NCBI GenBank assembly: GCA_003141275.1 | Contig: PLLM01000083.1 | Coordinates: forward strand, 1-39,368 | DNA length: 39,368 bases | Direction: 5' to 3' | Source: Phycisphaerales bacterium | GTDB lineage: Bacteria > Planctomycetota > Phycisphaerae > Sedimentisphaerales > Anaerobacaceae | Shown: piece after piece, positions 1-39,368 of the stretch | Layout: each line of letters starts with the position of its first letter | Position numbering within the stretch: the first letter of the stretch is position 1 | Program-made: the position numbers and the translations under genes | Notes under the pieces: model-generated | The model's input: the letters and a program-made list of their open reading frames with translations, nothing else | The model's database searches: none | Told to the model about the DNA's origin: nothing

Positions 1-2
1 GG

Positions 3-872
3 TGGGTTTTATACCTGATTTCCATCATTCTCTTTTCCTCGCTTATCGCGTGTTCGGCAATAGACCTGGAGATGTGGATTATCCCGTTGTCCATCTGCTG
101 GTTCGCTACGGCGGCGGGGCTGCTCGGCGGGGCGATTACGCCTCTGCTTATTCATCCCGCGACCATTCGTCATTATTTTCTGATGCCAACGACAACTGAT
201 TTGATATTTGTCAACCATACCACGGTTGCTTCTTTGACTACAGGCGCAACAATCGGGCTGGGCATATCAATGTTGCTGCTGGCCACTGGGGTTCTAAAAA
301 GAAGTTACGATTTTTCCGGGGTTCAGGGTTCGTCTGAAAATCCTTCAAGCACTGAAAACCCGTATGGTTCAGCCAACCCGCCGCAAACTGAGGAGGGATT
401 TAATGACCGCTTTGAGATGCTTCGGGAAGTCCTGTTTCTGCTGCCCATAATTGTTTGCGCGCTGGCAGCGAACCAGATTGTCTACCAATTCCCCGCCCTG
501 CATCAATGGTGGCTGGTTTTTTCGCAAAGGCCTGTTGTTGAAGGGTTTATGGGCAGTTTGGCGGGCTATTTCGTCGGCTGTGCGGTTGTCTGGGCGACGA
601 GGATTTTTGGCACGCTGGCCTTCGGCAGAGAGGCAATGGGTTTAGGTGACGTGCACCTGATGGGTGCCGCCGGGACGGTAATTGGGCCGTTATTTGTAGT
701 TATCGCTTTTTTTGTTGCGCCGTTCTTCGGACTTGTCTGGGCGGCGGCACAAATGTTTTCAAAAAAAACCAGACAAATTCCTTATGGTCCCTTCTTGTCA
801 ATAGGAATAGTTGTTGTTATGATTTTCCACGATGGTATTATTAACTATCTGAAAGTTGTGTTTGGCAGATAA
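3..872 (+). CDS. Type IV prepilin peptidase (A24 family), 5'-truncated
   Basis: The frame is open from the window edge to the TAA at 870-872, so the N-terminus lies outside and 289 residues are visible. Prepilin peptidases are polytopic inner-membrane aspartic proteases that cleave, and often methylate, type IV pilins and type II secretion pseudopilins. Both catalytic aspartates are visible: the first in SAIDLE (codon 63-65), shortly before WIIPLS, and the second in the GxGD motif GLGDVHLMGAAG (near 645-675). Several hydrophobic segments surround them. Between the aspartates lies a hydrophilic stretch rich in S, N, P and E (about 300-410) that makes the protein longer than the minimal TadV type, closer to PilD/GspO. 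The window holds a second, short prepilin peptidase inside the Tad locus, so this one probably serves another pilus or secretion system. The family is clear; the substrate is not. Confidence 0.88.
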   Translation, partial: WVLYLISIILFSSLIACSAIDLEMWIIPLSICWFATAAGLLGGAITPLLIHPATIRHYFLMPTTTDLIFVNHTTVASLTTGATIGLGISMLLLATGVLKRSYDFSGVQGSSENPSSTENPYGSANPPQTEEGFNDRFEMLREVLFLLPIIVCALAANQIVYQFPALHQWWLVFSQRPVVEGFMGSLAGYFVGCAVVWATRIFGTLAFGREAMGLGDVHLMGAAGTVIGPLFVVIAFFVAPFFGLVWAAAQMFSKKTRQIPYGPFLSIGIVVVMIFHDGIINYLKVVFGR

Positions 873-910
873 GAAAGGATTCGCTTTAATATTTTGAAGG
901 AGACATAAAA

Positions 911-1570
911 ATGCGGTTCACAAAAAGTAAAGTAGCGTTGTTGCTCGCCCTGTTATCAGTTCTGACGTTCTCCGGCTGCACCGACTGGAAAAAGAAACAC
1001 GATGCGCTGAACGTGGAGAACCAGAATACGAAAGGGTTGCTGGAACGCGAGAAGACGGAAAATGCGCAGTTGGCCGACCAGCTTGCCAAAGACCAGCAGA
1101 CCATCCAGGACCTGCAAAAACAGATTGTTGAAAAGAAGAGAAGTCCCGCTGACGCGACCGGATTCGGCGAGGGTTACGACGTGAGCTTCGATGCCAACGC
1201 CGGGACGATTACGGTAACGCTTCCGAACGCGATTTTGTTTGACCCGGGCAAGGCCACGCTGAAGGGTTCAACAAACAAAGAGCTTGACCATATTTATTCG
1301 GTGCTGAAAGCCAAATACCCCGGCAGGCATATCGAGGTGGCAGGGCATACCGATTCCGACCCAATCAAGAAATCAAGCTGGAAGGACAACCTGGAGCTTT
1401 CCTCGCAACGCGCAATGGCGGTTGCCAGGTACCTTATGCAAAAAGGTGTTGCCGAGAACAAGATTTCGGCGACGGGCTATGGCGAAGGAAGACCAAAAGG
1501 GTCAAATTCAACGGCGGCAGGCAAACAGAAAAACCGCAGGGTCGAAATTGTTGTTCACATGATGAAATAA
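911..1570 (+). CDS. OmpA/MotB-like peptidoglycan-binding lipoprotein
   Basis: This 219-residue protein is predicted to be an outer-membrane or periplasmic lipoprotein that anchors to peptidoglycan. A basic, hydrophobic signal ends in the lipobox-like FSGC (Cys23). Residues about 30-75 are charged and heptad-like (KKKHDALNVENQNTK, then QTIQDLQKQ), suggesting a coiled coil. The C-terminal 110 residues form an OmpA-type domain, with the strand ILFDPGKATLK, the motif VAGHTDSDPI, and NLELSSQRAMAVARYL followed by ATGYGEGRPKG and NRRVEI, all characteristic of the diaminopimelate-binding fold. The ATG at 911 is preceded by GAAGGAG at 895-901. It lies 38 bp after the prepilin peptidase and is closed by a strong terminator, so the two may be co-transcribed. 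The specific partner is unknown. Confidence 0.9.
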   Translation: MRFTKSKVALLLALLSVLTFSGCTDWKKKHDALNVENQNTKGLLEREKTENAQLADQLAKDQQTIQDLQKQIVEKKRSPADATGFGEGYDVSFDANAGTITVTLPNAILFDPGKATLKGSTNKELDHIYSVLKAKYPGRHIEVAGHTDSDPIKKSSWKDNLELSSQRAMAVARYLMQKGVAENKISATGYGEGRPKGSNSTAAGKQKNRRVEIVVHMMK

Positions 1571-1603
1571 CAAAATCTGCGGCAGGCAGAAATTATAGGT
1601 TTG

Positions 1604-4171
1604 TTAAAGCGGCTCGTTTATAAGCGGGCCGCTTTTTTTTATAAATGTGGAGACGGTGACATTACCTTTTTTGTCGATACGGACTGTTGTTGCGCCGTCG
1701 CGGCCAGTACATTTCAGGCCTGTTGGGAAGCGGATGACCTGGTGTTTTTCATAGGATGATTCGCTGTTGCTTGCGATATTAACGGCCGCGTCGATTTTTT
1801 CAATGAATGTTGGCTCAATCGTCTTCGCTGAGCCGTGGTGGGGCATTATTAAAACGTCAGCTTTCAGGTCGGGATAGAGCCGGAGGATTTCTTTTTGTGC
1901 GAACTTTTCAATATCCGAACATATCAGGACTTGTTTGCCAGCGTATTCAATCAATGTTACTACCGATTTGTCGTTGTCGCTGATTGAATTATTTTCCTGT
2001 ACCTCCGGAACAGGCCAAAGCACCCGTATTTTCGATGGACCGAATTTTTGCGGGAGGTCATTTATTTCCGCTATTTTTTGCAGCTTGTTCCGCAGGAATT
2101 TTGCCGTTTGCCGATTGTCCTCGAAAAAAGATTTGCTTGCATAGACAGTTTTTGTCCGGATGTCCCCTGTTACTTCCGGCAGGCCATTGATGTGGTCAAT
2201 ATCGCCGTGGCCTATGACGACCGCGTCGATGTTCCCTATGCCGCCGTATCGCAGGAATGGCGTCACAACTCTTGTCCCCACGTCGCTTCTATTCAATGAG
2301 CCGGCGTCGAACAAGATATTTGCGCCACCCGGCAACTGGGCCAGAATTGCCTGGCCGTGGCCGACATCGAGAACCGTAACGGTCAGATTGTCCTCGTATA
2401 TCCTCTGCCATTTCGGTATCGTTACCATTACGACAAACGCCAGTGCCGCCGTTACGCAAATTGCCTTTTTGATTGCTGGATTCCGCAGGCGGAAGAAGAA
2501 CGCGAATGTTACCAAAACGTAGAATAATAAAATCACCGCGATGTTAGTTTTACCCGTAAGTATTTCGGGGATATTCAGGTTGGCCAGAAATTTTACAATC
2601 CAAATCAGCCAATCCGACAACCAATTAATTATTATTCCCATCACCGCCGAAACACTCGGCAAAAACATCGCTACAATTAATTTCAGATATCCTAAAAGCG
2701 AGACGAGTCCTATCAATGGGGACACAAGAACCGTCCATACGCTTGTGAGCCATTGAATTGTATAAAAATGGTATAGCATTATGCCTGCGGTTGATAGCCA
2801 CGCGGTAAAGCTCGTAGAGAACATCGAATATGGTATGGGGAAGGCGGCAATATGCAGAAATGGCCTTCTTTCCACTAAATCTGTAAACCATGGATGTTCT
2901 ATTGTTTTCTCACGGAGTAAGGAGAAGAACAGCGGGCAAAACATGAGTATGCCCAGCACCGACGCAAAGGAGAGCTGCCAGTCGGGCTGGAAGATGCCTG
3001 TGGGTTTAATCAGCAGCAGAACGATTGCCGCAAGGGCGAGCGAGTTAAATGAGTTTGAATTTCGGCGGAATATGAAGGACGCACAAAACGCGAAGCATAT
3101 TACCGCGGCTCGTAACGCGGGCGCATTTTCAGGGACAACCATAAGGAAAGTTGCGGCGGTAATCGTGCATACAATCGCCCGGCCCGGCTTCATAAGGCCG
3201 GCCGTTTTACAAACCCACCAGACAAATCCAATCACCATCGCAAAATTCATCCCCGAAAGGCAAACAAAATGCAGCAGACCCGTTTTGCGAAAGGCGTTAT
3301 AAGTTTCTTTGTCGATATTTGTCCTGTGTCCCAAGACAAGAGCGAGCAGTAAACTTTCAGATTGCGTCTGCGGATACGGCCCGCCCAAAAGCGCGTTAAC
3401 AGCAATCTTGCGCAATTTCGCTTTTATTCTTGTAAACAACCCCGTAGCATCGCCGCTTAATAGTTCGATTGCCTGTCTCGAATCGGCTGAGCCGGCGACG
3501 AATACGCCATTACGAGCCATATATTTGGCCATATCAAACTCGCCGGGATTGGTGGGGTTGTCGAATCTGTTCAGCAGGCAGTACATTTGGATGCGGTCGC
3601 CGGCCCGCAGGTCGAAAATCGGCTCATTGACCCTTACCCGGACAAGCCCGCTCGTATTTATCCAGCCGGTGGTTGCTTCGGCTTCCGTGAGTTCCAGGTA
3701 AAAACTGCTGCTCTGGTCGGTGGGTGTGAATTTTGAGAATTTCCAGTCGTTGCCGTCGATATACGGCTCGGTAACAATCACGCCGCGAACAGCGGCCGGT
3801 GTCGCTTTGCTGCCAACTAAGTTGCGAATGTCATTCGGCGGCGCATTATTGAAACTTGCCAAACGAATCGCGCCAAGACAAGTGAAAAGGACAGTTGTAA
3901 GGAGAGGTAATGTAACGAGTTTTTTTGTCCTTATCACGGGCCATATGATAAAGATTACAGGTAACGCGATTAGTATTACCGCGCAGATTATCAATAGCGA
4001 TAACCAAACCCCAATCAGCGTGGGTAAATGGTCTTGTATGATTATTCCGGCAATTAGACCAATCGCGCAGAATACAAGCGGGGCGGTGCTGACGGCTTGC
4101 TTGTGATAGTATGCGGGGCCTCGGTCGAAATACCTGTCGATCTCAGCTAATCTTCGCTGTATGTTGTTCAA
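1604..4171 (-). CDS. comEC: ComEC/Rec2-type DNA uptake channel protein
   Basis: This 855-residue polytopic membrane protein belongs to the ComEC/Rec2 family, which moves single-stranded DNA across the inner membrane during natural transformation. The N-terminal part has hydrophobic segments and an OB-like soluble region (about 110-230). The central competence domain carries the family signature around LLLALVLGHRTNI and GLLHFVCLSGMNFAMVIGF (about 275-320), followed by many membrane segments. The C-terminal part is a metallo-beta-lactamase-like domain with a GHGDIDHINGL metal motif (near residue 655) and a later IMPHHGSA. The length matches full three-domain ComEC. The start is TTG at 4169-4171 with AGGAAG upstream; no in-frame ATG is better placed. 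It ends the minus-strand run of genes from 9753. No comEA or other competence gene is visible, so actual competence is not shown. Confidence 0.92.
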   Translation of the reverse strand: MNNIQRRLAEIDRYFDRGPAYYHKQAVSTAPLVFCAIGLIAGIIIQDHLPTLIGVWLSLLIICAVILIALPVIFIIWPVIRTKKLVTLPLLTTVLFTCLGAIRLASFNNAPPNDIRNLVGSKATPAAVRGVIVTEPYIDGNDWKFSKFTPTDQSSSFYLELTEAEATTGWINTSGLVRVRVNEPIFDLRAGDRIQMYCLLNRFDNPTNPGEFDMAKYMARNGVFVAGSADSRQAIELLSGDATGLFTRIKAKLRKIAVNALLGGPYPQTQSESLLLALVLGHRTNIDKETYNAFRKTGLLHFVCLSGMNFAMVIGFVWWVCKTAGLMKPGRAIVCTITAATFLMVVPENAPALRAAVICFAFCASFIFRRNSNSFNSLALAAIVLLLIKPTGIFQPDWQLSFASVLGILMFCPLFFSLLREKTIEHPWFTDLVERRPFLHIAAFPIPYSMFSTSFTAWLSTAGIMLYHFYTIQWLTSVWTVLVSPLIGLVSLLGYLKLIVAMFLPSVSAVMGIIINWLSDWLIWIVKFLANLNIPEILTGKTNIAVILLFYVLVTFAFFFRLRNPAIKKAICVTAALAFVVMVTIPKWQRIYEDNLTVTVLDVGHGQAILAQLPGGANILFDAGSLNRSDVGTRVVTPFLRYGGIGNIDAVVIGHGDIDHINGLPEVTGDIRTKTVYASKSFFEDNRQTAKFLRNKLQKIAEINDLPQKFGPSKIRVLWPVPEVQENNSISDNDKSVVTLIEYAGKQVLICSDIEKFAQKEILRLYPDLKADVLIMPHHGSAKTIEPTFIEKIDAAVNIASNSESSYEKHQVIRFPTGLKCTGRDGATTVRIDKKGNVTVSTFIKKSGPLINEPL
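1606..1640 (+). terminator. Rho-independent terminator after the OmpA lipoprotein
   Basis: An 11-bp stem (1606-1616 with 1625-1635, one G-U pair) with an 8-nt loop is followed by a run of eight T ending at 1640. It is oriented to end plus-strand transcription from 911-1570. The opposite strand has no T-tract, so it does not look bidirectional. The stem lies inside the last codons of the convergent comEC gene. Confidence 0.88.
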
Positions 4172-4211
4172 GTTCTCATCTTCCTAATAATGTGGAAGTT
4201 GGGAAGGGTGT

Positions 4212-4628
4212 TTATAACTGTATATATTCCTTGGGTTTGAAGTTTGTCTCCATCGTCCAGGTGGTCGCTTTGCCGTGTTTGAGGCAGTAAACGACGAGGA
4301 CATCATAGCCCTCTTTATCGACCCATTCTTGCAAAAATGGGAAATCCTTTACGACCTGTTTTTTTAGCGACAGGTCTTCTATTTCTTCAACCGAGCCGGA
4401 AATGCGTATCTGACGTCCCTCCGCGGCATTGTAAAAGCACAACTCAGCGTTCTCATTTTTTGAAAGCTGTCTGTGCAGGTCTTTGTTTTCGCCTGTATTG
4501 AATATTATGCCATTTTCGTCGGCACGGTAGAGCATCATCATTCTGACGTGCGGCTTGTTGTCCTCAGCGGTGGCCAGCGCAAAGACAGGATTACTTCTCA
4601 TTAACTCGAAAACCTGTTCTTTTGTCAT
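4212..4628 (-). CDS. Pyridoxamine 5'-phosphate oxidase-like FMN-binding split-barrel protein
   Basis: This 138-residue protein resembles the general-stress/PNPOx-like split-barrel family. Signs are FELMRSNPVFALATAEDNKPHVRMM at the N-terminus (first strands of the barrel), FNTGENKDLHRQL, and ELCFYNAAEGRQIRISGSVEEI, the pattern seen in small flavin-binding homologues. The reading frame extends 27 codons further upstream, but the ATG at 4628 is chosen because AGGAGA lies 8 nt before it, and the extension has no ribosome site and no family similarity. Members bind FMN, F420 or haem; which one applies here cannot be read from the sequence. It lies 87 bp downstream of the small unknown gene and 41 bp before comEC on the same strand. 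A true PdxH role is unlikely given the short length. Confidence 0.82.
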   Translation of the reverse strand: MTKEQVFELMRSNPVFALATAEDNKPHVRMMMLYRADENGIIFNTGENKDLHRQLSKNENAELCFYNAAEGRQIRISGSVEEIEDLSLKKQVVKDFPFLQEWVDKEGYDVLVVYCLKHGKATTWTMETNFKPKEYIQL

Positions 4629-4715
4629 CACAATTATCTCCTGATTATATTTTTGTGATTTGTTCCTGTCCGCCCATATAGAAGCTGGGAACCATTGATT
4701 TTTCTGCAATTTAGT

Positions 4716-5111
4716 TTAGTTCGGCGTCTCACTAAGATTAAGAGGTAAGGAACTCATTATCTGATTATCAATGGCTAGGTCAATCCTATATCGCCCGTAC
4801 TTTTCAAGTTTGAGTCCTTGAATATTTAGAACGATATTAGTGGCCGTAGAATCCACTTTATCCCCAATACTTACATTTATATTGCCTTGTAGGTTAGGGC
4901 CTATTGATTTACCATCTTCATCAATTATACTGATCCTTACTGGATGGCTACCTTCCTCTATCTTTTGAAACCGTATTCTTGCCGCAACAGCACAAGCAGG
5001 GTGCACAGTAGGTACTTTCTTGGTGAGAATACTATCGAAAGCTCCTAAAATATTCAGCTTACCCTGTTGATCAGTTGCCGCGTCGCATAATAAAAAAGCT
5101 TCAATATTCAT
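4716..5111 (-). CDS. Conserved small protein of unknown function (DUF6941-like)
   Basis: The product is a 131-residue soluble protein with no signal peptide or membrane segment. Its opening, NIEAFLLCDAATDQQGKLNILGAFDSI, looks like an uncharacterised family I recall as DUF6941, whose members start with a similar 'LCD…GKL.ilG' pattern; I could not check this. The remainder alternates short beta strands (VRISIIDEDGKSI, NIVLNIQGLKL, YRIDLAIDN), suggesting a single beta sandwich. The ATG at 5111 is well supported by AGGAG about 6 nt upstream. It lies 45 bp downstream of serS and 87 bp before the flavin-binding protein, in the same minus-strand run. No function is proposed. Confidence 0.7.
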   Translation of the reverse strand: MNIEAFLLCDAATDQQGKLNILGAFDSILTKKVPTVHPACAVAARIRFQKIEEGSHPVRISIIDEDGKSIGPNLQGNINVSIGDKVDSTATNIVLNIQGLKLEKYGRYRIDLAIDNQIMSSLPLNLSETPN

Positions 5112-5156
5112 TTTTTCTCCTTTTTTGATACTATGTTTATCTGGTGCGATTTTGGT

Positions 5157-6584
5157 CTACTGTTTATGTTTCGCTATTTTTTCTTTGTCGCTCATATATG
5201 GCCTGAGGACTTTCGGTATTGTCACCGAGCCGTCGGCGTTCTGATAAAGCTCTAATATTGGTATCAAAATTCGCGGGCTTGCGATGACGGTGTTATTGAG
5301 CGTGTGGCAAAACAGGTTTTTCTTTGTCGCGGAGTCCTTATAACGCAGGTTCATTCGCCTGGCCTGAAACTCGTAAAACTTGCTCGCGCTGTGGGTTTCG
5401 CAGTAATTATTTCTCGAAGGCATCCACGCCTCGATATCATATTTTTTCGCCTGGCCTCTGCCGAGGTCGCCCGTGCAGACAACCACCACGCGGTAGGGCA
5501 CCTCCAGCGCACGCATCACCACCTCGGAATTACTCAGAATCTCCTCGTGGTATTTGTTGCTTTCCTCGACGCTGTTTTTGCAGATTACAACCTGCTCGAC
5601 TTTGTCGAACTGGTGAATCCTGTAAAGGCCGTATGTGTCTTTACCCGCAGCGCCGGCCTCGCGCCTGAAGCAGGTTGACATACCGGCGAACTTAATAGGC
5701 AGCTCTTTTTCTTCCAGTATCTCCTCCATACGATAGGCCGTCAGCGGTACCTCCGCGGTTCCAACAAAGTTTATCTTGCCCCCTGGGTCATCAAATATAC
5801 TAGACACCGTTGACTTATTTCGGATTGCCTCACCTTCCTTAAGGACTGGCTGCCCCTCCGCCATTAGGTATGTTTGGCTGGTAGAAGATGTCGTCACCTC
5901 TTCTTTCTTCTCAATGTTTGTTTCGTCTGGATACGTTCTGTACGTCTGCTCTTCCGAGCCGGGATAATATCCCGTTCCTCGCATTGCCTCATCCTTCATC
6001 AATAGCGGCACCGACATCGGCGTATAACCCCTCGCAATCATCACGTCCATTGCGAACTGCAGCACTGCCCAGTGCAGTCGGGCGCCGTCGCCCTTTAGGA
6101 AATAACTTCGTGACCCTGCTAATTTAACACCTCGTTCGATATCGATGATATCGAGTTCAACGCCCAATTGAACGTGGTCTTTGGGCTTGAAATCGAACTT
6201 GCGAACCTGTCCTTCTCTTCTCAGTTCGACGTTTTCTGTGTCGTCTTTGCCATATGGTACATCGTCATCGGCGGGTTGTGCCACTAACAGCATCAATCGT
6301 GCAAGTTCAGTTTCGCAGCCTAAGATTCCCTGATTTTGGACTTTTTCCTCTTCTTTCAAAATTGAAAGTTTTTCTAGTATAGTTGCTTTTTCAAGGCCTG
6401 ATGTTTTGGGAATTAATTTGCCGAGCCTATTTTTCTCTGTAGCAATATCTTGCAGTATTTGTTTGCCCTTTTTGATTGTATCATCGAGGCTTCGTAGACG
6501 GTCAATATCAACGTCAATTCTTTTATCCATTGCTGCTTTTTTGAATCGTTCTGGATTCTCTCTTATCAGTTTTATGTCAATCAT
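5157..6584 (-). CDS. serS: Seryl-tRNA synthetase with an internal insertion
   Basis: Seryl-tRNA synthetase (475 residues) charges tRNA-Ser in the cytoplasm. The N-terminal antiparallel coiled-coil tRNA-binding arm spans about 1-100 (MIDIKLIRENPERFKKA…). The class II core follows: FVGTAEVPLTAY (serine pocket, about 273-284), motif 2 FRREAGAAGKDTYGLYRIHQFDKVEQ (306-331, shown in two overlapping parts: FRREAGAAGKD and YRIHQFDKVEQ), and motif 3 near ILIPILELYQNADGSVTIPKVLRPY (about 440-463). Most bacterial enzymes are about 425 residues. The excess here is explained by about 50 extra residues at roughly 217-271, between MRGTGYYPGSEEQTYR and FVGTAEVPL. ATG at 6584 has GAGGA upstream. The gene follows the ketosynthase by 33 bp and is probably in the same transcript. 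Confidence 0.96.
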   Translation of the reverse strand: MIDIKLIRENPERFKKAAMDKRIDVDIDRLRSLDDTIKKGKQILQDIATEKNRLGKLIPKTSGLEKATILEKLSILKEEEKVQNQGILGCETELARLMLLVAQPADDDVPYGKDDTENVELRREGQVRKFDFKPKDHVQLGVELDIIDIERGVKLAGSRSYFLKGDGARLHWAVLQFAMDVMIARGYTPMSVPLLMKDEAMRGTGYYPGSEEQTYRTYPDETNIEKKEEVTTSSTSQTYLMAEGQPVLKEGEAIRNKSTVSSIFDDPGGKINFVGTAEVPLTAYRMEEILEEKELPIKFAGMSTCFRREAGAAGKDTYGLYRIHQFDKVEQVVICKNSVEESNKYHEEILSNSEVVMRALEVPYRVVVVCTGDLGRGQAKKYDIEAWMPSRNNYCETHSASKFYEFQARRMNLRYKDSATKKNLFCHTLNNTVIASPRILIPILELYQNADGSVTIPKVLRPYMSDKEKIAKHKQ

Positions 6585-6588
6585 ATTT

Positions 6589-6623
6589 TTCTGTCCTCAG
6601 TCATCCGTCTTCTGTCCTCAGTC
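6589..6623 (-). repeat. 21-bp-period direct duplication at the ketosynthase/serS junction
   Basis: A 14-bp word (plus strand TTCTGTCCTCAGTC) occurs at 6589-6602 and again at 6610-6623, a 21-bp period. On the minus strand the two copies read GACTGAGGACAGAA. One covers the ketosynthase stop codon region and the other supplies the GAGGA in front of serS. It looks like a small local duplication that copied the ribosome-binding region. Confidence 0.7.
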
Positions 6624-7940
6624 CTCATATTTTCTAACAATGACGACGTTATTTTGTCCGCCGAAGCCGAAGGATTCTTTCATCACTACATTGACCTGCA
6701 TTTTTCTCGGCGTGTTTGGGACATAATCCAAATCCAACTCCGGGTCGGGGTCGTTGTAATTTATTGTTGCGGGCACAATGCCGTCGCGTATTGCGAGAAC
6801 GCAGGTAATCAGCTCCGCTCCGCCTGCCGCGCCGATTAGGTGGCCCATCGAACTTTTGATGCTGCTGACGACTATCTGTTTTGCTCGTTCTTTGAATACG
6901 GCTTTAATCGCCTTTGTCTCTATCGAGTCGTTTTCCGCGGTGCTTGTGCCGTGCGCGTTGACGTAATTTACATCCTTATAAGTTATCCCAGCGTCCGAGA
7001 TAGCCGCTTCCATTGCCTGTGTGGCGCCGCGTCCTTCTTCGTGCATATCCGTTACACGGAACGCGTCCGAACTGCTGCCGTAGCCGATGATTTCCGCGAG
7101 TATCTTCGCCCCGCGTTTTTTCGCTGAAGTCAAGCTTTCCAGTATCACTATTGCCGCGCCTTCGCCTAAAACGAACCCGTCTCTGCTGGCGGTGAATGGT
7201 CTCGACGCGGTCTGCGGGCTGTCGTTTCTTTTTGATAGCGCGGTAAGCCGGTTGAAGCCGGTTTGTCCGAGGGGATGAATCATCGAATGTGCGCCGCCCG
7301 CAATCATAATATCCGCGTCGCCCCTGCGAATAATCATTGTCGCTTCGCCGATTGCCTGTGTGCTTGCCGCACAGGCGGTCAGGCAGCTTCGTATTGGCCC
7401 TCTTGCGCCGGTGAGCATCGACAAATGTGCTGCGGGCATATTCGCTTCCTGCTCCAGCTCGTGCATCGCCCTCATTTGTACCGCCGCGACGTCGGTCCAC
7501 TTTGTCCAGTCCATAACATTGGTCTGGTTGTCCCATCCGGCCGCGATTGCGCCGAAGAACGCCTCGTGATTCGCCGCTCCTTCGCCCGCGCCTAAGTAAA
7601 TTCCGATCCGTTTGCGGTCGATACCGTCGGCCGGGTTGTCGGTTTCGACGTTTATGCCCGCCTGCCTGCACGCCTGTACCGCGGCGCCGACGGCGAATTT
7701 GCTTCCCCGGTTGCCGTTTTTATGCGGGTTGGGATTTTTTACGAGCTTCGCGACGTCGTAATTTTTCACTTCTGCGCTGAACGTTGTCGGGAAGGTCGAG
7801 GCGTCGAAAATGGTTGTTTTTGCGACGCCGCTTTTGCCTGCCAGTAATGCCTGCCACGTTGTTTCAATATCGTGTCCCAGCGGGCAAACGATTCCCATCC
7901 CGGTAATTACGACACGCTCTTTTTTTACGTCTTGTATCAT
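6618..7940 (-). CDS. Beta-ketoacyl-ACP synthase (FabF-like), catalytically intact
   Basis: This 440-residue FabF-type condensing enzyme should extend ACP-bound acyl chains by decarboxylative Claisen condensation. All active-site residues are present: Cys190 in LTACAAS, His330 in NAHGTST, and Lys362 and His367 in KSSMGHLIGAAGG. The thiolase fold is complete from RVVITGMGIVCPLG to FGFGGQNNVVIV. The ATG at 7940 is chosen over an in-frame start at 8015 because homology begins there and it lies only 4 bp past the stop of the upstream partner gene; the intergenic space lacks a strong ribosome site, which suggests translational coupling. The coupled partner at 7945-9261 is a degenerate ketosynthase, as in KS/chain-length-factor pairs. 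It could be the housekeeping FabF, but the pairing argues for a specialised synthase. Confidence 0.92.
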   Translation of the reverse strand: MIQDVKKERVVITGMGIVCPLGHDIETTWQALLAGKSGVAKTTIFDASTFPTTFSAEVKNYDVAKLVKNPNPHKNGNRGSKFAVGAAVQACRQAGINVETDNPADGIDRKRIGIYLGAGEGAANHEAFFGAIAAGWDNQTNVMDWTKWTDVAAVQMRAMHELEQEANMPAAHLSMLTGARGPIRSCLTACAASTQAIGEATMIIRRGDADIMIAGGAHSMIHPLGQTGFNRLTALSKRNDSPQTASRPFTASRDGFVLGEGAAIVILESLTSAKKRGAKILAEIIGYGSSSDAFRVTDMHEEGRGATQAMEAAISDAGITYKDVNYVNAHGTSTAENDSIETKAIKAVFKERAKQIVVSSIKSSMGHLIGAAGGAELITCVLAIRDGIVPATINYNDPDPELDLDYVPNTPRKMQVNVVMKESFGFGGQNNVVIVRKYED

Positions 7941-7944
7941 TATT

Positions 7945-9261
7945 TTAATTCTCAAATTTCTTGAGTATAACAGCGGCGGTTTGTCCGCCGTAGGTGTAGC
8001 CGCAGCACAGGGCATAGCGAATATTCGCTTTTTGTGCCGTTGTTACGATGTTGAGATTGCAGCCGACGGTTTTTTTAACGCAGTTTTTCGCTGCCGGTAT
8101 AATGCCATCCCTCATCGCTAAAACCGCCGCGACAACATCCAGCCCTCCGCACGCGGCGCCGGTGTTGCTGAGCATACTCTTCGTGGGCCATACGGGTATT
8201 CGTTTCGTCTCTTCGCCGATTGCTGCTTCTATTCCTTTCGCCTCGGCGAGGTCATCCTGCGGAATCCCTGTGCCGTGCGGGATTATCAAATCGATATCTT
8301 TTGGTGAGACGTTTGCCTGTGCGAGCGATTTTTCAATTGCGATGGTCAATCCATATCCGTCCGGCTCGATATGCTCATACACCGGGTTAATACAGGCGCT
8401 TTGACCTGTGCCGACAACTTCCGCGTAAATTTTTGCGCCGCGTTTGGTCGCGTTGTCGAGATTCTCAAGCACTACAATTCCGCCTCCGTCGCCAAATATT
8501 GAGCCGCTGGCGTCTGAGTCAAAAGGTCTGCATGCTCCTTCGGCGTCGTCATTATGCTGATTCGTAGTTCGTTTAATCAGGCACTGCCGCATTATCAATA
8601 CCGGGTTTACCTTCGATTCTGCGCCGCCTGCCAGTGCAATGTCACTATTGCCCCGTGCGATGACCTCTGTCGCCTCGGCTATCGCGATATGCCCCGAAAC
8701 CTCCGCGCAGGTGATTGTGTTGCTCGGCCCCTGTATGTCGTGAATGATACCGACGTGGCAGGCCAGCATATTCGGTAAATACTTCAGCAGCCACAGGGGC
8801 GTTACTAATTCGATTCCCTCTTTGCCCCATTTTTGAATGTCGAATTTGCCCTCGGCCATACTTTTGGCGACCGCGGGTGCAAGTTCACAGGGGTCGCAAC
8901 TGATAAGCCCCGCGCCGAGATTGATTGCCATACGCTGCGGGTTGACGTTTATTTTTTGTTCGTCGATGGCTTTTGTAATGAGGCCGCTATCCCTGACCGC
9001 CTCATCCGCCGCGATTACCGCAAGCTCGATATCCTTTGACATCATCTTGGTCGCCTTGCGGAATGACTTTGGGACATACTGCTGGATTTTGTATTCCTCG
9101 ACTTCGCCGGCTAATTGGCAGGTGAATTTCGCAGGGTCAAATTTTGTTATCCGTTTTATGCCGGATTTGCCCGCGCAAAGTCCCTCCCACGTCCGGGCCG
9201 CCGTCAGTCCCAGCGAGCTTACCGCCCCAATTCCTGTTATCACCACACGGGTCCGTCCCAC
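7945..9261 (-). CDS. Ketosynthase-like protein lacking the active-site Cys (chain-length-factor-like)
   Basis: This 438-residue protein has the full FabF fold (RVVITGIGAVSSLG at the N-terminus, CGYTYGGQTAAVILKKF at the end). Ungapped alignment from the conserved Gly-Pro (178-179) to the EAT of the following helix places Glu187 (TCAEVSGH) where FabF and the neighbouring ketosynthase have the nucleophilic Cys. A Cys lies two residues earlier but out of register. The second catalytic His aligns with Asn366 (KSMLSNTGAACGG); the first His is kept (His329, PHGTG). Known chain-length factors of type II polyketide and aryl-polyene synthases likewise lose the Cys and dimerise with an active KS. It lies 12 bp after the dehydratase and 4 bp before the intact KS. 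A decarboxylase role (KSQ-like) is an alternative, though that usually keeps both His. Confidence 0.85.
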   Translation of the reverse strand: MGRTRVVITGIGAVSSLGLTAARTWEGLCAGKSGIKRITKFDPAKFTCQLAGEVEEYKIQQYVPKSFRKATKMMSKDIELAVIAADEAVRDSGLITKAIDEQKINVNPQRMAINLGAGLISCDPCELAPAVAKSMAEGKFDIQKWGKEGIELVTPLWLLKYLPNMLACHVGIIHDIQGPSNTITCAEVSGHIAIAEATEVIARGNSDIALAGGAESKVNPVLIMRQCLIKRTTNQHNDDAEGACRPFDSDASGSIFGDGGGIVVLENLDNATKRGAKIYAEVVGTGQSACINPVYEHIEPDGYGLTIAIEKSLAQANVSPKDIDLIIPHGTGIPQDDLAEAKGIEAAIGEETKRIPVWPTKSMLSNTGAACGGLDVVAAVLAMRDGIIPAAKNCVKKTVGCNLNIVTTAQKANIRYALCCGYTYGGQTAAVILKKFEN

Positions 9262-9273
9262 AGGGTTTGTCTC

Positions 9274-9753
9274 CTATTTGCCTGCCTTTTGGAAAACTGC
9301 TCCCTGCAGAAGCGATTTGAACATATCGGTGAACACAAAGTTCTCCTTCGGAAATTCCTTGCCCGCAAGGTTCTGGTCGATGTGACTGAACATCAGGTCG
9401 ATGTCGGCTATCAGTTTGTCGTCGCAGGTGATTGTCCCGGTGGTACTGGCGGCCTCCGGTGCTATCGATTCGATTTTGGCAGACAATCTAAGTGTATCGC
9501 CCGGCCTGACGTAATCGTGAAATACCGCCTTTTTTATCTTCGCCAAAATTACCTTTTCCTGGAAATTTTTCGCCTCGCCCACCAGTATCCCGGCTGTCTG
9601 CGCCATCGCTTCTATCATCAGGCATTCAGGCATAATCGGAAACCCCGGAAAATGGTCATGCAAATGCTCCTCGGCCAGCGTTACGTTCTTAATCGCAACG
9701 GCGTTTTGCCCGCTGTTAAACTCAACAAACTTATCTATCCAAATCCAACGCAT
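9274..9753 (-). CDS. FabZ-like 3-hydroxyacyl-ACP dehydratase (first copy)
   Basis: The product is a 159-residue single hot-dog-fold protein. FabZ enzymes dehydrate 3-hydroxyacyl-ACP to trans-2-enoyl-ACP in the cytoplasm. The catalytic His sits in LHDHFPGFPIMPE and the catalytic Glu in LMIEAMAQTAG, in the normal spacing; the Gly after Pro in the usual 'MPGV' is Glu here. The C-terminus extends about 15 residues beyond a typical FabZ (…KSLLQGAVFQKAGK). It is the first gene of the minus-strand run and lies 12 bp before the ketosynthase-like partner. No ribosome-binding site precedes the ATG at 9753, whereas a good promoter lies so close that the transcript would begin at or next to the start codon. 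Confidence 0.9.
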   Translation of the reverse strand: MRWIWIDKFVEFNSGQNAVAIKNVTLAEEHLHDHFPGFPIMPECLMIEAMAQTAGILVGEAKNFQEKVILAKIKKAVFHDYVRPGDTLRLSAKIESIAPEAASTTGTITCDDKLIADIDLMFSHIDQNLAGKEFPKENFVFTDMFKSLLQGAVFQKAGK

Positions 9754-9761
9754 AGCCCGGC

Positions 9762-9790
9762 ATAATAAGGCAATTTCCCCGGTTTCTCAA
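9762..9790 (-). promoter_or_regulatory. Sigma-70-type promoter for the dehydratase/ketosynthase run
   Basis: On the minus strand TTGAGA (9785-9790) and TATTAT (9762-9767) are separated by 17 bp. Only 8 nt separate the -10 box from the ATG at 9753, so transcription should start within about 2 nt of the start codon, giving a leaderless or nearly leaderless mRNA. This agrees with the absence of a Shine-Dalgarno sequence. Confidence 0.6.
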
Positions 9791-9856
9791 GCAAATCTTT
9801 GTTAGCCACTCCCTACGGTCAAGGTCTGAACAAAAGCAGGATTTGGAAGAAGTCGG

Positions 9857-9893
9857 TCCCCGCCGTTTTGATTCTCAAAACGAGACGCGGGGA
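9857..9893. repeat. Imperfect inverted repeat between the synthase cluster and the GH9 gene
   Basis: The left arm TCCCCGC+CGTTTTGA (9857-9871) pairs with TCAAAACG+GCGGGGA (9875-9893) across a 3-nt loop, with a 4-nt bulge (AGAC) in the right arm. No T-run follows on either strand, so it is not a classic intrinsic terminator. The rest of the 9754-10118 gap holds the two divergent promoters and the GH9 leader. I see no gene in it. Confidence 0.55.
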
Positions 9894-9972
9894 TCTACGC
9901 TACGCTTCGAGAGGGCAATAAACCGCGTATTTGCGTGAATATTGGAGAAAACCGCCTCAGAGAAGATAAATC

Positions 9973-10001
9973 TTGACAGTTTAGGCCGATTTATGTAAAA
10001 T
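9973..10001 (+). promoter_or_regulatory. Near-consensus sigma-70 promoter for the GH9 gene
   Basis: TTGACA (9973-9978), 17 bp, then TAAAAT (9996-10001). The predicted start near 10008 leaves a leader of about 110 nt before the ATG at 10119, which is preceded by the purine-rich AGAGAGGTGGG. No riboswitch family was recognised in the leader. Confidence 0.75.
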
Positions 10002-10118
10002 TACTGATATCACACCTGCTATCACACGGGACAAAATATGTTTTTTAGCCGTGCAAATGGGGAATGTCAGTTTAGATACACCATCGGTATGGGCTAAAGC
10101 CGTTAAGAGAGGTGGGTT

Positions 10119-12653
10119 ATGAAAAGAACAGCATTAATCATTTCAGCTTTGTCATTAATGGTTATTTCCACTGACGCCTTCGCAAGCAAGTTTGTCACTT
10201 TAAAAGTTATCGACCAGAACTACATTATGGTCCAGTTCAAAGACGGGGATGCATGTTTTTGGGACTCTACGCAAGGCATAGGAGCCCCATATGCCTATAC
10301 AGATCAGAAGTTCTCAGGTTGGGATTGGGTGGTAAATTACACAAGCGCACTTGACACAACAAATGCCACAACACCAGCTAACTGGGTCATAACATCAACC
10401 AATGACGCGCATTACGGCTCACCCGGCCTGAATCCGACAAACTGCTATCGTAAATCAAAACTCAATGGTGCGTCTGAAAGTACCACCTGGAGCAACGGTG
10501 ACTGGATTTATACATATACCATGGAGCACACCATTTATTTGAAATTACCCGCTTCACTTACGCAGGGAAACAGCTACACCCTTACAATCAATTCAAATAC
10601 AAATTCTGATACACTTAGCCAAAGTATTACTTTCGATATCTTCAACAGCCCGTCAGAAGCGGTGCATGTAAACCTGGTTGGATATCTTAACGATGCCAGC
10701 ACAAAAGCCGTCGATTTATATATGTGGATGGGAGACGGCGGCGCGCGTGACTACTCAAGTTTTGTTGGTAAAAAGGTTTACATATATAATGTGAATACAA
10801 CCGCCACTCAGCAGGTTGGAACCGTCGCCCTTTGGAAAAACAACCCTTCGGGCTCCAGCAGTGATGTGGGATGGTTCAACCTCACGATGTCGAATGTCTG
10901 GAGCGCAGATTTTACCGGATTTAATACGCCGGGGACATACCGTATCGCGATAGATGGCATCGGCTGCAGTGAAAACTTCGAGATAAAAAAAGATGTTTAT
11001 TTTGAGCCATACAGGGTCAGCACGCTCGGCTTTTTTTATATGCGCATCGGAGAGGATTCAAATTATACCGGAATGCCTGTTCCGCGTCGGCCTCTTTTTA
11101 TTCCCGGTGTATCACCATCAAGTACAAAGGTTTATATAACCAATCGCACAGGCAGCGAAGATTGGGATACTCCATCCACCTGGGACCCATATAAAACGGG
11201 CGCCCAGAATAACAACGCCTATGGCGGCCATTCCGATGCAACGGACTGGGACAGAAACCTCGGACATATTTCAATTATTTACGATATGCTGCTGCCCTAT
11301 ATTCTTACCGACGGCAGATTGAACGACGACAACCTCCAAATCGCCGAAAGCGGCAACGGCATTCCTGATATTCTGGATGAGGCGAGAAACGAAGTCGATT
11401 TCTGGCTTAACTTACGCGACCCAAACGGCGGATATAGTTACGGACTTACTAACCCTACCAGCGAAACCACCCCGATTCTTTACCAGGCAGGATCCACAGC
11501 AATGGCGGCATGGGCAAGTGCCGCAAATGCTTCAATGCTGGCCAATTGTTTTATGCTTACAGGACCGAATGATTTGAAAGACACGTACACAAATGCCGCG
11601 ATTACAGCTTACAATTATGCCTCCGGATTGTCTGACCAGCAACTGACAGTAATACGGGATGCAGGTTATGCTGAGCTTAGAGGCAAAGACCTGAAAATGA
11701 TGGCCGCGGCTTTTCTCTACAACCTGACAGGAGATACCACTTATGAAGACACGCTCAATTCCTTATGCGATATAACATCAAATACGTCGGTGGTAAATGA
11801 TTCCACCAGGAACCAGCTTTGGGCATGTGTCGGTTATCTCAAAACCAAACGCACTGTTCATTATCCCACGTTATTCAGCAGGATGAAGGCATCCATTATT
11901 AATGAAGCGAAAAATCATGAATCGAATAATTGTAATACGCGGCCTTCTCGCAGGGCCACAGACAATGACTCGGTTTTAAACCCAGGATACTTTAAAACCA
12001 CACAGAACGTCCAAAGGTGTATAGTTGCCCATGCGGTTGCTGACAGCAATTCGGATAAAACATTATTCGAAAACGCCATGGTCCTTGAAGCCGACTGGGG
12101 GCTTGGACGCAATTCCATGAATAGGATTATAATGACTACCGCCTGTACTAACCTGGCAAGCAAGCGCAGCATTGAAAATATGTACACTACGGGCAGAAAT
12201 GACGGCTACCCCGGTATGCATCCGGGACATACACCCTATTTGAATACCGACGACTGGGATTCTTCGAGTACAGGTATGACCGGGAATAAGCCGAGCAGGT
12301 TGACTGCTCTATGTTACCCTGCTTACGGGACAACCACTACCGGCTGGCCGAAAGCGGAAGGTTATTTCAATGATAGATATGTATGGGCCCATTCGGAATT
12401 TACACCCCAGCAAAGCATGCGGGGCAAAATGGCCCTGTATGCCTATTTATACGGTCTATATAAACTTCCTGCCGATTTCGATGGCGATTCAGACGTGGAC
12501 ATAATGGACGCTGCTGCCTTTTTCGATTCCTGGTTAAAAGTCCCTGGAAATACGGGCTACGATTCACGTGCGAACCTTTACGCGGATTCGTCCGGCATAG
12601 TGAACTTCTATGATTTTGCTGTCTTCGCAAATCAATGGAAACCAGTGCCGTAG
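10119..12653 (+). CDS. Secreted GH9 glycoside hydrolase (endoglucanase-like) with dockerin-like tail
   Basis: This 844-residue exported enzyme probably hydrolyses beta-1,4-glucans. Order: signal peptide 1-22 (MKRTALIISA…TDAFA); an unassigned beta-rich region about 23-175; a CelD_N-like Ig domain about 180-290 (VHVNLVGYLND … GTYRIAIDG); a GH9 (alpha/alpha)6 barrel about 300-780; and a dockerin-like tail 786-844. The catalytic base motif is GGHSDATD (Asp373, Asp376), followed by ESGNGIPDILDEARNEVDF. The late motifs are DWGLGRN (659-665) and GRNDGYPGMHPGH (692-704), and the proton donor is probably Glu760 in WAHSEF. The tail has one clear calcium-loop-like repeat, DFDGDSDVDIMD, and a degenerate second, ADSSGIVNFYDF. 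The gene is on the strand opposite the synthase genes on both sides and has its own promoter. The exact substrate (cellulose, xyloglucan, mixed glucan) cannot be told. Confidence 0.93.
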   Translation: MKRTALIISALSLMVISTDAFASKFVTLKVIDQNYIMVQFKDGDACFWDSTQGIGAPYAYTDQKFSGWDWVVNYTSALDTTNATTPANWVITSTNDAHYGSPGLNPTNCYRKSKLNGASESTTWSNGDWIYTYTMEHTIYLKLPASLTQGNSYTLTINSNTNSDTLSQSITFDIFNSPSEAVHVNLVGYLNDASTKAVDLYMWMGDGGARDYSSFVGKKVYIYNVNTTATQQVGTVALWKNNPSGSSSDVGWFNLTMSNVWSADFTGFNTPGTYRIAIDGIGCSENFEIKKDVYFEPYRVSTLGFFYMRIGEDSNYTGMPVPRRPLFIPGVSPSSTKVYITNRTGSEDWDTPSTWDPYKTGAQNNNAYGGHSDATDWDRNLGHISIIYDMLLPYILTDGRLNDDNLQIAESGNGIPDILDEARNEVDFWLNLRDPNGGYSYGLTNPTSETTPILYQAGSTAMAAWASAANASMLANCFMLTGPNDLKDTYTNAAITAYNYASGLSDQQLTVIRDAGYAELRGKDLKMMAAAFLYNLTGDTTYEDTLNSLCDITSNTSVVNDSTRNQLWACVGYLKTKRTVHYPTLFSRMKASIINEAKNHESNNCNTRPSRRATDNDSVLNPGYFKTTQNVQRCIVAHAVADSNSDKTLFENAMVLEADWGLGRNSMNRIIMTTACTNLASKRSIENMYTTGRNDGYPGMHPGHTPYLNTDDWDSSSTGMTGNKPSRLTALCYPAYGTTTTGWPKAEGYFNDRYVWAHSEFTPQQSMRGKMALYAYLYGLYKLPADFDGDSDVDIMDAAAFFDSWLKVPGNTGYDSRANLYADSSGIVNFYDFAVFANQWKPVP

Positions 12654-12699
12654 CGGTTCAGCGATTAGGAAACAATTAGAGTCAGCCACCTAACGGGGC

Positions 12700-12795
12700 G
12701 AAGCAAAACGGCAGGGGGCGGCCATAAACAGTGTAAATCAGTGTCAAAAAAACATTTGTGGTAAAGATGTTAAGCTGCCCCCGCTGTTTCGCTTT
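12700..12795. repeat. Long imperfect inverted repeat between the convergent GH9 and ACP genes
   Basis: The left arm 12700-12722 pairs with 12774-12795 in about 22 positions: an inner 9-bp G-rich/C-rich stem with one G-U, then one bulged A at 12713, then 13 positions with one mismatch (A/C). The 51-nt loop contains short near-repeats (CAGTGTAAAT, CAGTGTCAAA, ATTTGTGGTAAAG). There is no terminal T-run. It could be a bidirectional transcript end, a structured RNA or a small non-autonomous repeat element. Confidence 0.55.
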
Positions 12796-12800
12796 TGTTT

Positions 12801-12818
12801 GCCGCGAAACAACGCGGC
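12801..12818 (-). repeat. Short hairpin downstream of the ACP gene
   Basis: A 6-bp GC stem (12801-12806 with 12813-12818) with a 6-nt loop lies just beyond the ACP terminator-like stem. It may act with its neighbour to protect or end the minus-strand transcript. Confidence 0.4.
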
Positions 12819-12827
12819 GGGGACTCC

Positions 12828-12844
12828 GCCCCGCAAGGCGGGGC
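12828..12844 (-). terminator. GC-rich hairpin overlapping the ACP stop codon
   Basis: A perfect 7-bp stem (12828-12834 with 12838-12844) with a 3-nt loop starts at the last base of the ACP stop codon. It has the position of a transcript end for the ACP gene but lacks a following T-tract on the minus strand, so termination may be weak or factor-dependent. Confidence 0.45.
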
Positions 12845-13236
12845 TACGCCTTCAGCTTGCTCTCCACGTAATTTACTATCATCCCCACCGTGAACAAGTC
12901 GGGCAATTTGCTCAGTTCGGGGTTTTTGGCGAATTCGCTTACGTCGGTATGCGGCATTTTGGCCTTAAGTTCAGCCACACCCTTTGCGGTCAGTTTGCCG
13001 TTGCTTACAAACTCCGGGTTGTTCATCAGCGTTTCAGCCGGGAACAATTCTTCTCTGGCGATTTTTATACCGAATGCCTTTTCCAGCCGGAACACTATAT
13101 CGAGGAAATCGATGCTCTCGGCGCCCAAATCACCCATAAGTGTCGCTTCCTGCGTTACCTCGTCATCATCTACGCCAAGGGCATCCACCATCACCGTCTT
13201 AACCTGCTCAAAAACCTGTTCCCGATTCATCGCCAT
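12844..13236 (-). CDS. Acyl carrier protein with an internal insertion
   Basis: This 130-residue ACP carries the growing acyl chain on phosphopantetheine. The attachment serine is Ser41 in DLGAESIDFLDIVFRLEKAFGIKI, matching the usual 'LGADSLD' helix II pattern with Glu-Ser-Ile. Ordinary ACPs have about 80 residues. Here about 45 extra residues (roughly 68-112, PAETLMNNPEF … ELSKLPDL) separate helix II/III from the final helix FTVGMIVNYVESKL. The ATG at 13236 has GGAG 10 nt upstream; a second Met two codons on is possible. It lies 66 bp downstream of the second dehydratase on the same strand. This pairing and the nearby KS/KS-like pair suggest a dedicated carrier protein rather than the housekeeping one. 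Whether it is modified by the cell's general phosphopantetheinyl transferase is unknown. Confidence 0.9.
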   Translation of the reverse strand: MAMNREQVFEQVKTVMVDALGVDDDEVTQEATLMGDLGAESIDFLDIVFRLEKAFGIKIAREELFPAETLMNNPEFVSNGKLTAKGVAELKAKMPHTDVSEFAKNPELSKLPDLFTVGMIVNYVESKLKA

Positions 13237-13302
13237 GTCGTTTTCACTCCATACACTGACTTACACGGTTTTTTTAGCTTTTTCCTTTTTGCTTTTTGAT
13301 TT

Positions 13303-13770
13303 TTACTTTTTTAATAGTTCCCAGCGTTTTTTCATTTCGCTGATTACCTTCGCGTCAACCGAGGCCATAGCTGAATCCTGCTCAGCGAGGTTGAAATGTC
13401 GCAAGCCGAATCTTGCTTCGACTATCTGTTCGCCGTTTGATAGGCCTGTACCGGAAAAACTACTGACGTTTTCTTCAATGGTCTTGACCTCAACCGAGTA
13501 TTCAATCTGTGCCCCAGGCGCCAGGAAGGACTTATATTTAACATTTCTAGCCTCTTCCAGCAAGACCATACTATGCGCAAAATTCTCCGTCACCCGAACC
13601 AGCCATGATGCCGACTCAATCAGTCCTTCTAAAAGCAATACCCCTGGCAGCACCGGAAAGGTCGGAAAATGGTCGGCCAGATATTCCTCGGCCAATGTTA
13701 CGCCTTTGACCGCCTTTATCCGTTTGCCCGGCTCTATCTCAATAATTTTGTCTATAAGTATGAATCTCAT
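13303..13770 (-). CDS. FabZ-like 3-hydroxyacyl-ACP dehydratase (second, diverged copy)
   Basis: This 155-residue hot-dog protein is related to the copy at 9274-9753 (both open MR-I-IDK and share VTLAEE-L-DHFP-FP). The His is in LADHFPTFPVLPG and the Glu in LLLEGLIES, so both catalytic residues remain, but the usual 'EAMAQ' helix has changed to EGLIES, hinting at a different substrate or a structural role. The pairing of one canonical and one diverged dehydratase recalls polyene-type synthases. The ATG at 13770 has no properly spaced ribosome site (AGGA abuts the ATG). A 25-codon ORF with a good site ends 2 bp upstream, so translation is probably coupled. It begins a two-gene minus-strand unit with the ACP. 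Confidence 0.85.
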   Translation of the reverse strand: MRFILIDKIIEIEPGKRIKAVKGVTLAEEYLADHFPTFPVLPGVLLLEGLIESASWLVRVTENFAHSMVLLEEARNVKYKSFLAPGAQIEYSVEVKTIEENVSSFSGTGLSNGEQIVEARFGLRHFNLAEQDSAMASVDAKVISEMKKRWELLKK

Positions 13771-13772
13771 TC

Positions 13773-13850
13773 CTATACGCTATCCGCTAAACGTTCTACA
13801 CTATTTGTTGTTGCGGCAATTGTAGTCATCCGGCTGGATTTTTCCAGCAT
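13773..13850 (-). CDS. Possible 25-codon upstream ORF coupled to the second dehydratase
   Basis: The ORF encodes 25 residues beginning MLEKSSRMTTIAATTN and ending LADSV. Its ATG at 13850 has GGAG 6 nt upstream, better than the site of the following gene, and its TAG ends 2 bp before the dehydratase ATG. A terminator on the same strand lies just upstream. This arrangement fits a leader peptide or coupling ORF, but no homology is recognised and it could be chance. Confidence 0.35.
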   Translation of the reverse strand: MLEKSSRMTTIAATTNSVERLADSV

Positions 13851-13878
13851 TTTTTGCTCCACTCGTTTTTTTGTGATT

Positions 13879-13915
13879 AAAAGAAAAACGCCGCAAAGGA
13901 TTATTCCCTGCGGCG
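13879..13915 (-). terminator. Rho-independent terminator on the minus strand, upstream of the second dehydratase
   Basis: On the minus strand an 11-bp-scale stem of the form CGCCGCAGGGA (pairing 13905-13915 with 13889-13900, one bulged base) is followed by TTTTTCTTTT (plus 13879-13888). No minus-strand gene lies to its right in the window, since 14021 is on the plus strand. It may therefore act as an attenuator before the dehydratase/ACP unit or be a relic of a lost gene. Nothing else is seen in the 13851-14020 gap. Confidence 0.7.
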
Positions 13916-14020
13916 GGCAGGATATTGAATCATTCTGCAAGATATGACTTGTAGCCACGGGATTGTTTTTGCCGATAAATATCAAGAGTGCCGAGTCGGC
14001 GGTAAAAGACTGAGAAAAAA

Positions 14021-15907
14021 ATGGCAGAAAGATGCTGGCGGATGGATTCCCAAGGCGGTGAAGACAAAAAAGAGCTAATCAGGTTTGCAATTTTCTGTAT
14101 TTTAGTTTGCGCAATATGGTGCGTGTTTTATGCGATTCGGATCGCGCCGGAGCTGGCAGACCCAGACTGCTATTTGCGATTGAACCGTGTGCAGAACCTG
14201 TACGAGGGCGGCGGGTGGTATCAGACAATACTTTCTCGCAGTAATGCCCCATACGGCGAAAGCTTACATTGGACCCGTCCGTTCGATGTCCTGCTGCTGG
14301 CCGGGGCACTGCCGGCGACGGCTTTTGTCGATTTCAGAACGGCTCTTTTCTGGTGGGGGGTAATAATCAGTCCTGTTTTACTTGTCACTATGCTGCTGAC
14401 GATGCTATGGGCCGCAAGGCCGCTCCTGAGCAGGCAGGGACCATTTCTACTGGGAATCCTGCTTTTTTTCCAGATGGGGATAATGGCCTATTGTCAGCCG
14501 GGCAGACCCGACCAGCATAGTTTGCTGATTTTATTGTTCGCTGTGCTGTTTGGTTTTGGCCTGCGTCTTGTTTCGGGGCCGGCGAACCGCTTGTGTTGTT
14601 GCGCCGCCGGCGCTGTTGGCGGCCTGTCGATGTGGGCGGGTTTGGAGCTGATATTAGTTGTCTTTGTGATAGCAGCGATACTCGGTTTGCTGTGGATTTG
14701 GGAGAACGGCGATTTTGCAGGAAAGAGCGCATATTACAGTATCTGGCTTTTTGTCGCTGTGGGGATTAGTTTGCTGGTGGAGCGTGGGTGGAATAATCTG
14801 GCTGCCCAGGAATTTGACAGGTTGTCTGTAGTTCATTGGAGCATGTGCGGTTTCATTGCGGGGTTTTGGATTATTGTCGGTTTGATAAGCCGTTTTTCGG
14901 AAGTTTTTGGACGCCGAACCGTACGGCTGATATTTGCGGCGGCAGGAGCGGGGCTGACCGCAATTTGTGTGTTGTTTTTGTTTCCAAAGATAAGTCAGAG
15001 TGTCGCATTAAGCTTTATGTTTCCGAAGTTCTTTGGCGGGCAGGTCTCCGACGTTGACCCGCGCATAATCAAGATATGGTACGAAAGAATAAGTGAGCTG
15101 CAGCATATGTTTTCGAGAGGAGCGCCGATTGGGATGTCGGTTCAGTTTGCAGGGACGGTCCTTGTAGGCGCTGGTTTCCTTGTGTATCTGTTTCGGAGCG
15201 GCGGAAGCCGGAATAAAAGAGGATGGGGGTACGTGCTGGTTTTATCGCTTGTTTATATTCCGCTTTCGATTTACCGGATAAGATGGACTGGTTACGCTCA
15301 GCTTCTTCTTATGTTCCCCATGGCGGAGATGATGGACAGGGCGTTAAAAAGAATAGAAGGGCAGAAGCCGGGGGCGATGAGAGTGCTGAAGAATGTTTCG
15401 ACAGTATTGGCATTTTCCGCAACGTTTTTTGTTCTGGGTCTGGCGGCGGCATGGGCTACCGGAAACGACCAGACAAAGGAACAGGGCAAAGAAGTTTCAA
15501 TAGTGAAAATATGCCGGTACTTAAATGAAGACAAGAAATGGCGAGGCAGAAGCGTGCGAATACTGACGGGTACTAATTTCGGTCCTGAAATTCTCTATCG
15601 CACGAGGCACGAAACGATTGGCTCGCCTTATCATCGTAACTGGAGAGGAATACTTGATACTTACGATATTATGGAAGCAGGTACCGATGATGCGGCACAC
15701 GAATTGATAAACAATCGCGGGATTGAATTGATTCTGCTGTGTTTAAATTCACCTGAATTCGGCGATTACGAAAAACCGGCGGGGGAAACGAAATTCTATC
15801 AGAGACTGTTTCATAACGAATGTCCAAACTGGCTAAAGGCGGTGGAACTGCCGACTGAACTGTCAGCTTCTTTTAAGTTATTTGAAGTGACAAACAAGAG
15901 TGATTGA
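14021..15907 (+). CDS. Large polytopic membrane protein, GT-C/STT3-like glycosyltransferase candidate
   Basis: The product is 628 residues with about 11-13 hydrophobic segments, a soluble first loop and a soluble C-terminal region (from about 490). The first loop after the first membrane segment contains APELADPDCYLRLNRV, with acidic residues placed like the metal-binding motif of STT3/PglB and other GT-C enzymes, then PYGESLHWTRPFD. The tail has ETIGSPYHRNWRGILDTY, a pattern I associate with bacterial STT3-like proteins. The canonical WWDYG motif was not found, so oligosaccharyl transferase activity is not shown. Such proteins usually transfer sugars from polyprenyl carriers at the outer face of the inner membrane. 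The start at 14021 has only a weak GAGAA upstream; a Met at codon 9 is an alternative. It stands alone between the synthase and Tad regions. Confidence 0.6.
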   Translation: MAERCWRMDSQGGEDKKELIRFAIFCILVCAIWCVFYAIRIAPELADPDCYLRLNRVQNLYEGGGWYQTILSRSNAPYGESLHWTRPFDVLLLAGALPATAFVDFRTALFWWGVIISPVLLVTMLLTMLWAARPLLSRQGPFLLGILLFFQMGIMAYCQPGRPDQHSLLILLFAVLFGFGLRLVSGPANRLCCCAAGAVGGLSMWAGLELILVVFVIAAILGLLWIWENGDFAGKSAYYSIWLFVAVGISLLVERGWNNLAAQEFDRLSVVHWSMCGFIAGFWIIVGLISRFSEVFGRRTVRLIFAAAGAGLTAICVLFLFPKISQSVALSFMFPKFFGGQVSDVDPRIIKIWYERISELQHMFSRGAPIGMSVQFAGTVLVGAGFLVYLFRSGGSRNKRGWGYVLVLSLVYIPLSIYRIRWTGYAQLLLMFPMAEMMDRALKRIEGQKPGAMRVLKNVSTVLAFSATFFVLGLAAAWATGNDQTKEQGKEVSIVKICRYLNEDKKWRGRSVRILTGTNFGPEILYRTRHETIGSPYHRNWRGILDTYDIMEAGTDDAAHELINNRGIELILLCLNSPEFGDYEKPAGETKFYQRLFHNECPNWLKAVELPTELSASFKLFEVTNKSD

Positions 15908-15955
15908 CTATTGATTATTGGAAGAAAACTGCGGTTTTTTGTGGCACAAATAAGC

Positions 15956-15984
15956 TTGACATTCTATTGTTTTTAGTTTACAAT
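15956..15984 (+). promoter_or_regulatory. Near-consensus sigma-70 promoter for tadE-tadG
   Basis: TTGACA (15956-15961), 17 bp, TACAAT (15979-15984). The predicted start near 15991 gives a leader of about 58 nt before the ATG at 16049, which follows GGGTAGGATAAAT. Confidence 0.75.
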
Positions 15985-16048
15985 ACCAAGTTGCAGGTTG
16001 TTCACAGCTCTCAAACAAATACGTTTCTGAATAGAGGGTAGGATAAAT

Positions 16049-16525
16049 ATGAATAAATCAGAAATTAGGTTGTTTCAAAAAAATCCTGAGAATCAAGCAG
16101 GGGGTTTTCCCGTGAGCGGTTACCGGTCTGCAACCGGGATGACTATGCAGAAAAAAGCCGCTTGCCGACGAGGGTCGGCGGTTGTCGAAACAGCGATAGT
16201 CATTGGAGTGCTGGCGTCACTCATCTTCGGTGGATTGGATTTTGCTTATCAGTTTCACGTGCGTTACGTTATGAACGGTGCGGCACGGGATGCTGTCCGT
16301 TATCTGGCGGTTAAAAATGGAACGCAAGATCAGGCGAGAGCTGCGGCCGTGGAACGATTGAAGGTCATCAATGCCACTTTCACGGTGACTTTCCCGACAC
16401 CGACTTACAACACGGATGTCACGGTTCAAATCAGTGTGCCTCGGAAAACGATTTCGCTGGGCTTATTCCCAGGTTCGCCTGGCGACAACATCACAGTCAA
16501 GGCCACGATGCGACAAGAAGTTTGA
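16049..16525 (+). CDS. tadE: TadE-like minor pseudopilin
   Basis: This 158-residue protein has the TadE pattern: RRGSAVVETAIVIGVLASLIFGGLDFAY (41-68), with Glu47 at about +5 after a Gly/Ser processing region, one hydrophobic segment (about 46-67), and then a short periplasmic domain (NGAARDAVRYLAV … VTVQISVPRKT). TadE-family pseudopilins are processed by the Tad prepilin peptidase and are needed for pilus assembly. The 40-residue stretch before the hydrophobic segment is longer than usual; Met31 is an alternative start that would leave a normal short leader. The gene follows a good promoter and precedes tadG by 30 bp. Confidence 0.82.
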   Translation: MNKSEIRLFQKNPENQAGGFPVSGYRSATGMTMQKKAACRRGSAVVETAIVIGVLASLIFGGLDFAYQFHVRYVMNGAARDAVRYLAVKNGTQDQARAAAVERLKVINATFTVTFPTPTYNTDVTVQISVPRKTISLGLFPGSPGDNITVKATMRQEV

Positions 16526-16555
16526 AAAATCATATTCACGACAGGAGACGATGCG

Positions 16556-17992
16556 ATGACTACCAAAATAGATGTTCGCCGTAAGGGTGTGGTATTCGTA
16601 TTTGTTGCGATGGTGCTTGTTTGCGTGATAGGCATTATAGCATTGGCTTTGGATATTGGATATTTATACAACGTGAAAGCAGATCTTCAGGTCGCGGCGG
16701 ACGCCGCTGCACTGGCCGGGGCCGGCGGCTTGAGCACTGACCAGGATACGGCTCGTGCCCGGGCGATTGCTATTGCGAAGGGAAATTACGCCAACGGCAT
16801 GCCAGTGGTTCTCCAGAATTCCGATATACAACTGGGACTGTGGGATTCGGTGACAGGAGTATTTACGCCGGTTATTTCTCCGACCGACAGGGCCAATGCC
16901 GTCAAAGTTTATGCCAAGCTCACCGGCGTGAATACCATTTTCGCCGGCGTCCTCGGAATCAAATCCGTACCAGTAGTTGGCGCATCGTCGATCGCCGTCT
17001 TCGGCGCAAGGGATATCGTGCTTACGCTCGATTATTCAGGCTCTATGAGCTATGACAGTCAATTTATACATAAACCACAGATGACCCTGGCTGCGGTGGA
17101 AGGTTATCTCAATCAGAGTTGGCAGGATCTCAGCCCTCTTATGCAACATCCGGGGGATCGTCTATATGGTATTCGCCTGCTGCAAAACAAAATTTTAATC
17201 CCATCTTCCCAAAGTAATGCTCAGATTCTCAACACCCTGGGCCTCGGGAATGTCGCCTATCCCTACCCGTCGGGCAGTTGGAACGCATACATCACTTATG
17301 TCAAGACGGATAGCTATGTTAGCCAGGCTGGTTACCAAAACTATTATGGTTATCGGACCCTGCTCAATTATTGGCAATCCCAGCAGGAAATGGCAAGCCA
17401 AACCCCGGATCTTTGGCGAACTCATGAACAGCCAATCACGGCAGTTAAAGATGCTGTGACGCTTTTTCTTGCCTATATGAACGAGCTAAAAACGGACGAC
17501 CGGATAGGCTTGGCTTCGTACACCTACACAGACGGCTACGGGAAACTCGAAGTTCCATTGACGGATGGTACGAATAATTACCAGCTGATTGAAACCACTT
17601 CACGGCAGCGGCAGGCAGGTCACTATTTTGATACTACCAATATTGCCGGCGGTATGGAGAAAGCACTCACCGAATTGCGGACAAACGGCAGGCCCGGAGC
17701 TTTGAGAATGATTGTGCTTCTCACCGACGGGCAGGCGAATTATCCTAACCAATGGACAGCCAAGGATCTCGCTCGGGCCCAGGCCCAACTGGCAGCAAAT
17801 AATAATATTCCAATTATCACAATCTGCCTCGGCGCCGATGCGGATACGGACCTCATGCAGGATATCGCCGACATAACCAAAGGAGCTTGCTTCGTTATCC
17901 CCGGGGGCCATAGCGTGGACGAATATAAAAAACAATTGGATGATATTTTCGCCCGGATTGCGGAACGTCGGCCCCTCAAGCTGGTTAATTGA
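16556..17992 (+). CDS. tadG: TadG-like pilus protein with von Willebrand factor A domain
   Basis: The product has 478 residues. Residues 8-45 carry the TadG/Tad-N pattern RRKGVVFVFVAMVLVCVIGIIALALDIG with ADLQVAADAAALAGA, giving one membrane anchor and an extracytoplasmic body. From about 152 it has a VWA domain with the metal-ion-dependent adhesion site DYSGSMS (Asp159, Ser161, Ser163) and a later MIVLLTDGQANY. A long loop rich in Y, Q and S separates the first strand from the second half of the VWA domain. TadG proteins localise at the cell surface or inner membrane and support pilus function and adhesion. It follows tadE in the same transcript. A gap of 533 bp containing the flp control region follows. 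Confidence 0.88.
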   Translation: MTTKIDVRRKGVVFVFVAMVLVCVIGIIALALDIGYLYNVKADLQVAADAAALAGAGGLSTDQDTARARAIAIAKGNYANGMPVVLQNSDIQLGLWDSVTGVFTPVISPTDRANAVKVYAKLTGVNTIFAGVLGIKSVPVVGASSIAVFGARDIVLTLDYSGSMSYDSQFIHKPQMTLAAVEGYLNQSWQDLSPLMQHPGDRLYGIRLLQNKILIPSSQSNAQILNTLGLGNVAYPYPSGSWNAYITYVKTDSYVSQAGYQNYYGYRTLLNYWQSQQEMASQTPDLWRTHEQPITAVKDAVTLFLAYMNELKTDDRIGLASYTYTDGYGKLEVPLTDGTNNYQLIETTSRQRQAGHYFDTTNIAGGMEKALTELRTNGRPGALRMIVLLTDGQANYPNQWTAKDLARAQAQLAANNNIPIITICLGADADTDLMQDIADITKGACFVIPGGHSVDEYKKQLDDIFARIAERRPLKLVN

Positions 17993-18183
17993 TTGGCAGT
18001 TGGGGCGCCTTCAAAACTGGCAACGGGGCTATAAGCAACTAAGGCCGCGCCGACAAATAAAATCAAATGGCCAATATTAAAATATCCCAGAGTTAATATT
18101 TCCACAATACTATATGTATTACAGAATAATTTGAAAAAGACAAGATATGTTCGGCGGCTTCAACATTTTATCGCCATAATACC

Positions 18184-18205
18184 TGCTTTGCCGGCCGGCC
18201 AAGCA
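18184..18205. repeat. Near-perfect 22-bp palindrome in the tadG-flp gap
   Basis: The arms TGCTT and AAGCA flank a CCGGCCGG core, with one mismatched pair on each side. No T-run follows. It may form the 3' end hairpin of the tadE-tadG message or be a protein-binding palindrome. Confidence 0.45.
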
Positions 18206-18218
18206 GATTGTTATAACA

Positions 18219-18264
18219 CCTTACTATATAACGACTTACAGCCTTATCATATAACGACTTACAG
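18219..18264 (+). repeat. Two tandem 23-bp repeats upstream of the flp promoter
   Basis: 18219-18241 and 18242-18264 are adjacent copies differing at only two neighbouring positions. Both contain ATATAACGACTTACAG. The block lies about 57-102 bp before the predicted flp transcription start, a typical place for activator binding sites or an AT-rich UP-like element. Confidence 0.8.
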
Positions 18265-18285
18265 TAAAAAAAATTAATAATATAT

Positions 18286-18314
18286 TTGACAAAGCTAATC
18301 CTATGTATTATAAT
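18286..18314 (+). promoter_or_regulatory. Perfect-consensus sigma-70 promoter for flp
   Basis: TTGACA (18286-18291), exactly 17 bp, TATAAT (18309-18314). This is a full match to the housekeeping consensus and fits the high demand for major pilin. The predicted start near 18321 leaves a leader of about 205 nt before flp. Confidence 0.88.
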
Positions 18315-18455
18315 CAATAATCAGTAATCGAGTCAGGAAATAGGGATAGGGAGCTCCACTAAATAAAGCTATGGATTGCGAAATGATGCTCTTAATTGTA
18401 CCAGGTAGCTATAAGAGAATCATAAAGTATATTGCTATCAATAGAAATGCGTATA

Positions 18456-18481
18456 AACGGTAAGGAAAGGACCTTGCCGTT
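18456..18481 (+). promoter_or_regulatory. Stem-loop in the flp 5' leader
   Basis: A 10-bp stem (18456-18465 with 18472-18481, one G-U) with a 6-nt loop ends 32 nt before the flp ribosome-binding site. It lacks a T-tract and could stabilise the mRNA or control translation. The rest of 17993-18525 shows no convincing gene. Confidence 0.5.
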
Positions 18482-18525
18482 AAAAATGTCAAAGAAGTAT
18501 TAAAAAATTTTGTGGAGGTTTAGAG

Positions 18526-18687
18526 ATGGAACAGGTAAAAAGATTCATTAGAGACGAGCAGGGCCTTGAGACAGTCGAGTATGCGGTTATTCTCGGGCTT
18601 ATCGTTGTGGCCACAATCACCGTGATCGCCACGTTAAGTAACGCGGTACAAGCCAAATTCACAACGGTTTCGAATGCGCTTAAGTAG
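18526..18687 (+). CDS. flp: Flp-type major pilin
   Basis: A 53-residue pilin precursor. The leader MEQVKRFIRDEQG ends in Gly13, and the mature protein starts LETVEYAVILGLIVVATITV, the diagnostic Flp pattern with Glu at +5 and Tyr at +6 followed by the hydrophobic polymerisation helix. After cleavage by the Tad prepilin peptidase a 40-residue subunit would assemble into the Tad pilus. GGAGG (18514-18518) lies 7 nt before the ATG, an excellent site. The strong promoter and long leader are its own, and the peptidase gene follows 43 bp downstream. Confidence 0.95.
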   Translation: MEQVKRFIRDEQGLETVEYAVILGLIVVATITVIATLSNAVQAKFTTVSNALK

Positions 18688-18730
18688 TAAGTAGCTTATT
18701 TGGTTAAAGGCGTCTTTTTGTGACAGGTGG

Positions 18731-19285
18731 ATGGAACCAACCTTAAAAGACATAATCCAGTGGGGCGTCGTAATCGGCGCCTCACTGATGGTTGCCATAA
18801 TGGATATCAGGACGCGACGGATACCTAATCTGTTATGCGGGCCATTGTTTGTGGCAGGGTTGGTTTGGTCTGCCTGGCACGGCGGCGCCTATGGTTTTGT
18901 AGAAGCGTTGGCAGCGGCAGCGTTGCTGGCGTTTCCGTTTGTGTTGTTGTTTATGCTGGCCGGTGGAGGAGCCGGTGACGCGAAGCTGACCGCTGCTATA
19001 GGCGCCTGGCTCAGTATAAGAGAGGCCGGTATTGCCCTTGCGTGTATATGTATCGCAGGCGGTATTCTCGGAATTATAGTTGCTATTTATAAAAGACGCC
19101 TTAAAATTGTCTTCGCCAGAATGACGCTGCCTCTATGGGATTGGATTATAGCGTTGTTATACCATGTAGGTATTAAACAAGCGATAGAATCCACACGGGC
19201 GATAGAAGGTGAAAAATTGACGGTGCCTTATGGTGTGGCCATATTCGTTGGTGTTTGTGTTGCCGGGGGGATAGTCCTGATATGA
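18731..19285 (+). CDS. cpaA: Tad prepilin peptidase (TadV/CpaA)
   Basis: This 184-residue polytopic aspartic protease has only the A24 catalytic core, as expected for TadV/CpaA. The first catalytic Asp is Asp25 (MDIRTRRIPN) and the second is Asp83 in the GxGD-type motif GGGAGDAKLTAAIGAWL. It should cleave the Flp pilin and the TadE-like pseudopilin. ATG at 18731 follows CAGGTGG closely, so initiation may be modest. It is the second gene of the flp unit; cpaB follows after 94 bp containing a weak hairpin (AACCAAA at 19298 with TTTGGTT at 19317). Confidence 0.92.
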   Translation: MEPTLKDIIQWGVVIGASLMVAIMDIRTRRIPNLLCGPLFVAGLVWSAWHGGAYGFVEALAAAALLAFPFVLLFMLAGGGAGDAKLTAAIGAWLSIREAGIALACICIAGGILGIIVAIYKRRLKIVFARMTLPLWDWIIALLYHVGIKQAIESTRAIEGEKLTVPYGVAIFVGVCVAGGIVLI

Positions 19286-19379
19286 AAAATATAAAAAAAC
19301 CAAATAGTTATACCGCTTTGGTTACAATGACCTAATAGAATAATGGAATAAAATATTCTGCTGAAAGGACAAGTAACGC

Positions 19380-20267
19380 ATGAGATGGGCGATTGTGGTT
19401 CTGATTATCCTTGGGATTCTTGCGGCGTTTTCGGCCTCTTTGCTGGTCAAAGCGCTGCGGTCAGAAAACGAAATGGGCGGCAAAGGAGAAACCAATGCCG
19501 TCATCGCGGCCAAGTCGCTTCCGGCTATGTCCCAGATAACATCGCAGAATATTACTATTAAGAAGGTGCCCAGAAAAGGGCTGTTTGACAATTACTTTTC
19601 CGAGCCGGTCCAGGTAGTCGGAAAGGTATTAGCTGTTCCGGTAATTGAGGGCCAGGTTATATCGAAGAGCTTCCTTATTGGCGAGGGCACCGGCGCCCAG
19701 TTGGCCGCGGTCCTGCAGCCCGGTATGCGGGCCGTTAGCGTTCCTGTCTCAGCAAATTCCATAATGGGCGGCCTGCTGTATCCCGGCTGCCTCGTGGATG
19801 TTATCGCCACCTTCAAATTGCGCTATCAGGATGAACGGGGCCAGGCGATTTCCACAACGCTTCTGCACGGCGTCCAGGTCCTGGCGATTCAGGATGAGTC
19901 CATTGTTTCAAAAATAGACCCCTCGTCCAGGAGCGTCTCCCGCAGTTCGGATGGCCAGGTGACTGTTACGCTTATGGTTGATACCAGGCAGGCCGAGGCA
20001 CTGCAGCTTGCTATGGATAGCGGAAAAATATCGCTCGCTATGCGAAATCCGCTGGACCAGAAAACAGTGGATACCGAAGGTATGGTTTTAAGCCAGGGAC
20101 GTCTCTCAAGTGTAACTGATCCCGCTGCCAAGAGCGAAGAGCAGCTTAATCGCCTCTTCGGCGGCGGAGCCGGTGGAAGAGGTTCGCAATGGCAAATGAC
20201 TGTAATAAGAGGAAGAGAGGTCAAGGAGGAAGCCAGCGGGCTTCCAGTGACCGATGTTGTGCCCTAA
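19380..20267 (+). CDS. cpaB: Tad pilus assembly protein CpaB/RcpC
   Basis: The product is 295 residues. One N-terminal membrane segment (4-25) anchors a periplasmic protein. An SAF domain follows (AVIAAKSLPAMSQITSQNIT … VGKVLAVPVIEGQVI, about 40-95), then the RcpC-type domain (AAVLQPGMRAVSVPVSAN … LLYPGCLVDVIATF, about 109-145), typical of CpaB. CpaB is thought to work with the secretin at the outer membrane or periplasm. The tail from about 255 is Gly/Arg-rich and probably disordered. AAAGGA precedes the ATG. It is followed by the secretin after 52 bp. Confidence 0.9.
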   Translation: MRWAIVVLIILGILAAFSASLLVKALRSENEMGGKGETNAVIAAKSLPAMSQITSQNITIKKVPRKGLFDNYFSEPVQVVGKVLAVPVIEGQVISKSFLIGEGTGAQLAAVLQPGMRAVSVPVSANSIMGGLLYPGCLVDVIATFKLRYQDERGQAISTTLLHGVQVLAIQDESIVSKIDPSSRSVSRSSDGQVTVTLMVDTRQAEALQLAMDSGKISLAMRNPLDQKTVDTEGMVLSQGRLSSVTDPAAKSEEQLNRLFGGGAGGRGSQWQMTVIRGREVKEEASGLPVTDVVP

Positions 20268-20319
20268 GAAGAAACCGTCGCCCGTCGAAATGGACGAGGA
20301 GAGGATTTGAAGGTTAAAA

Positions 20320-21930
20320 ATGATTAGGGGATTGAAAATGAAGATAGGTAAAAAGAGAAGTCACTCGGTTATTTTTAAATGTCTCGGTGTTCTTGTATTC
20401 TGTGCCCTGGTTTATTCACAGGTATTCGCACAAGTCGTTTCCAGCGCCGATGGAGGAGAACAAATTACGATAACGGTGGGGCAGTCCCAGGTGATAGACG
20501 CCAACCGGCCTATCGTTCGTGTCGCGGTAACGGACCCCACTATAGCCAACGTGCAGATACTTACGTCCAAGCAGGTCCTTATGCAGGGCCTGAAAATAGG
20601 TTCGACCGATTTGATTATGTGGGGCAAAGATGAAAACGATATAAGGCAGAGGACCGTTCATGTAACTCTCGATAAGCAGCAGCTTCTTGACCTTTTCCCC
20701 AACTGTGTTCTCGACGTGGATCAGACCGGGGATGTTATGGTCGTTAAAGGGCTTTTGCGAAGCGCAAACCAGTCTGTGCAGCTCAGAGAGTATCTCGAAA
20801 AGTCCCAGATCAAATACGTGGATATGACAAGCTTGGCGGGTATCCAGCAGGTTCAACTGCAGGTTCGTGTCGCAGAAGTAAGCCGCTCGGCTGTTCGCGC
20901 CTTAGGCATAAACGCGATGCAGAGAAGCAACAATTGGTTCTGGGCCACAAGACCCGGCACCGACGCAGGCGGAGCGCTTGTTCCCGGCGCGGGATTTGCT
21001 CCTGGTTCTCCTGGTGGTACTGGCAATTCCGCCCTGGGTAAGCTGGATTTTTCCACTGTTGATTCATTTACTTTGCCCAGCTCACTGACCGCGGTGGTAG
21101 GCATTCCAAGGGCGGACCTGGAAGTGTTCATCCAGGCCCTTGCCGAAAATCAATACCTTAGAATCCTGGCCAATCCCACTCTTGTTGCCCTTAGCGGCGA
21201 AGAAGCCAGCTTCCTTGCAGGCGGAGAGTTCCCGATACCGATAGTTCAAAGCGGTGCCGGCGCAGGCGGCACTTCAATTACGATAGATTACAAAAAATTT
21301 GGCGTTAGTTTGACGTTCCGCCCTACTGTCCTCGGCGACGGGACAATCCGGCTTTATACCCGTCCGGAGGTCAGTGAGCTGAGTTCTGTCGGCTCGGTAA
21401 CCCTTCAGGGCTTCCAGATCCCGGCCATAAGCACTCGCTGGGCCGAGACCACAATTGAGCTCAAAAGCGGCCAGACCTTTGCTATGGCGGGCCTTATGCG
21501 CAGCAAAATTAACGCTATTAGTTCCAGATTCCCCGGTTTGGGTGATTTGCCCATAATCGGGCCTCTTTTCAGCTCGACCCGTTACGCAAAAGACGAGACG
21601 GAAATGGTCGTTATGGTTACTGCCGTGCTTGTCGAGCCGATGAACAATGCGCAGACGCCGCCGCTTCCCGGGTTCCTGCATAAAGAACCGAGCGACTGGG
21701 AGTTTTACATAGGCGGTCGAATTGAGGGGAAAGAACCTGCCAGGATTAACTCCGCCGACGCCGAACGGCTCAAACAGATGGGCCTCGATAAGCTGATGGG
21801 GCCCGGCGCCTGGGATTCTTATGGTAATTCCGCTGCTCCAAGCCAGGCGGAAATGGCTCCCGCTGCCGACAATTCCGGGCAACAGGGACAACTCGAAAAA
21901 CAAGGCGATTCACAGGGTATGACTCTTTAA
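20320..21930 (+). CDS. cpaC: Tad outer-membrane secretin CpaC/RcpA
   Basis: The product is 536 residues with a signal sequence ending about residue 37 (…YSQVFA). Residues 48-115 form the pilus secretin N-domain (ITVGQSQVIDANRPIVRVAV, VLMQGLKIGSTDLIMWG). Residues 120-165 resemble a small BON-like domain. The secretin core runs about 170-440, with RILANPTLVALSGEEASFLAGGE (280-303), GVSLTFRPTVLGDGTIRL and the C-terminal signature FPGLGDLPIIGPLFSS. A Pro/Gln-rich tail follows. It should form the gated outer-membrane channel for the Flp pilus. The Met at codon 7, with AGGGGA upstream, is an equally possible start and gives a neater signal peptide. Confidence 0.94.
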   Translation: MIRGLKMKIGKKRSHSVIFKCLGVLVFCALVYSQVFAQVVSSADGGEQITITVGQSQVIDANRPIVRVAVTDPTIANVQILTSKQVLMQGLKIGSTDLIMWGKDENDIRQRTVHVTLDKQQLLDLFPNCVLDVDQTGDVMVVKGLLRSANQSVQLREYLEKSQIKYVDMTSLAGIQQVQLQVRVAEVSRSAVRALGINAMQRSNNWFWATRPGTDAGGALVPGAGFAPGSPGGTGNSALGKLDFSTVDSFTLPSSLTAVVGIPRADLEVFIQALAENQYLRILANPTLVALSGEEASFLAGGEFPIPIVQSGAGAGGTSITIDYKKFGVSLTFRPTVLGDGTIRLYTRPEVSELSSVGSVTLQGFQIPAISTRWAETTIELKSGQTFAMAGLMRSKINAISSRFPGLGDLPIIGPLFSSTRYAKDETEMVVMVTAVLVEPMNNAQTPPLPGFLHKEPSDWEFYIGGRIEGKEPARINSADAERLKQMGLDKLMGPGAWDSYGNSAAPSQAEMAPAADNSGQQGQLEKQGDSQGMTL

Positions 21931-21974
21931 AGCAAAGTGATTTACTGATAAAGGAAAGTGAGAGAGAAATTTTG

Positions 21975-23120
21975 ATGAAATCATTGCCGCAAATAGTGCT
22001 TACAACCGAAGAGGCCGGCTTTGCCGAGAAGTTCAAACAGGCGATGCATGCAAATCATAGCGATTCGCTTCTGGGCACCTGCATGGGTATGTCGGAACTG
22101 AAGACGTGTCTCGGAGACGCTAAAGCTTCCATTGCCATTGTGGATATCGACTCCGACCCTCCCAGGATGCTTCGTGAGCTTGACCAGCTTGTGCCCCTGT
22201 TTCCTTCAACAAGGTTTGCCGTGGCGTCGAGTGAGTCCAGCCAGAAGCTTATGCTTGAAGCTATGCAGGCCGGCGCCAGGCACTTTATGCACAAGAAATC
22301 CTTTGAACCGGAGCTCGACAGGATTCTGGAACGATTGCTCGTCGATGATACAAAGGTCGCATCAGCCCTCGGCCAGATAGTGACGGTTTTTTCAGCGAGC
22401 GGCGGCTGTGGCGCGACCACCGTATGCCTGAATCTGGCCAACGAGTTTCGGCTGGAATCAATGCAGCCGGTCCTGACTATTGATATGGATAGTTGCTATG
22501 GAGCCGTGTCCAGCTATCTCGGCATAACCGGCGGGTATAGCATCGACGACGTGCTCAAGCGGAATGACAGGATTGACAGTCAGTTTATCACGACAAGCGC
22601 CACAAAGTACAAAGACAACTTTGACGTATTGGTCAGCGCCACGGGCGCCTCCGATAACGGAAGCGACCGGTATCCGCATCTTGCTGATGCCCTTGAAGCA
22701 TGCAAAGGGGCATACAAATATACAATAATAGATGCGCCGAGATTGCCGGACCAGACGATGAGATTGCTCGCCAGCGCAAGTAAAGCCGTTCTATTGGTTT
22801 TTCAGGCCAATGTAAAAGACATCAAAATCGCCAAAACCATGCTTTCTGCGCTGCGGGAATTTAACGTCAGTTCCGACAAAATCTTTCCGCTTGTGAACAG
22901 GTTCAATCAATGGTGGGGACCATTGGTACCGCTCGAAGAGGTGAAAAAGGCGGTAGGAACAGAACATTTATACACGGTGCGCAATAATTTCAAAAAGGTA
23001 GTTAACTGCGTGAATCGCGGAAAGCCGTTGTCGGAATTGGCGCCGCGTTCGGGTATCCGCAGGGATTTTCAGAGATTAGTGAATAACCTTCACGGCCATA
23101 ACGGCAACGGCAAAAAATAG
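21975..23120 (+). CDS. cpaE: Tad localisation protein CpaE/TadZ (MinD-like ATPase)
   Basis: The product is 381 residues. Residues 1-125 form an atypical receiver-like domain (AIVDIDSDP, AMQAGARHFMHKKSF). Residues 135-380 form a ParA/MinD-like ATPase. The Walker A-like motif FSASGGCGATTVCLNLA lacks the signature Lys of the deviant Walker box, a feature known in several TadZ proteins, so hydrolysis may be poor. TIDMDSCYGAVSSYLGI and YTIIDAPRLP give the later switch regions. TadZ marks the polar or membrane site for pilus assembly. The ATG at 21975 is preferred to the TTG one codon earlier. It starts 44 bp after cpaC and ends 12 bp before the ATPase gene. Confidence 0.9.
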   Translation: MKSLPQIVLTTEEAGFAEKFKQAMHANHSDSLLGTCMGMSELKTCLGDAKASIAIVDIDSDPPRMLRELDQLVPLFPSTRFAVASSESSQKLMLEAMQAGARHFMHKKSFEPELDRILERLLVDDTKVASALGQIVTVFSASGGCGATTVCLNLANEFRLESMQPVLTIDMDSCYGAVSSYLGITGGYSIDDVLKRNDRIDSQFITTSATKYKDNFDVLVSATGASDNGSDRYPHLADALEACKGAYKYTIIDAPRLPDQTMRLLASASKAVLLVFQANVKDIKIAKTMLSALREFNVSSDKIFPLVNRFNQWWGPLVPLEEVKKAVGTEHLYTVRNNFKKVVNCVNRGKPLSELAPRSGIRRDFQRLVNNLHGHNGNGKK

Positions 23121-23132
23121 GGATGAAACATA

Positions 23133-24512
23133 ATGGCAGATGAACATAAACAGGCAGCCAGTAATGACATTAGCGACAGCAAGCAAAACGTTACCTGGCA
23201 CCGCATAAAGGAATCTGTTCACAGGAAATTGCTTACCATACTGGATATGCGTGAAGCCAGACAAGTCCCTATTGAGCAATTGCGCAAAGAATGCTCAAGT
23301 AAAATAGACGCCTTGCTTGGCGAACAGGGTTACCCGCTGACTGCGCCGGAGAAAGACCAGTTACTCCACGAGGTAATGAACGAAGTATTCGGATTTGGGC
23401 CTCTGGAGCAGTTTCTGGCTGACCCGGAAGTAAGCGATATTCTTGTTAATGGGCCGCATCATATATACCTTGAAAAACACGGCCGGCTTGAGCTGACCGA
23501 CGCGACTTTTGCCACTAATGACCACCTGATGCGGGTGATATCGCGAATTGGCTCTAATGTGGGCCGGCGAATCGACGAAAGCTCTCCGATGCTCGATGCA
23601 CGTCTGCCGGATGGTTCCCGTGTCAATGCTATTATTCCTCCTTTGTCGCTGGATGGCCCTATGTTGAGTATCCGCCGGTTCGGAGCCGAACCCGTTGACA
23701 TCAACAAAATGATACAAATGAATTCGCTGACCAAGGAAATGGCGTTTTTCCTCGATGCCTGTGTCCGCTGCAAAATGAACATACTCATTTCAGGCGGCAC
23801 CGGAACAGGCAAGACCACAATGCTGAATGCCTTGTCGCGGTGGATACCGGCAGGTGAGCGCGTCGTAACCATTGAAGACGCGGCCGAACTCAAGCTCCAG
23901 AGAGAGCACGTGGTCCGGCTCGAAACCAGGCCGGCAAATATCGAAGGCAAGGGACAAATTACCCAGCGAGACCTGCTCCGTAACAGCTTGAGAATGCGTC
24001 CCGATAGAATCATTATCGGCGAAGTTCGCGGAGAGGAAACGATGGATATGCTCCAGGCGATGAACACCGGGCACGAAGGGTCGATGGCGACCGTGCACGC
24101 CAACAGCCCGCGAGACGCCCTGCGGCGGCTTGAGAACATGCTGAGTATGGCGGGATTAAACTATCCGGTCCACGCGATGCGTGAGCAGATAAGCTCGGCC
24201 CTGGATGTTTTAATTCACCTTGACCGTATCACCGGCGGACCAAGAAAAATCACAAACATAGCGGAAATAACCGGCACCGAAGGAGACGTAATCTGCCTGC
24301 ACGATATATTCCGCTTCAATCAGATTGGCATAGACGCCCAGGGCAACGCTTACGGACAGTTTGAAACCTGCGGCGTGCGCCCCAACCTCGTAAATCGGCT
24401 CAAGGCCGAAGGAATTGACATACCGGCTGTTCTGTTTCAACGGAGGGTGCTTGACGAATCCGGCAAAAAAGGTTCTGAACCTGCGACCAAAGGGAAAAAG
24501 GAAATTAAATGA
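23133..24512 (+). CDS. cpaF: Tad pilus assembly ATPase CpaF/TadA
   Basis: This 459-residue type II/IV secretion ATPase powers Tad pilus extension and probably retraction at the inner membrane. The N-terminal domain contains FGFGPLEQFLADPEVSDILVNG (86-107). The Walker A motif is GGTGTGKTT (221-229), followed by an Asp box (VVTIEDAAELKL), the Walker B region RPDRIIIGEVRG (289-300) and the His box GSMATVHANSPRDALRRLENM. The length is normal and no key residue is missing. It sits between tadZ and tadB, as usual in Tad loci. GGGATGA precedes the ATG. Confidence 0.96.
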   Translation: MADEHKQAASNDISDSKQNVTWHRIKESVHRKLLTILDMREARQVPIEQLRKECSSKIDALLGEQGYPLTAPEKDQLLHEVMNEVFGFGPLEQFLADPEVSDILVNGPHHIYLEKHGRLELTDATFATNDHLMRVISRIGSNVGRRIDESSPMLDARLPDGSRVNAIIPPLSLDGPMLSIRRFGAEPVDINKMIQMNSLTKEMAFFLDACVRCKMNILISGGTGTGKTTMLNALSRWIPAGERVVTIEDAAELKLQREHVVRLETRPANIEGKGQITQRDLLRNSLRMRPDRIIIGEVRGEETMDMLQAMNTGHEGSMATVHANSPRDALRRLENMLSMAGLNYPVHAMREQISSALDVLIHLDRITGGPRKITNIAEITGTEGDVICLHDIFRFNQIGIDAQGNAYGQFETCGVRPNLVNRLKAEGIDIPAVLFQRRVLDESGKKGSEPATKGKKEIK

Positions 24513-24522
24513 AGGAGTAAAA

Positions 24523-24543
24523 CCGCATAAGGATTTTATGCGG
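24523..24543 (+). promoter_or_regulatory. Intercistronic hairpin between cpaF and tadB
   Basis: A perfect 8-bp stem (CCGCATAA/TTATGCGG) with a 5-nt loop lies in the 44-bp gap. The following bases are GCTTTAATAAATA with no solid T-run, so full termination is unlikely. tadB has no obvious ribosome site after it. It may set the ratio of ATPase to membrane platform proteins. Confidence 0.5.
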
Positions 24544-24556
24544 GCTTTAATAAATA

Positions 24557-25525
24557 ATGACACTAAACATAATCATCCTGGTTACGGTTTTCGTTTTGGT
24601 TTTTTCCTTGTGGTGCTTTTGTGTTTTTGCCTGGCTGGGGCAGTACCTTTCCAAGCTGAAAAATATTCAGCAGCGGCTCGGACTTATAACGAGTGGAACC
24701 GTTGATGAATCGAAGATGCTTCGGCTGTGGCGCGATACGCAGGCAGGCGAGCAGGCGGGTCGAGTCGAAGTGGTCTTAACTCTTCAAAAAAAGCTCAAAA
24801 GGATTGCCAATGACGCTGGATGGCGTGTTTCCGTTAATACGGTTCTTCTCGGATTAGGCGGTGCGTGTCTTTTAACAAGTATTATCGCATTTGTCCTTAC
24901 CAACAGCATAACGGTAGCATTCGCCAGTGCGATGGTCACCGTTTCCGGCTTTTCAGTTTATACGCGAAGAAAAATCGACAAACGAGCGGATTTGTTCGAA
25001 AGGCAGCTTATCGATGCACTTGGAATTGCGGCACGTTCTTTGAGGGCCGGACATCCCCTTGTCGGCTCATTTCAGCTAATAGCTGAAGAAATAGGCTCGC
25101 CGCTGGGAGATGTCTTCTACCGTATATGTAAAGAGCAGGAGCTGGGCGTGGATATGAAAAATTCCATCAGGTCAGCGGCCGAAGAGACGTCTAACTCGGA
25201 ACTGAAGTTTTTCACTTCCGCGGTGGCCATCCAGCTACAAAGCGGCGGCAATCTCGCTGATTTGATGGACAGTCTCTCAGCGGTAATCCGAGCCAGAGTC
25301 CGTCTTGCCAGAAGAGTTCGAGTGCTTACCGCCCAGACGAATTTCAGTGCCAAAATACTGATTGCGATGCCTGTAATCCTGTTTATTTTGCTGAATATAG
25401 TAAACCCCAATTATATGGAGCCAATGTACAAAACAACAACGGGAAAATACATTCTTGCGGGAACAATCGTCAGTGTTCTGCTGGGCTGGTGGCTAATGAA
25501 AAAACTGGCGGTGTTGCGTTTTTAA
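24557..25525 (+). CDS. tadB: Tad inner-membrane platform protein TadB
   Basis: The product is 322 residues with the type II secretion F domain layout: an N-terminal membrane segment (5-30), a cytoplasmic stretch, two hydrophobic segments (about 88-128), the F domain (about 145-275, containing QLIDALGIAARSLRAGHPL, SFQLIAEEIGSPLGD and LTAQTNFSAKILIAMPVI), and two C-terminal membrane segments. TadB and TadC together form the platform engaged by CpaF. No good Shine-Dalgarno precedes the ATG (CTTTAATAAATA), and a hairpin occupies the intergenic space. Confidence 0.92.
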   Translation: MTLNIIILVTVFVLVFSLWCFCVFAWLGQYLSKLKNIQQRLGLITSGTVDESKMLRLWRDTQAGEQAGRVEVVLTLQKKLKRIANDAGWRVSVNTVLLGLGGACLLTSIIAFVLTNSITVAFASAMVTVSGFSVYTRRKIDKRADLFERQLIDALGIAARSLRAGHPLVGSFQLIAEEIGSPLGDVFYRICKEQELGVDMKNSIRSAAEETSNSELKFFTSAVAIQLQSGGNLADLMDSLSAVIRARVRLARRVRVLTAQTNFSAKILIAMPVILFILLNIVNPNYMEPMYKTTTGKYILAGTIVSVLLGWWLMKKLAVLRF

Positions 25526-25556
25526 TAACGGTCAAGGAGATGAGTTTCGTATAATT

Positions 25557-26471
25557 ATGATGGAAATAGCGATACCTATTCTGGCTTTTCTTTCTGTTAT
25601 GGCCATTAGTGGTTCATTGCTTCTTGCCTACATGCAAAGGCAAGCAATGGTGGGAATAAAATTGCAGGACAGCAGATTTGTGAAGCTGCCGGGGAAAGAA
25701 AAACCGAAACAGTTCAATATTTTGAGATTGCTGGCGAGGATTGGCAATGTGGTTTCTCATGGAAACGCCAGCAAATCCCTCAGCGAGCAATTGGTTCGCG
25801 TGGGATACATCGGCTCAGCATCGTCTGCCGTTTACACCGGCGTCAAAATATTACTGTTCATTATCGGATTTGTAGTAATGACAGTGTTGCTGATGCCGAC
25901 GAGTTTTTCAGGCACTGAAAAACTCGTTCTTACCGTTCTTGCGGCTTCTGTTTTGTTCTTTATTCCGAATTTTATCGTTGTGGCTAAGCTGGCAAGACGC
26001 AGGGAAGAAATCCGGCGGCATCTGCCTCAGGCCGTGGATTTGCTGGAGATATGCGTTTCGTCGGGTTTGGGACTTGATATGGCCTGGAGCGTTGTTTCCG
26101 AGGAAATCCGGCAGGTGAGTCCTATTCTTGCCAATGCCATGTCGCTGACAAACTTTGAGATGAACCTTGGCGCAGGTCGCGCCGATGCAATGCGTCACAT
26201 GGCCGAAAGGACCGGAGCCACTGAATTGTCTTCCTTGGCTACAATACTGATTCAGACCGAACGCTTTGGGACCAGTATTGCCGAAACCCTGAAAATATTT
26301 GCCAATTCGATGCGTGAAGCGAGAACACACACTGCCGAAGAAAGCGCGGAAAAAATGACGGTGAAGTTGATTTTTCCAATGGCTTTGTTTATATTTCCAG
26401 CTGTGCTGGTGATAGTGGCGGGACCCGCCCTTATAACCCTGTTAGGTTCTAAAATGTTTGGGAGTGGCTAA
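25557..26471 (+). CDS. tadC: Tad inner-membrane platform protein TadC
   Basis: The product is 304 residues, the partner of TadB, with an N-terminal membrane segment (5-26), a paired segment (about 97-140), the F domain (RRHLPQAVDLLEICVSSGLGLDMAWSVV … LATILIQTERFGTSIAETL, about 155-245) and a C-terminal hydrophobic end (FPMALFIFPAVLVIVAGPALI). Two adjacent ATGs (25557, 25560) are possible starts. The only clear ribosome site, AAGGAG at 25534-25539, lies 17 nt upstream and sits directly before a four-codon out-of-frame ATG, so initiation may involve reinitiation. Confidence 0.92.
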   Translation: MMEIAIPILAFLSVMAISGSLLLAYMQRQAMVGIKLQDSRFVKLPGKEKPKQFNILRLLARIGNVVSHGNASKSLSEQLVRVGYIGSASSAVYTGVKILLFIIGFVVMTVLLMPTSFSGTEKLVLTVLAASVLFFIPNFIVVAKLARRREEIRRHLPQAVDLLEICVSSGLGLDMAWSVVSEEIRQVSPILANAMSLTNFEMNLGAGRADAMRHMAERTGATELSSLATILIQTERFGTSIAETLKIFANSMREARTHTAEESAEKMTVKLIFPMALFIFPAVLVIVAGPALITLLGSKMFGSG

Positions 26472-26473
26472 AA

Positions 26474-27001
26474 ATGATTATAAGTAAAAACAATTGTGTT
26501 ATGAAAACAGTTTTTGTTATTGAGTTGGCCCTTTTATGTGTGTTTGTCTGTGGTTGTAATAATACACACAAGGAAGCTATTAACGAGGGCCAGATGAATG
26601 CCGGACTGATAACCGCGTACAACGACACGGCGATGGAAAACGCCATCATCGCCCAGCATTCTTTGTATTCGTATCACTTCGTAAACAACAGCGACCAGTT
26701 AAACGAGCTGGGCCGGCGCGACCTTTCAATCCTCGCTAAACACTTTAAGGAATATCCCGGTCAGCTTGATATAAGCCACGACGGCACAAGCAAAGGTCTC
26801 TATCAGGCAAGAGTGGCCTATGTTAGCGGACAGCTTAAGAAAGATGGCGTCGATATTTCCAAACTCACTATATCCGATGGTTTGCCGGGCGGAAGCGGAA
26901 TGGCTTCCAATGACGTGGTCAAAATCAATGAAGCCAACCAGAAAGCTCGTAACGAACAACGTAGCAAACCCATGACTGGAAATGCGAGCAGCAGCAAATA
27001 A
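26474..27001 (+). CDS. Tad-associated OmpA/CpaD-like lipoprotein
   Basis: The product is 175 residues. A hydrophobic signal ends in the lipobox VCGC (Cys28). The body LYSYHFVNNSDQLNELGRRDLSILAKHF, then GQLDISHDGTSKGLYQARVAYVSGQLKKDGVDISKLTI, follows the beta/alpha pattern of OmpA-like and CpaD-type domains but lacks the full peptidoglycan-binding motif. CpaD-type lipoproteins assist the secretin in Tad systems, and the position between tadC and tadD fits. The C-terminus is rich in N, Q, S and K. It starts 2 bp after tadC and its stop overlaps the start of tadD by one base (TAATG), so the three genes are tightly coupled. The family assignment is tentative; the lipoprotein call is firm. Confidence 0.75.
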   Translation: MIISKNNCVMKTVFVIELALLCVFVCGCNNTHKEAINEGQMNAGLITAYNDTAMENAIIAQHSLYSYHFVNNSDQLNELGRRDLSILAKHFKEYPGQLDISHDGTSKGLYQARVAYVSGQLKKDGVDISKLTISDGLPGGSGMASNDVVKINEANQKARNEQRSKPMTGNASSSK

Positions 27002-27666
27002 TGACTTGTAGAAAGCAACCTGTTGTATTGCTGCTTTTTTTAGTGGCTATGGTTTGCGTTGCCACGCTTGTCTGCGGCTGCAGCAAGGAAGACGCTGCCT
27101 CAAAATCCAAACCGGACTATTCTCAATCTGAAGCAGATGCGGCGTTTGCTAAAGGCGCCGACCAGCCGCCGAGCATCCGGACCCTTTATGTGATGGCTGA
27201 CATCCTGGTCAAGCAGGGTCGCGACGACCAGGCCGAAGTCCTGTTAACGAGAATTATTCATGAACACCCGCGGTTTACGCCCGCCTATAATAGTCTTGCG
27301 GAACTAAAAATGAGACAGCGGCAAACCGATGAGGCCGTAAAAATACTGTCAAAGGGGCTTGAAGCTGACTCTAAAGACCCTGTGCTGCTTAATAACCTTG
27401 GTATGTGCTGGATGGTAAAACAAAAATATGATAAGGCGTTAAAGTATTTCACTGAAGCCGCCGGAGTAAATCCTGAAAGCACGAGGTATCGTGCCAACAT
27501 GGCTGCTGCGCTGGGCTTCATGGGCCGGGATGATGAGGCTTTGGCGCTTTACCGCCAGATATTACCTGGGAATCAGGCGACACACAATCTTGAAATCATA
27601 CAGTCCGCCAGAGGGACACCTCCCGGCAATATGCCCGCTTCAGCAGAAAATTCGGATGGTCAGTGA
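27001..27666 (+). CDS. tadD: TadD-like TPR lipoprotein
   Basis: The product is 221 residues with a lipoprotein signal ending in VCGC (Cys27). From about 60 it carries about four tetratricopeptide repeats (SIRTLYVMADILVKQGRDDQAE, TPAYNSLAELKMRQRQTDEAV, PVLLNNLGMCWMVKQKYDKAL, TRYRANMAAALGFMGRDDEAL). TadD-type TPR lipoproteins act as pilotins or assembly factors for the Tad secretin. It is the last gene of the Tad run. Its ATG shares a base with the preceding stop. A short Ser/Gly/Asn-rich tail follows the last repeat. Confidence 0.88.
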   Translation: MTCRKQPVVLLLFLVAMVCVATLVCGCSKEDAASKSKPDYSQSEADAAFAKGADQPPSIRTLYVMADILVKQGRDDQAEVLLTRIIHEHPRFTPAYNSLAELKMRQRQTDEAVKILSKGLEADSKDPVLLNNLGMCWMVKQKYDKALKYFTEAAGVNPESTRYRANMAAALGFMGRDDEALALYRQILPGNQATHNLEIIQSARGTPPGNMPASAENSDGQ

Positions 27667-27717
27667 ATTCAACTATAACTTGGCATAAGCGGCTTATTGT
27701 CCACTTTGCCTGAATAG

Positions 27718-27864
27718 TCAAGCTTGTTTGTCGGTCTTGGTTGCTATTTTCTCGACGGCCCGGACAAGGCGACCGGCCAGCAGAAGTACGTGGATCATAA
27801 TAACCACGCAGACAACGACTACCAGAACATGGAACACCACACCCAAATTTGCCATTAGCAACAT
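27718..27864 (-). CDS. Small single-span membrane protein, 48 residues, unknown
   Basis: Reading the minus strand from ATG at 27864 to TGA at 27718 gives 48 residues: a hydrophobic helix (MANLGVVFHVLVVVVCVVIM and on through HVLLLAG), then a basic cytoplasmic-type tail (RLVRAVEKIATKTDKQA). AAGGGA lies 6 nt upstream of the ATG, supporting translation. It is convergent with tadD and divergent from the acetyltransferase. I do not recognise a family; the layout recalls small regulatory membrane proteins. The remainder of 27667-28061 shows no other gene. Confidence 0.6.
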   Translation of the reverse strand: MLLMANLGVVFHVLVVVVCVVIMIHVLLLAGRLVRAVEKIATKTDKQA

Positions 27865-28022
27865 TACAATCCCTTTCAAACTTAATTATTAACCATAAAA
27901 TGTATCAAGCTCCTTGAATTATTATCGGTCATAAGCCCCCATCGTCTTGAATTGACCATTTTTGCCAATAGTTCGCTCTGGGCTGGAAACCACATATTCT
28001 GACTGCCAAATCAGGATTGAAC

Positions 28023-28052
28023 TTTGGAAACAGTCGAGGAGTATGTTATACT
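28023..28052 (+). promoter_or_regulatory. Weak candidate promoter for the acetyltransferase
   Basis: TTTGGA (28023-28028), 18 bp, TATACT (28047-28052). Only 9 nt separate the -10 box from the ATG at 28062, predicting a leaderless or nearly leaderless message. The -35 box is poor. Confidence 0.35.
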
Positions 28053-28061
28053 TGTTTAATT

Positions 28062-28541
28062 ATGAACGTTCGCAGTGCAAATGTTAGTGATGTAAAGGCC
28101 ATACACGCCCTGATAAATTGTTACGCGGAGCGTGATATGATGCTGTTTCGCTCGATGGCCGACATTTTTACAAATCTCCAGACCTTTCTTGTCGCCCAAC
28201 TCGATGGTCAGGTCATCGGCTGCTGCGCGCTCGAGGTAATCTGGTCAGACCTGGCGGAGATAAAATCACTGGCCGTCGATGAGTCGCACCAGAACAAAGG
28301 GGCGGGGGCGATGCTGGTGAACGCCGCAGTCGAGCAGGCGCATCGGCTTGGGGTGCCAAAGGTATTCGGGCTTACGCTTAAGCCGGAGTTCTTCGGCAAA
28401 CTTGGCTTCCAGGTGGCTAACAAGGATTCATTGCCTATGAAGGTCTGGAGCGATTGTGCCCGCTGCACCAAACAGCAGAACTGCGACGAAACAGCCGTAA
28501 TCAAGCTGATTGAAGGTGCTTGCTGCCCTCTTAGGCAATAA
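28062..28541 (+). CDS. GNAT-family N-acetyltransferase
   Basis: The product is 159 residues. The GNAT fold is clear: VRSANVSDVKAIHALINCYAE (strand 1/helix 1), FLVAQLDGQVIGCCALEVIWSDLAEIKSLAV (strands 2-4) and the acetyl-CoA loop DESHQNKGAGAMLVNAAVEQA (Q-x-x-G-x-G/A type), then FGLTLKPEFFGKLGF. The pattern resembles N-acetylglutamate synthase-type acetyltransferases of the ArgA C-terminal domain. Four Cys near the end (CARCTKQQNC … CC) could bind metal. The ATG at 28062 starts the homology; the frame is open upstream to a TTG at 28017 that seems unused. Its substrate is unproven. It stands as a single gene. Confidence 0.82.
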   Translation: MNVRSANVSDVKAIHALINCYAERDMMLFRSMADIFTNLQTFLVAQLDGQVIGCCALEVIWSDLAEIKSLAVDESHQNKGAGAMLVNAAVEQAHRLGVPKVFGLTLKPEFFGKLGFQVANKDSLPMKVWSDCARCTKQQNCDETAVIKLIEGACCPLRQ

Positions 28542-28650
28542 GTCGGTTGGCAGGCCGGATAAACCGTATCATTCGGATTAAATCCCTTTCTGCCGCTATG
28601 GCTCTTTTCTCCCGCGTTTTCAGTTAACTAGCCCGGTTTATTTGCCGATA

Positions 28651-28663
28651 CGTCAAATTGACG
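28651..28663. promoter_or_regulatory. 13-bp palindrome upstream of the PEGA protein gene
   Basis: CGTCAAATTGACG is a perfect 6-bp inverted repeat around one base. Its right half forms TTGACG, which is 17 bp from TATGGG (28681-28686), so it could be an operator overlapping a -35 element. The -10 match is weak. Confidence 0.35.
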
Positions 28664-28695
28664 ATAAAAGCTTACTGTTTTATGGGGGCTGTAAA

Positions 28696-30339
28696 ATGCA
28701 GAAGATTCGTAATACGCACAATTCATTGGTTGTGATTGGTTTAGCCGCAATGTTTGTTTTACCTTCAACTGCTTATGCTGCGAAGCATTATTTGGAGGTG
28801 ACTTCCTATCCGCCGGGTGCGACGGTCGCAGTTGACGGCGAAACAAGGAGTAAAATTACACCTATGAAGGTTTTGTTACATGAGGGAGAGCACACGGTGA
28901 CAGTAGCTTACCCCGGTTATGGCTGGGAGCCGAATACGCAAACAATAACTATGGATGGTAAGCATCGTAATTATCTTGACGTTAATCTGTTGCCGGTTCT
29001 TACAACGGGTCCGCAGGGTGAACAAGGCCCGCAAGGCGAAAAAGGCGATACAGGCGATACCGGTCTTCAAGGCCCGCAAGGGATACAAGGAGCTACTGGA
29101 GCAACGGGGGCAACAGGAGCTACAGGCCCGCAAGGTCCTAAGGGCGATACCGGTGTATCATGGCAGACAGTTACAGGCACAAGCCAGCAGGCTGCGTCCA
29201 GCAAGGGATACGTAGCGAATAATACCTCACAGGTCACTATTACTCTGCCGGCTTCGCCGACTGCTGCTGACATAGTTCGTGTGGCGGGCTTTGGCATCGG
29301 CGGCTGGGAAATCGCCCAGAATGCCGGCCAAGTTGTGCTTACGAAAAATATCGGTGGAACTGGAACAGGGGGGTATTATTGGGTCGCGCGAGACAGCAGC
29401 CGGAATTGGTATTCTGTTGCGTCATCGTCGGACGGAACTAAACTGGTAGCTGCAGTTTATGCAGGCGGTCAAATATATACATCTATAGATTCAGGCGAGA
29501 CCTGGACGGCGCGAGACAGCAACCGGGATTGGCGTTCTGTTGCCTCTTCGTCGGACGGGACCAAATTAGTCGCTGGGGTGTGGGACGGTCAGATTTACAC
29601 CTCGACTGATTCCGGTGTAAACTGGACGGCGCGAGCCAGCAGCCGGATTTGGCATGGCATCGCATCATCATCCGACGGGACCAAACTTGTCGCTGCGGCA
29701 TATAACGGCCAGATTTATACCTCGACGGATTCCGGCGCCAACTGGACGGCCAGAGACAGCAGCCGGCATTGGTGGCGCGTTGCCTCATCGTCGGACGGGA
29801 CCAAATTAGTCGCAGTTGTGGATGACGGCCAGATTTATACCTCGACTGATTCCGGTGAGACCTGGACGCCGAGAGACAGCGACCGGAGCTGGTATTCCGT
29901 TGCTTCGTCGTCGGACGGGACCAAATTAGTCGCTGTGGTGTGGGACGGTCAGATTTACACTTCGGCGGATTCCGGTGCAAACTGGACGCCGAGAGACAGC
30001 AATCGGACTTGGGTTTCCGTTACCTCGTCGTCGGACGGGACCAAACTGGCCGCGGGGCTAAATGGGGGTAATATTTACACCTCAACGGATTCCGGCGTAA
30101 CATGGACGGTTGCGCCAGGCAGCAGCGGGAGTTGGTGGTTTTCCATTGCCTGCTCGTCGGACGGGGGCAAATTAGTCGCTGGGGTGCTTGGGGGTCAGAT
30201 TTATACCTCTATCCCGACTACTACACCGGGCACGGGAGGTTATCTGACTGGCGATTCGGACGCGGCTATCGAGCTTCAATACCTCGGCAGCAGCCAGTGG
30301 CGTGTGCTTAGCCACGAGGGTACTATTTCGGCGTATTGA
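28696..30339 (+). CDS. Secreted PEGA / collagen-like / beta-propeller protein
   Basis: The product is 547 residues. The ATG at 28696 is chosen because a signal peptide (1-28, ending STAYA) begins there and GGGGG lies upstream; a TTG 18 codons earlier is also in frame. A PEGA domain (about 29-100; [24 protein letters not shown]) is followed by 16 uninterrupted collagen-type Gly-X-Y triplets (105-152; [16 protein letters not shown], then four GAT). A small beta domain begins (153-217; [19 protein letters not shown] … [11 protein letters not shown]) and seems to resume at the C-terminus ([20 protein letters not shown]). Between lie seven repeats of 40 residues, each with SSDGTKLVA and [10 protein letters not shown], resembling BNR/propeller blades. 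A surface or extracellular adhesin is likely. Close similarity among the repeats suggests recent expansion. Confidence 0.85.
29386..30210 (+). repeat. Seven tandem ~120-bp coding repeats
   Basis: Units begin near 29386 and 29509, then every 120 bp to about 30109. The first is 123 bp and the last is shorter and more diverged. The word TCGGACGGGACCAAA recurs at exact 120-bp steps (29551, 29671 with one change, 29791, 29911, 30031). High nucleotide identity makes the array prone to unit gain or loss and to assembly error. Confidence 0.88.
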
Positions 30340-30354
30340 GAAAGAACCGGGTTA

Positions 30355-31317
30355 TCAGCTGACCTGTCTTCTCTGGAATAGGGCCACCGCTAAAGCCAGT
30401 ATCCCGCCCGTATAGCAAATCGCGTATGTTGCGCCTATGAGGACATATTTGAGGGGCACTGTGCTTTCCTCATAAATTGCGTCGCTTATCCAGAAGACCT
30501 GAAGGTTAGGAATGGCAAAATAGCATATTTTCGCCCAGAGGTGTGTTTTGGCCAATGCACCGAACGCCCAGTCCGAGACAAGCCCCAAAAGGAAAACACC
30601 CACACACGCCGAGAGGGTTACCACTATATTGAACCTGCACGATAGCGCAACCGCCAAGGCCGCGATTATGACAGCCGCCATAAACAGCAGAATTGAGCCG
30701 TAAATATCAATTGCGTTAATATTGTTATTAGCAGGATTGAACTTCCAGTCGCGGTCGAAGAATATCAGGAAAATCAGCGCAATTGTGCCCAAACCAGCCA
30801 GTAAAACAACAGCCGTTGATGTGGCTTTCCAATCATAACTATAGTTTAAAAAAGCACTTAGAAGACAAGTCAGCACCACGATAACCCCAGCGGTTACTAA
30901 TACGGTATAGTCATTGGTCGAATCCGCGTTTTCGAGAACGCCGTTCCTTATCGCCATTATCAGTGCTATCGTGCAGATGTAATGGGCCATAGCCACCGCT
31001 CCGGTAACCCCCAGGAATTTGGCCAAAATGAATATTGGACGCTGCACCGGCTTAGTGAGAACGGTCATTATCGTCTTATTCTCGATTTCCTCCGCCACCG
31101 CCCCGGAAGCCGAGAAAATTGCTATGAACAAGCTGGCTATGAAAAGCGTAGATAAACCCAATTCGCGTAACAGCTTATTGTCATCACTCATTGTGTACAT
31201 TGAGATTGACGGGCTGATGAAAAACGACATCAGGGCGGCGATGATTATTATCGCATAGACCGGCTGACGAATGGTCTCTACAAAGGTATTTTTTGTTATT
31301 GTAAATAACTTAGTCAT
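30355..31317 (-). CDS. ABC-2 type transporter permease
   Basis: This 320-residue inner-membrane protein has about six to seven hydrophobic segments. The N-terminus TKLFTITKNTFVETIRQPVYAII and the motif AEEIENKTIMTVLTKPVQRPIFILAKFLGV are typical of ABC-2 permeases of the NosY/YhhJ-like group. The ATG at 31317 is preferred over an in-frame TTG seven codons upstream. No ATPase gene adjoins it in the window. The partner may be elsewhere or may be the ATPase at 37787, whose own permease (38991) shares the TVLTKP motif. It converges with the propeller gene, leaving 15 bp between the stops. Confidence 0.88.
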   Translation of the reverse strand: MTKLFTITKNTFVETIRQPVYAIIIIAALMSFFISPSISMYTMSDDNKLLRELGLSTLFIASLFIAIFSASGAVAEEIENKTIMTVLTKPVQRPIFILAKFLGVTGAVAMAHYICTIALIMAIRNGVLENADSTNDYTVLVTAGVIVVLTCLLSAFLNYSYDWKATSTAVVLLAGLGTIALIFLIFFDRDWKFNPANNNINAIDIYGSILLFMAAVIIAALAVALSCRFNIVVTLSACVGVFLLGLVSDWAFGALAKTHLWAKICYFAIPNLQVFWISDAIYEESTVPLKYVLIGATYAICYTGGILALAVALFQRRQVS

Positions 31318-31339
31318 CGTTTGAGACCTTTCCGACAAT

Positions 31340-31359
31340 CGCTGATTTTCAGCGTTTTT
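31340..31359 (+). terminator. Rho-independent terminator facing the HflK operon
   Basis: A 6-bp stem CGCTGA/TCAGCG with a 3-nt loop is followed by TTTTT. It is oriented on the plus strand, with no plus-strand gene ending nearby (the nearest stop is at 30339). It may stop antisense read-through across the permease and insulate the next operon. The 31360-31503 stretch is AT-rich and may hold the operon's promoter, but no convincing box pair was found. Confidence 0.55.
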
Positions 31360-31503
31360 GAGTTTTAGACAACGGTTTTATGGCTAAATTTGGCGATATA
31401 TTCTTATATGACATAAAAACCAGCTTGTAAATAGCCGGGAATTATTATATCTATATGCCCTTTGCGTTTCGGGGTTCGGTACAAAACTTTAGGAATTGAA
31501 TAA

Positions 31504-33567
31504 ATGACAACATCATCAAGACCGGCAAAGCTCGTCGCTATGGTGTCGCTGACTCTCAGCATCATTTTCTTTGTCATTATGGTTCCTCTCGGCCGATGGA
31601 GCGGTTTCGTCGCAATTTATTCCGCAGGTTTTGTTTCGCTTGGCGCAGCGTTAATCTGGCTGGTTTTGCTCATACAGTTCCATCAGCGAAATCTTGCCGA
31701 GCAGGAAAAGCTCGATATGAGCGCCCTTGCCGGCGACCACAGGACGGATAAAATCTTCCATGCCAAGGGCGAGCAGTCGCAGTTGTTCGCCGTCGCTCAA
31801 AAACGCCTTGCGATACTCGAAAAGTGGTTCCTGCCTGTTTTTTCCTTCCTCATCGCGGCGTATCAGGTAGGCATAGGCCTGTATCTGCTGAAAGCCGTCC
31901 CCAATTCGAATCCGGCAATCGGCAAACAACCTCTGCTGTGCGCGGTTTGTATGGTTGCCATCGCCTTTGTCAGCTTCCTGCTCTCGCGTTATGCGACAGG
32001 GATGTCTAATCAGGCGGAATGGAAACCGCTGCGGTCGGGCGGCAGTTTTCTGTTCGGCTCAGCGATATTGTCCTTTGCCTTGGCGATAGCCCTGGCCCTG
32101 GTTCAGTTCAAAATAACCACCGTAATAAGTGTGATTGATTATACTATACCTGTCCTGCTTATCGTCCTTGGCGTCGAGAACCTGCTTAATGTTATATTCG
32201 ACATATACCGGCCTCGCCTGACGGGCCTTTACAGCAGGGCGGCCTTCGACAGCCGGCTGCTGGGGCTCATCAACGAACCGGGTGAAATCCTTCATACCGC
32301 TACCGGCGCAATCGATTACCAGTTCGGCTTCAAGGTTTCTCAGACCTGGTTTTATAAACTCCTCGAAAAAGCCGTTGTGCCGCTGATTTTCTTCGGCGCT
32401 ATTACACTGTATCTGCTCAGCGGCGTTGTTGTTATTAATTCCTATGAACAGGCCGTAATCGAGCGGTTCGGCAACCCGAAAGACGCAAAGGGCGATGTTC
32501 GACTCGTTGGCCCGGGCATCCATTTCAAAATGCCCTGGCCCATCGATATCGCACGGGTATATCCCACCGGCAACATAGAAGAGTTGCAAATCGGCTACGT
32601 GCCCAAGACCGACCCCAAAACCGGGCAGGTAATCCGTGAACCGCTGCTTTGGGGCAAGGACCACTACAAGGAAGAATACAGCATTCTTGTCGCGAGTCGT
32701 CTCGGTGCGGAAAAAAATTCGCCGGGCGCCGCGCCGGTCAGTTTGCTCAAGGCCAATATTCCCGTGCAGTTCAGGGTCAAAGACCTTTATGCCTTCCTTT
32801 ATAATCAGAACGATCCCCAGAAACGGCTTGAGAATATTTGTTACCGCGAACTGGCTAGGTTTGCCGCGGGCGCCTCAATTGAAGTCGATGACGAGGCGGC
32901 CCTGCAGACCAGTTTGCTGGGTGCGGGCAGGGCACAAGCTAAGCAGGTCCTGACGCAGAATATCCAGGCCGCCGCGGACAAGGCCGGTCTTGGAGTCGAG
33001 ATTGTCTTTGTGGGGCTTCAGGGCATACATCCGCCTACCCAGGTCGCCGCTGACTATGAGAAGGTCGTGGGCGCAGTCCAGATAAAGCAGGCCGTAATTC
33101 TTCAGGCCCAGGCCCAGCGTAATCGCACTCTCAGCAATCTCGCCGGTTCGGTCGATGGGGCATCAGACCTTTTCGTCCTGGCCGCTGATTATCAGAAGGC
33201 AAGACAGGAAAATAACCGTCAAAAGACCGACGAAATTGCCGGCCGGCTCGATACCGCGTTCACCCAGGCGGACGGCGACATTTTCTGCACGCTCAGAGAG
33301 GCACAGAGTTACAGCTTTGAAAGGGTCGCTAATGCCCGTTCCACCGGTGAACGATTCGACAGCCAGGTCAAGGCATACAGGGCCGCGCCGGAAATTTACA
33401 AAAAAGAGCAACGCCTCATTGCCCTGGAGGAAACGCTCAGTCCGATACGAAAATATGTTATTGTCGCCGACCCTAATGACGCGGAGACATTTATCGTTGA
33501 CCTTAAAGAAAAATTAACGCCGAGCTTGTATGATATCGGCGGGGTTCAGGAGAGCAGCTCACAATGA
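31504..33567 (+). CDS. hflK: HflK-like SPFH protein with an extra polytopic N-terminal domain
   Basis: The product is 687 residues. HflK normally has one membrane segment and about 400 residues. Here about six hydrophobic segments (roughly 10-30, 34-58, 107-130, 142-162, 179-201, 207-232) precede the usual anchor (290-312). The SPFH/band-7 domain follows: VVINSYEQAVIERFGN, GPGIHFKMPWPIDIARVYPTG, then a C-terminal coiled-coil region (VVGAVQIKQAVILQAQAQRNRTL and on). SPFH proteins form membrane cages; HflK/HflC modulate the FtsH protease. A HflK-specific insert (LQIGYVPKTDPKTGQVIREP) lies near the beta core. The stop overlaps the HflC start by 4 bp (ATGA). No FtsH gene is present in the window. 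Confidence 0.88.
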   Translation: MTTSSRPAKLVAMVSLTLSIIFFVIMVPLGRWSGFVAIYSAGFVSLGAALIWLVLLIQFHQRNLAEQEKLDMSALAGDHRTDKIFHAKGEQSQLFAVAQKRLAILEKWFLPVFSFLIAAYQVGIGLYLLKAVPNSNPAIGKQPLLCAVCMVAIAFVSFLLSRYATGMSNQAEWKPLRSGGSFLFGSAILSFALAIALALVQFKITTVISVIDYTIPVLLIVLGVENLLNVIFDIYRPRLTGLYSRAAFDSRLLGLINEPGEILHTATGAIDYQFGFKVSQTWFYKLLEKAVVPLIFFGAITLYLLSGVVVINSYEQAVIERFGNPKDAKGDVRLVGPGIHFKMPWPIDIARVYPTGNIEELQIGYVPKTDPKTGQVIREPLLWGKDHYKEEYSILVASRLGAEKNSPGAAPVSLLKANIPVQFRVKDLYAFLYNQNDPQKRLENICYRELARFAAGASIEVDDEAALQTSLLGAGRAQAKQVLTQNIQAAADKAGLGVEIVFVGLQGIHPPTQVAADYEKVVGAVQIKQAVILQAQAQRNRTLSNLAGSVDGASDLFVLAADYQKARQENNRQKTDEIAGRLDTAFTQADGDIFCTLREAQSYSFERVANARSTGERFDSQVKAYRAAPEIYKKEQRLIALEETLSPIRKYVIVADPNDAETFIVDLKEKLTPSLYDIGGVQESSSQ

Positions 33568-34457
33568 AAAACGTAACCATAACAATCTTTATCGTTCTGC
33601 TTTTTATCGTTTTGGCGCTGGTCTTTACGATGTTTCAGGTGCGTGAGACCGAATCCGCTCTGGTGCTGACCTTTGGCAAGGCCACTCGCCAGATTACCGA
33701 GCCGGGTTTGTATTTCAAATGGCCTCCGCCCATCGAGTCGGTCCAGAAGTTCGATTCCAGGGCCAGAAACCTTGTTGCAGAAATGGGCGAAACGCCCACG
33801 AAAGGCGCAGTCCCCATTATCGTAAACACGTTTATCGTCTGGCGCATCGCCGAGCCGTTGGCATTTTTCAACGCCGTCGGTACACCTGTGGAAGCCGAGA
33901 GCAAGCTGCTCAGTCAGATAAGCGACACGCAGAACAAGGTCATCGGCCGGCATGAATTCTCCGAATTCGTCAACAGCGACCCCGCGAAGATAAAGTTCGA
34001 TGACATCGAGAAAGAGATGCTTGCCGAGATTCAGAAGGCCGTGCGCAGCGACTACGGCATCGAAATCAAATCGCTCGGCATAAGGCAGCTTAAAATCAGC
34101 GAAGACGTCAGCAAGGCGGTATTCGAGCGGATGAAAGCCGAGCGGAACCGCATGACCGAGGGAACAATCGCCGAGGGCGCCGCCGCCTCCAAGAAAATCG
34201 TTACTGATGCCCTTTCAATGCAGACCGAATTGCTTGCGGCAGCCGAGGCAAGGGCCAAGGCCATCCGTGCGCAGGGTGACGCTGAAGCCGCTCAATATTA
34301 CAAATTACTCGAACAGGACCCGCAGCTCGCTATGTTCCTGCGGGACATCGACGCCCTCAAGAAAATACTCGAACAAAGGTCAACGGTCGTTATCAGCGCG
34401 GACACCGAACCATTCAAGCTGCTCAGGCAGATGCCCGACCTGAAACCTAAAGATTAA
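33564..34457 (+). CDS. hflC: HflC-like SPFH protein
   Basis: The product is 297 residues with a single N-terminal membrane segment (6-24) and the band-7 domain TESALVLTFGKATRQITEPGLYFKWPPPIESVQKFDSR (given in two parts: ESALVLTFGKATRQI and GLYFKWPPPIESVQ). GRHEFSEFVNSDP and YGIEIKSLGIRQLKISEDV, followed by the alternating Ala/Glu helix (ERNRMTEGTIAEG, AAAEARAKAIRAQGDAEA), are classic HflC features. Length and motifs are normal. HflC pairs with HflK to form a large periplasmic cage around FtsH. It overlaps the preceding hflK by 4 bp and is 32 bp before a second HflK-like gene. Confidence 0.93.
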   Translation: MKNVTITIFIVLLFIVLALVFTMFQVRETESALVLTFGKATRQITEPGLYFKWPPPIESVQKFDSRARNLVAEMGETPTKGAVPIIVNTFIVWRIAEPLAFFNAVGTPVEAESKLLSQISDTQNKVIGRHEFSEFVNSDPAKIKFDDIEKEMLAEIQKAVRSDYGIEIKSLGIRQLKISEDVSKAVFERMKAERNRMTEGTIAEGAAASKKIVTDALSMQTELLAAAEARAKAIRAQGDAEAAQYYKLLEQDPQLAMFLRDIDALKKILEQRSTVVISADTEPFKLLRQMPDLKPKD

Positions 34458-34489
34458 TTTCTGTTGTTTCTTATACGGATTCGAACGAT

Positions 34490-35785
34490 ATGACGGAAGA
34501 ACACGAACACAATCACGCGACCACCGACGTTGCCGGCCAGCCGCGGCAGGCAGACCCCGGCTATGACTATTTGTCGGGGGCCTTGAAGGTCAGCTTTGCC
34601 GTCCTCAAGGTCATAATGGTCGTCCTGCTTGTGCTCTTTCTATTCTCCGGTGTCACCAAAGTAGGCCCCGGCGAACGCGCGATTGTCCTGTGGTTCGGCA
34701 AAATCAGCGGCGTCGGCGAGGCACGTCTTCTCGGCCCGGGTCTGAAACTACTTTTGCCGTACCCAATACACGAAATCGTCCGGATTCCCGTAGAGAGAAA
34801 GGTTAACCTGGCGATAAATTCATTCTGGTATTATCAAAAGCCCGGCGAGGAAATGGGCGATGCGGCCAACGAAAAAACATACGCGCCGCCTACTCTCAAC
34901 CCTCTTACCGATGGATATTGTCTTGTGAGGGGCGAAAAGCAGGCACAGACCGCAGCCGCTTCCGAAGGCAGCGATTATAACATCCTCCATTGCAAGTGGG
35001 TTCTGACCTACCAGATTACCGACGCGGAAAGATTCTACAAGCACTGTTACGTACACGATAGTCACCTCCAGGCCGGGCAGAACTACTCGGACGTCATAGA
35101 GCAAAGCATAAATCCGCTGCTGGAAAATCTGTTCACCGACGCCGTCGTCGTAACTATGGTCAATTACACCATCGAAGAGGCGATGTTTGAAAAGGTCTCT
35201 TCCGTTTCCGAGCGGGTCAAAGAACGCCTCCAGAATAAGCTCAACGTATTGGAAACGGGCATTAAAGTCGTCTCGGTTCAAACCCGTGACATAACCTGGC
35301 CCAGGCAGGTATCCGCCGCCTTCCAGGCGTCTCTGACCGCGACACAAAACAAGCAAAAGGTAATCAGCGACGCGAAACTTGCTTCGGAGAGGATTCTCAA
35401 CGAGACCGCCGGTCCCGTTGCGGCTGAGCTTCTTGGGTCTCTGCGTGACAGTTCCACCGGCAGGCAAAAACAGGAGCAGTTGTGGGAACGGGCGGCCGGC
35501 AGGGCACAAGAGACAATTGCCAATGCCCGCGGGTATAAAACGCAGGTTGTCGAGTCGGCAAGGGCAGATGCTGAGTACCTCAAAAGTATTCTTCCCGAAT
35601 ATCGAAAACACCCGAAACTCGTCATCCAGAGGGTCTATCAGGACGCGATTGAGCAGGTACTTCGCGACGCGGAAGAGAAAATGGTCATTCAGCCCGCGCA
35701 ACACGGTAAAAGCACCGAAGTCAGGGTACTCATCAACAGGGACCCTGCGATAAAACCAAAATCCGAACCCGGAAAACAACCTTAG
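34490..35785 (+). CDS. hflK: Second HflK-like SPFH protein
   Basis: The product is 431 residues. The cytoplasmic N-terminus carries a His/Glu cluster (MTEEHEHNHATTD), followed by one membrane segment (about 34-57) and a band-7 domain (VGPGERAIVLWFGKISGVG … LGPGLKLLLPYPIHEIVRIPV). A HflK-type region VSVQTRDITWPRQVSAAFQAS and an Ala-rich helix (RAQETIANARGYKTQVVESARADAEYLKSI) follow. An insert rich in P, T and N (EEMGDAANEKTYAPPTLNPLTDG) is unlike standard HflK. It is the third SPFH gene in a row, so a three-component cage is possible. It is followed 23 bp later by the metal ATPase. Confidence 0.85.
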   Translation: MTEEHEHNHATTDVAGQPRQADPGYDYLSGALKVSFAVLKVIMVVLLVLFLFSGVTKVGPGERAIVLWFGKISGVGEARLLGPGLKLLLPYPIHEIVRIPVERKVNLAINSFWYYQKPGEEMGDAANEKTYAPPTLNPLTDGYCLVRGEKQAQTAAASEGSDYNILHCKWVLTYQITDAERFYKHCYVHDSHLQAGQNYSDVIEQSINPLLENLFTDAVVVTMVNYTIEEAMFEKVSSVSERVKERLQNKLNVLETGIKVVSVQTRDITWPRQVSAAFQASLTATQNKQKVISDAKLASERILNETAGPVAAELLGSLRDSSTGRQKQEQLWERAAGRAQETIANARGYKTQVVESARADAEYLKSILPEYRKHPKLVIQRVYQDAIEQVLRDAEEKMVIQPAQHGKSTEVRVLINRDPAIKPKSEPGKQP

Positions 35786-35808
35786 TGAGGAACCCTGAGA
35801 GATAAATA

Positions 35809-37752
35809 ATGGCTCACGAACATCTGCATTTTAAGCAAGATATCGCCGTTGAGCACACGCACGGTAAACAGGTCCGTGTCAGCTTGGCCCTGCTGGGGAC
35901 GCTGGCAGGGGGGACGTTGCTGCTTACGAGCATCATAGGTGAATCCAGGTTTATTTACGGAGCCGGCAGTTTCCAGACCGAAACCCTTGCCTTGGTGGGA
36001 GCTCTGCTGCTGGGCATTCCTATCATCTGGCACGCAATTAAAAGTTTGCTGCATCAAGAGGCACATATGGATGAGCTTGTGGCGCTGGCCATAATTGCCG
36101 CCATAGCCACGCAGCAATACGTCGCCGCAGGCACCGTTGCCTTCTTTATGCTTCTTAGCGAGTTGGTCGAAAGCCGGACCGCGCTCGGCGCAAGGGCCTC
36201 GATAGAATCGCTCATAAAACTCACTCCTCAAAAGGCAAATCAACTGCATCCTGACGGTTCCGAAACGGAAGTGATGGTCAGCCAGATTAAACCCGGCGAT
36301 ACAGTGCGCGTAAGACCCGGCGACAATATTCCCGTCGATGGCGACGTAGTAAAGGGTTTAAGCTCCGTCAACGAGGCCACAATCACCGGTGAATCGCTGC
36401 CCGCTGACAAGGTCCCCGGTATGCAGGTCTTCGCGGGCACAAACAACCTCACCGGCGCTCTCGATATCACCGTTACCAAGGCCGGCAAAGATACCACGCT
36501 CGGCAAGGTCCAGTCGCTGATTCTGCAGGCCGAGCATACCAAGATACCCATTATGCGGATTATTGACCGCTACGTTAGATGGTACACCCCGACCGTCCTG
36601 ATGATTGCAGGTATTGCCTTGTTCTTCACAGGCAATATCAACATCGCCATCACCATTCTCGTAATTGGCTGTCCCTGTGCGCTGATTCTGGCGACGCCCA
36701 GCGCGATGGTCGCGGCAATATCCGCCGCCGCCCGCTTAGGCATACTTGTCAAGAATGTTGCCGACCTCGAGGAAGCAGGCAAAATCACCGCGATGGTTTT
36801 CGACAAGACGGGCACGCTAACGACCGGCCGGCTGTATGTTACAAAGCTCACTCCCGCAAATGGCGTTGAGCCGTCAACACTGCTTTCGCTGGCCTCATCC
36901 GCTGAAAAAATGAGCAAACACCCAGCGGCAAGGGCGCTGCTCGAAGTCGCAAAACAGGCCAATCTTGTTTTGCCCGAAGCGGATAATTTCCAGGAAACCC
37001 CCGGCAAAGGCGTTATCGCCAAAGTCGCCGGCAGCCGGGTAATCGTCGGCAGAGAGTCGTTCCTTAAGGAAAACAAAGTCGATATGTCCAATGTCTCCTC
37101 GCCGTCTTTGCACGAGGAGCAGGGCTTCAGCACACTATACGTCGCTTTGGATAACCATTGTGTTGGCTGGGTCGGCCTTCAGGATAAAACCAGGCCTGAG
37201 GCGAAAGAAGCCGTAAAAGACCTTTTTGCACTTGGCGTCAAGAGAGTAACAATGCTCACGGGCGACAGAGATGAAGTCGCCGGCCGCGTCGCAGCGGAAC
37301 TCGGCTGCACCGATTACAAGGCGCATTGCCTGCCGCAGGACAAACTTGCCATAGTCGAAAAAATCAAAAAAGACGGCTACACCGTCCTTGTCGTAGGCGA
37401 CGGCATAAACGACGCCCCCGCGCTTGCCGCCGGCGACCTCGGTATCGCGATGGGCGCTGCCGGCTCAGATGTCGCCATTAACTCCGCTTCTATAGCCCTG
37501 TTAAGCGACGACCTCAAACGACTTCCCGCACTGGTCCAGTTGTCTCGCAAAACGCGATTTGTTATCAACTCGAACCTCGCCTTTGGTATCAGCTTTATTA
37601 TTGTGGGCTGGTCAATCGCGTTGACTGGTTTGATTGTGCCGACCTTGGCGGCGTTCCTGCATTTCGCGGGTTCACTCATTGTCGTCTTCAATAGCGCCCG
37701 GTTGGTTCGCCACGGCGAAGAGCTCCCGCACCATACGGGCGACGTTACGTAA
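35809..37752 (+). CDS. P1B-type heavy-metal-translocating ATPase
   Basis: This 647-residue inner-membrane pump has all P-type motifs: TGES (193-196), the CPC metal site (288-290), DKTGT with phosphorylated Asp332, the HP pair of P1B pumps (371-372) and GDGIND (530-535). No HMA domain is present. Instead the N-terminus is His-rich (MAHEHLHF … VEHTHGK), as in some zinc/cobalt or copper pumps. The last membrane helix reads FLHFAGSLIVVFNSARL, with no acidic residue in the 'H-(D/E)-G' position used by many Zn/Cd/Co pumps, so the metal is uncertain. The gene sits in an operon with three SPFH genes upstream and an ABC exporter downstream (34 bp). Confidence 0.93.
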   Translation: MAHEHLHFKQDIAVEHTHGKQVRVSLALLGTLAGGTLLLTSIIGESRFIYGAGSFQTETLALVGALLLGIPIIWHAIKSLLHQEAHMDELVALAIIAAIATQQYVAAGTVAFFMLLSELVESRTALGARASIESLIKLTPQKANQLHPDGSETEVMVSQIKPGDTVRVRPGDNIPVDGDVVKGLSSVNEATITGESLPADKVPGMQVFAGTNNLTGALDITVTKAGKDTTLGKVQSLILQAEHTKIPIMRIIDRYVRWYTPTVLMIAGIALFFTGNINIAITILVIGCPCALILATPSAMVAAISAAARLGILVKNVADLEEAGKITAMVFDKTGTLTTGRLYVTKLTPANGVEPSTLLSLASSAEKMSKHPAARALLEVAKQANLVLPEADNFQETPGKGVIAKVAGSRVIVGRESFLKENKVDMSNVSSPSLHEEQGFSTLYVALDNHCVGWVGLQDKTRPEAKEAVKDLFALGVKRVTMLTGDRDEVAGRVAAELGCTDYKAHCLPQDKLAIVEKIKKDGYTVLVVGDGINDAPALAAGDLGIAMGAAGSDVAINSASIALLSDDLKRLPALVQLSRKTRFVINSNLAFGISFIIVGWSIALTGLIVPTLAAFLHFAGSLIVVFNSARLVRHGEELPHHTGDVT

Positions 37753-37786
37753 TCTCTATATGCCGGCCGGACAGGATTAGCTAATT

Positions 37787-38998
37787 ATGGAATATGCGAT
37801 TGAAACGTTTTCTTTGACCAAAATCTTCTCCGACTGGTGGGGACGCAACAGGGTCGTCGCCGTCGATGACCTCAACTTGAAGGTTCGTACCAATGAGGTC
37901 TTCGGTTTCCTGGGCCCGAACGGCTCAGGCAAAACAACCACGCTCAAAATGCTCCTCGGTCTGCTTCACCCCACAAAAGGAAAGACCCTCGTCCTCGAAG
38001 GCGACGCCACCGACCCTCAAATCAGCCGCAGAATCGGTTTTCTGCCGGAAGAATCCTATCTTTATAAATATCTCACGGCCCGCGAAACGCTCGACTTTTA
38101 CGGCCAGTTGTTCAAGCTGCCTGCACGAGTCCGAAAGATGCGTATCGAGGCGCTGCTCGATATGGTAGGCCTCAAGGCCGTCGCCAATAGGACCGTTGGG
38201 ACCTTCTCGAAGGGTATGGCAAGGAGAATCGGGCTTGCGCAGGCCCTCATAAATGACCCTGAGCTGCTCATTCTCGACGAACCAACCACGGGGCTTGACC
38301 CCCTCGGAACAAGACAAATCAAAGACCTTATCATAGAACTCGCCAAACGCGGCAAAACAGTTGTGCTTTGCAGCCACCTGCTCGCTGACGTCGAGGACGT
38401 CTGCGACAGAATCGCGATTCTCTACGGCGGCAGGATTCAGGCCGAAGGCAGCGTCCGCGACCTCCTGCGACATTCCGACAAAACCGAAATTACAACCGGA
38501 CGCCTCAGCCCGGCGGCGCTTGAAAAAATAAAACAAATACTGGCTGAGGAACGCGCAGAATACACCATTGGTTCGCCGTTGGACAAGCTCGAAACGTTCT
38601 TTATCAATATCGTCGCCAGGGCGCAGCAGCAGGCCGTCCCAACAAGCGGAGCCGAAAGCAAGACCCAGATTAGCGAATTTCTCTCCGCCAAAACCGACGA
38701 ACGTGCCCGCAGGGAGGCCATACTCAACCAGCTTGTTTCCGCGTCCCCATCGGATGAGCAGGCGGCGGCTACCGACACTCAGAATGTCCGGCCGCAACCA
38801 GCGACTCCGACCGACGAAAACCTGCTCAACCGGCTGACCGAGCAAGTCGATTCAAAACCCGTTACTACGCAGCCGACGAAGGCCAAACCTGAACCCGCGA
38901 AATCCGACCAGCCGGACAAAAGCATCCTCGACGAATTAACAGGCCGGCCTTCGCCGGACAAAAAGAACGCCCATCCCGGAGATTCCGCCAATGCGTAG
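37787..38998 (+). CDS. ABC transporter ATP-binding protein with long C-terminal tail
   Basis: The product is 403 residues. The nucleotide-binding domain covers about 1-235: Walker A GPNGSGKTT (43-51), Q-loop region GFLPEESYLY, signature FSKGM (140-144) in place of the usual LSGGQ, Walker B LLILDEPTTGLDP (160-172) and switch His197. Residues about 236-275 resemble a common C-terminal extension of DrrA-type ATPases. The last 120 residues are rich in Pro, Thr, Gln, Ala and Lys and are probably disordered. Its stop overlaps the next permease gene by 8 bp, so the two form an exporter. The substrate is unknown. Confidence 0.9.
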   Translation: MEYAIETFSLTKIFSDWWGRNRVVAVDDLNLKVRTNEVFGFLGPNGSGKTTTLKMLLGLLHPTKGKTLVLEGDATDPQISRRIGFLPEESYLYKYLTARETLDFYGQLFKLPARVRKMRIEALLDMVGLKAVANRTVGTFSKGMARRIGLAQALINDPELLILDEPTTGLDPLGTRQIKDLIIELAKRGKTVVLCSHLLADVEDVCDRIAILYGGRIQAEGSVRDLLRHSDKTEITTGRLSPAALEKIKQILAEERAEYTIGSPLDKLETFFINIVARAQQQAVPTSGAESKTQISEFLSAKTDERARREAILNQLVSASPSDEQAAATDTQNVRPQPATPTDENLLNRLTEQVDSKPVTTQPTKAKPEPAKSDQPDKSILDELTGRPSPDKKNAHPGDSANA

Positions 38999-39368
38999 CA
39001 TCTGGGCCGTCGCGGTCAATACGGTAAAGCAGGCCCTCCGACTCAAAATCGCCGCTGTCTTTATTGTCCTGCTGCTCGTGCTGTTGCCCGTAATGGGGCT
39101 GAAGATGACCGGCGACGGCACATTGAAGGGACGTATGCAGGCCTTCGTCAGTTATGGTCTGTCGCTGACGACTTTGCTGCTGGCGCTGCTCACCATTTTC
39201 ACTGCCGCATATACTCTGACAAGCGACGTCAAAGATAAGCAGGTTTATACCGTCCTCACAAAACCAATTCGACGCTTCCAGTTTGTCCTCGGCAAATTAT
39301 TTGGCGTTATTCTTCTGGACGCTGGTTTGCTGGCGCTTTTTTCCGTTATCATTTACAGCATCACCATT
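38991..39368 (+). CDS. ABC-2 type permease, 3'-truncated by the window
   Basis: The start ATG lies 8 bp inside the end of the ATPase gene, and the frame is open to the window edge (126 codons). The sequence MRSIWAVAVNTVKQALRLKI, then hydrophobic VFIVLLLVLLPVMGL, then TLTSDVKDKQVYTVLTKPIRRFQFVLGKLFGV matches ABC-2 permeases and resembles the permease at 30355-31317. It should be the membrane partner of the preceding ATPase. Confidence 0.88.
   Translation, partial: MRSIWAVAVNTVKQALRLKIAAVFIVLLLVLLPVMGLKMTGDGTLKGRMQAFVSYGLSLTTLLLALLTIFTAAYTLTSDVKDKQVYTVLTKPIRRFQFVLGKLFGVILLDAGLLALFSVIIYSITI

Follow-up and report, generated by a model that had tools for sequence, protein, structure and literature searches.

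Gene organization of the locus

The window analysed here is a single contig of 39,368 nucleotides from the draft genome (3.05 Mb) of a Phycisphaerales bacterium. On its minus strand it encodes two adjacent ketosynthase-fold proteins, designated KSbeta and KSalpha, together with two FabZ-like dehydratases (Z1 and Z2) and an acyl carrier protein (ACP), whose family carries its Ser site in the motif DLGAESID (Table 1). KSbeta begins with a GTG codon at 9261 and its stop codon ends at 7945; it lies upstream of KSalpha, which starts at 7940 after a gap of 4 bp. Both ketoacyl-synthase domains of Pfam were found in each protein, and in KSbeta PF00109 and PF02801 scored 121.1 and 71.7 bits against a cut-off of 20.8, which places it in the family. 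The NCBIfam FabF model TIGR03150 does not assign KSbeta to FabF (314.1 bits, curated cut-off 493.75), and the intact KSalpha, with 470.7 bits, likewise falls under this cut-off.

Table 1. Features of the window and their coordinates
Feature	Position	Strand	Description	Basis
KSalpha	6618..7940	minus	440-aa ketosynthase with intact site (Cys/His/Lys/His); Glu where FabF has Ile108	Pfam, alignment
KSbeta	7945..9261	minus	Cys-less ketosynthase-fold subunit, 438 aa	Pfam, alignment, fold model
KSbeta Asn366	codon 8164-8166		Position of the second His	Alignment
KSbeta Glu187	codon 8701-8703		Nucleophile position	Alignment
KSbeta Trp157	codon 8791-8793		FabF Phe133 position	Alignment
Z2	9274..9753	minus	FabZ-like hot-dog dehydratase, motif DHFPGFPIMPECLMIEA	Pfam FabA domain, E 4.7e-18
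CelD_N-domain gene	10119..12653	plus	Interrupts the operon, lying between ACP and Z2; outside the system	
ACP	12844..13236	minus	Acyl carrier protein of the operon	PF00550 match 13027-13209
Z1	13303..13770	minus	Second FabZ-like hot-dog dehydratase	PF07977 match 13414-13764

In relatives the genes follow the order Z1-ACP-Z2-KSbeta-KSalpha. In the window, Z2 adjoins the KSbeta-KSalpha pair, and ACP and Z1 lie past the opposite-strand CelD_N gene. The possibility that the window's operon has no ACP was rejected, as ACP and Z1 were found at 12844-13770, separated by another gene. The CelD_N gene is absent from locus L034, whose KSbeta is 95% identical; there ACP and Z2 are adjacent, and the counterparts of the window's ACP and Z1 occupy 5035-5430 and 4464-4973. 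The window's arrangement is probably a recent split of the operon in its genus. A comparable 3.3-kb gap separates Z1 and Z2 in locus L054.

Only three ketoacyl-synthase matches were found in the window's genome, namely KSbeta, KSalpha and one FabF on another contig, along with FabH and two more FabA/FabZ-type matches, one of which lies in a 455-aa frame. Elsewhere in the window, a 311-aa plus-strand ORF at 12890-13825 is the antisense shadow of the ACP and Z1 genes, positions 16049-27666 read as a Tad-type pilus-like set (TadE/G-like, prepilin peptidase, CpaB, secretin, CpaE, CpaF and TadB/C-like proteins), and 28642-30339 encodes a protein that combines a collagen-like GPQG region with repeat units bearing WTARDSSR-like segments. 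As a separate matter, the PLSDB record NZ_CP119140.1, a Neisseria gonorrhoeae "plasmid" of 2.17 Mb, looks like a misfiled chromosome.

Active-site residues and fold of KSbeta

A sequence-only reading of this DNA had placed Glu187 of KSbeta at the nucleophile position and Asn366 at that of the second His, with His329 kept, and had described the adjacent ketosynthase as intact and coupled at 4 bp. All of this was borne out. A gapless alignment of GPSNTITCAEVSG of KSbeta with GPSISIATACTSG of FabF sets Glu187 at the Cys position, and His329 and Lys361 are retained in the alignment with FabF and homologues; where FabF has its Cys-His-His active site, KSbeta thus has Glu187, His329 and Asn366. The reference used, E. 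coli FabF, aligns along its whole length with the family. The same reading took the Glu as unusual, which it is not: position 187 is Glu in all 75 order-level homologues, so that Glu is the family norm.

Cys185 was considered as a shifted nucleophile and discarded. It corresponds to a Thr of FabF and is replaced by Ser or Thr in some homologues, whereas Glu187 is fixed in 75/75, which argues that the substitution is not a matter of chance; its placement in the nucleophile elbow, named beforehand as an observation that would speak against a Cys-less subunit, finds no support in the sequence alignment. An AlphaFold2 model of KSbeta, built with 19 sequences (pLDDT 89.5, pTM 0.90), has strand 181-185 and helix 189-202 flanking residue 187, as expected of such an elbow. 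The model has the ketosynthase fold, its best matches among solved structures being FabF entries with Z 60-63. The actinorhodin KS gave Z 60.7 and the actinorhodin chain length factor (CLF) was not among the best 50 matches; with FabF and the actinorhodin KS at near-equal Z, structure comparison cannot separate FabF from CLF.

Prevalence and pairing with KSalpha

A profile (A1) built from 19 KSbeta sequences matched at E <= 1e-108 in 115 of 120 sampled genomes of the class Phycisphaerae (102 of the 105 of high quality). KSbeta is single-copy in all but one of the matching genomes, with no internal stop among the matches listed. Since the same profile scores KSalpha-type proteins of other classes at about 1e-98 to 1e-102, a cut at 1e-108 selects mainly KSbeta. 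In the class of genome G343, which holds Pirellulales-like genomes and for which Planctomycetia is an inferred name, the profile matched in 59/59 genomes at 1e-90, where the limit is loose enough to admit KSalpha too; among 30 loci read there, the KSbeta-type protein was Cys-less in 23 and Cys-bearing in 7.

Neighbours were counted around 136 distinct KSbeta-type genes, Cys-bearing PLWLL relatives included. KSalpha lies directly downstream in 106/126 testable loci, and upstream are found Z2 (102/127), ACP (51/67) and Z1 (49/65). Being near-universal in the class and usually encoded beside KSalpha, KSbeta is probably a built-in helper subunit. It is encoded apart from KSalpha in L117 and L119-L123 of Planctomycetia and in L109-L111 and L180 of Phycisphaerae, so in some genomes its partner may differ or it may act alone. 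At L119 (5576-6898, G343), a KSbeta paralogue with Glu/His/Lys/Asn sits beside frames that read as housekeeping plsX, fabD, acpP and fabF, and the Cys-less partner may therefore also serve the main fatty-acid synthase.

The operons of basal lineages also encode an SDR ketoreductase, a protein of the GH3 family, an alpha/beta hydrolase, a methyltransferase and a ferredoxin-like DUF362 protein. In the neighbour analysis of KSbeta loci, no tailoring gene proved to be shared across the class, and no GH3 was found in the window's genome. GH3-family proteins occur beside or near KSalpha in L103 and L104 (confirmed by Pfam) and in L085, L089 and L094 (by BLAST clustering), which suggests that in some lineages the product is activated or undergoes amide transfer.

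Selection and residue variation

Against three congeners, dN/dS of the window's KSbeta was 0.043, 0.072 and 0.076, and that of KSalpha 0.077, 0.047 and 0.122. These ratios indicate that KSbeta is under purifying selection and constrained as much as the active KSalpha. The loss of catalytic residues could suggest a decaying, functionless paralogue, an idea that we give practically no credence and rejected on the dN/dS values of 0.04-0.08; a gene kept in 115/120 class genomes, with a conserved interface segment, does not fit it either.

At the order level (n=75), the first His position (H1) of KSbeta is His in 64/75 and the Lys is kept in 74/75, and the second His position (H2) holds Asn in 56, His in 11, Thr in 7 and Ala in 1. 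Wider sampling shows exchange at the nucleophile position: Glu 39, Asp 19, Ser 2 and Asn 2 in the phylum set (n=62), and Glu 12, Asp 4 and Gln 4 in further families of the class (n=20). The four Gln-type sequences have lost both His and carry Pro/Arg/Asp or Gly/Arg/Glu at the other three positions (QPRD, QGRE). With conservative grouping, column entropy is 0.41 bit at the nucleophile against 1.94 and 1.81 at the two His. KSalpha is Cys-His-Lys-His throughout (69/69 at the order level, 54/54 in the phylum set and 19/19 further loci).

Cys-to-Gln ketosynthases (KSQ, FabF C163Q) decarboxylate malonyl, and decarboxylation by ketosynthases requires both catalytic His. The Gln of some KSbeta, and the Asp of L104 with its His-Lys-His intact, might accordingly point to a malonyl-ACP decarboxylase that supplies an acetyl starter. 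However, the window's protein has Glu187 and Asn366 instead of a Gln nucleophile with both His intact, most family members have no His at H2, many have lost the one at H1, and all four Gln members are without both; FabH is moreover available for initiation in the window's genome. With the decarboxylating His lost, this role was rejected as a conserved function of KSbeta, and we hold it to be very improbable.

The acidic side chain, nearly fixed while the His vary, could instead mean that KSbeta performs carboxylate chemistry of its own, for example by taking up a non-FASII acyl group on the ACP or cyclising it there. Activities beyond chain length have been proposed for Cys-less KS subunits (PMC10698177; PMC2649909), and the GH3, methyltransferase and DUF362 genes of basal operons would be in keeping with such a function. 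Nevertheless, H1, K and H2 are not conserved in KSbeta, with Phe, Ala, Met, Leu, Pro and others occurring there, and some lineages that retain these operon neighbours have Gln, Asn or Ser in place of the acid. These replacements suit a space-filling or hydrogen-bonding role better than acid-base catalysis, and we consider independent chemistry unlikely.

Phylogeny and origin

In an IQ-TREE phylogeny of 97 rows, the 51 Cys-less KSbeta form one clade with support 100/100, apart from active FabF enzymes, which answers the check by tree that the sequence-only reading had proposed. Sister to this clade are 11 Cys-bearing ketosynthases of the same phylum (62-row node, 100/96), which share the segment PLWLLK[YH]LPNM. 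Four of them, of lineage f39, come from operons ordered Z1-ACP-Z2-KS-KS in which both subunits are Cys/His/Lys/His, and in the basal KSbeta of L104 an Asp for the Cys is the sole departure from the active site at the four compared positions. The outgroup ketosynthases all carry Cys, except the CLFs and one Ala-bearing KS, so presumably Cys is the ancestral state, and its single loss on the KSbeta stem preceded the Glu/Asp/Gln/Asn/Ser exchanges.

FabF and the actinobacterial KS and CLF lie beyond a 100/98 branch from KSbeta. A forced clade of KSbeta and CLF was 26.2 log units worse (AU p = 0.036), a modest rejection. Tree and AU test, with two CLFs included, thus speak against common descent, and KSbeta probably arose independently of the actinobacterial chain length factors. 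Its origin may lie outside Planctomycetota, the phylum that the profile searches covered. A Gln nucleophile with both His lost arose within the KSbeta clade; in L171, L177, L182 and L187, where it is found, the state is convergent with actinobacterial chain length factors.

Acyl tunnel and proposed role

In FabF the acyl tunnel ends at Phe133, contributed by the partner subunit. At this position Trp was found in 62/62 KSbeta and in 16/16 Cys-bearing sister sequences, and mostly Arg or His in KSalpha. The invariant Trp157 of KSbeta belongs to the conserved segment PLWLLKYLPNM, a candidate interface segment. The position of FabF Ile108, a residue thought to steer the acyl chain (PMC4606726), is Glu in 45/45 KSalpha and mostly Leu in KSbeta, and KSalpha is conserved at the 134, 136, 137 and 138 positions as Glu, Glu, Gln and Glu/Asp. 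These subunit-specific residues imply differing tunnel walls, hydrophobic from KSbeta towards KSalpha and charged from KSalpha towards KSbeta. In KS-CLF pairs a channel at the interface sets chain length (reviewed in PMC12664062), and the differing walls would fit one working site per heterodimer, as in those pairs.

A salt bridge between the Arg/His of KSalpha and the Glu of KSbeta was dropped. Charge complementarity at the interface fails in lineage f39, where KSalpha has Arg there but the partner still has Cys. The residues thus do not covary, and no salt bridge is claimed. In L105-L108 and L135-L139 the operon order is the same, both ketosynthases are Cys/His/Lys/His, and the Ile108 position of KSalpha is Lys instead of Glu.

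The frequent pairing with KSalpha, the strong purifying selection, the lost decarboxylating His and the subunit-specific tunnel residues together best support KSbeta as an independently evolved, CLF-like partner whose Trp157 segment lines the acyl tunnel of KSalpha, and we consider this reading probable. KSalpha would load an acyl chain from the operon's own ACP through its Cys-His-Lys-His site and carry out decarboxylative condensation. Each beta-keto product would be processed by the two FabZ-like dehydratases and a ketoreductase, which is operon-encoded in basal lineages and presumably located elsewhere in the window's genome. No enoyl reductase was found among the recurrent neighbours in the sampled operons, and the likely product is therefore an acyl chain, unsaturated or partly reduced, that goes into a class-wide lipid. 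KSbeta, with a carboxylate at the nucleophile position, could not be acylated; its PLWLLKYLPNM segment would span the dimer interface, close the KSalpha tunnel and fix chain length.

The carboxylate itself may both block acylation of the dead site and hold the elbow, and Gln occurs in some KSbeta lineages and in actinobacterial CLF, which suggests that a polar filler is enough. A stronger proposal is that the carboxylate is essential, chemically or structurally, in a second, primary-metabolism KS-CLF system that Planctomycetota invented independently for a lipid needed by nearly all Phycisphaerae; this is conceivable, although we incline against it.

Taken together, the data suggest a second origin of the KS-chain length factor arrangement, with a Cys-bearing ancestor, outside Actinobacteria and apparently in core lipid metabolism. 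The operon points to a near-universal acyl pathway in Phycisphaerae. Because living relatives hold Cys/His/Lys/His, Asp/His/Lys/His, Asn/Ser, Gln and Glu partners, the choice of a polar replacement for Cys becomes testable within one family, and, if the reading is correct, the Cys-bearing and Asp-only partners of the phylum would make it possible to replay how an active subunit became catalytically dead.

Comparison with known systems

The Cys-to-Glu/Asp substitution is not new, since Rattray and others tabulated it for paralogues of Rhodopirellula baltica. In the accessible text of that article, NP_866153 has Glu163/His298/Lys328/Asn333, the same residue combination as the window's KSbeta, NP_865682 has Asp163/His/Ile/His, the Kuenenia FabF paralogue Kuste3606 has Val163, and recruitment of non-FASII moieties by such paralogues is proposed; this text deals with single paralogues, and not with their conservation across a class, a KSalpha partner or a role like that of CLF (Rattray et al., 2009; PMC2649909). 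A literature search in which subscription journals were mostly uncovered found no report of the class-wide conservation, the KSalpha pairing or the Cys-bearing ancestry, and, by title and abstract, no paper on the KSbeta family among those on planctomycete ketosynthase heterodimers or chain length factors.

Some heterodimers join an active condensing subunit to one without catalytic residues or known motifs, and by their descriptions AmcF-AmcG (PMC10698177) and PqsBC (PMC4807248) are of this kind. AmcF-AmcG is the KS-CYF pair of cispentacin, with proposed chemistry beyond chain length; as described, AmcG is without recognisable motifs and some secondary structure, unlike KSbeta (PMC10698177), and PqsBC differs in being FabH-like (PMC4807248). 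The aryl polyene ApeO-ApeC system (PMC8358021) and highly reducing type II PKS also combine a KS, a partner, dehydratases and an ACP. ApeC, compared by its described size, is about half as long as the 438-aa KSbeta (PMC8358021), whose full-length modelled fold sets it apart from a shortened protein with a partial thiolase fold.

As to the earlier assignment of KSbeta as a chain-length factor, the Cys-less, CLF-like partner stood, and membership in the actinobacterial CLF lineage or likeness to the ApeC truncation did not. With the protein outside that lineage and the heterodimer putative, "chain-length factor" is best taken as a functional analogy. Like the actinobacterial CLF (actinorhodin, 1TQY_B), KSbeta is a Cys-less KS fold adjoining an intact KSalpha, with His lost and a polar replacement at the nucleophile. 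The two differ in their separate origin, in the Glu or Asp rather than Gln of most KSbeta (Gln in four related loci only, against Gln/Asp/Lys/Arg at the four catalytic positions of two aligned actinobacterial CLFs), in an operon with two dehydratases and an ACP, and in near-universal presence in a class. From FabF, with which it shares fold and overall sequence, KSbeta is distinguished by the missing catalytic Cys, the lost second His and a TIGR03150 score below the FabF cut-off.

Follow-up and report, generated by a model that had tools for sequence, protein, structure and literature searches.

Analysis of the window, the whole 39,368-nucleotide stretch of DNA taken from a contig of a Phycisphaerales bacterium, revealed on the forward strand a long HflK-like SPFH gene with an ATG start (31504..33567), encoding a protein of 687 aa (P0001). 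A Kyte-Doolittle hydropathy scan (19-residue window, mean of at least 1.4) placed hydrophobic segments at residues 10-28, 41-59, 110-128, 143-161, 182-200 and 204-222, followed by the SPFH anchor at 293-311, so that reading frame and scan together bear out the initial annotation, which had described six additional membrane segments ahead of an HflK-type anchor in a protein of this length. Along the same strand the gene encodes a six-helix domain of predicted CDF fold that lacks the CDF metal site (31516..32223, residues ~5-240, assigned from a predicted model and a profile match), a conserved linker (32209..32373, residues 236-290, YRPR...DSRLLG...DYQFGFKVSxTWFY) that was delimited from alignments and has low pLDDT in the models, the SPFH membrane anchor as the seventh segment (32374..32439, residues 291-312, by hydropathy), and an HflK-type SPFH (Band_7) domain with C-terminal helices (32440..33567), recognised by Pfam, NCBIfam, PDB and structure matches. 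The single anchor of HflK is thus replaced by seven segments, a number found in the N-terminal part of 78 of the 80 sequences of one alignment that includes P0001 (A1; eight segments in one sequence, six in another) and, with the same scan, in 30 of the 36 sequences of a more diverse alignment (A2; six segments in the other 6).

A domain search, proposed earlier as a check of the extra segments, returned Band_7 (PF01145) as the only Pfam family in P0001, with 57.3 bits against a cut-off of 23.6 and the best stretch at residues 419-538. Residues 1-309 gave no match in Pfam and no sequence match in the PDB, and a single weak model in NCBIfam (CusA/CzcA family, E 0.033). The full protein reached 85.4 bits with the hflK model TIGR01933, under the cut-off of 159.4, and in the PDB its residues 588-653 and 588-656, in the C-terminal part, matched chains of E. 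coli HflK.

The long gene is followed on the forward strand by an HflC-like gene (33564..34457, 297 aa; TIGR01932 139.9 bits, above the cut-off of 134.4), whose start (ATG) and the stop of the long gene form a 4-base overlap, by a second HflK-like gene (34490..35785, 431 aa; TIGR01933 128.7 bits, cut-off 159.4), by a P1B-type heavy-metal ATPase (35809..37752, 647 aa) and by an ABC exporter ATPase (37787..38998, 403 aa), with gaps of 32, 23 and 34 bases between these successive neighbours. Both ATPases were assigned by family matches, and the P1B-type enzyme carries DKTGT, TGES, CPC and GDGIND, which were spotted by eye in the translation and which we take to be P-type ATPase motifs. Upstream and divergent lies an ABC-2 type permease gene (30355..31338, reverse strand; Pfam ABC2_membrane_5, 25.2 bits, cut-off 25), which many planctomycetes have at the conserved locus as well, and a second ABC-2 permease follows the ABC ATPase beyond the window (L151). 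In this genome the second permease (L151 2992-4292, G000:C8) appears as two frames, one on either side of an undetermined base (X), and relatives have intact copies. Further upstream in the window, a 565-aa reading frame (28642-30339, forward strand) contains collagen-like Gly-X-Y repeats together with BNR-like 'SSDGTKLVA...YTSTDSG' repeats, as read by eye. In the region preceding the long gene (31330-31506), an alignment of 8 loci shows a conserved GTAAA element and a conserved GTTC element, and 47 of the 79 upstream regions contain the 8-mer CTTTACAA or its complement. A scan of these regions for palindromes, as a sign of Zur control, gave no Zur box and no excess (8 of 79, compared with 12.2 in shuffles in which letters were shuffled singly).

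Using residues 1-309 as the query against genome contigs yielded 79 distinct loci among the best 80 of 109 matches, the records of which are titled as planctomycete with the exception of two labelled 'uncultured bacterium'. All 79 loci encode a full-length protein of 665-739 aa, with reading frames counted from the first start, and since they had been fetched with the N-terminal part alone, the fused architecture is not due to chance. A profile built from 36 N-domains (A3) matched 80 of the 392 phylum genomes and 183 of the 248 class genomes; among the 194 class genomes with a completeness of 90% or more and a contamination of no more than 5%, it matched 160. Every one of the 46 genomes of the organism's own order among those listed, its own included, matched this profile; the 20 listed class genomes lacking a match belong to other orders, and 45 more non-matching genomes lie beyond those listed. 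A query with the whole protein recovered 16 further loci with divergent long proteins (567-762 aa), which mostly escape the N-domain profile in genome searches. The search for the domain as a separate gene, also suggested by the initial annotation, gave no stand-alone copy among the matches listed for the 392 phylum and 248 class genomes. Three candidates for such a copy (G397, G388, G500) were rejected as short frames stopping at contig ends, and apparent N-domain pieces were found to be split over two frames (G171, G107) or over two contigs (G111). Within its lineage, the long fusion is the usual form of this protein.

Neighbouring genes were counted by BLASTP matches of at least 40 bits to the proteins of the window, at loci with room on the contig. 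At the close loci, HflC was present in 73 of 73, HflK in 70 of 70, the P1B ATPase in 60 of 60 and the upstream permease in 64 of 64 cases. The 20 distant planctomycete loci retained HflC (20/20), HflK (18/19), the P1B ATPase (12/18, 6 of the 12 lying upstream), the ABC ATPase (15/18) and the upstream permease (15/17), and the 16 divergent loci retained HflC (15/15), HflK (13/14) and the P1B ATPase (9/10), with the ABC ATPase in 0/3 and the upstream permease in 1/15. The lasting core of the set is the order long HflK, HflC, HflK and P1B ATPase.

The same order, namely a protease modulator HflK, two SPFH/HflC/HflK genes and a P-type ATPase, is annotated on plasmids of Burkholderia ubonensis, Paraburkholderia sprentiae, Rhizobium tumorigenes and Klebsiella aerogenes, where the HflK proteins measure 631, 606, 672 and 568 aa, respectively. 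A profile of the whole long protein matched all five plasmid proteins compared (L213, L214, L215, L217, L218), spanning from the N-domain into the SPFH part, and the N-domain profile alone reached one of the five (L218, E 0.00076). By sequence, the N-domains of the plasmid proteins can thus be tied weakly to that of the window. On the Paraburkholderia plasmid, a zinc ABC transporter and a copper chaperone are encoded close to the four-gene set. The Klebsiella aerogenes set (L217), from a mulberry sample, lies on a plasmid typed as conjugative (pYD-K10_1), with a Tn3-family transposase ~2.4 kb downstream, and the Burkholderia long gene, compared with E. coli genomes, gave no DNA match.

A phylogenetic tree separated 36 cluster-linked ATPases, those of the plasmids included, from 17 unlinked ones by one branch with an SH-aLRT support of 100. 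When the labels were shuffled, 14.7 changes were required on average, and 0 of 500 shuffles needed as few as observed. The unlinked enzymes were drawn from planctomycetes that also carry the cluster and scored above the TIGR01525 cut-off, lower matches being excluded, and the ATPase of L210, a fragment of 282 aa, was left out of the tree. Six unlinked ATPases were added later to the first 17, of which five fell outside the linked group and one (L251) inside it with a support of 94. This last one (G130:C198) is a P1B ATPase of the linked group with no SPFH match within its 18 kb, in a genome that has a linked ATPase as well.

Structure prediction with AlphaFold2 from 80 sequences gave a mean pLDDT of 77.7 and a pTM of 0.44 for the whole protein, and of 75.9 and 0.71, respectively, for residues 1-312. 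As expected from the presence of the SPFH part in the model, the first 19 matches of the whole-model structure search were chains of HflK, HflC, stomatin, erlin and QmcA, and the next family was that of the CDF zinc transporters (YiiP, ZnT). A separate structural aligner superposed YiiP 8f6k_B over 202 residues (Z 20.5, rmsd 2.6, model residues 2..239). The model of the domain alone recovered 8f6k_B with the same Z of 20.5, and its top 31 rows were all CDFs with Z values from 20.5 to 9.1, the first non-CDF row being a ferritin with a Z of 8.4. Foldseek, run on the domain alone, returned a best E of 0.045 at a probability of 1.00 and no hit at or below 0.001. The structural match to the CDFs stops near model residue 240, where the anchor and the SPFH part follow in place of the CDF C-terminal domain.

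Profile comparison with hhalign of the 36 N-domains against 18 CDFs from relatives of the organism's own genome gave a collinear alignment over 195 columns with a probability of 90.9% (E 1.2e-6, for one comparison). With the same profile, control comparisons remained at 0.6% for reversed CDFs, 0.1-0.4% for ABC-2 permeases and 0.15% for reversed permeases, and across all alignments tried the controls stayed at or below 0.8%. The outcome varied with the alignment used: narrow N-domain alignments reached 11-27% against the CDFs, all 55 N-domains pooled reached 45%, and the 19 divergent N-domains (14 planctomycete, 5 plasmid) reached 0.06%. The 55 rows did not include L208 and L211, which belong to the 16 divergent long proteins. 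Searched singly against Pfam, members matched Cation_efflux most often of all families, albeit weakly (4 of 36, best E 0.0052), and a few unrelated families gave better single E-values (Sensor, 0.00036, one member). In P0001 itself Cation_efflux (PF01545) gave no match reaching the cut-off, and a PDB search with A3 alone found no CDF chain. The organism's own genome (G000, assembly 92% complete) has no Cation_efflux match, although such a match is present in 18 of 26 genomes searched, a total that includes G000. Taken together, model and profile indicate that residues ~5-240 likely have the CDF (YiiP/ZnT) fold in the window form and its nearer relatives.

In CDF proteins, the metal site is formed by two ligands in helix 2 and two in helix 5. 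The helix-2 ligand pair of the CDFs used here aligns with two Asp of YiiP, and in the hhalign alignment the site positions correspond to residues 44 and 48 (helix 2) and 182 and 186 (helix 5) of the N-domain. Across the 36 members, none of these positions holds Asp or Glu, and His occurs solely in 9 members at 44 and in 1 at 182. Position 44 is otherwise Gln in 10 members, position 48 is Gly in 27, and the nearby position 41 is Glu in 7. Judged from these alignments, the CDF metal site is absent from the N-domain. Thus, both model and profile describe a domain that is CDF-like rather than a CDF transporter, as it has neither the metal site nor the CDF C-terminal domain nor a match at Pfam level. 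Strictly conserved positions are found elsewhere: Glu225 in the sixth segment is invariant in the 36 members and in all 55 of the wider alignment, and the linker, one of the protein's most conserved stretches, contains an invariant Gly275 (55/55) and a Trp282 kept in 50 of 55. Given six segments ahead of it, the anchor would be expected to leave the linker on the cytoplasmic side and, as in HflK, the SPFH part on the periplasmic side. The initial annotation had suggested a membrane sensor or a platform fused to the SPFH cage; the platform is still the likeliest role, now with a predicted CDF-like fold and the P1B ATPase as a likely partner, while the sensor lost ground, since the loss of the CDF metal site leaves it with no positive evidence.

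By gene content and order, the set in the window resembles the published annotation of the hmtA cluster of P. aeruginosa, which comprises PA2439 (HflK family), PA2438 (HflC), PA2437 (HflC family) and, beyond PA2436, PA2435 (HmtA), the last being a P-type ATPase reported as a zinc and copper importer (PMC4542158). In both, HflK-, HflC- and HflC-family genes are combined with a P-type metal ATPase in this order, PA2439 being the first gene of the hmtA locus, and the proposed link rests on this likeness in gene content and order. The two differ in that many planctomycete loci add an ABC exporter, and in that a CDF-like domain is not mentioned in the available passages of the Pseudomonas papers. 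According to these papers, PA2439, PA2438, PA2437 and hmtA are induced 9.0, 10.6, 14.4 and 5.6 fold, respectively, in a znuA mutant (PMC4542158), zinc depletion raises the levels of HmtA and the three SPFH proteins, significantly for PA2438 and PA2439 as stated by the authors (PMC11761036), and the three SPFH genes rise along with the zur regulon under N-acetylcysteine treatment (PMC9431628). One study reports that zinc-loaded Zur binds and shifts the PA2439 promoter and that added zinc did not repress hmtA mRNA (PMC8531726), and a review states that the import direction of HmtA needs confirmation and excepts hmtA from the Zur targets (PMC10393844). The three SPFH genes have also been named PaFlo5-7, and deletion of PA14_33070-33110 is described as causing slight phenotypes only, including a biofilm reduced by ~20% and attenuated virulence towards an insect host; in that paper 'HmtA' and 'P-type' occur 0 times and 'zinc' once, in 'zinc metalloprotease' (PMC13086221).

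With E. coli HflK and the TIGR01933 family, the long protein shares the anchor, the SPFH domain, the C-terminal helices and an HflC-like neighbour, and it differs in its seven membrane segments, its 687 aa and its score below the cut-off. With the CDF/SLC30 proteins (YiiP, ZnT) it shares the predicted six-helix fold over ~200 residues and the collinear profile match, and it differs in the lack of a metal site, of the C-terminal domain and of a Pfam-level match, and in its fusion to SPFH. SPFH proteins with a membrane partner are also found in SPFH-NfeD systems other than QmcA-YbbJ, and for QmcA-YbbJ itself such a partner is indicated by the title of the structure. The present case differs from both in that the SPFH chain itself carries the extra membrane domain, for which a different fold is predicted, and in the annotation of the neighbours no NfeD gene was recognised. 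By their titles, solved SPFH assemblies contain other membrane proteins, including FtsH (7wi3) and an aquaporin (9zd2).

The conserved set thus brings together three SPFH proteins, the long one with a predicted CDF-like domain, and ATPases that belong to one group, and the clustering of three scaffold genes with a metal pump suggests that the scaffolds serve the pump. Our preferred explanation, which we consider somewhat better than evenly supported, is that the SPFH trio (long HflK, HflC, short HflK) is dedicated to the adjoining P1B ATPase, with the degenerate CDF domain as a membrane platform. On this explanation, the trio would probably form a mixed HflK/C-like periplasmic cage, and the P1B ATPase could, with about an even chance, be the client of this cage. 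That the CDF-like domain and the linker act as a docking platform seems to us just as evenly poised: the six-helix domain would no longer carry metal and would instead dock or enclose the ATPase, the conserved linker joining it to the cage. By analogy with Pseudomonas hmtA, the metal may be zinc or copper, an assignment we make with a little less than even confidence. In favour of the explanation are the CDF match in fold and profile, the conserved gene set with its plasmid counterparts, the branch that groups the linked ATPases, the zinc-related regulation of the Pseudomonas cluster and the solved SPFH assemblies with other membrane proteins. Against it speak the distant loci in which the ATPase is missing or lies upstream, L251, the loss of the CDF match in divergent N-domains, the weak tie to the plasmid N-domains, the pTM of 0.44 for the full model, the slight phenotypes of the PA14_33070-33110 deletion, the hmtA mRNA that zinc did not repress, the reservations of the review and the lack of a palindrome excess upstream. 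A more far-reaching version, which must be considered quite unlikely, envisages a closed periplasmic chamber over the ATPase in which the CDF-fold domains line the enclosed membrane disc; such a chamber might collect or hold metal where the pump faces outwards and set the pump's direction, explaining import by an hmtA-type P1B ATPase.

An alternative is that the trio represents the HflK/HflC of this organism acting on FtsH, with the ATPase merely co-regulated and the N-domain tuning access to FtsH. For the organism's own genome this is a serious rival, because, apart from the cluster, it has a single Band_7 match, in a 357-aa protein on C98, no hflK above the cut-off was found outside the cluster, and FtsH is encoded on another contig; the match of the C-terminal part to E. 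coli HflK chains points the same way. However, in 3 of 15 genomes (G127, G311, G142) a canonical HflK above the family cut-off (270-276 bits) is encoded elsewhere in the genome beside the cluster, so that the long protein is not simply the normal HflK, and FtsH lies outside the cluster, whereas the ATPase is mostly inside it, in planctomycetes as well as on plasmids. The long-HflK cluster is therefore not in general the HflK of these bacteria, and we regard a role centred on FtsH as rather unlikely. The same observations bear on an objection raised with the initial annotation, that the fusion could be the normal HflK form across the phylum with no independent domain family: it is indeed the usual form in its lineage and no stand-alone copy was seen among the matches listed, but canonical HflK coexists with it in those three genomes, and its predicted fold assigns the domain to a superfamily that is already known.

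The remaining alternatives concern the N-domain. In one, which we consider unlikely, the CDF-like domain has remained a transporter or sensor, uses an unusual site (Glu225, sometimes His or Gln at 44) and feeds or gates the ATPase: the invariance of Glu225, the His (9/36) or Gln (10/36) aligned with the first helix-2 ligand, the Glu at the nearby position 41 (7/36) and the missing Cation_efflux match in the own genome would fit such a role, but the lack of any Asp or Glu at 44, 48, 182 and 186 in the 36 members and the absent CDF C-terminal domain argue against it. Conversely, the CDF resemblance could reflect convergence of a six-helix bundle with a role unrelated to metals, in keeping with the Foldseek E of 0.045 for the domain alone and with the divergent members that show no CDF match. 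This, too, we hold to be improbable, as a gap of 12 Z units separates the best CDF row from the first unrelated one (20.5 vs 8.4) and the profile match is collinear, with clean reversed controls.

In the open-licence literature searched (titles, abstract starts and passages), we found no description of a CDF-like domain in SPFH/HflK proteins, and there is apparently no account there that treats the extra domain jointly with its partners. A survey of SPFH proteins from 2009, by our reading of one table row, seems to count no HflK/C (SPFH3) in its three planctomycete genomes (PMC2636767).

SPFH cages are known around FtsH, and a trio tied to one ATPase group in planctomycetes and on proteobacterial plasmids would provide such cages with a defined client. 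A CDF fold without its metal site inside an SPFH protein would be a case of a transporter fold reused as a scaffold. It would also bear on the puzzle of the hmtA pump, whose partners PA2437-PA2439 appear in zinc studies and, under the name PaFlo5-7, in separate work, two views that apparently have not been joined. Should even the chamber hold true, a transporter fold would have become the floor of a cage, and this cage would determine in which direction another transporter works.
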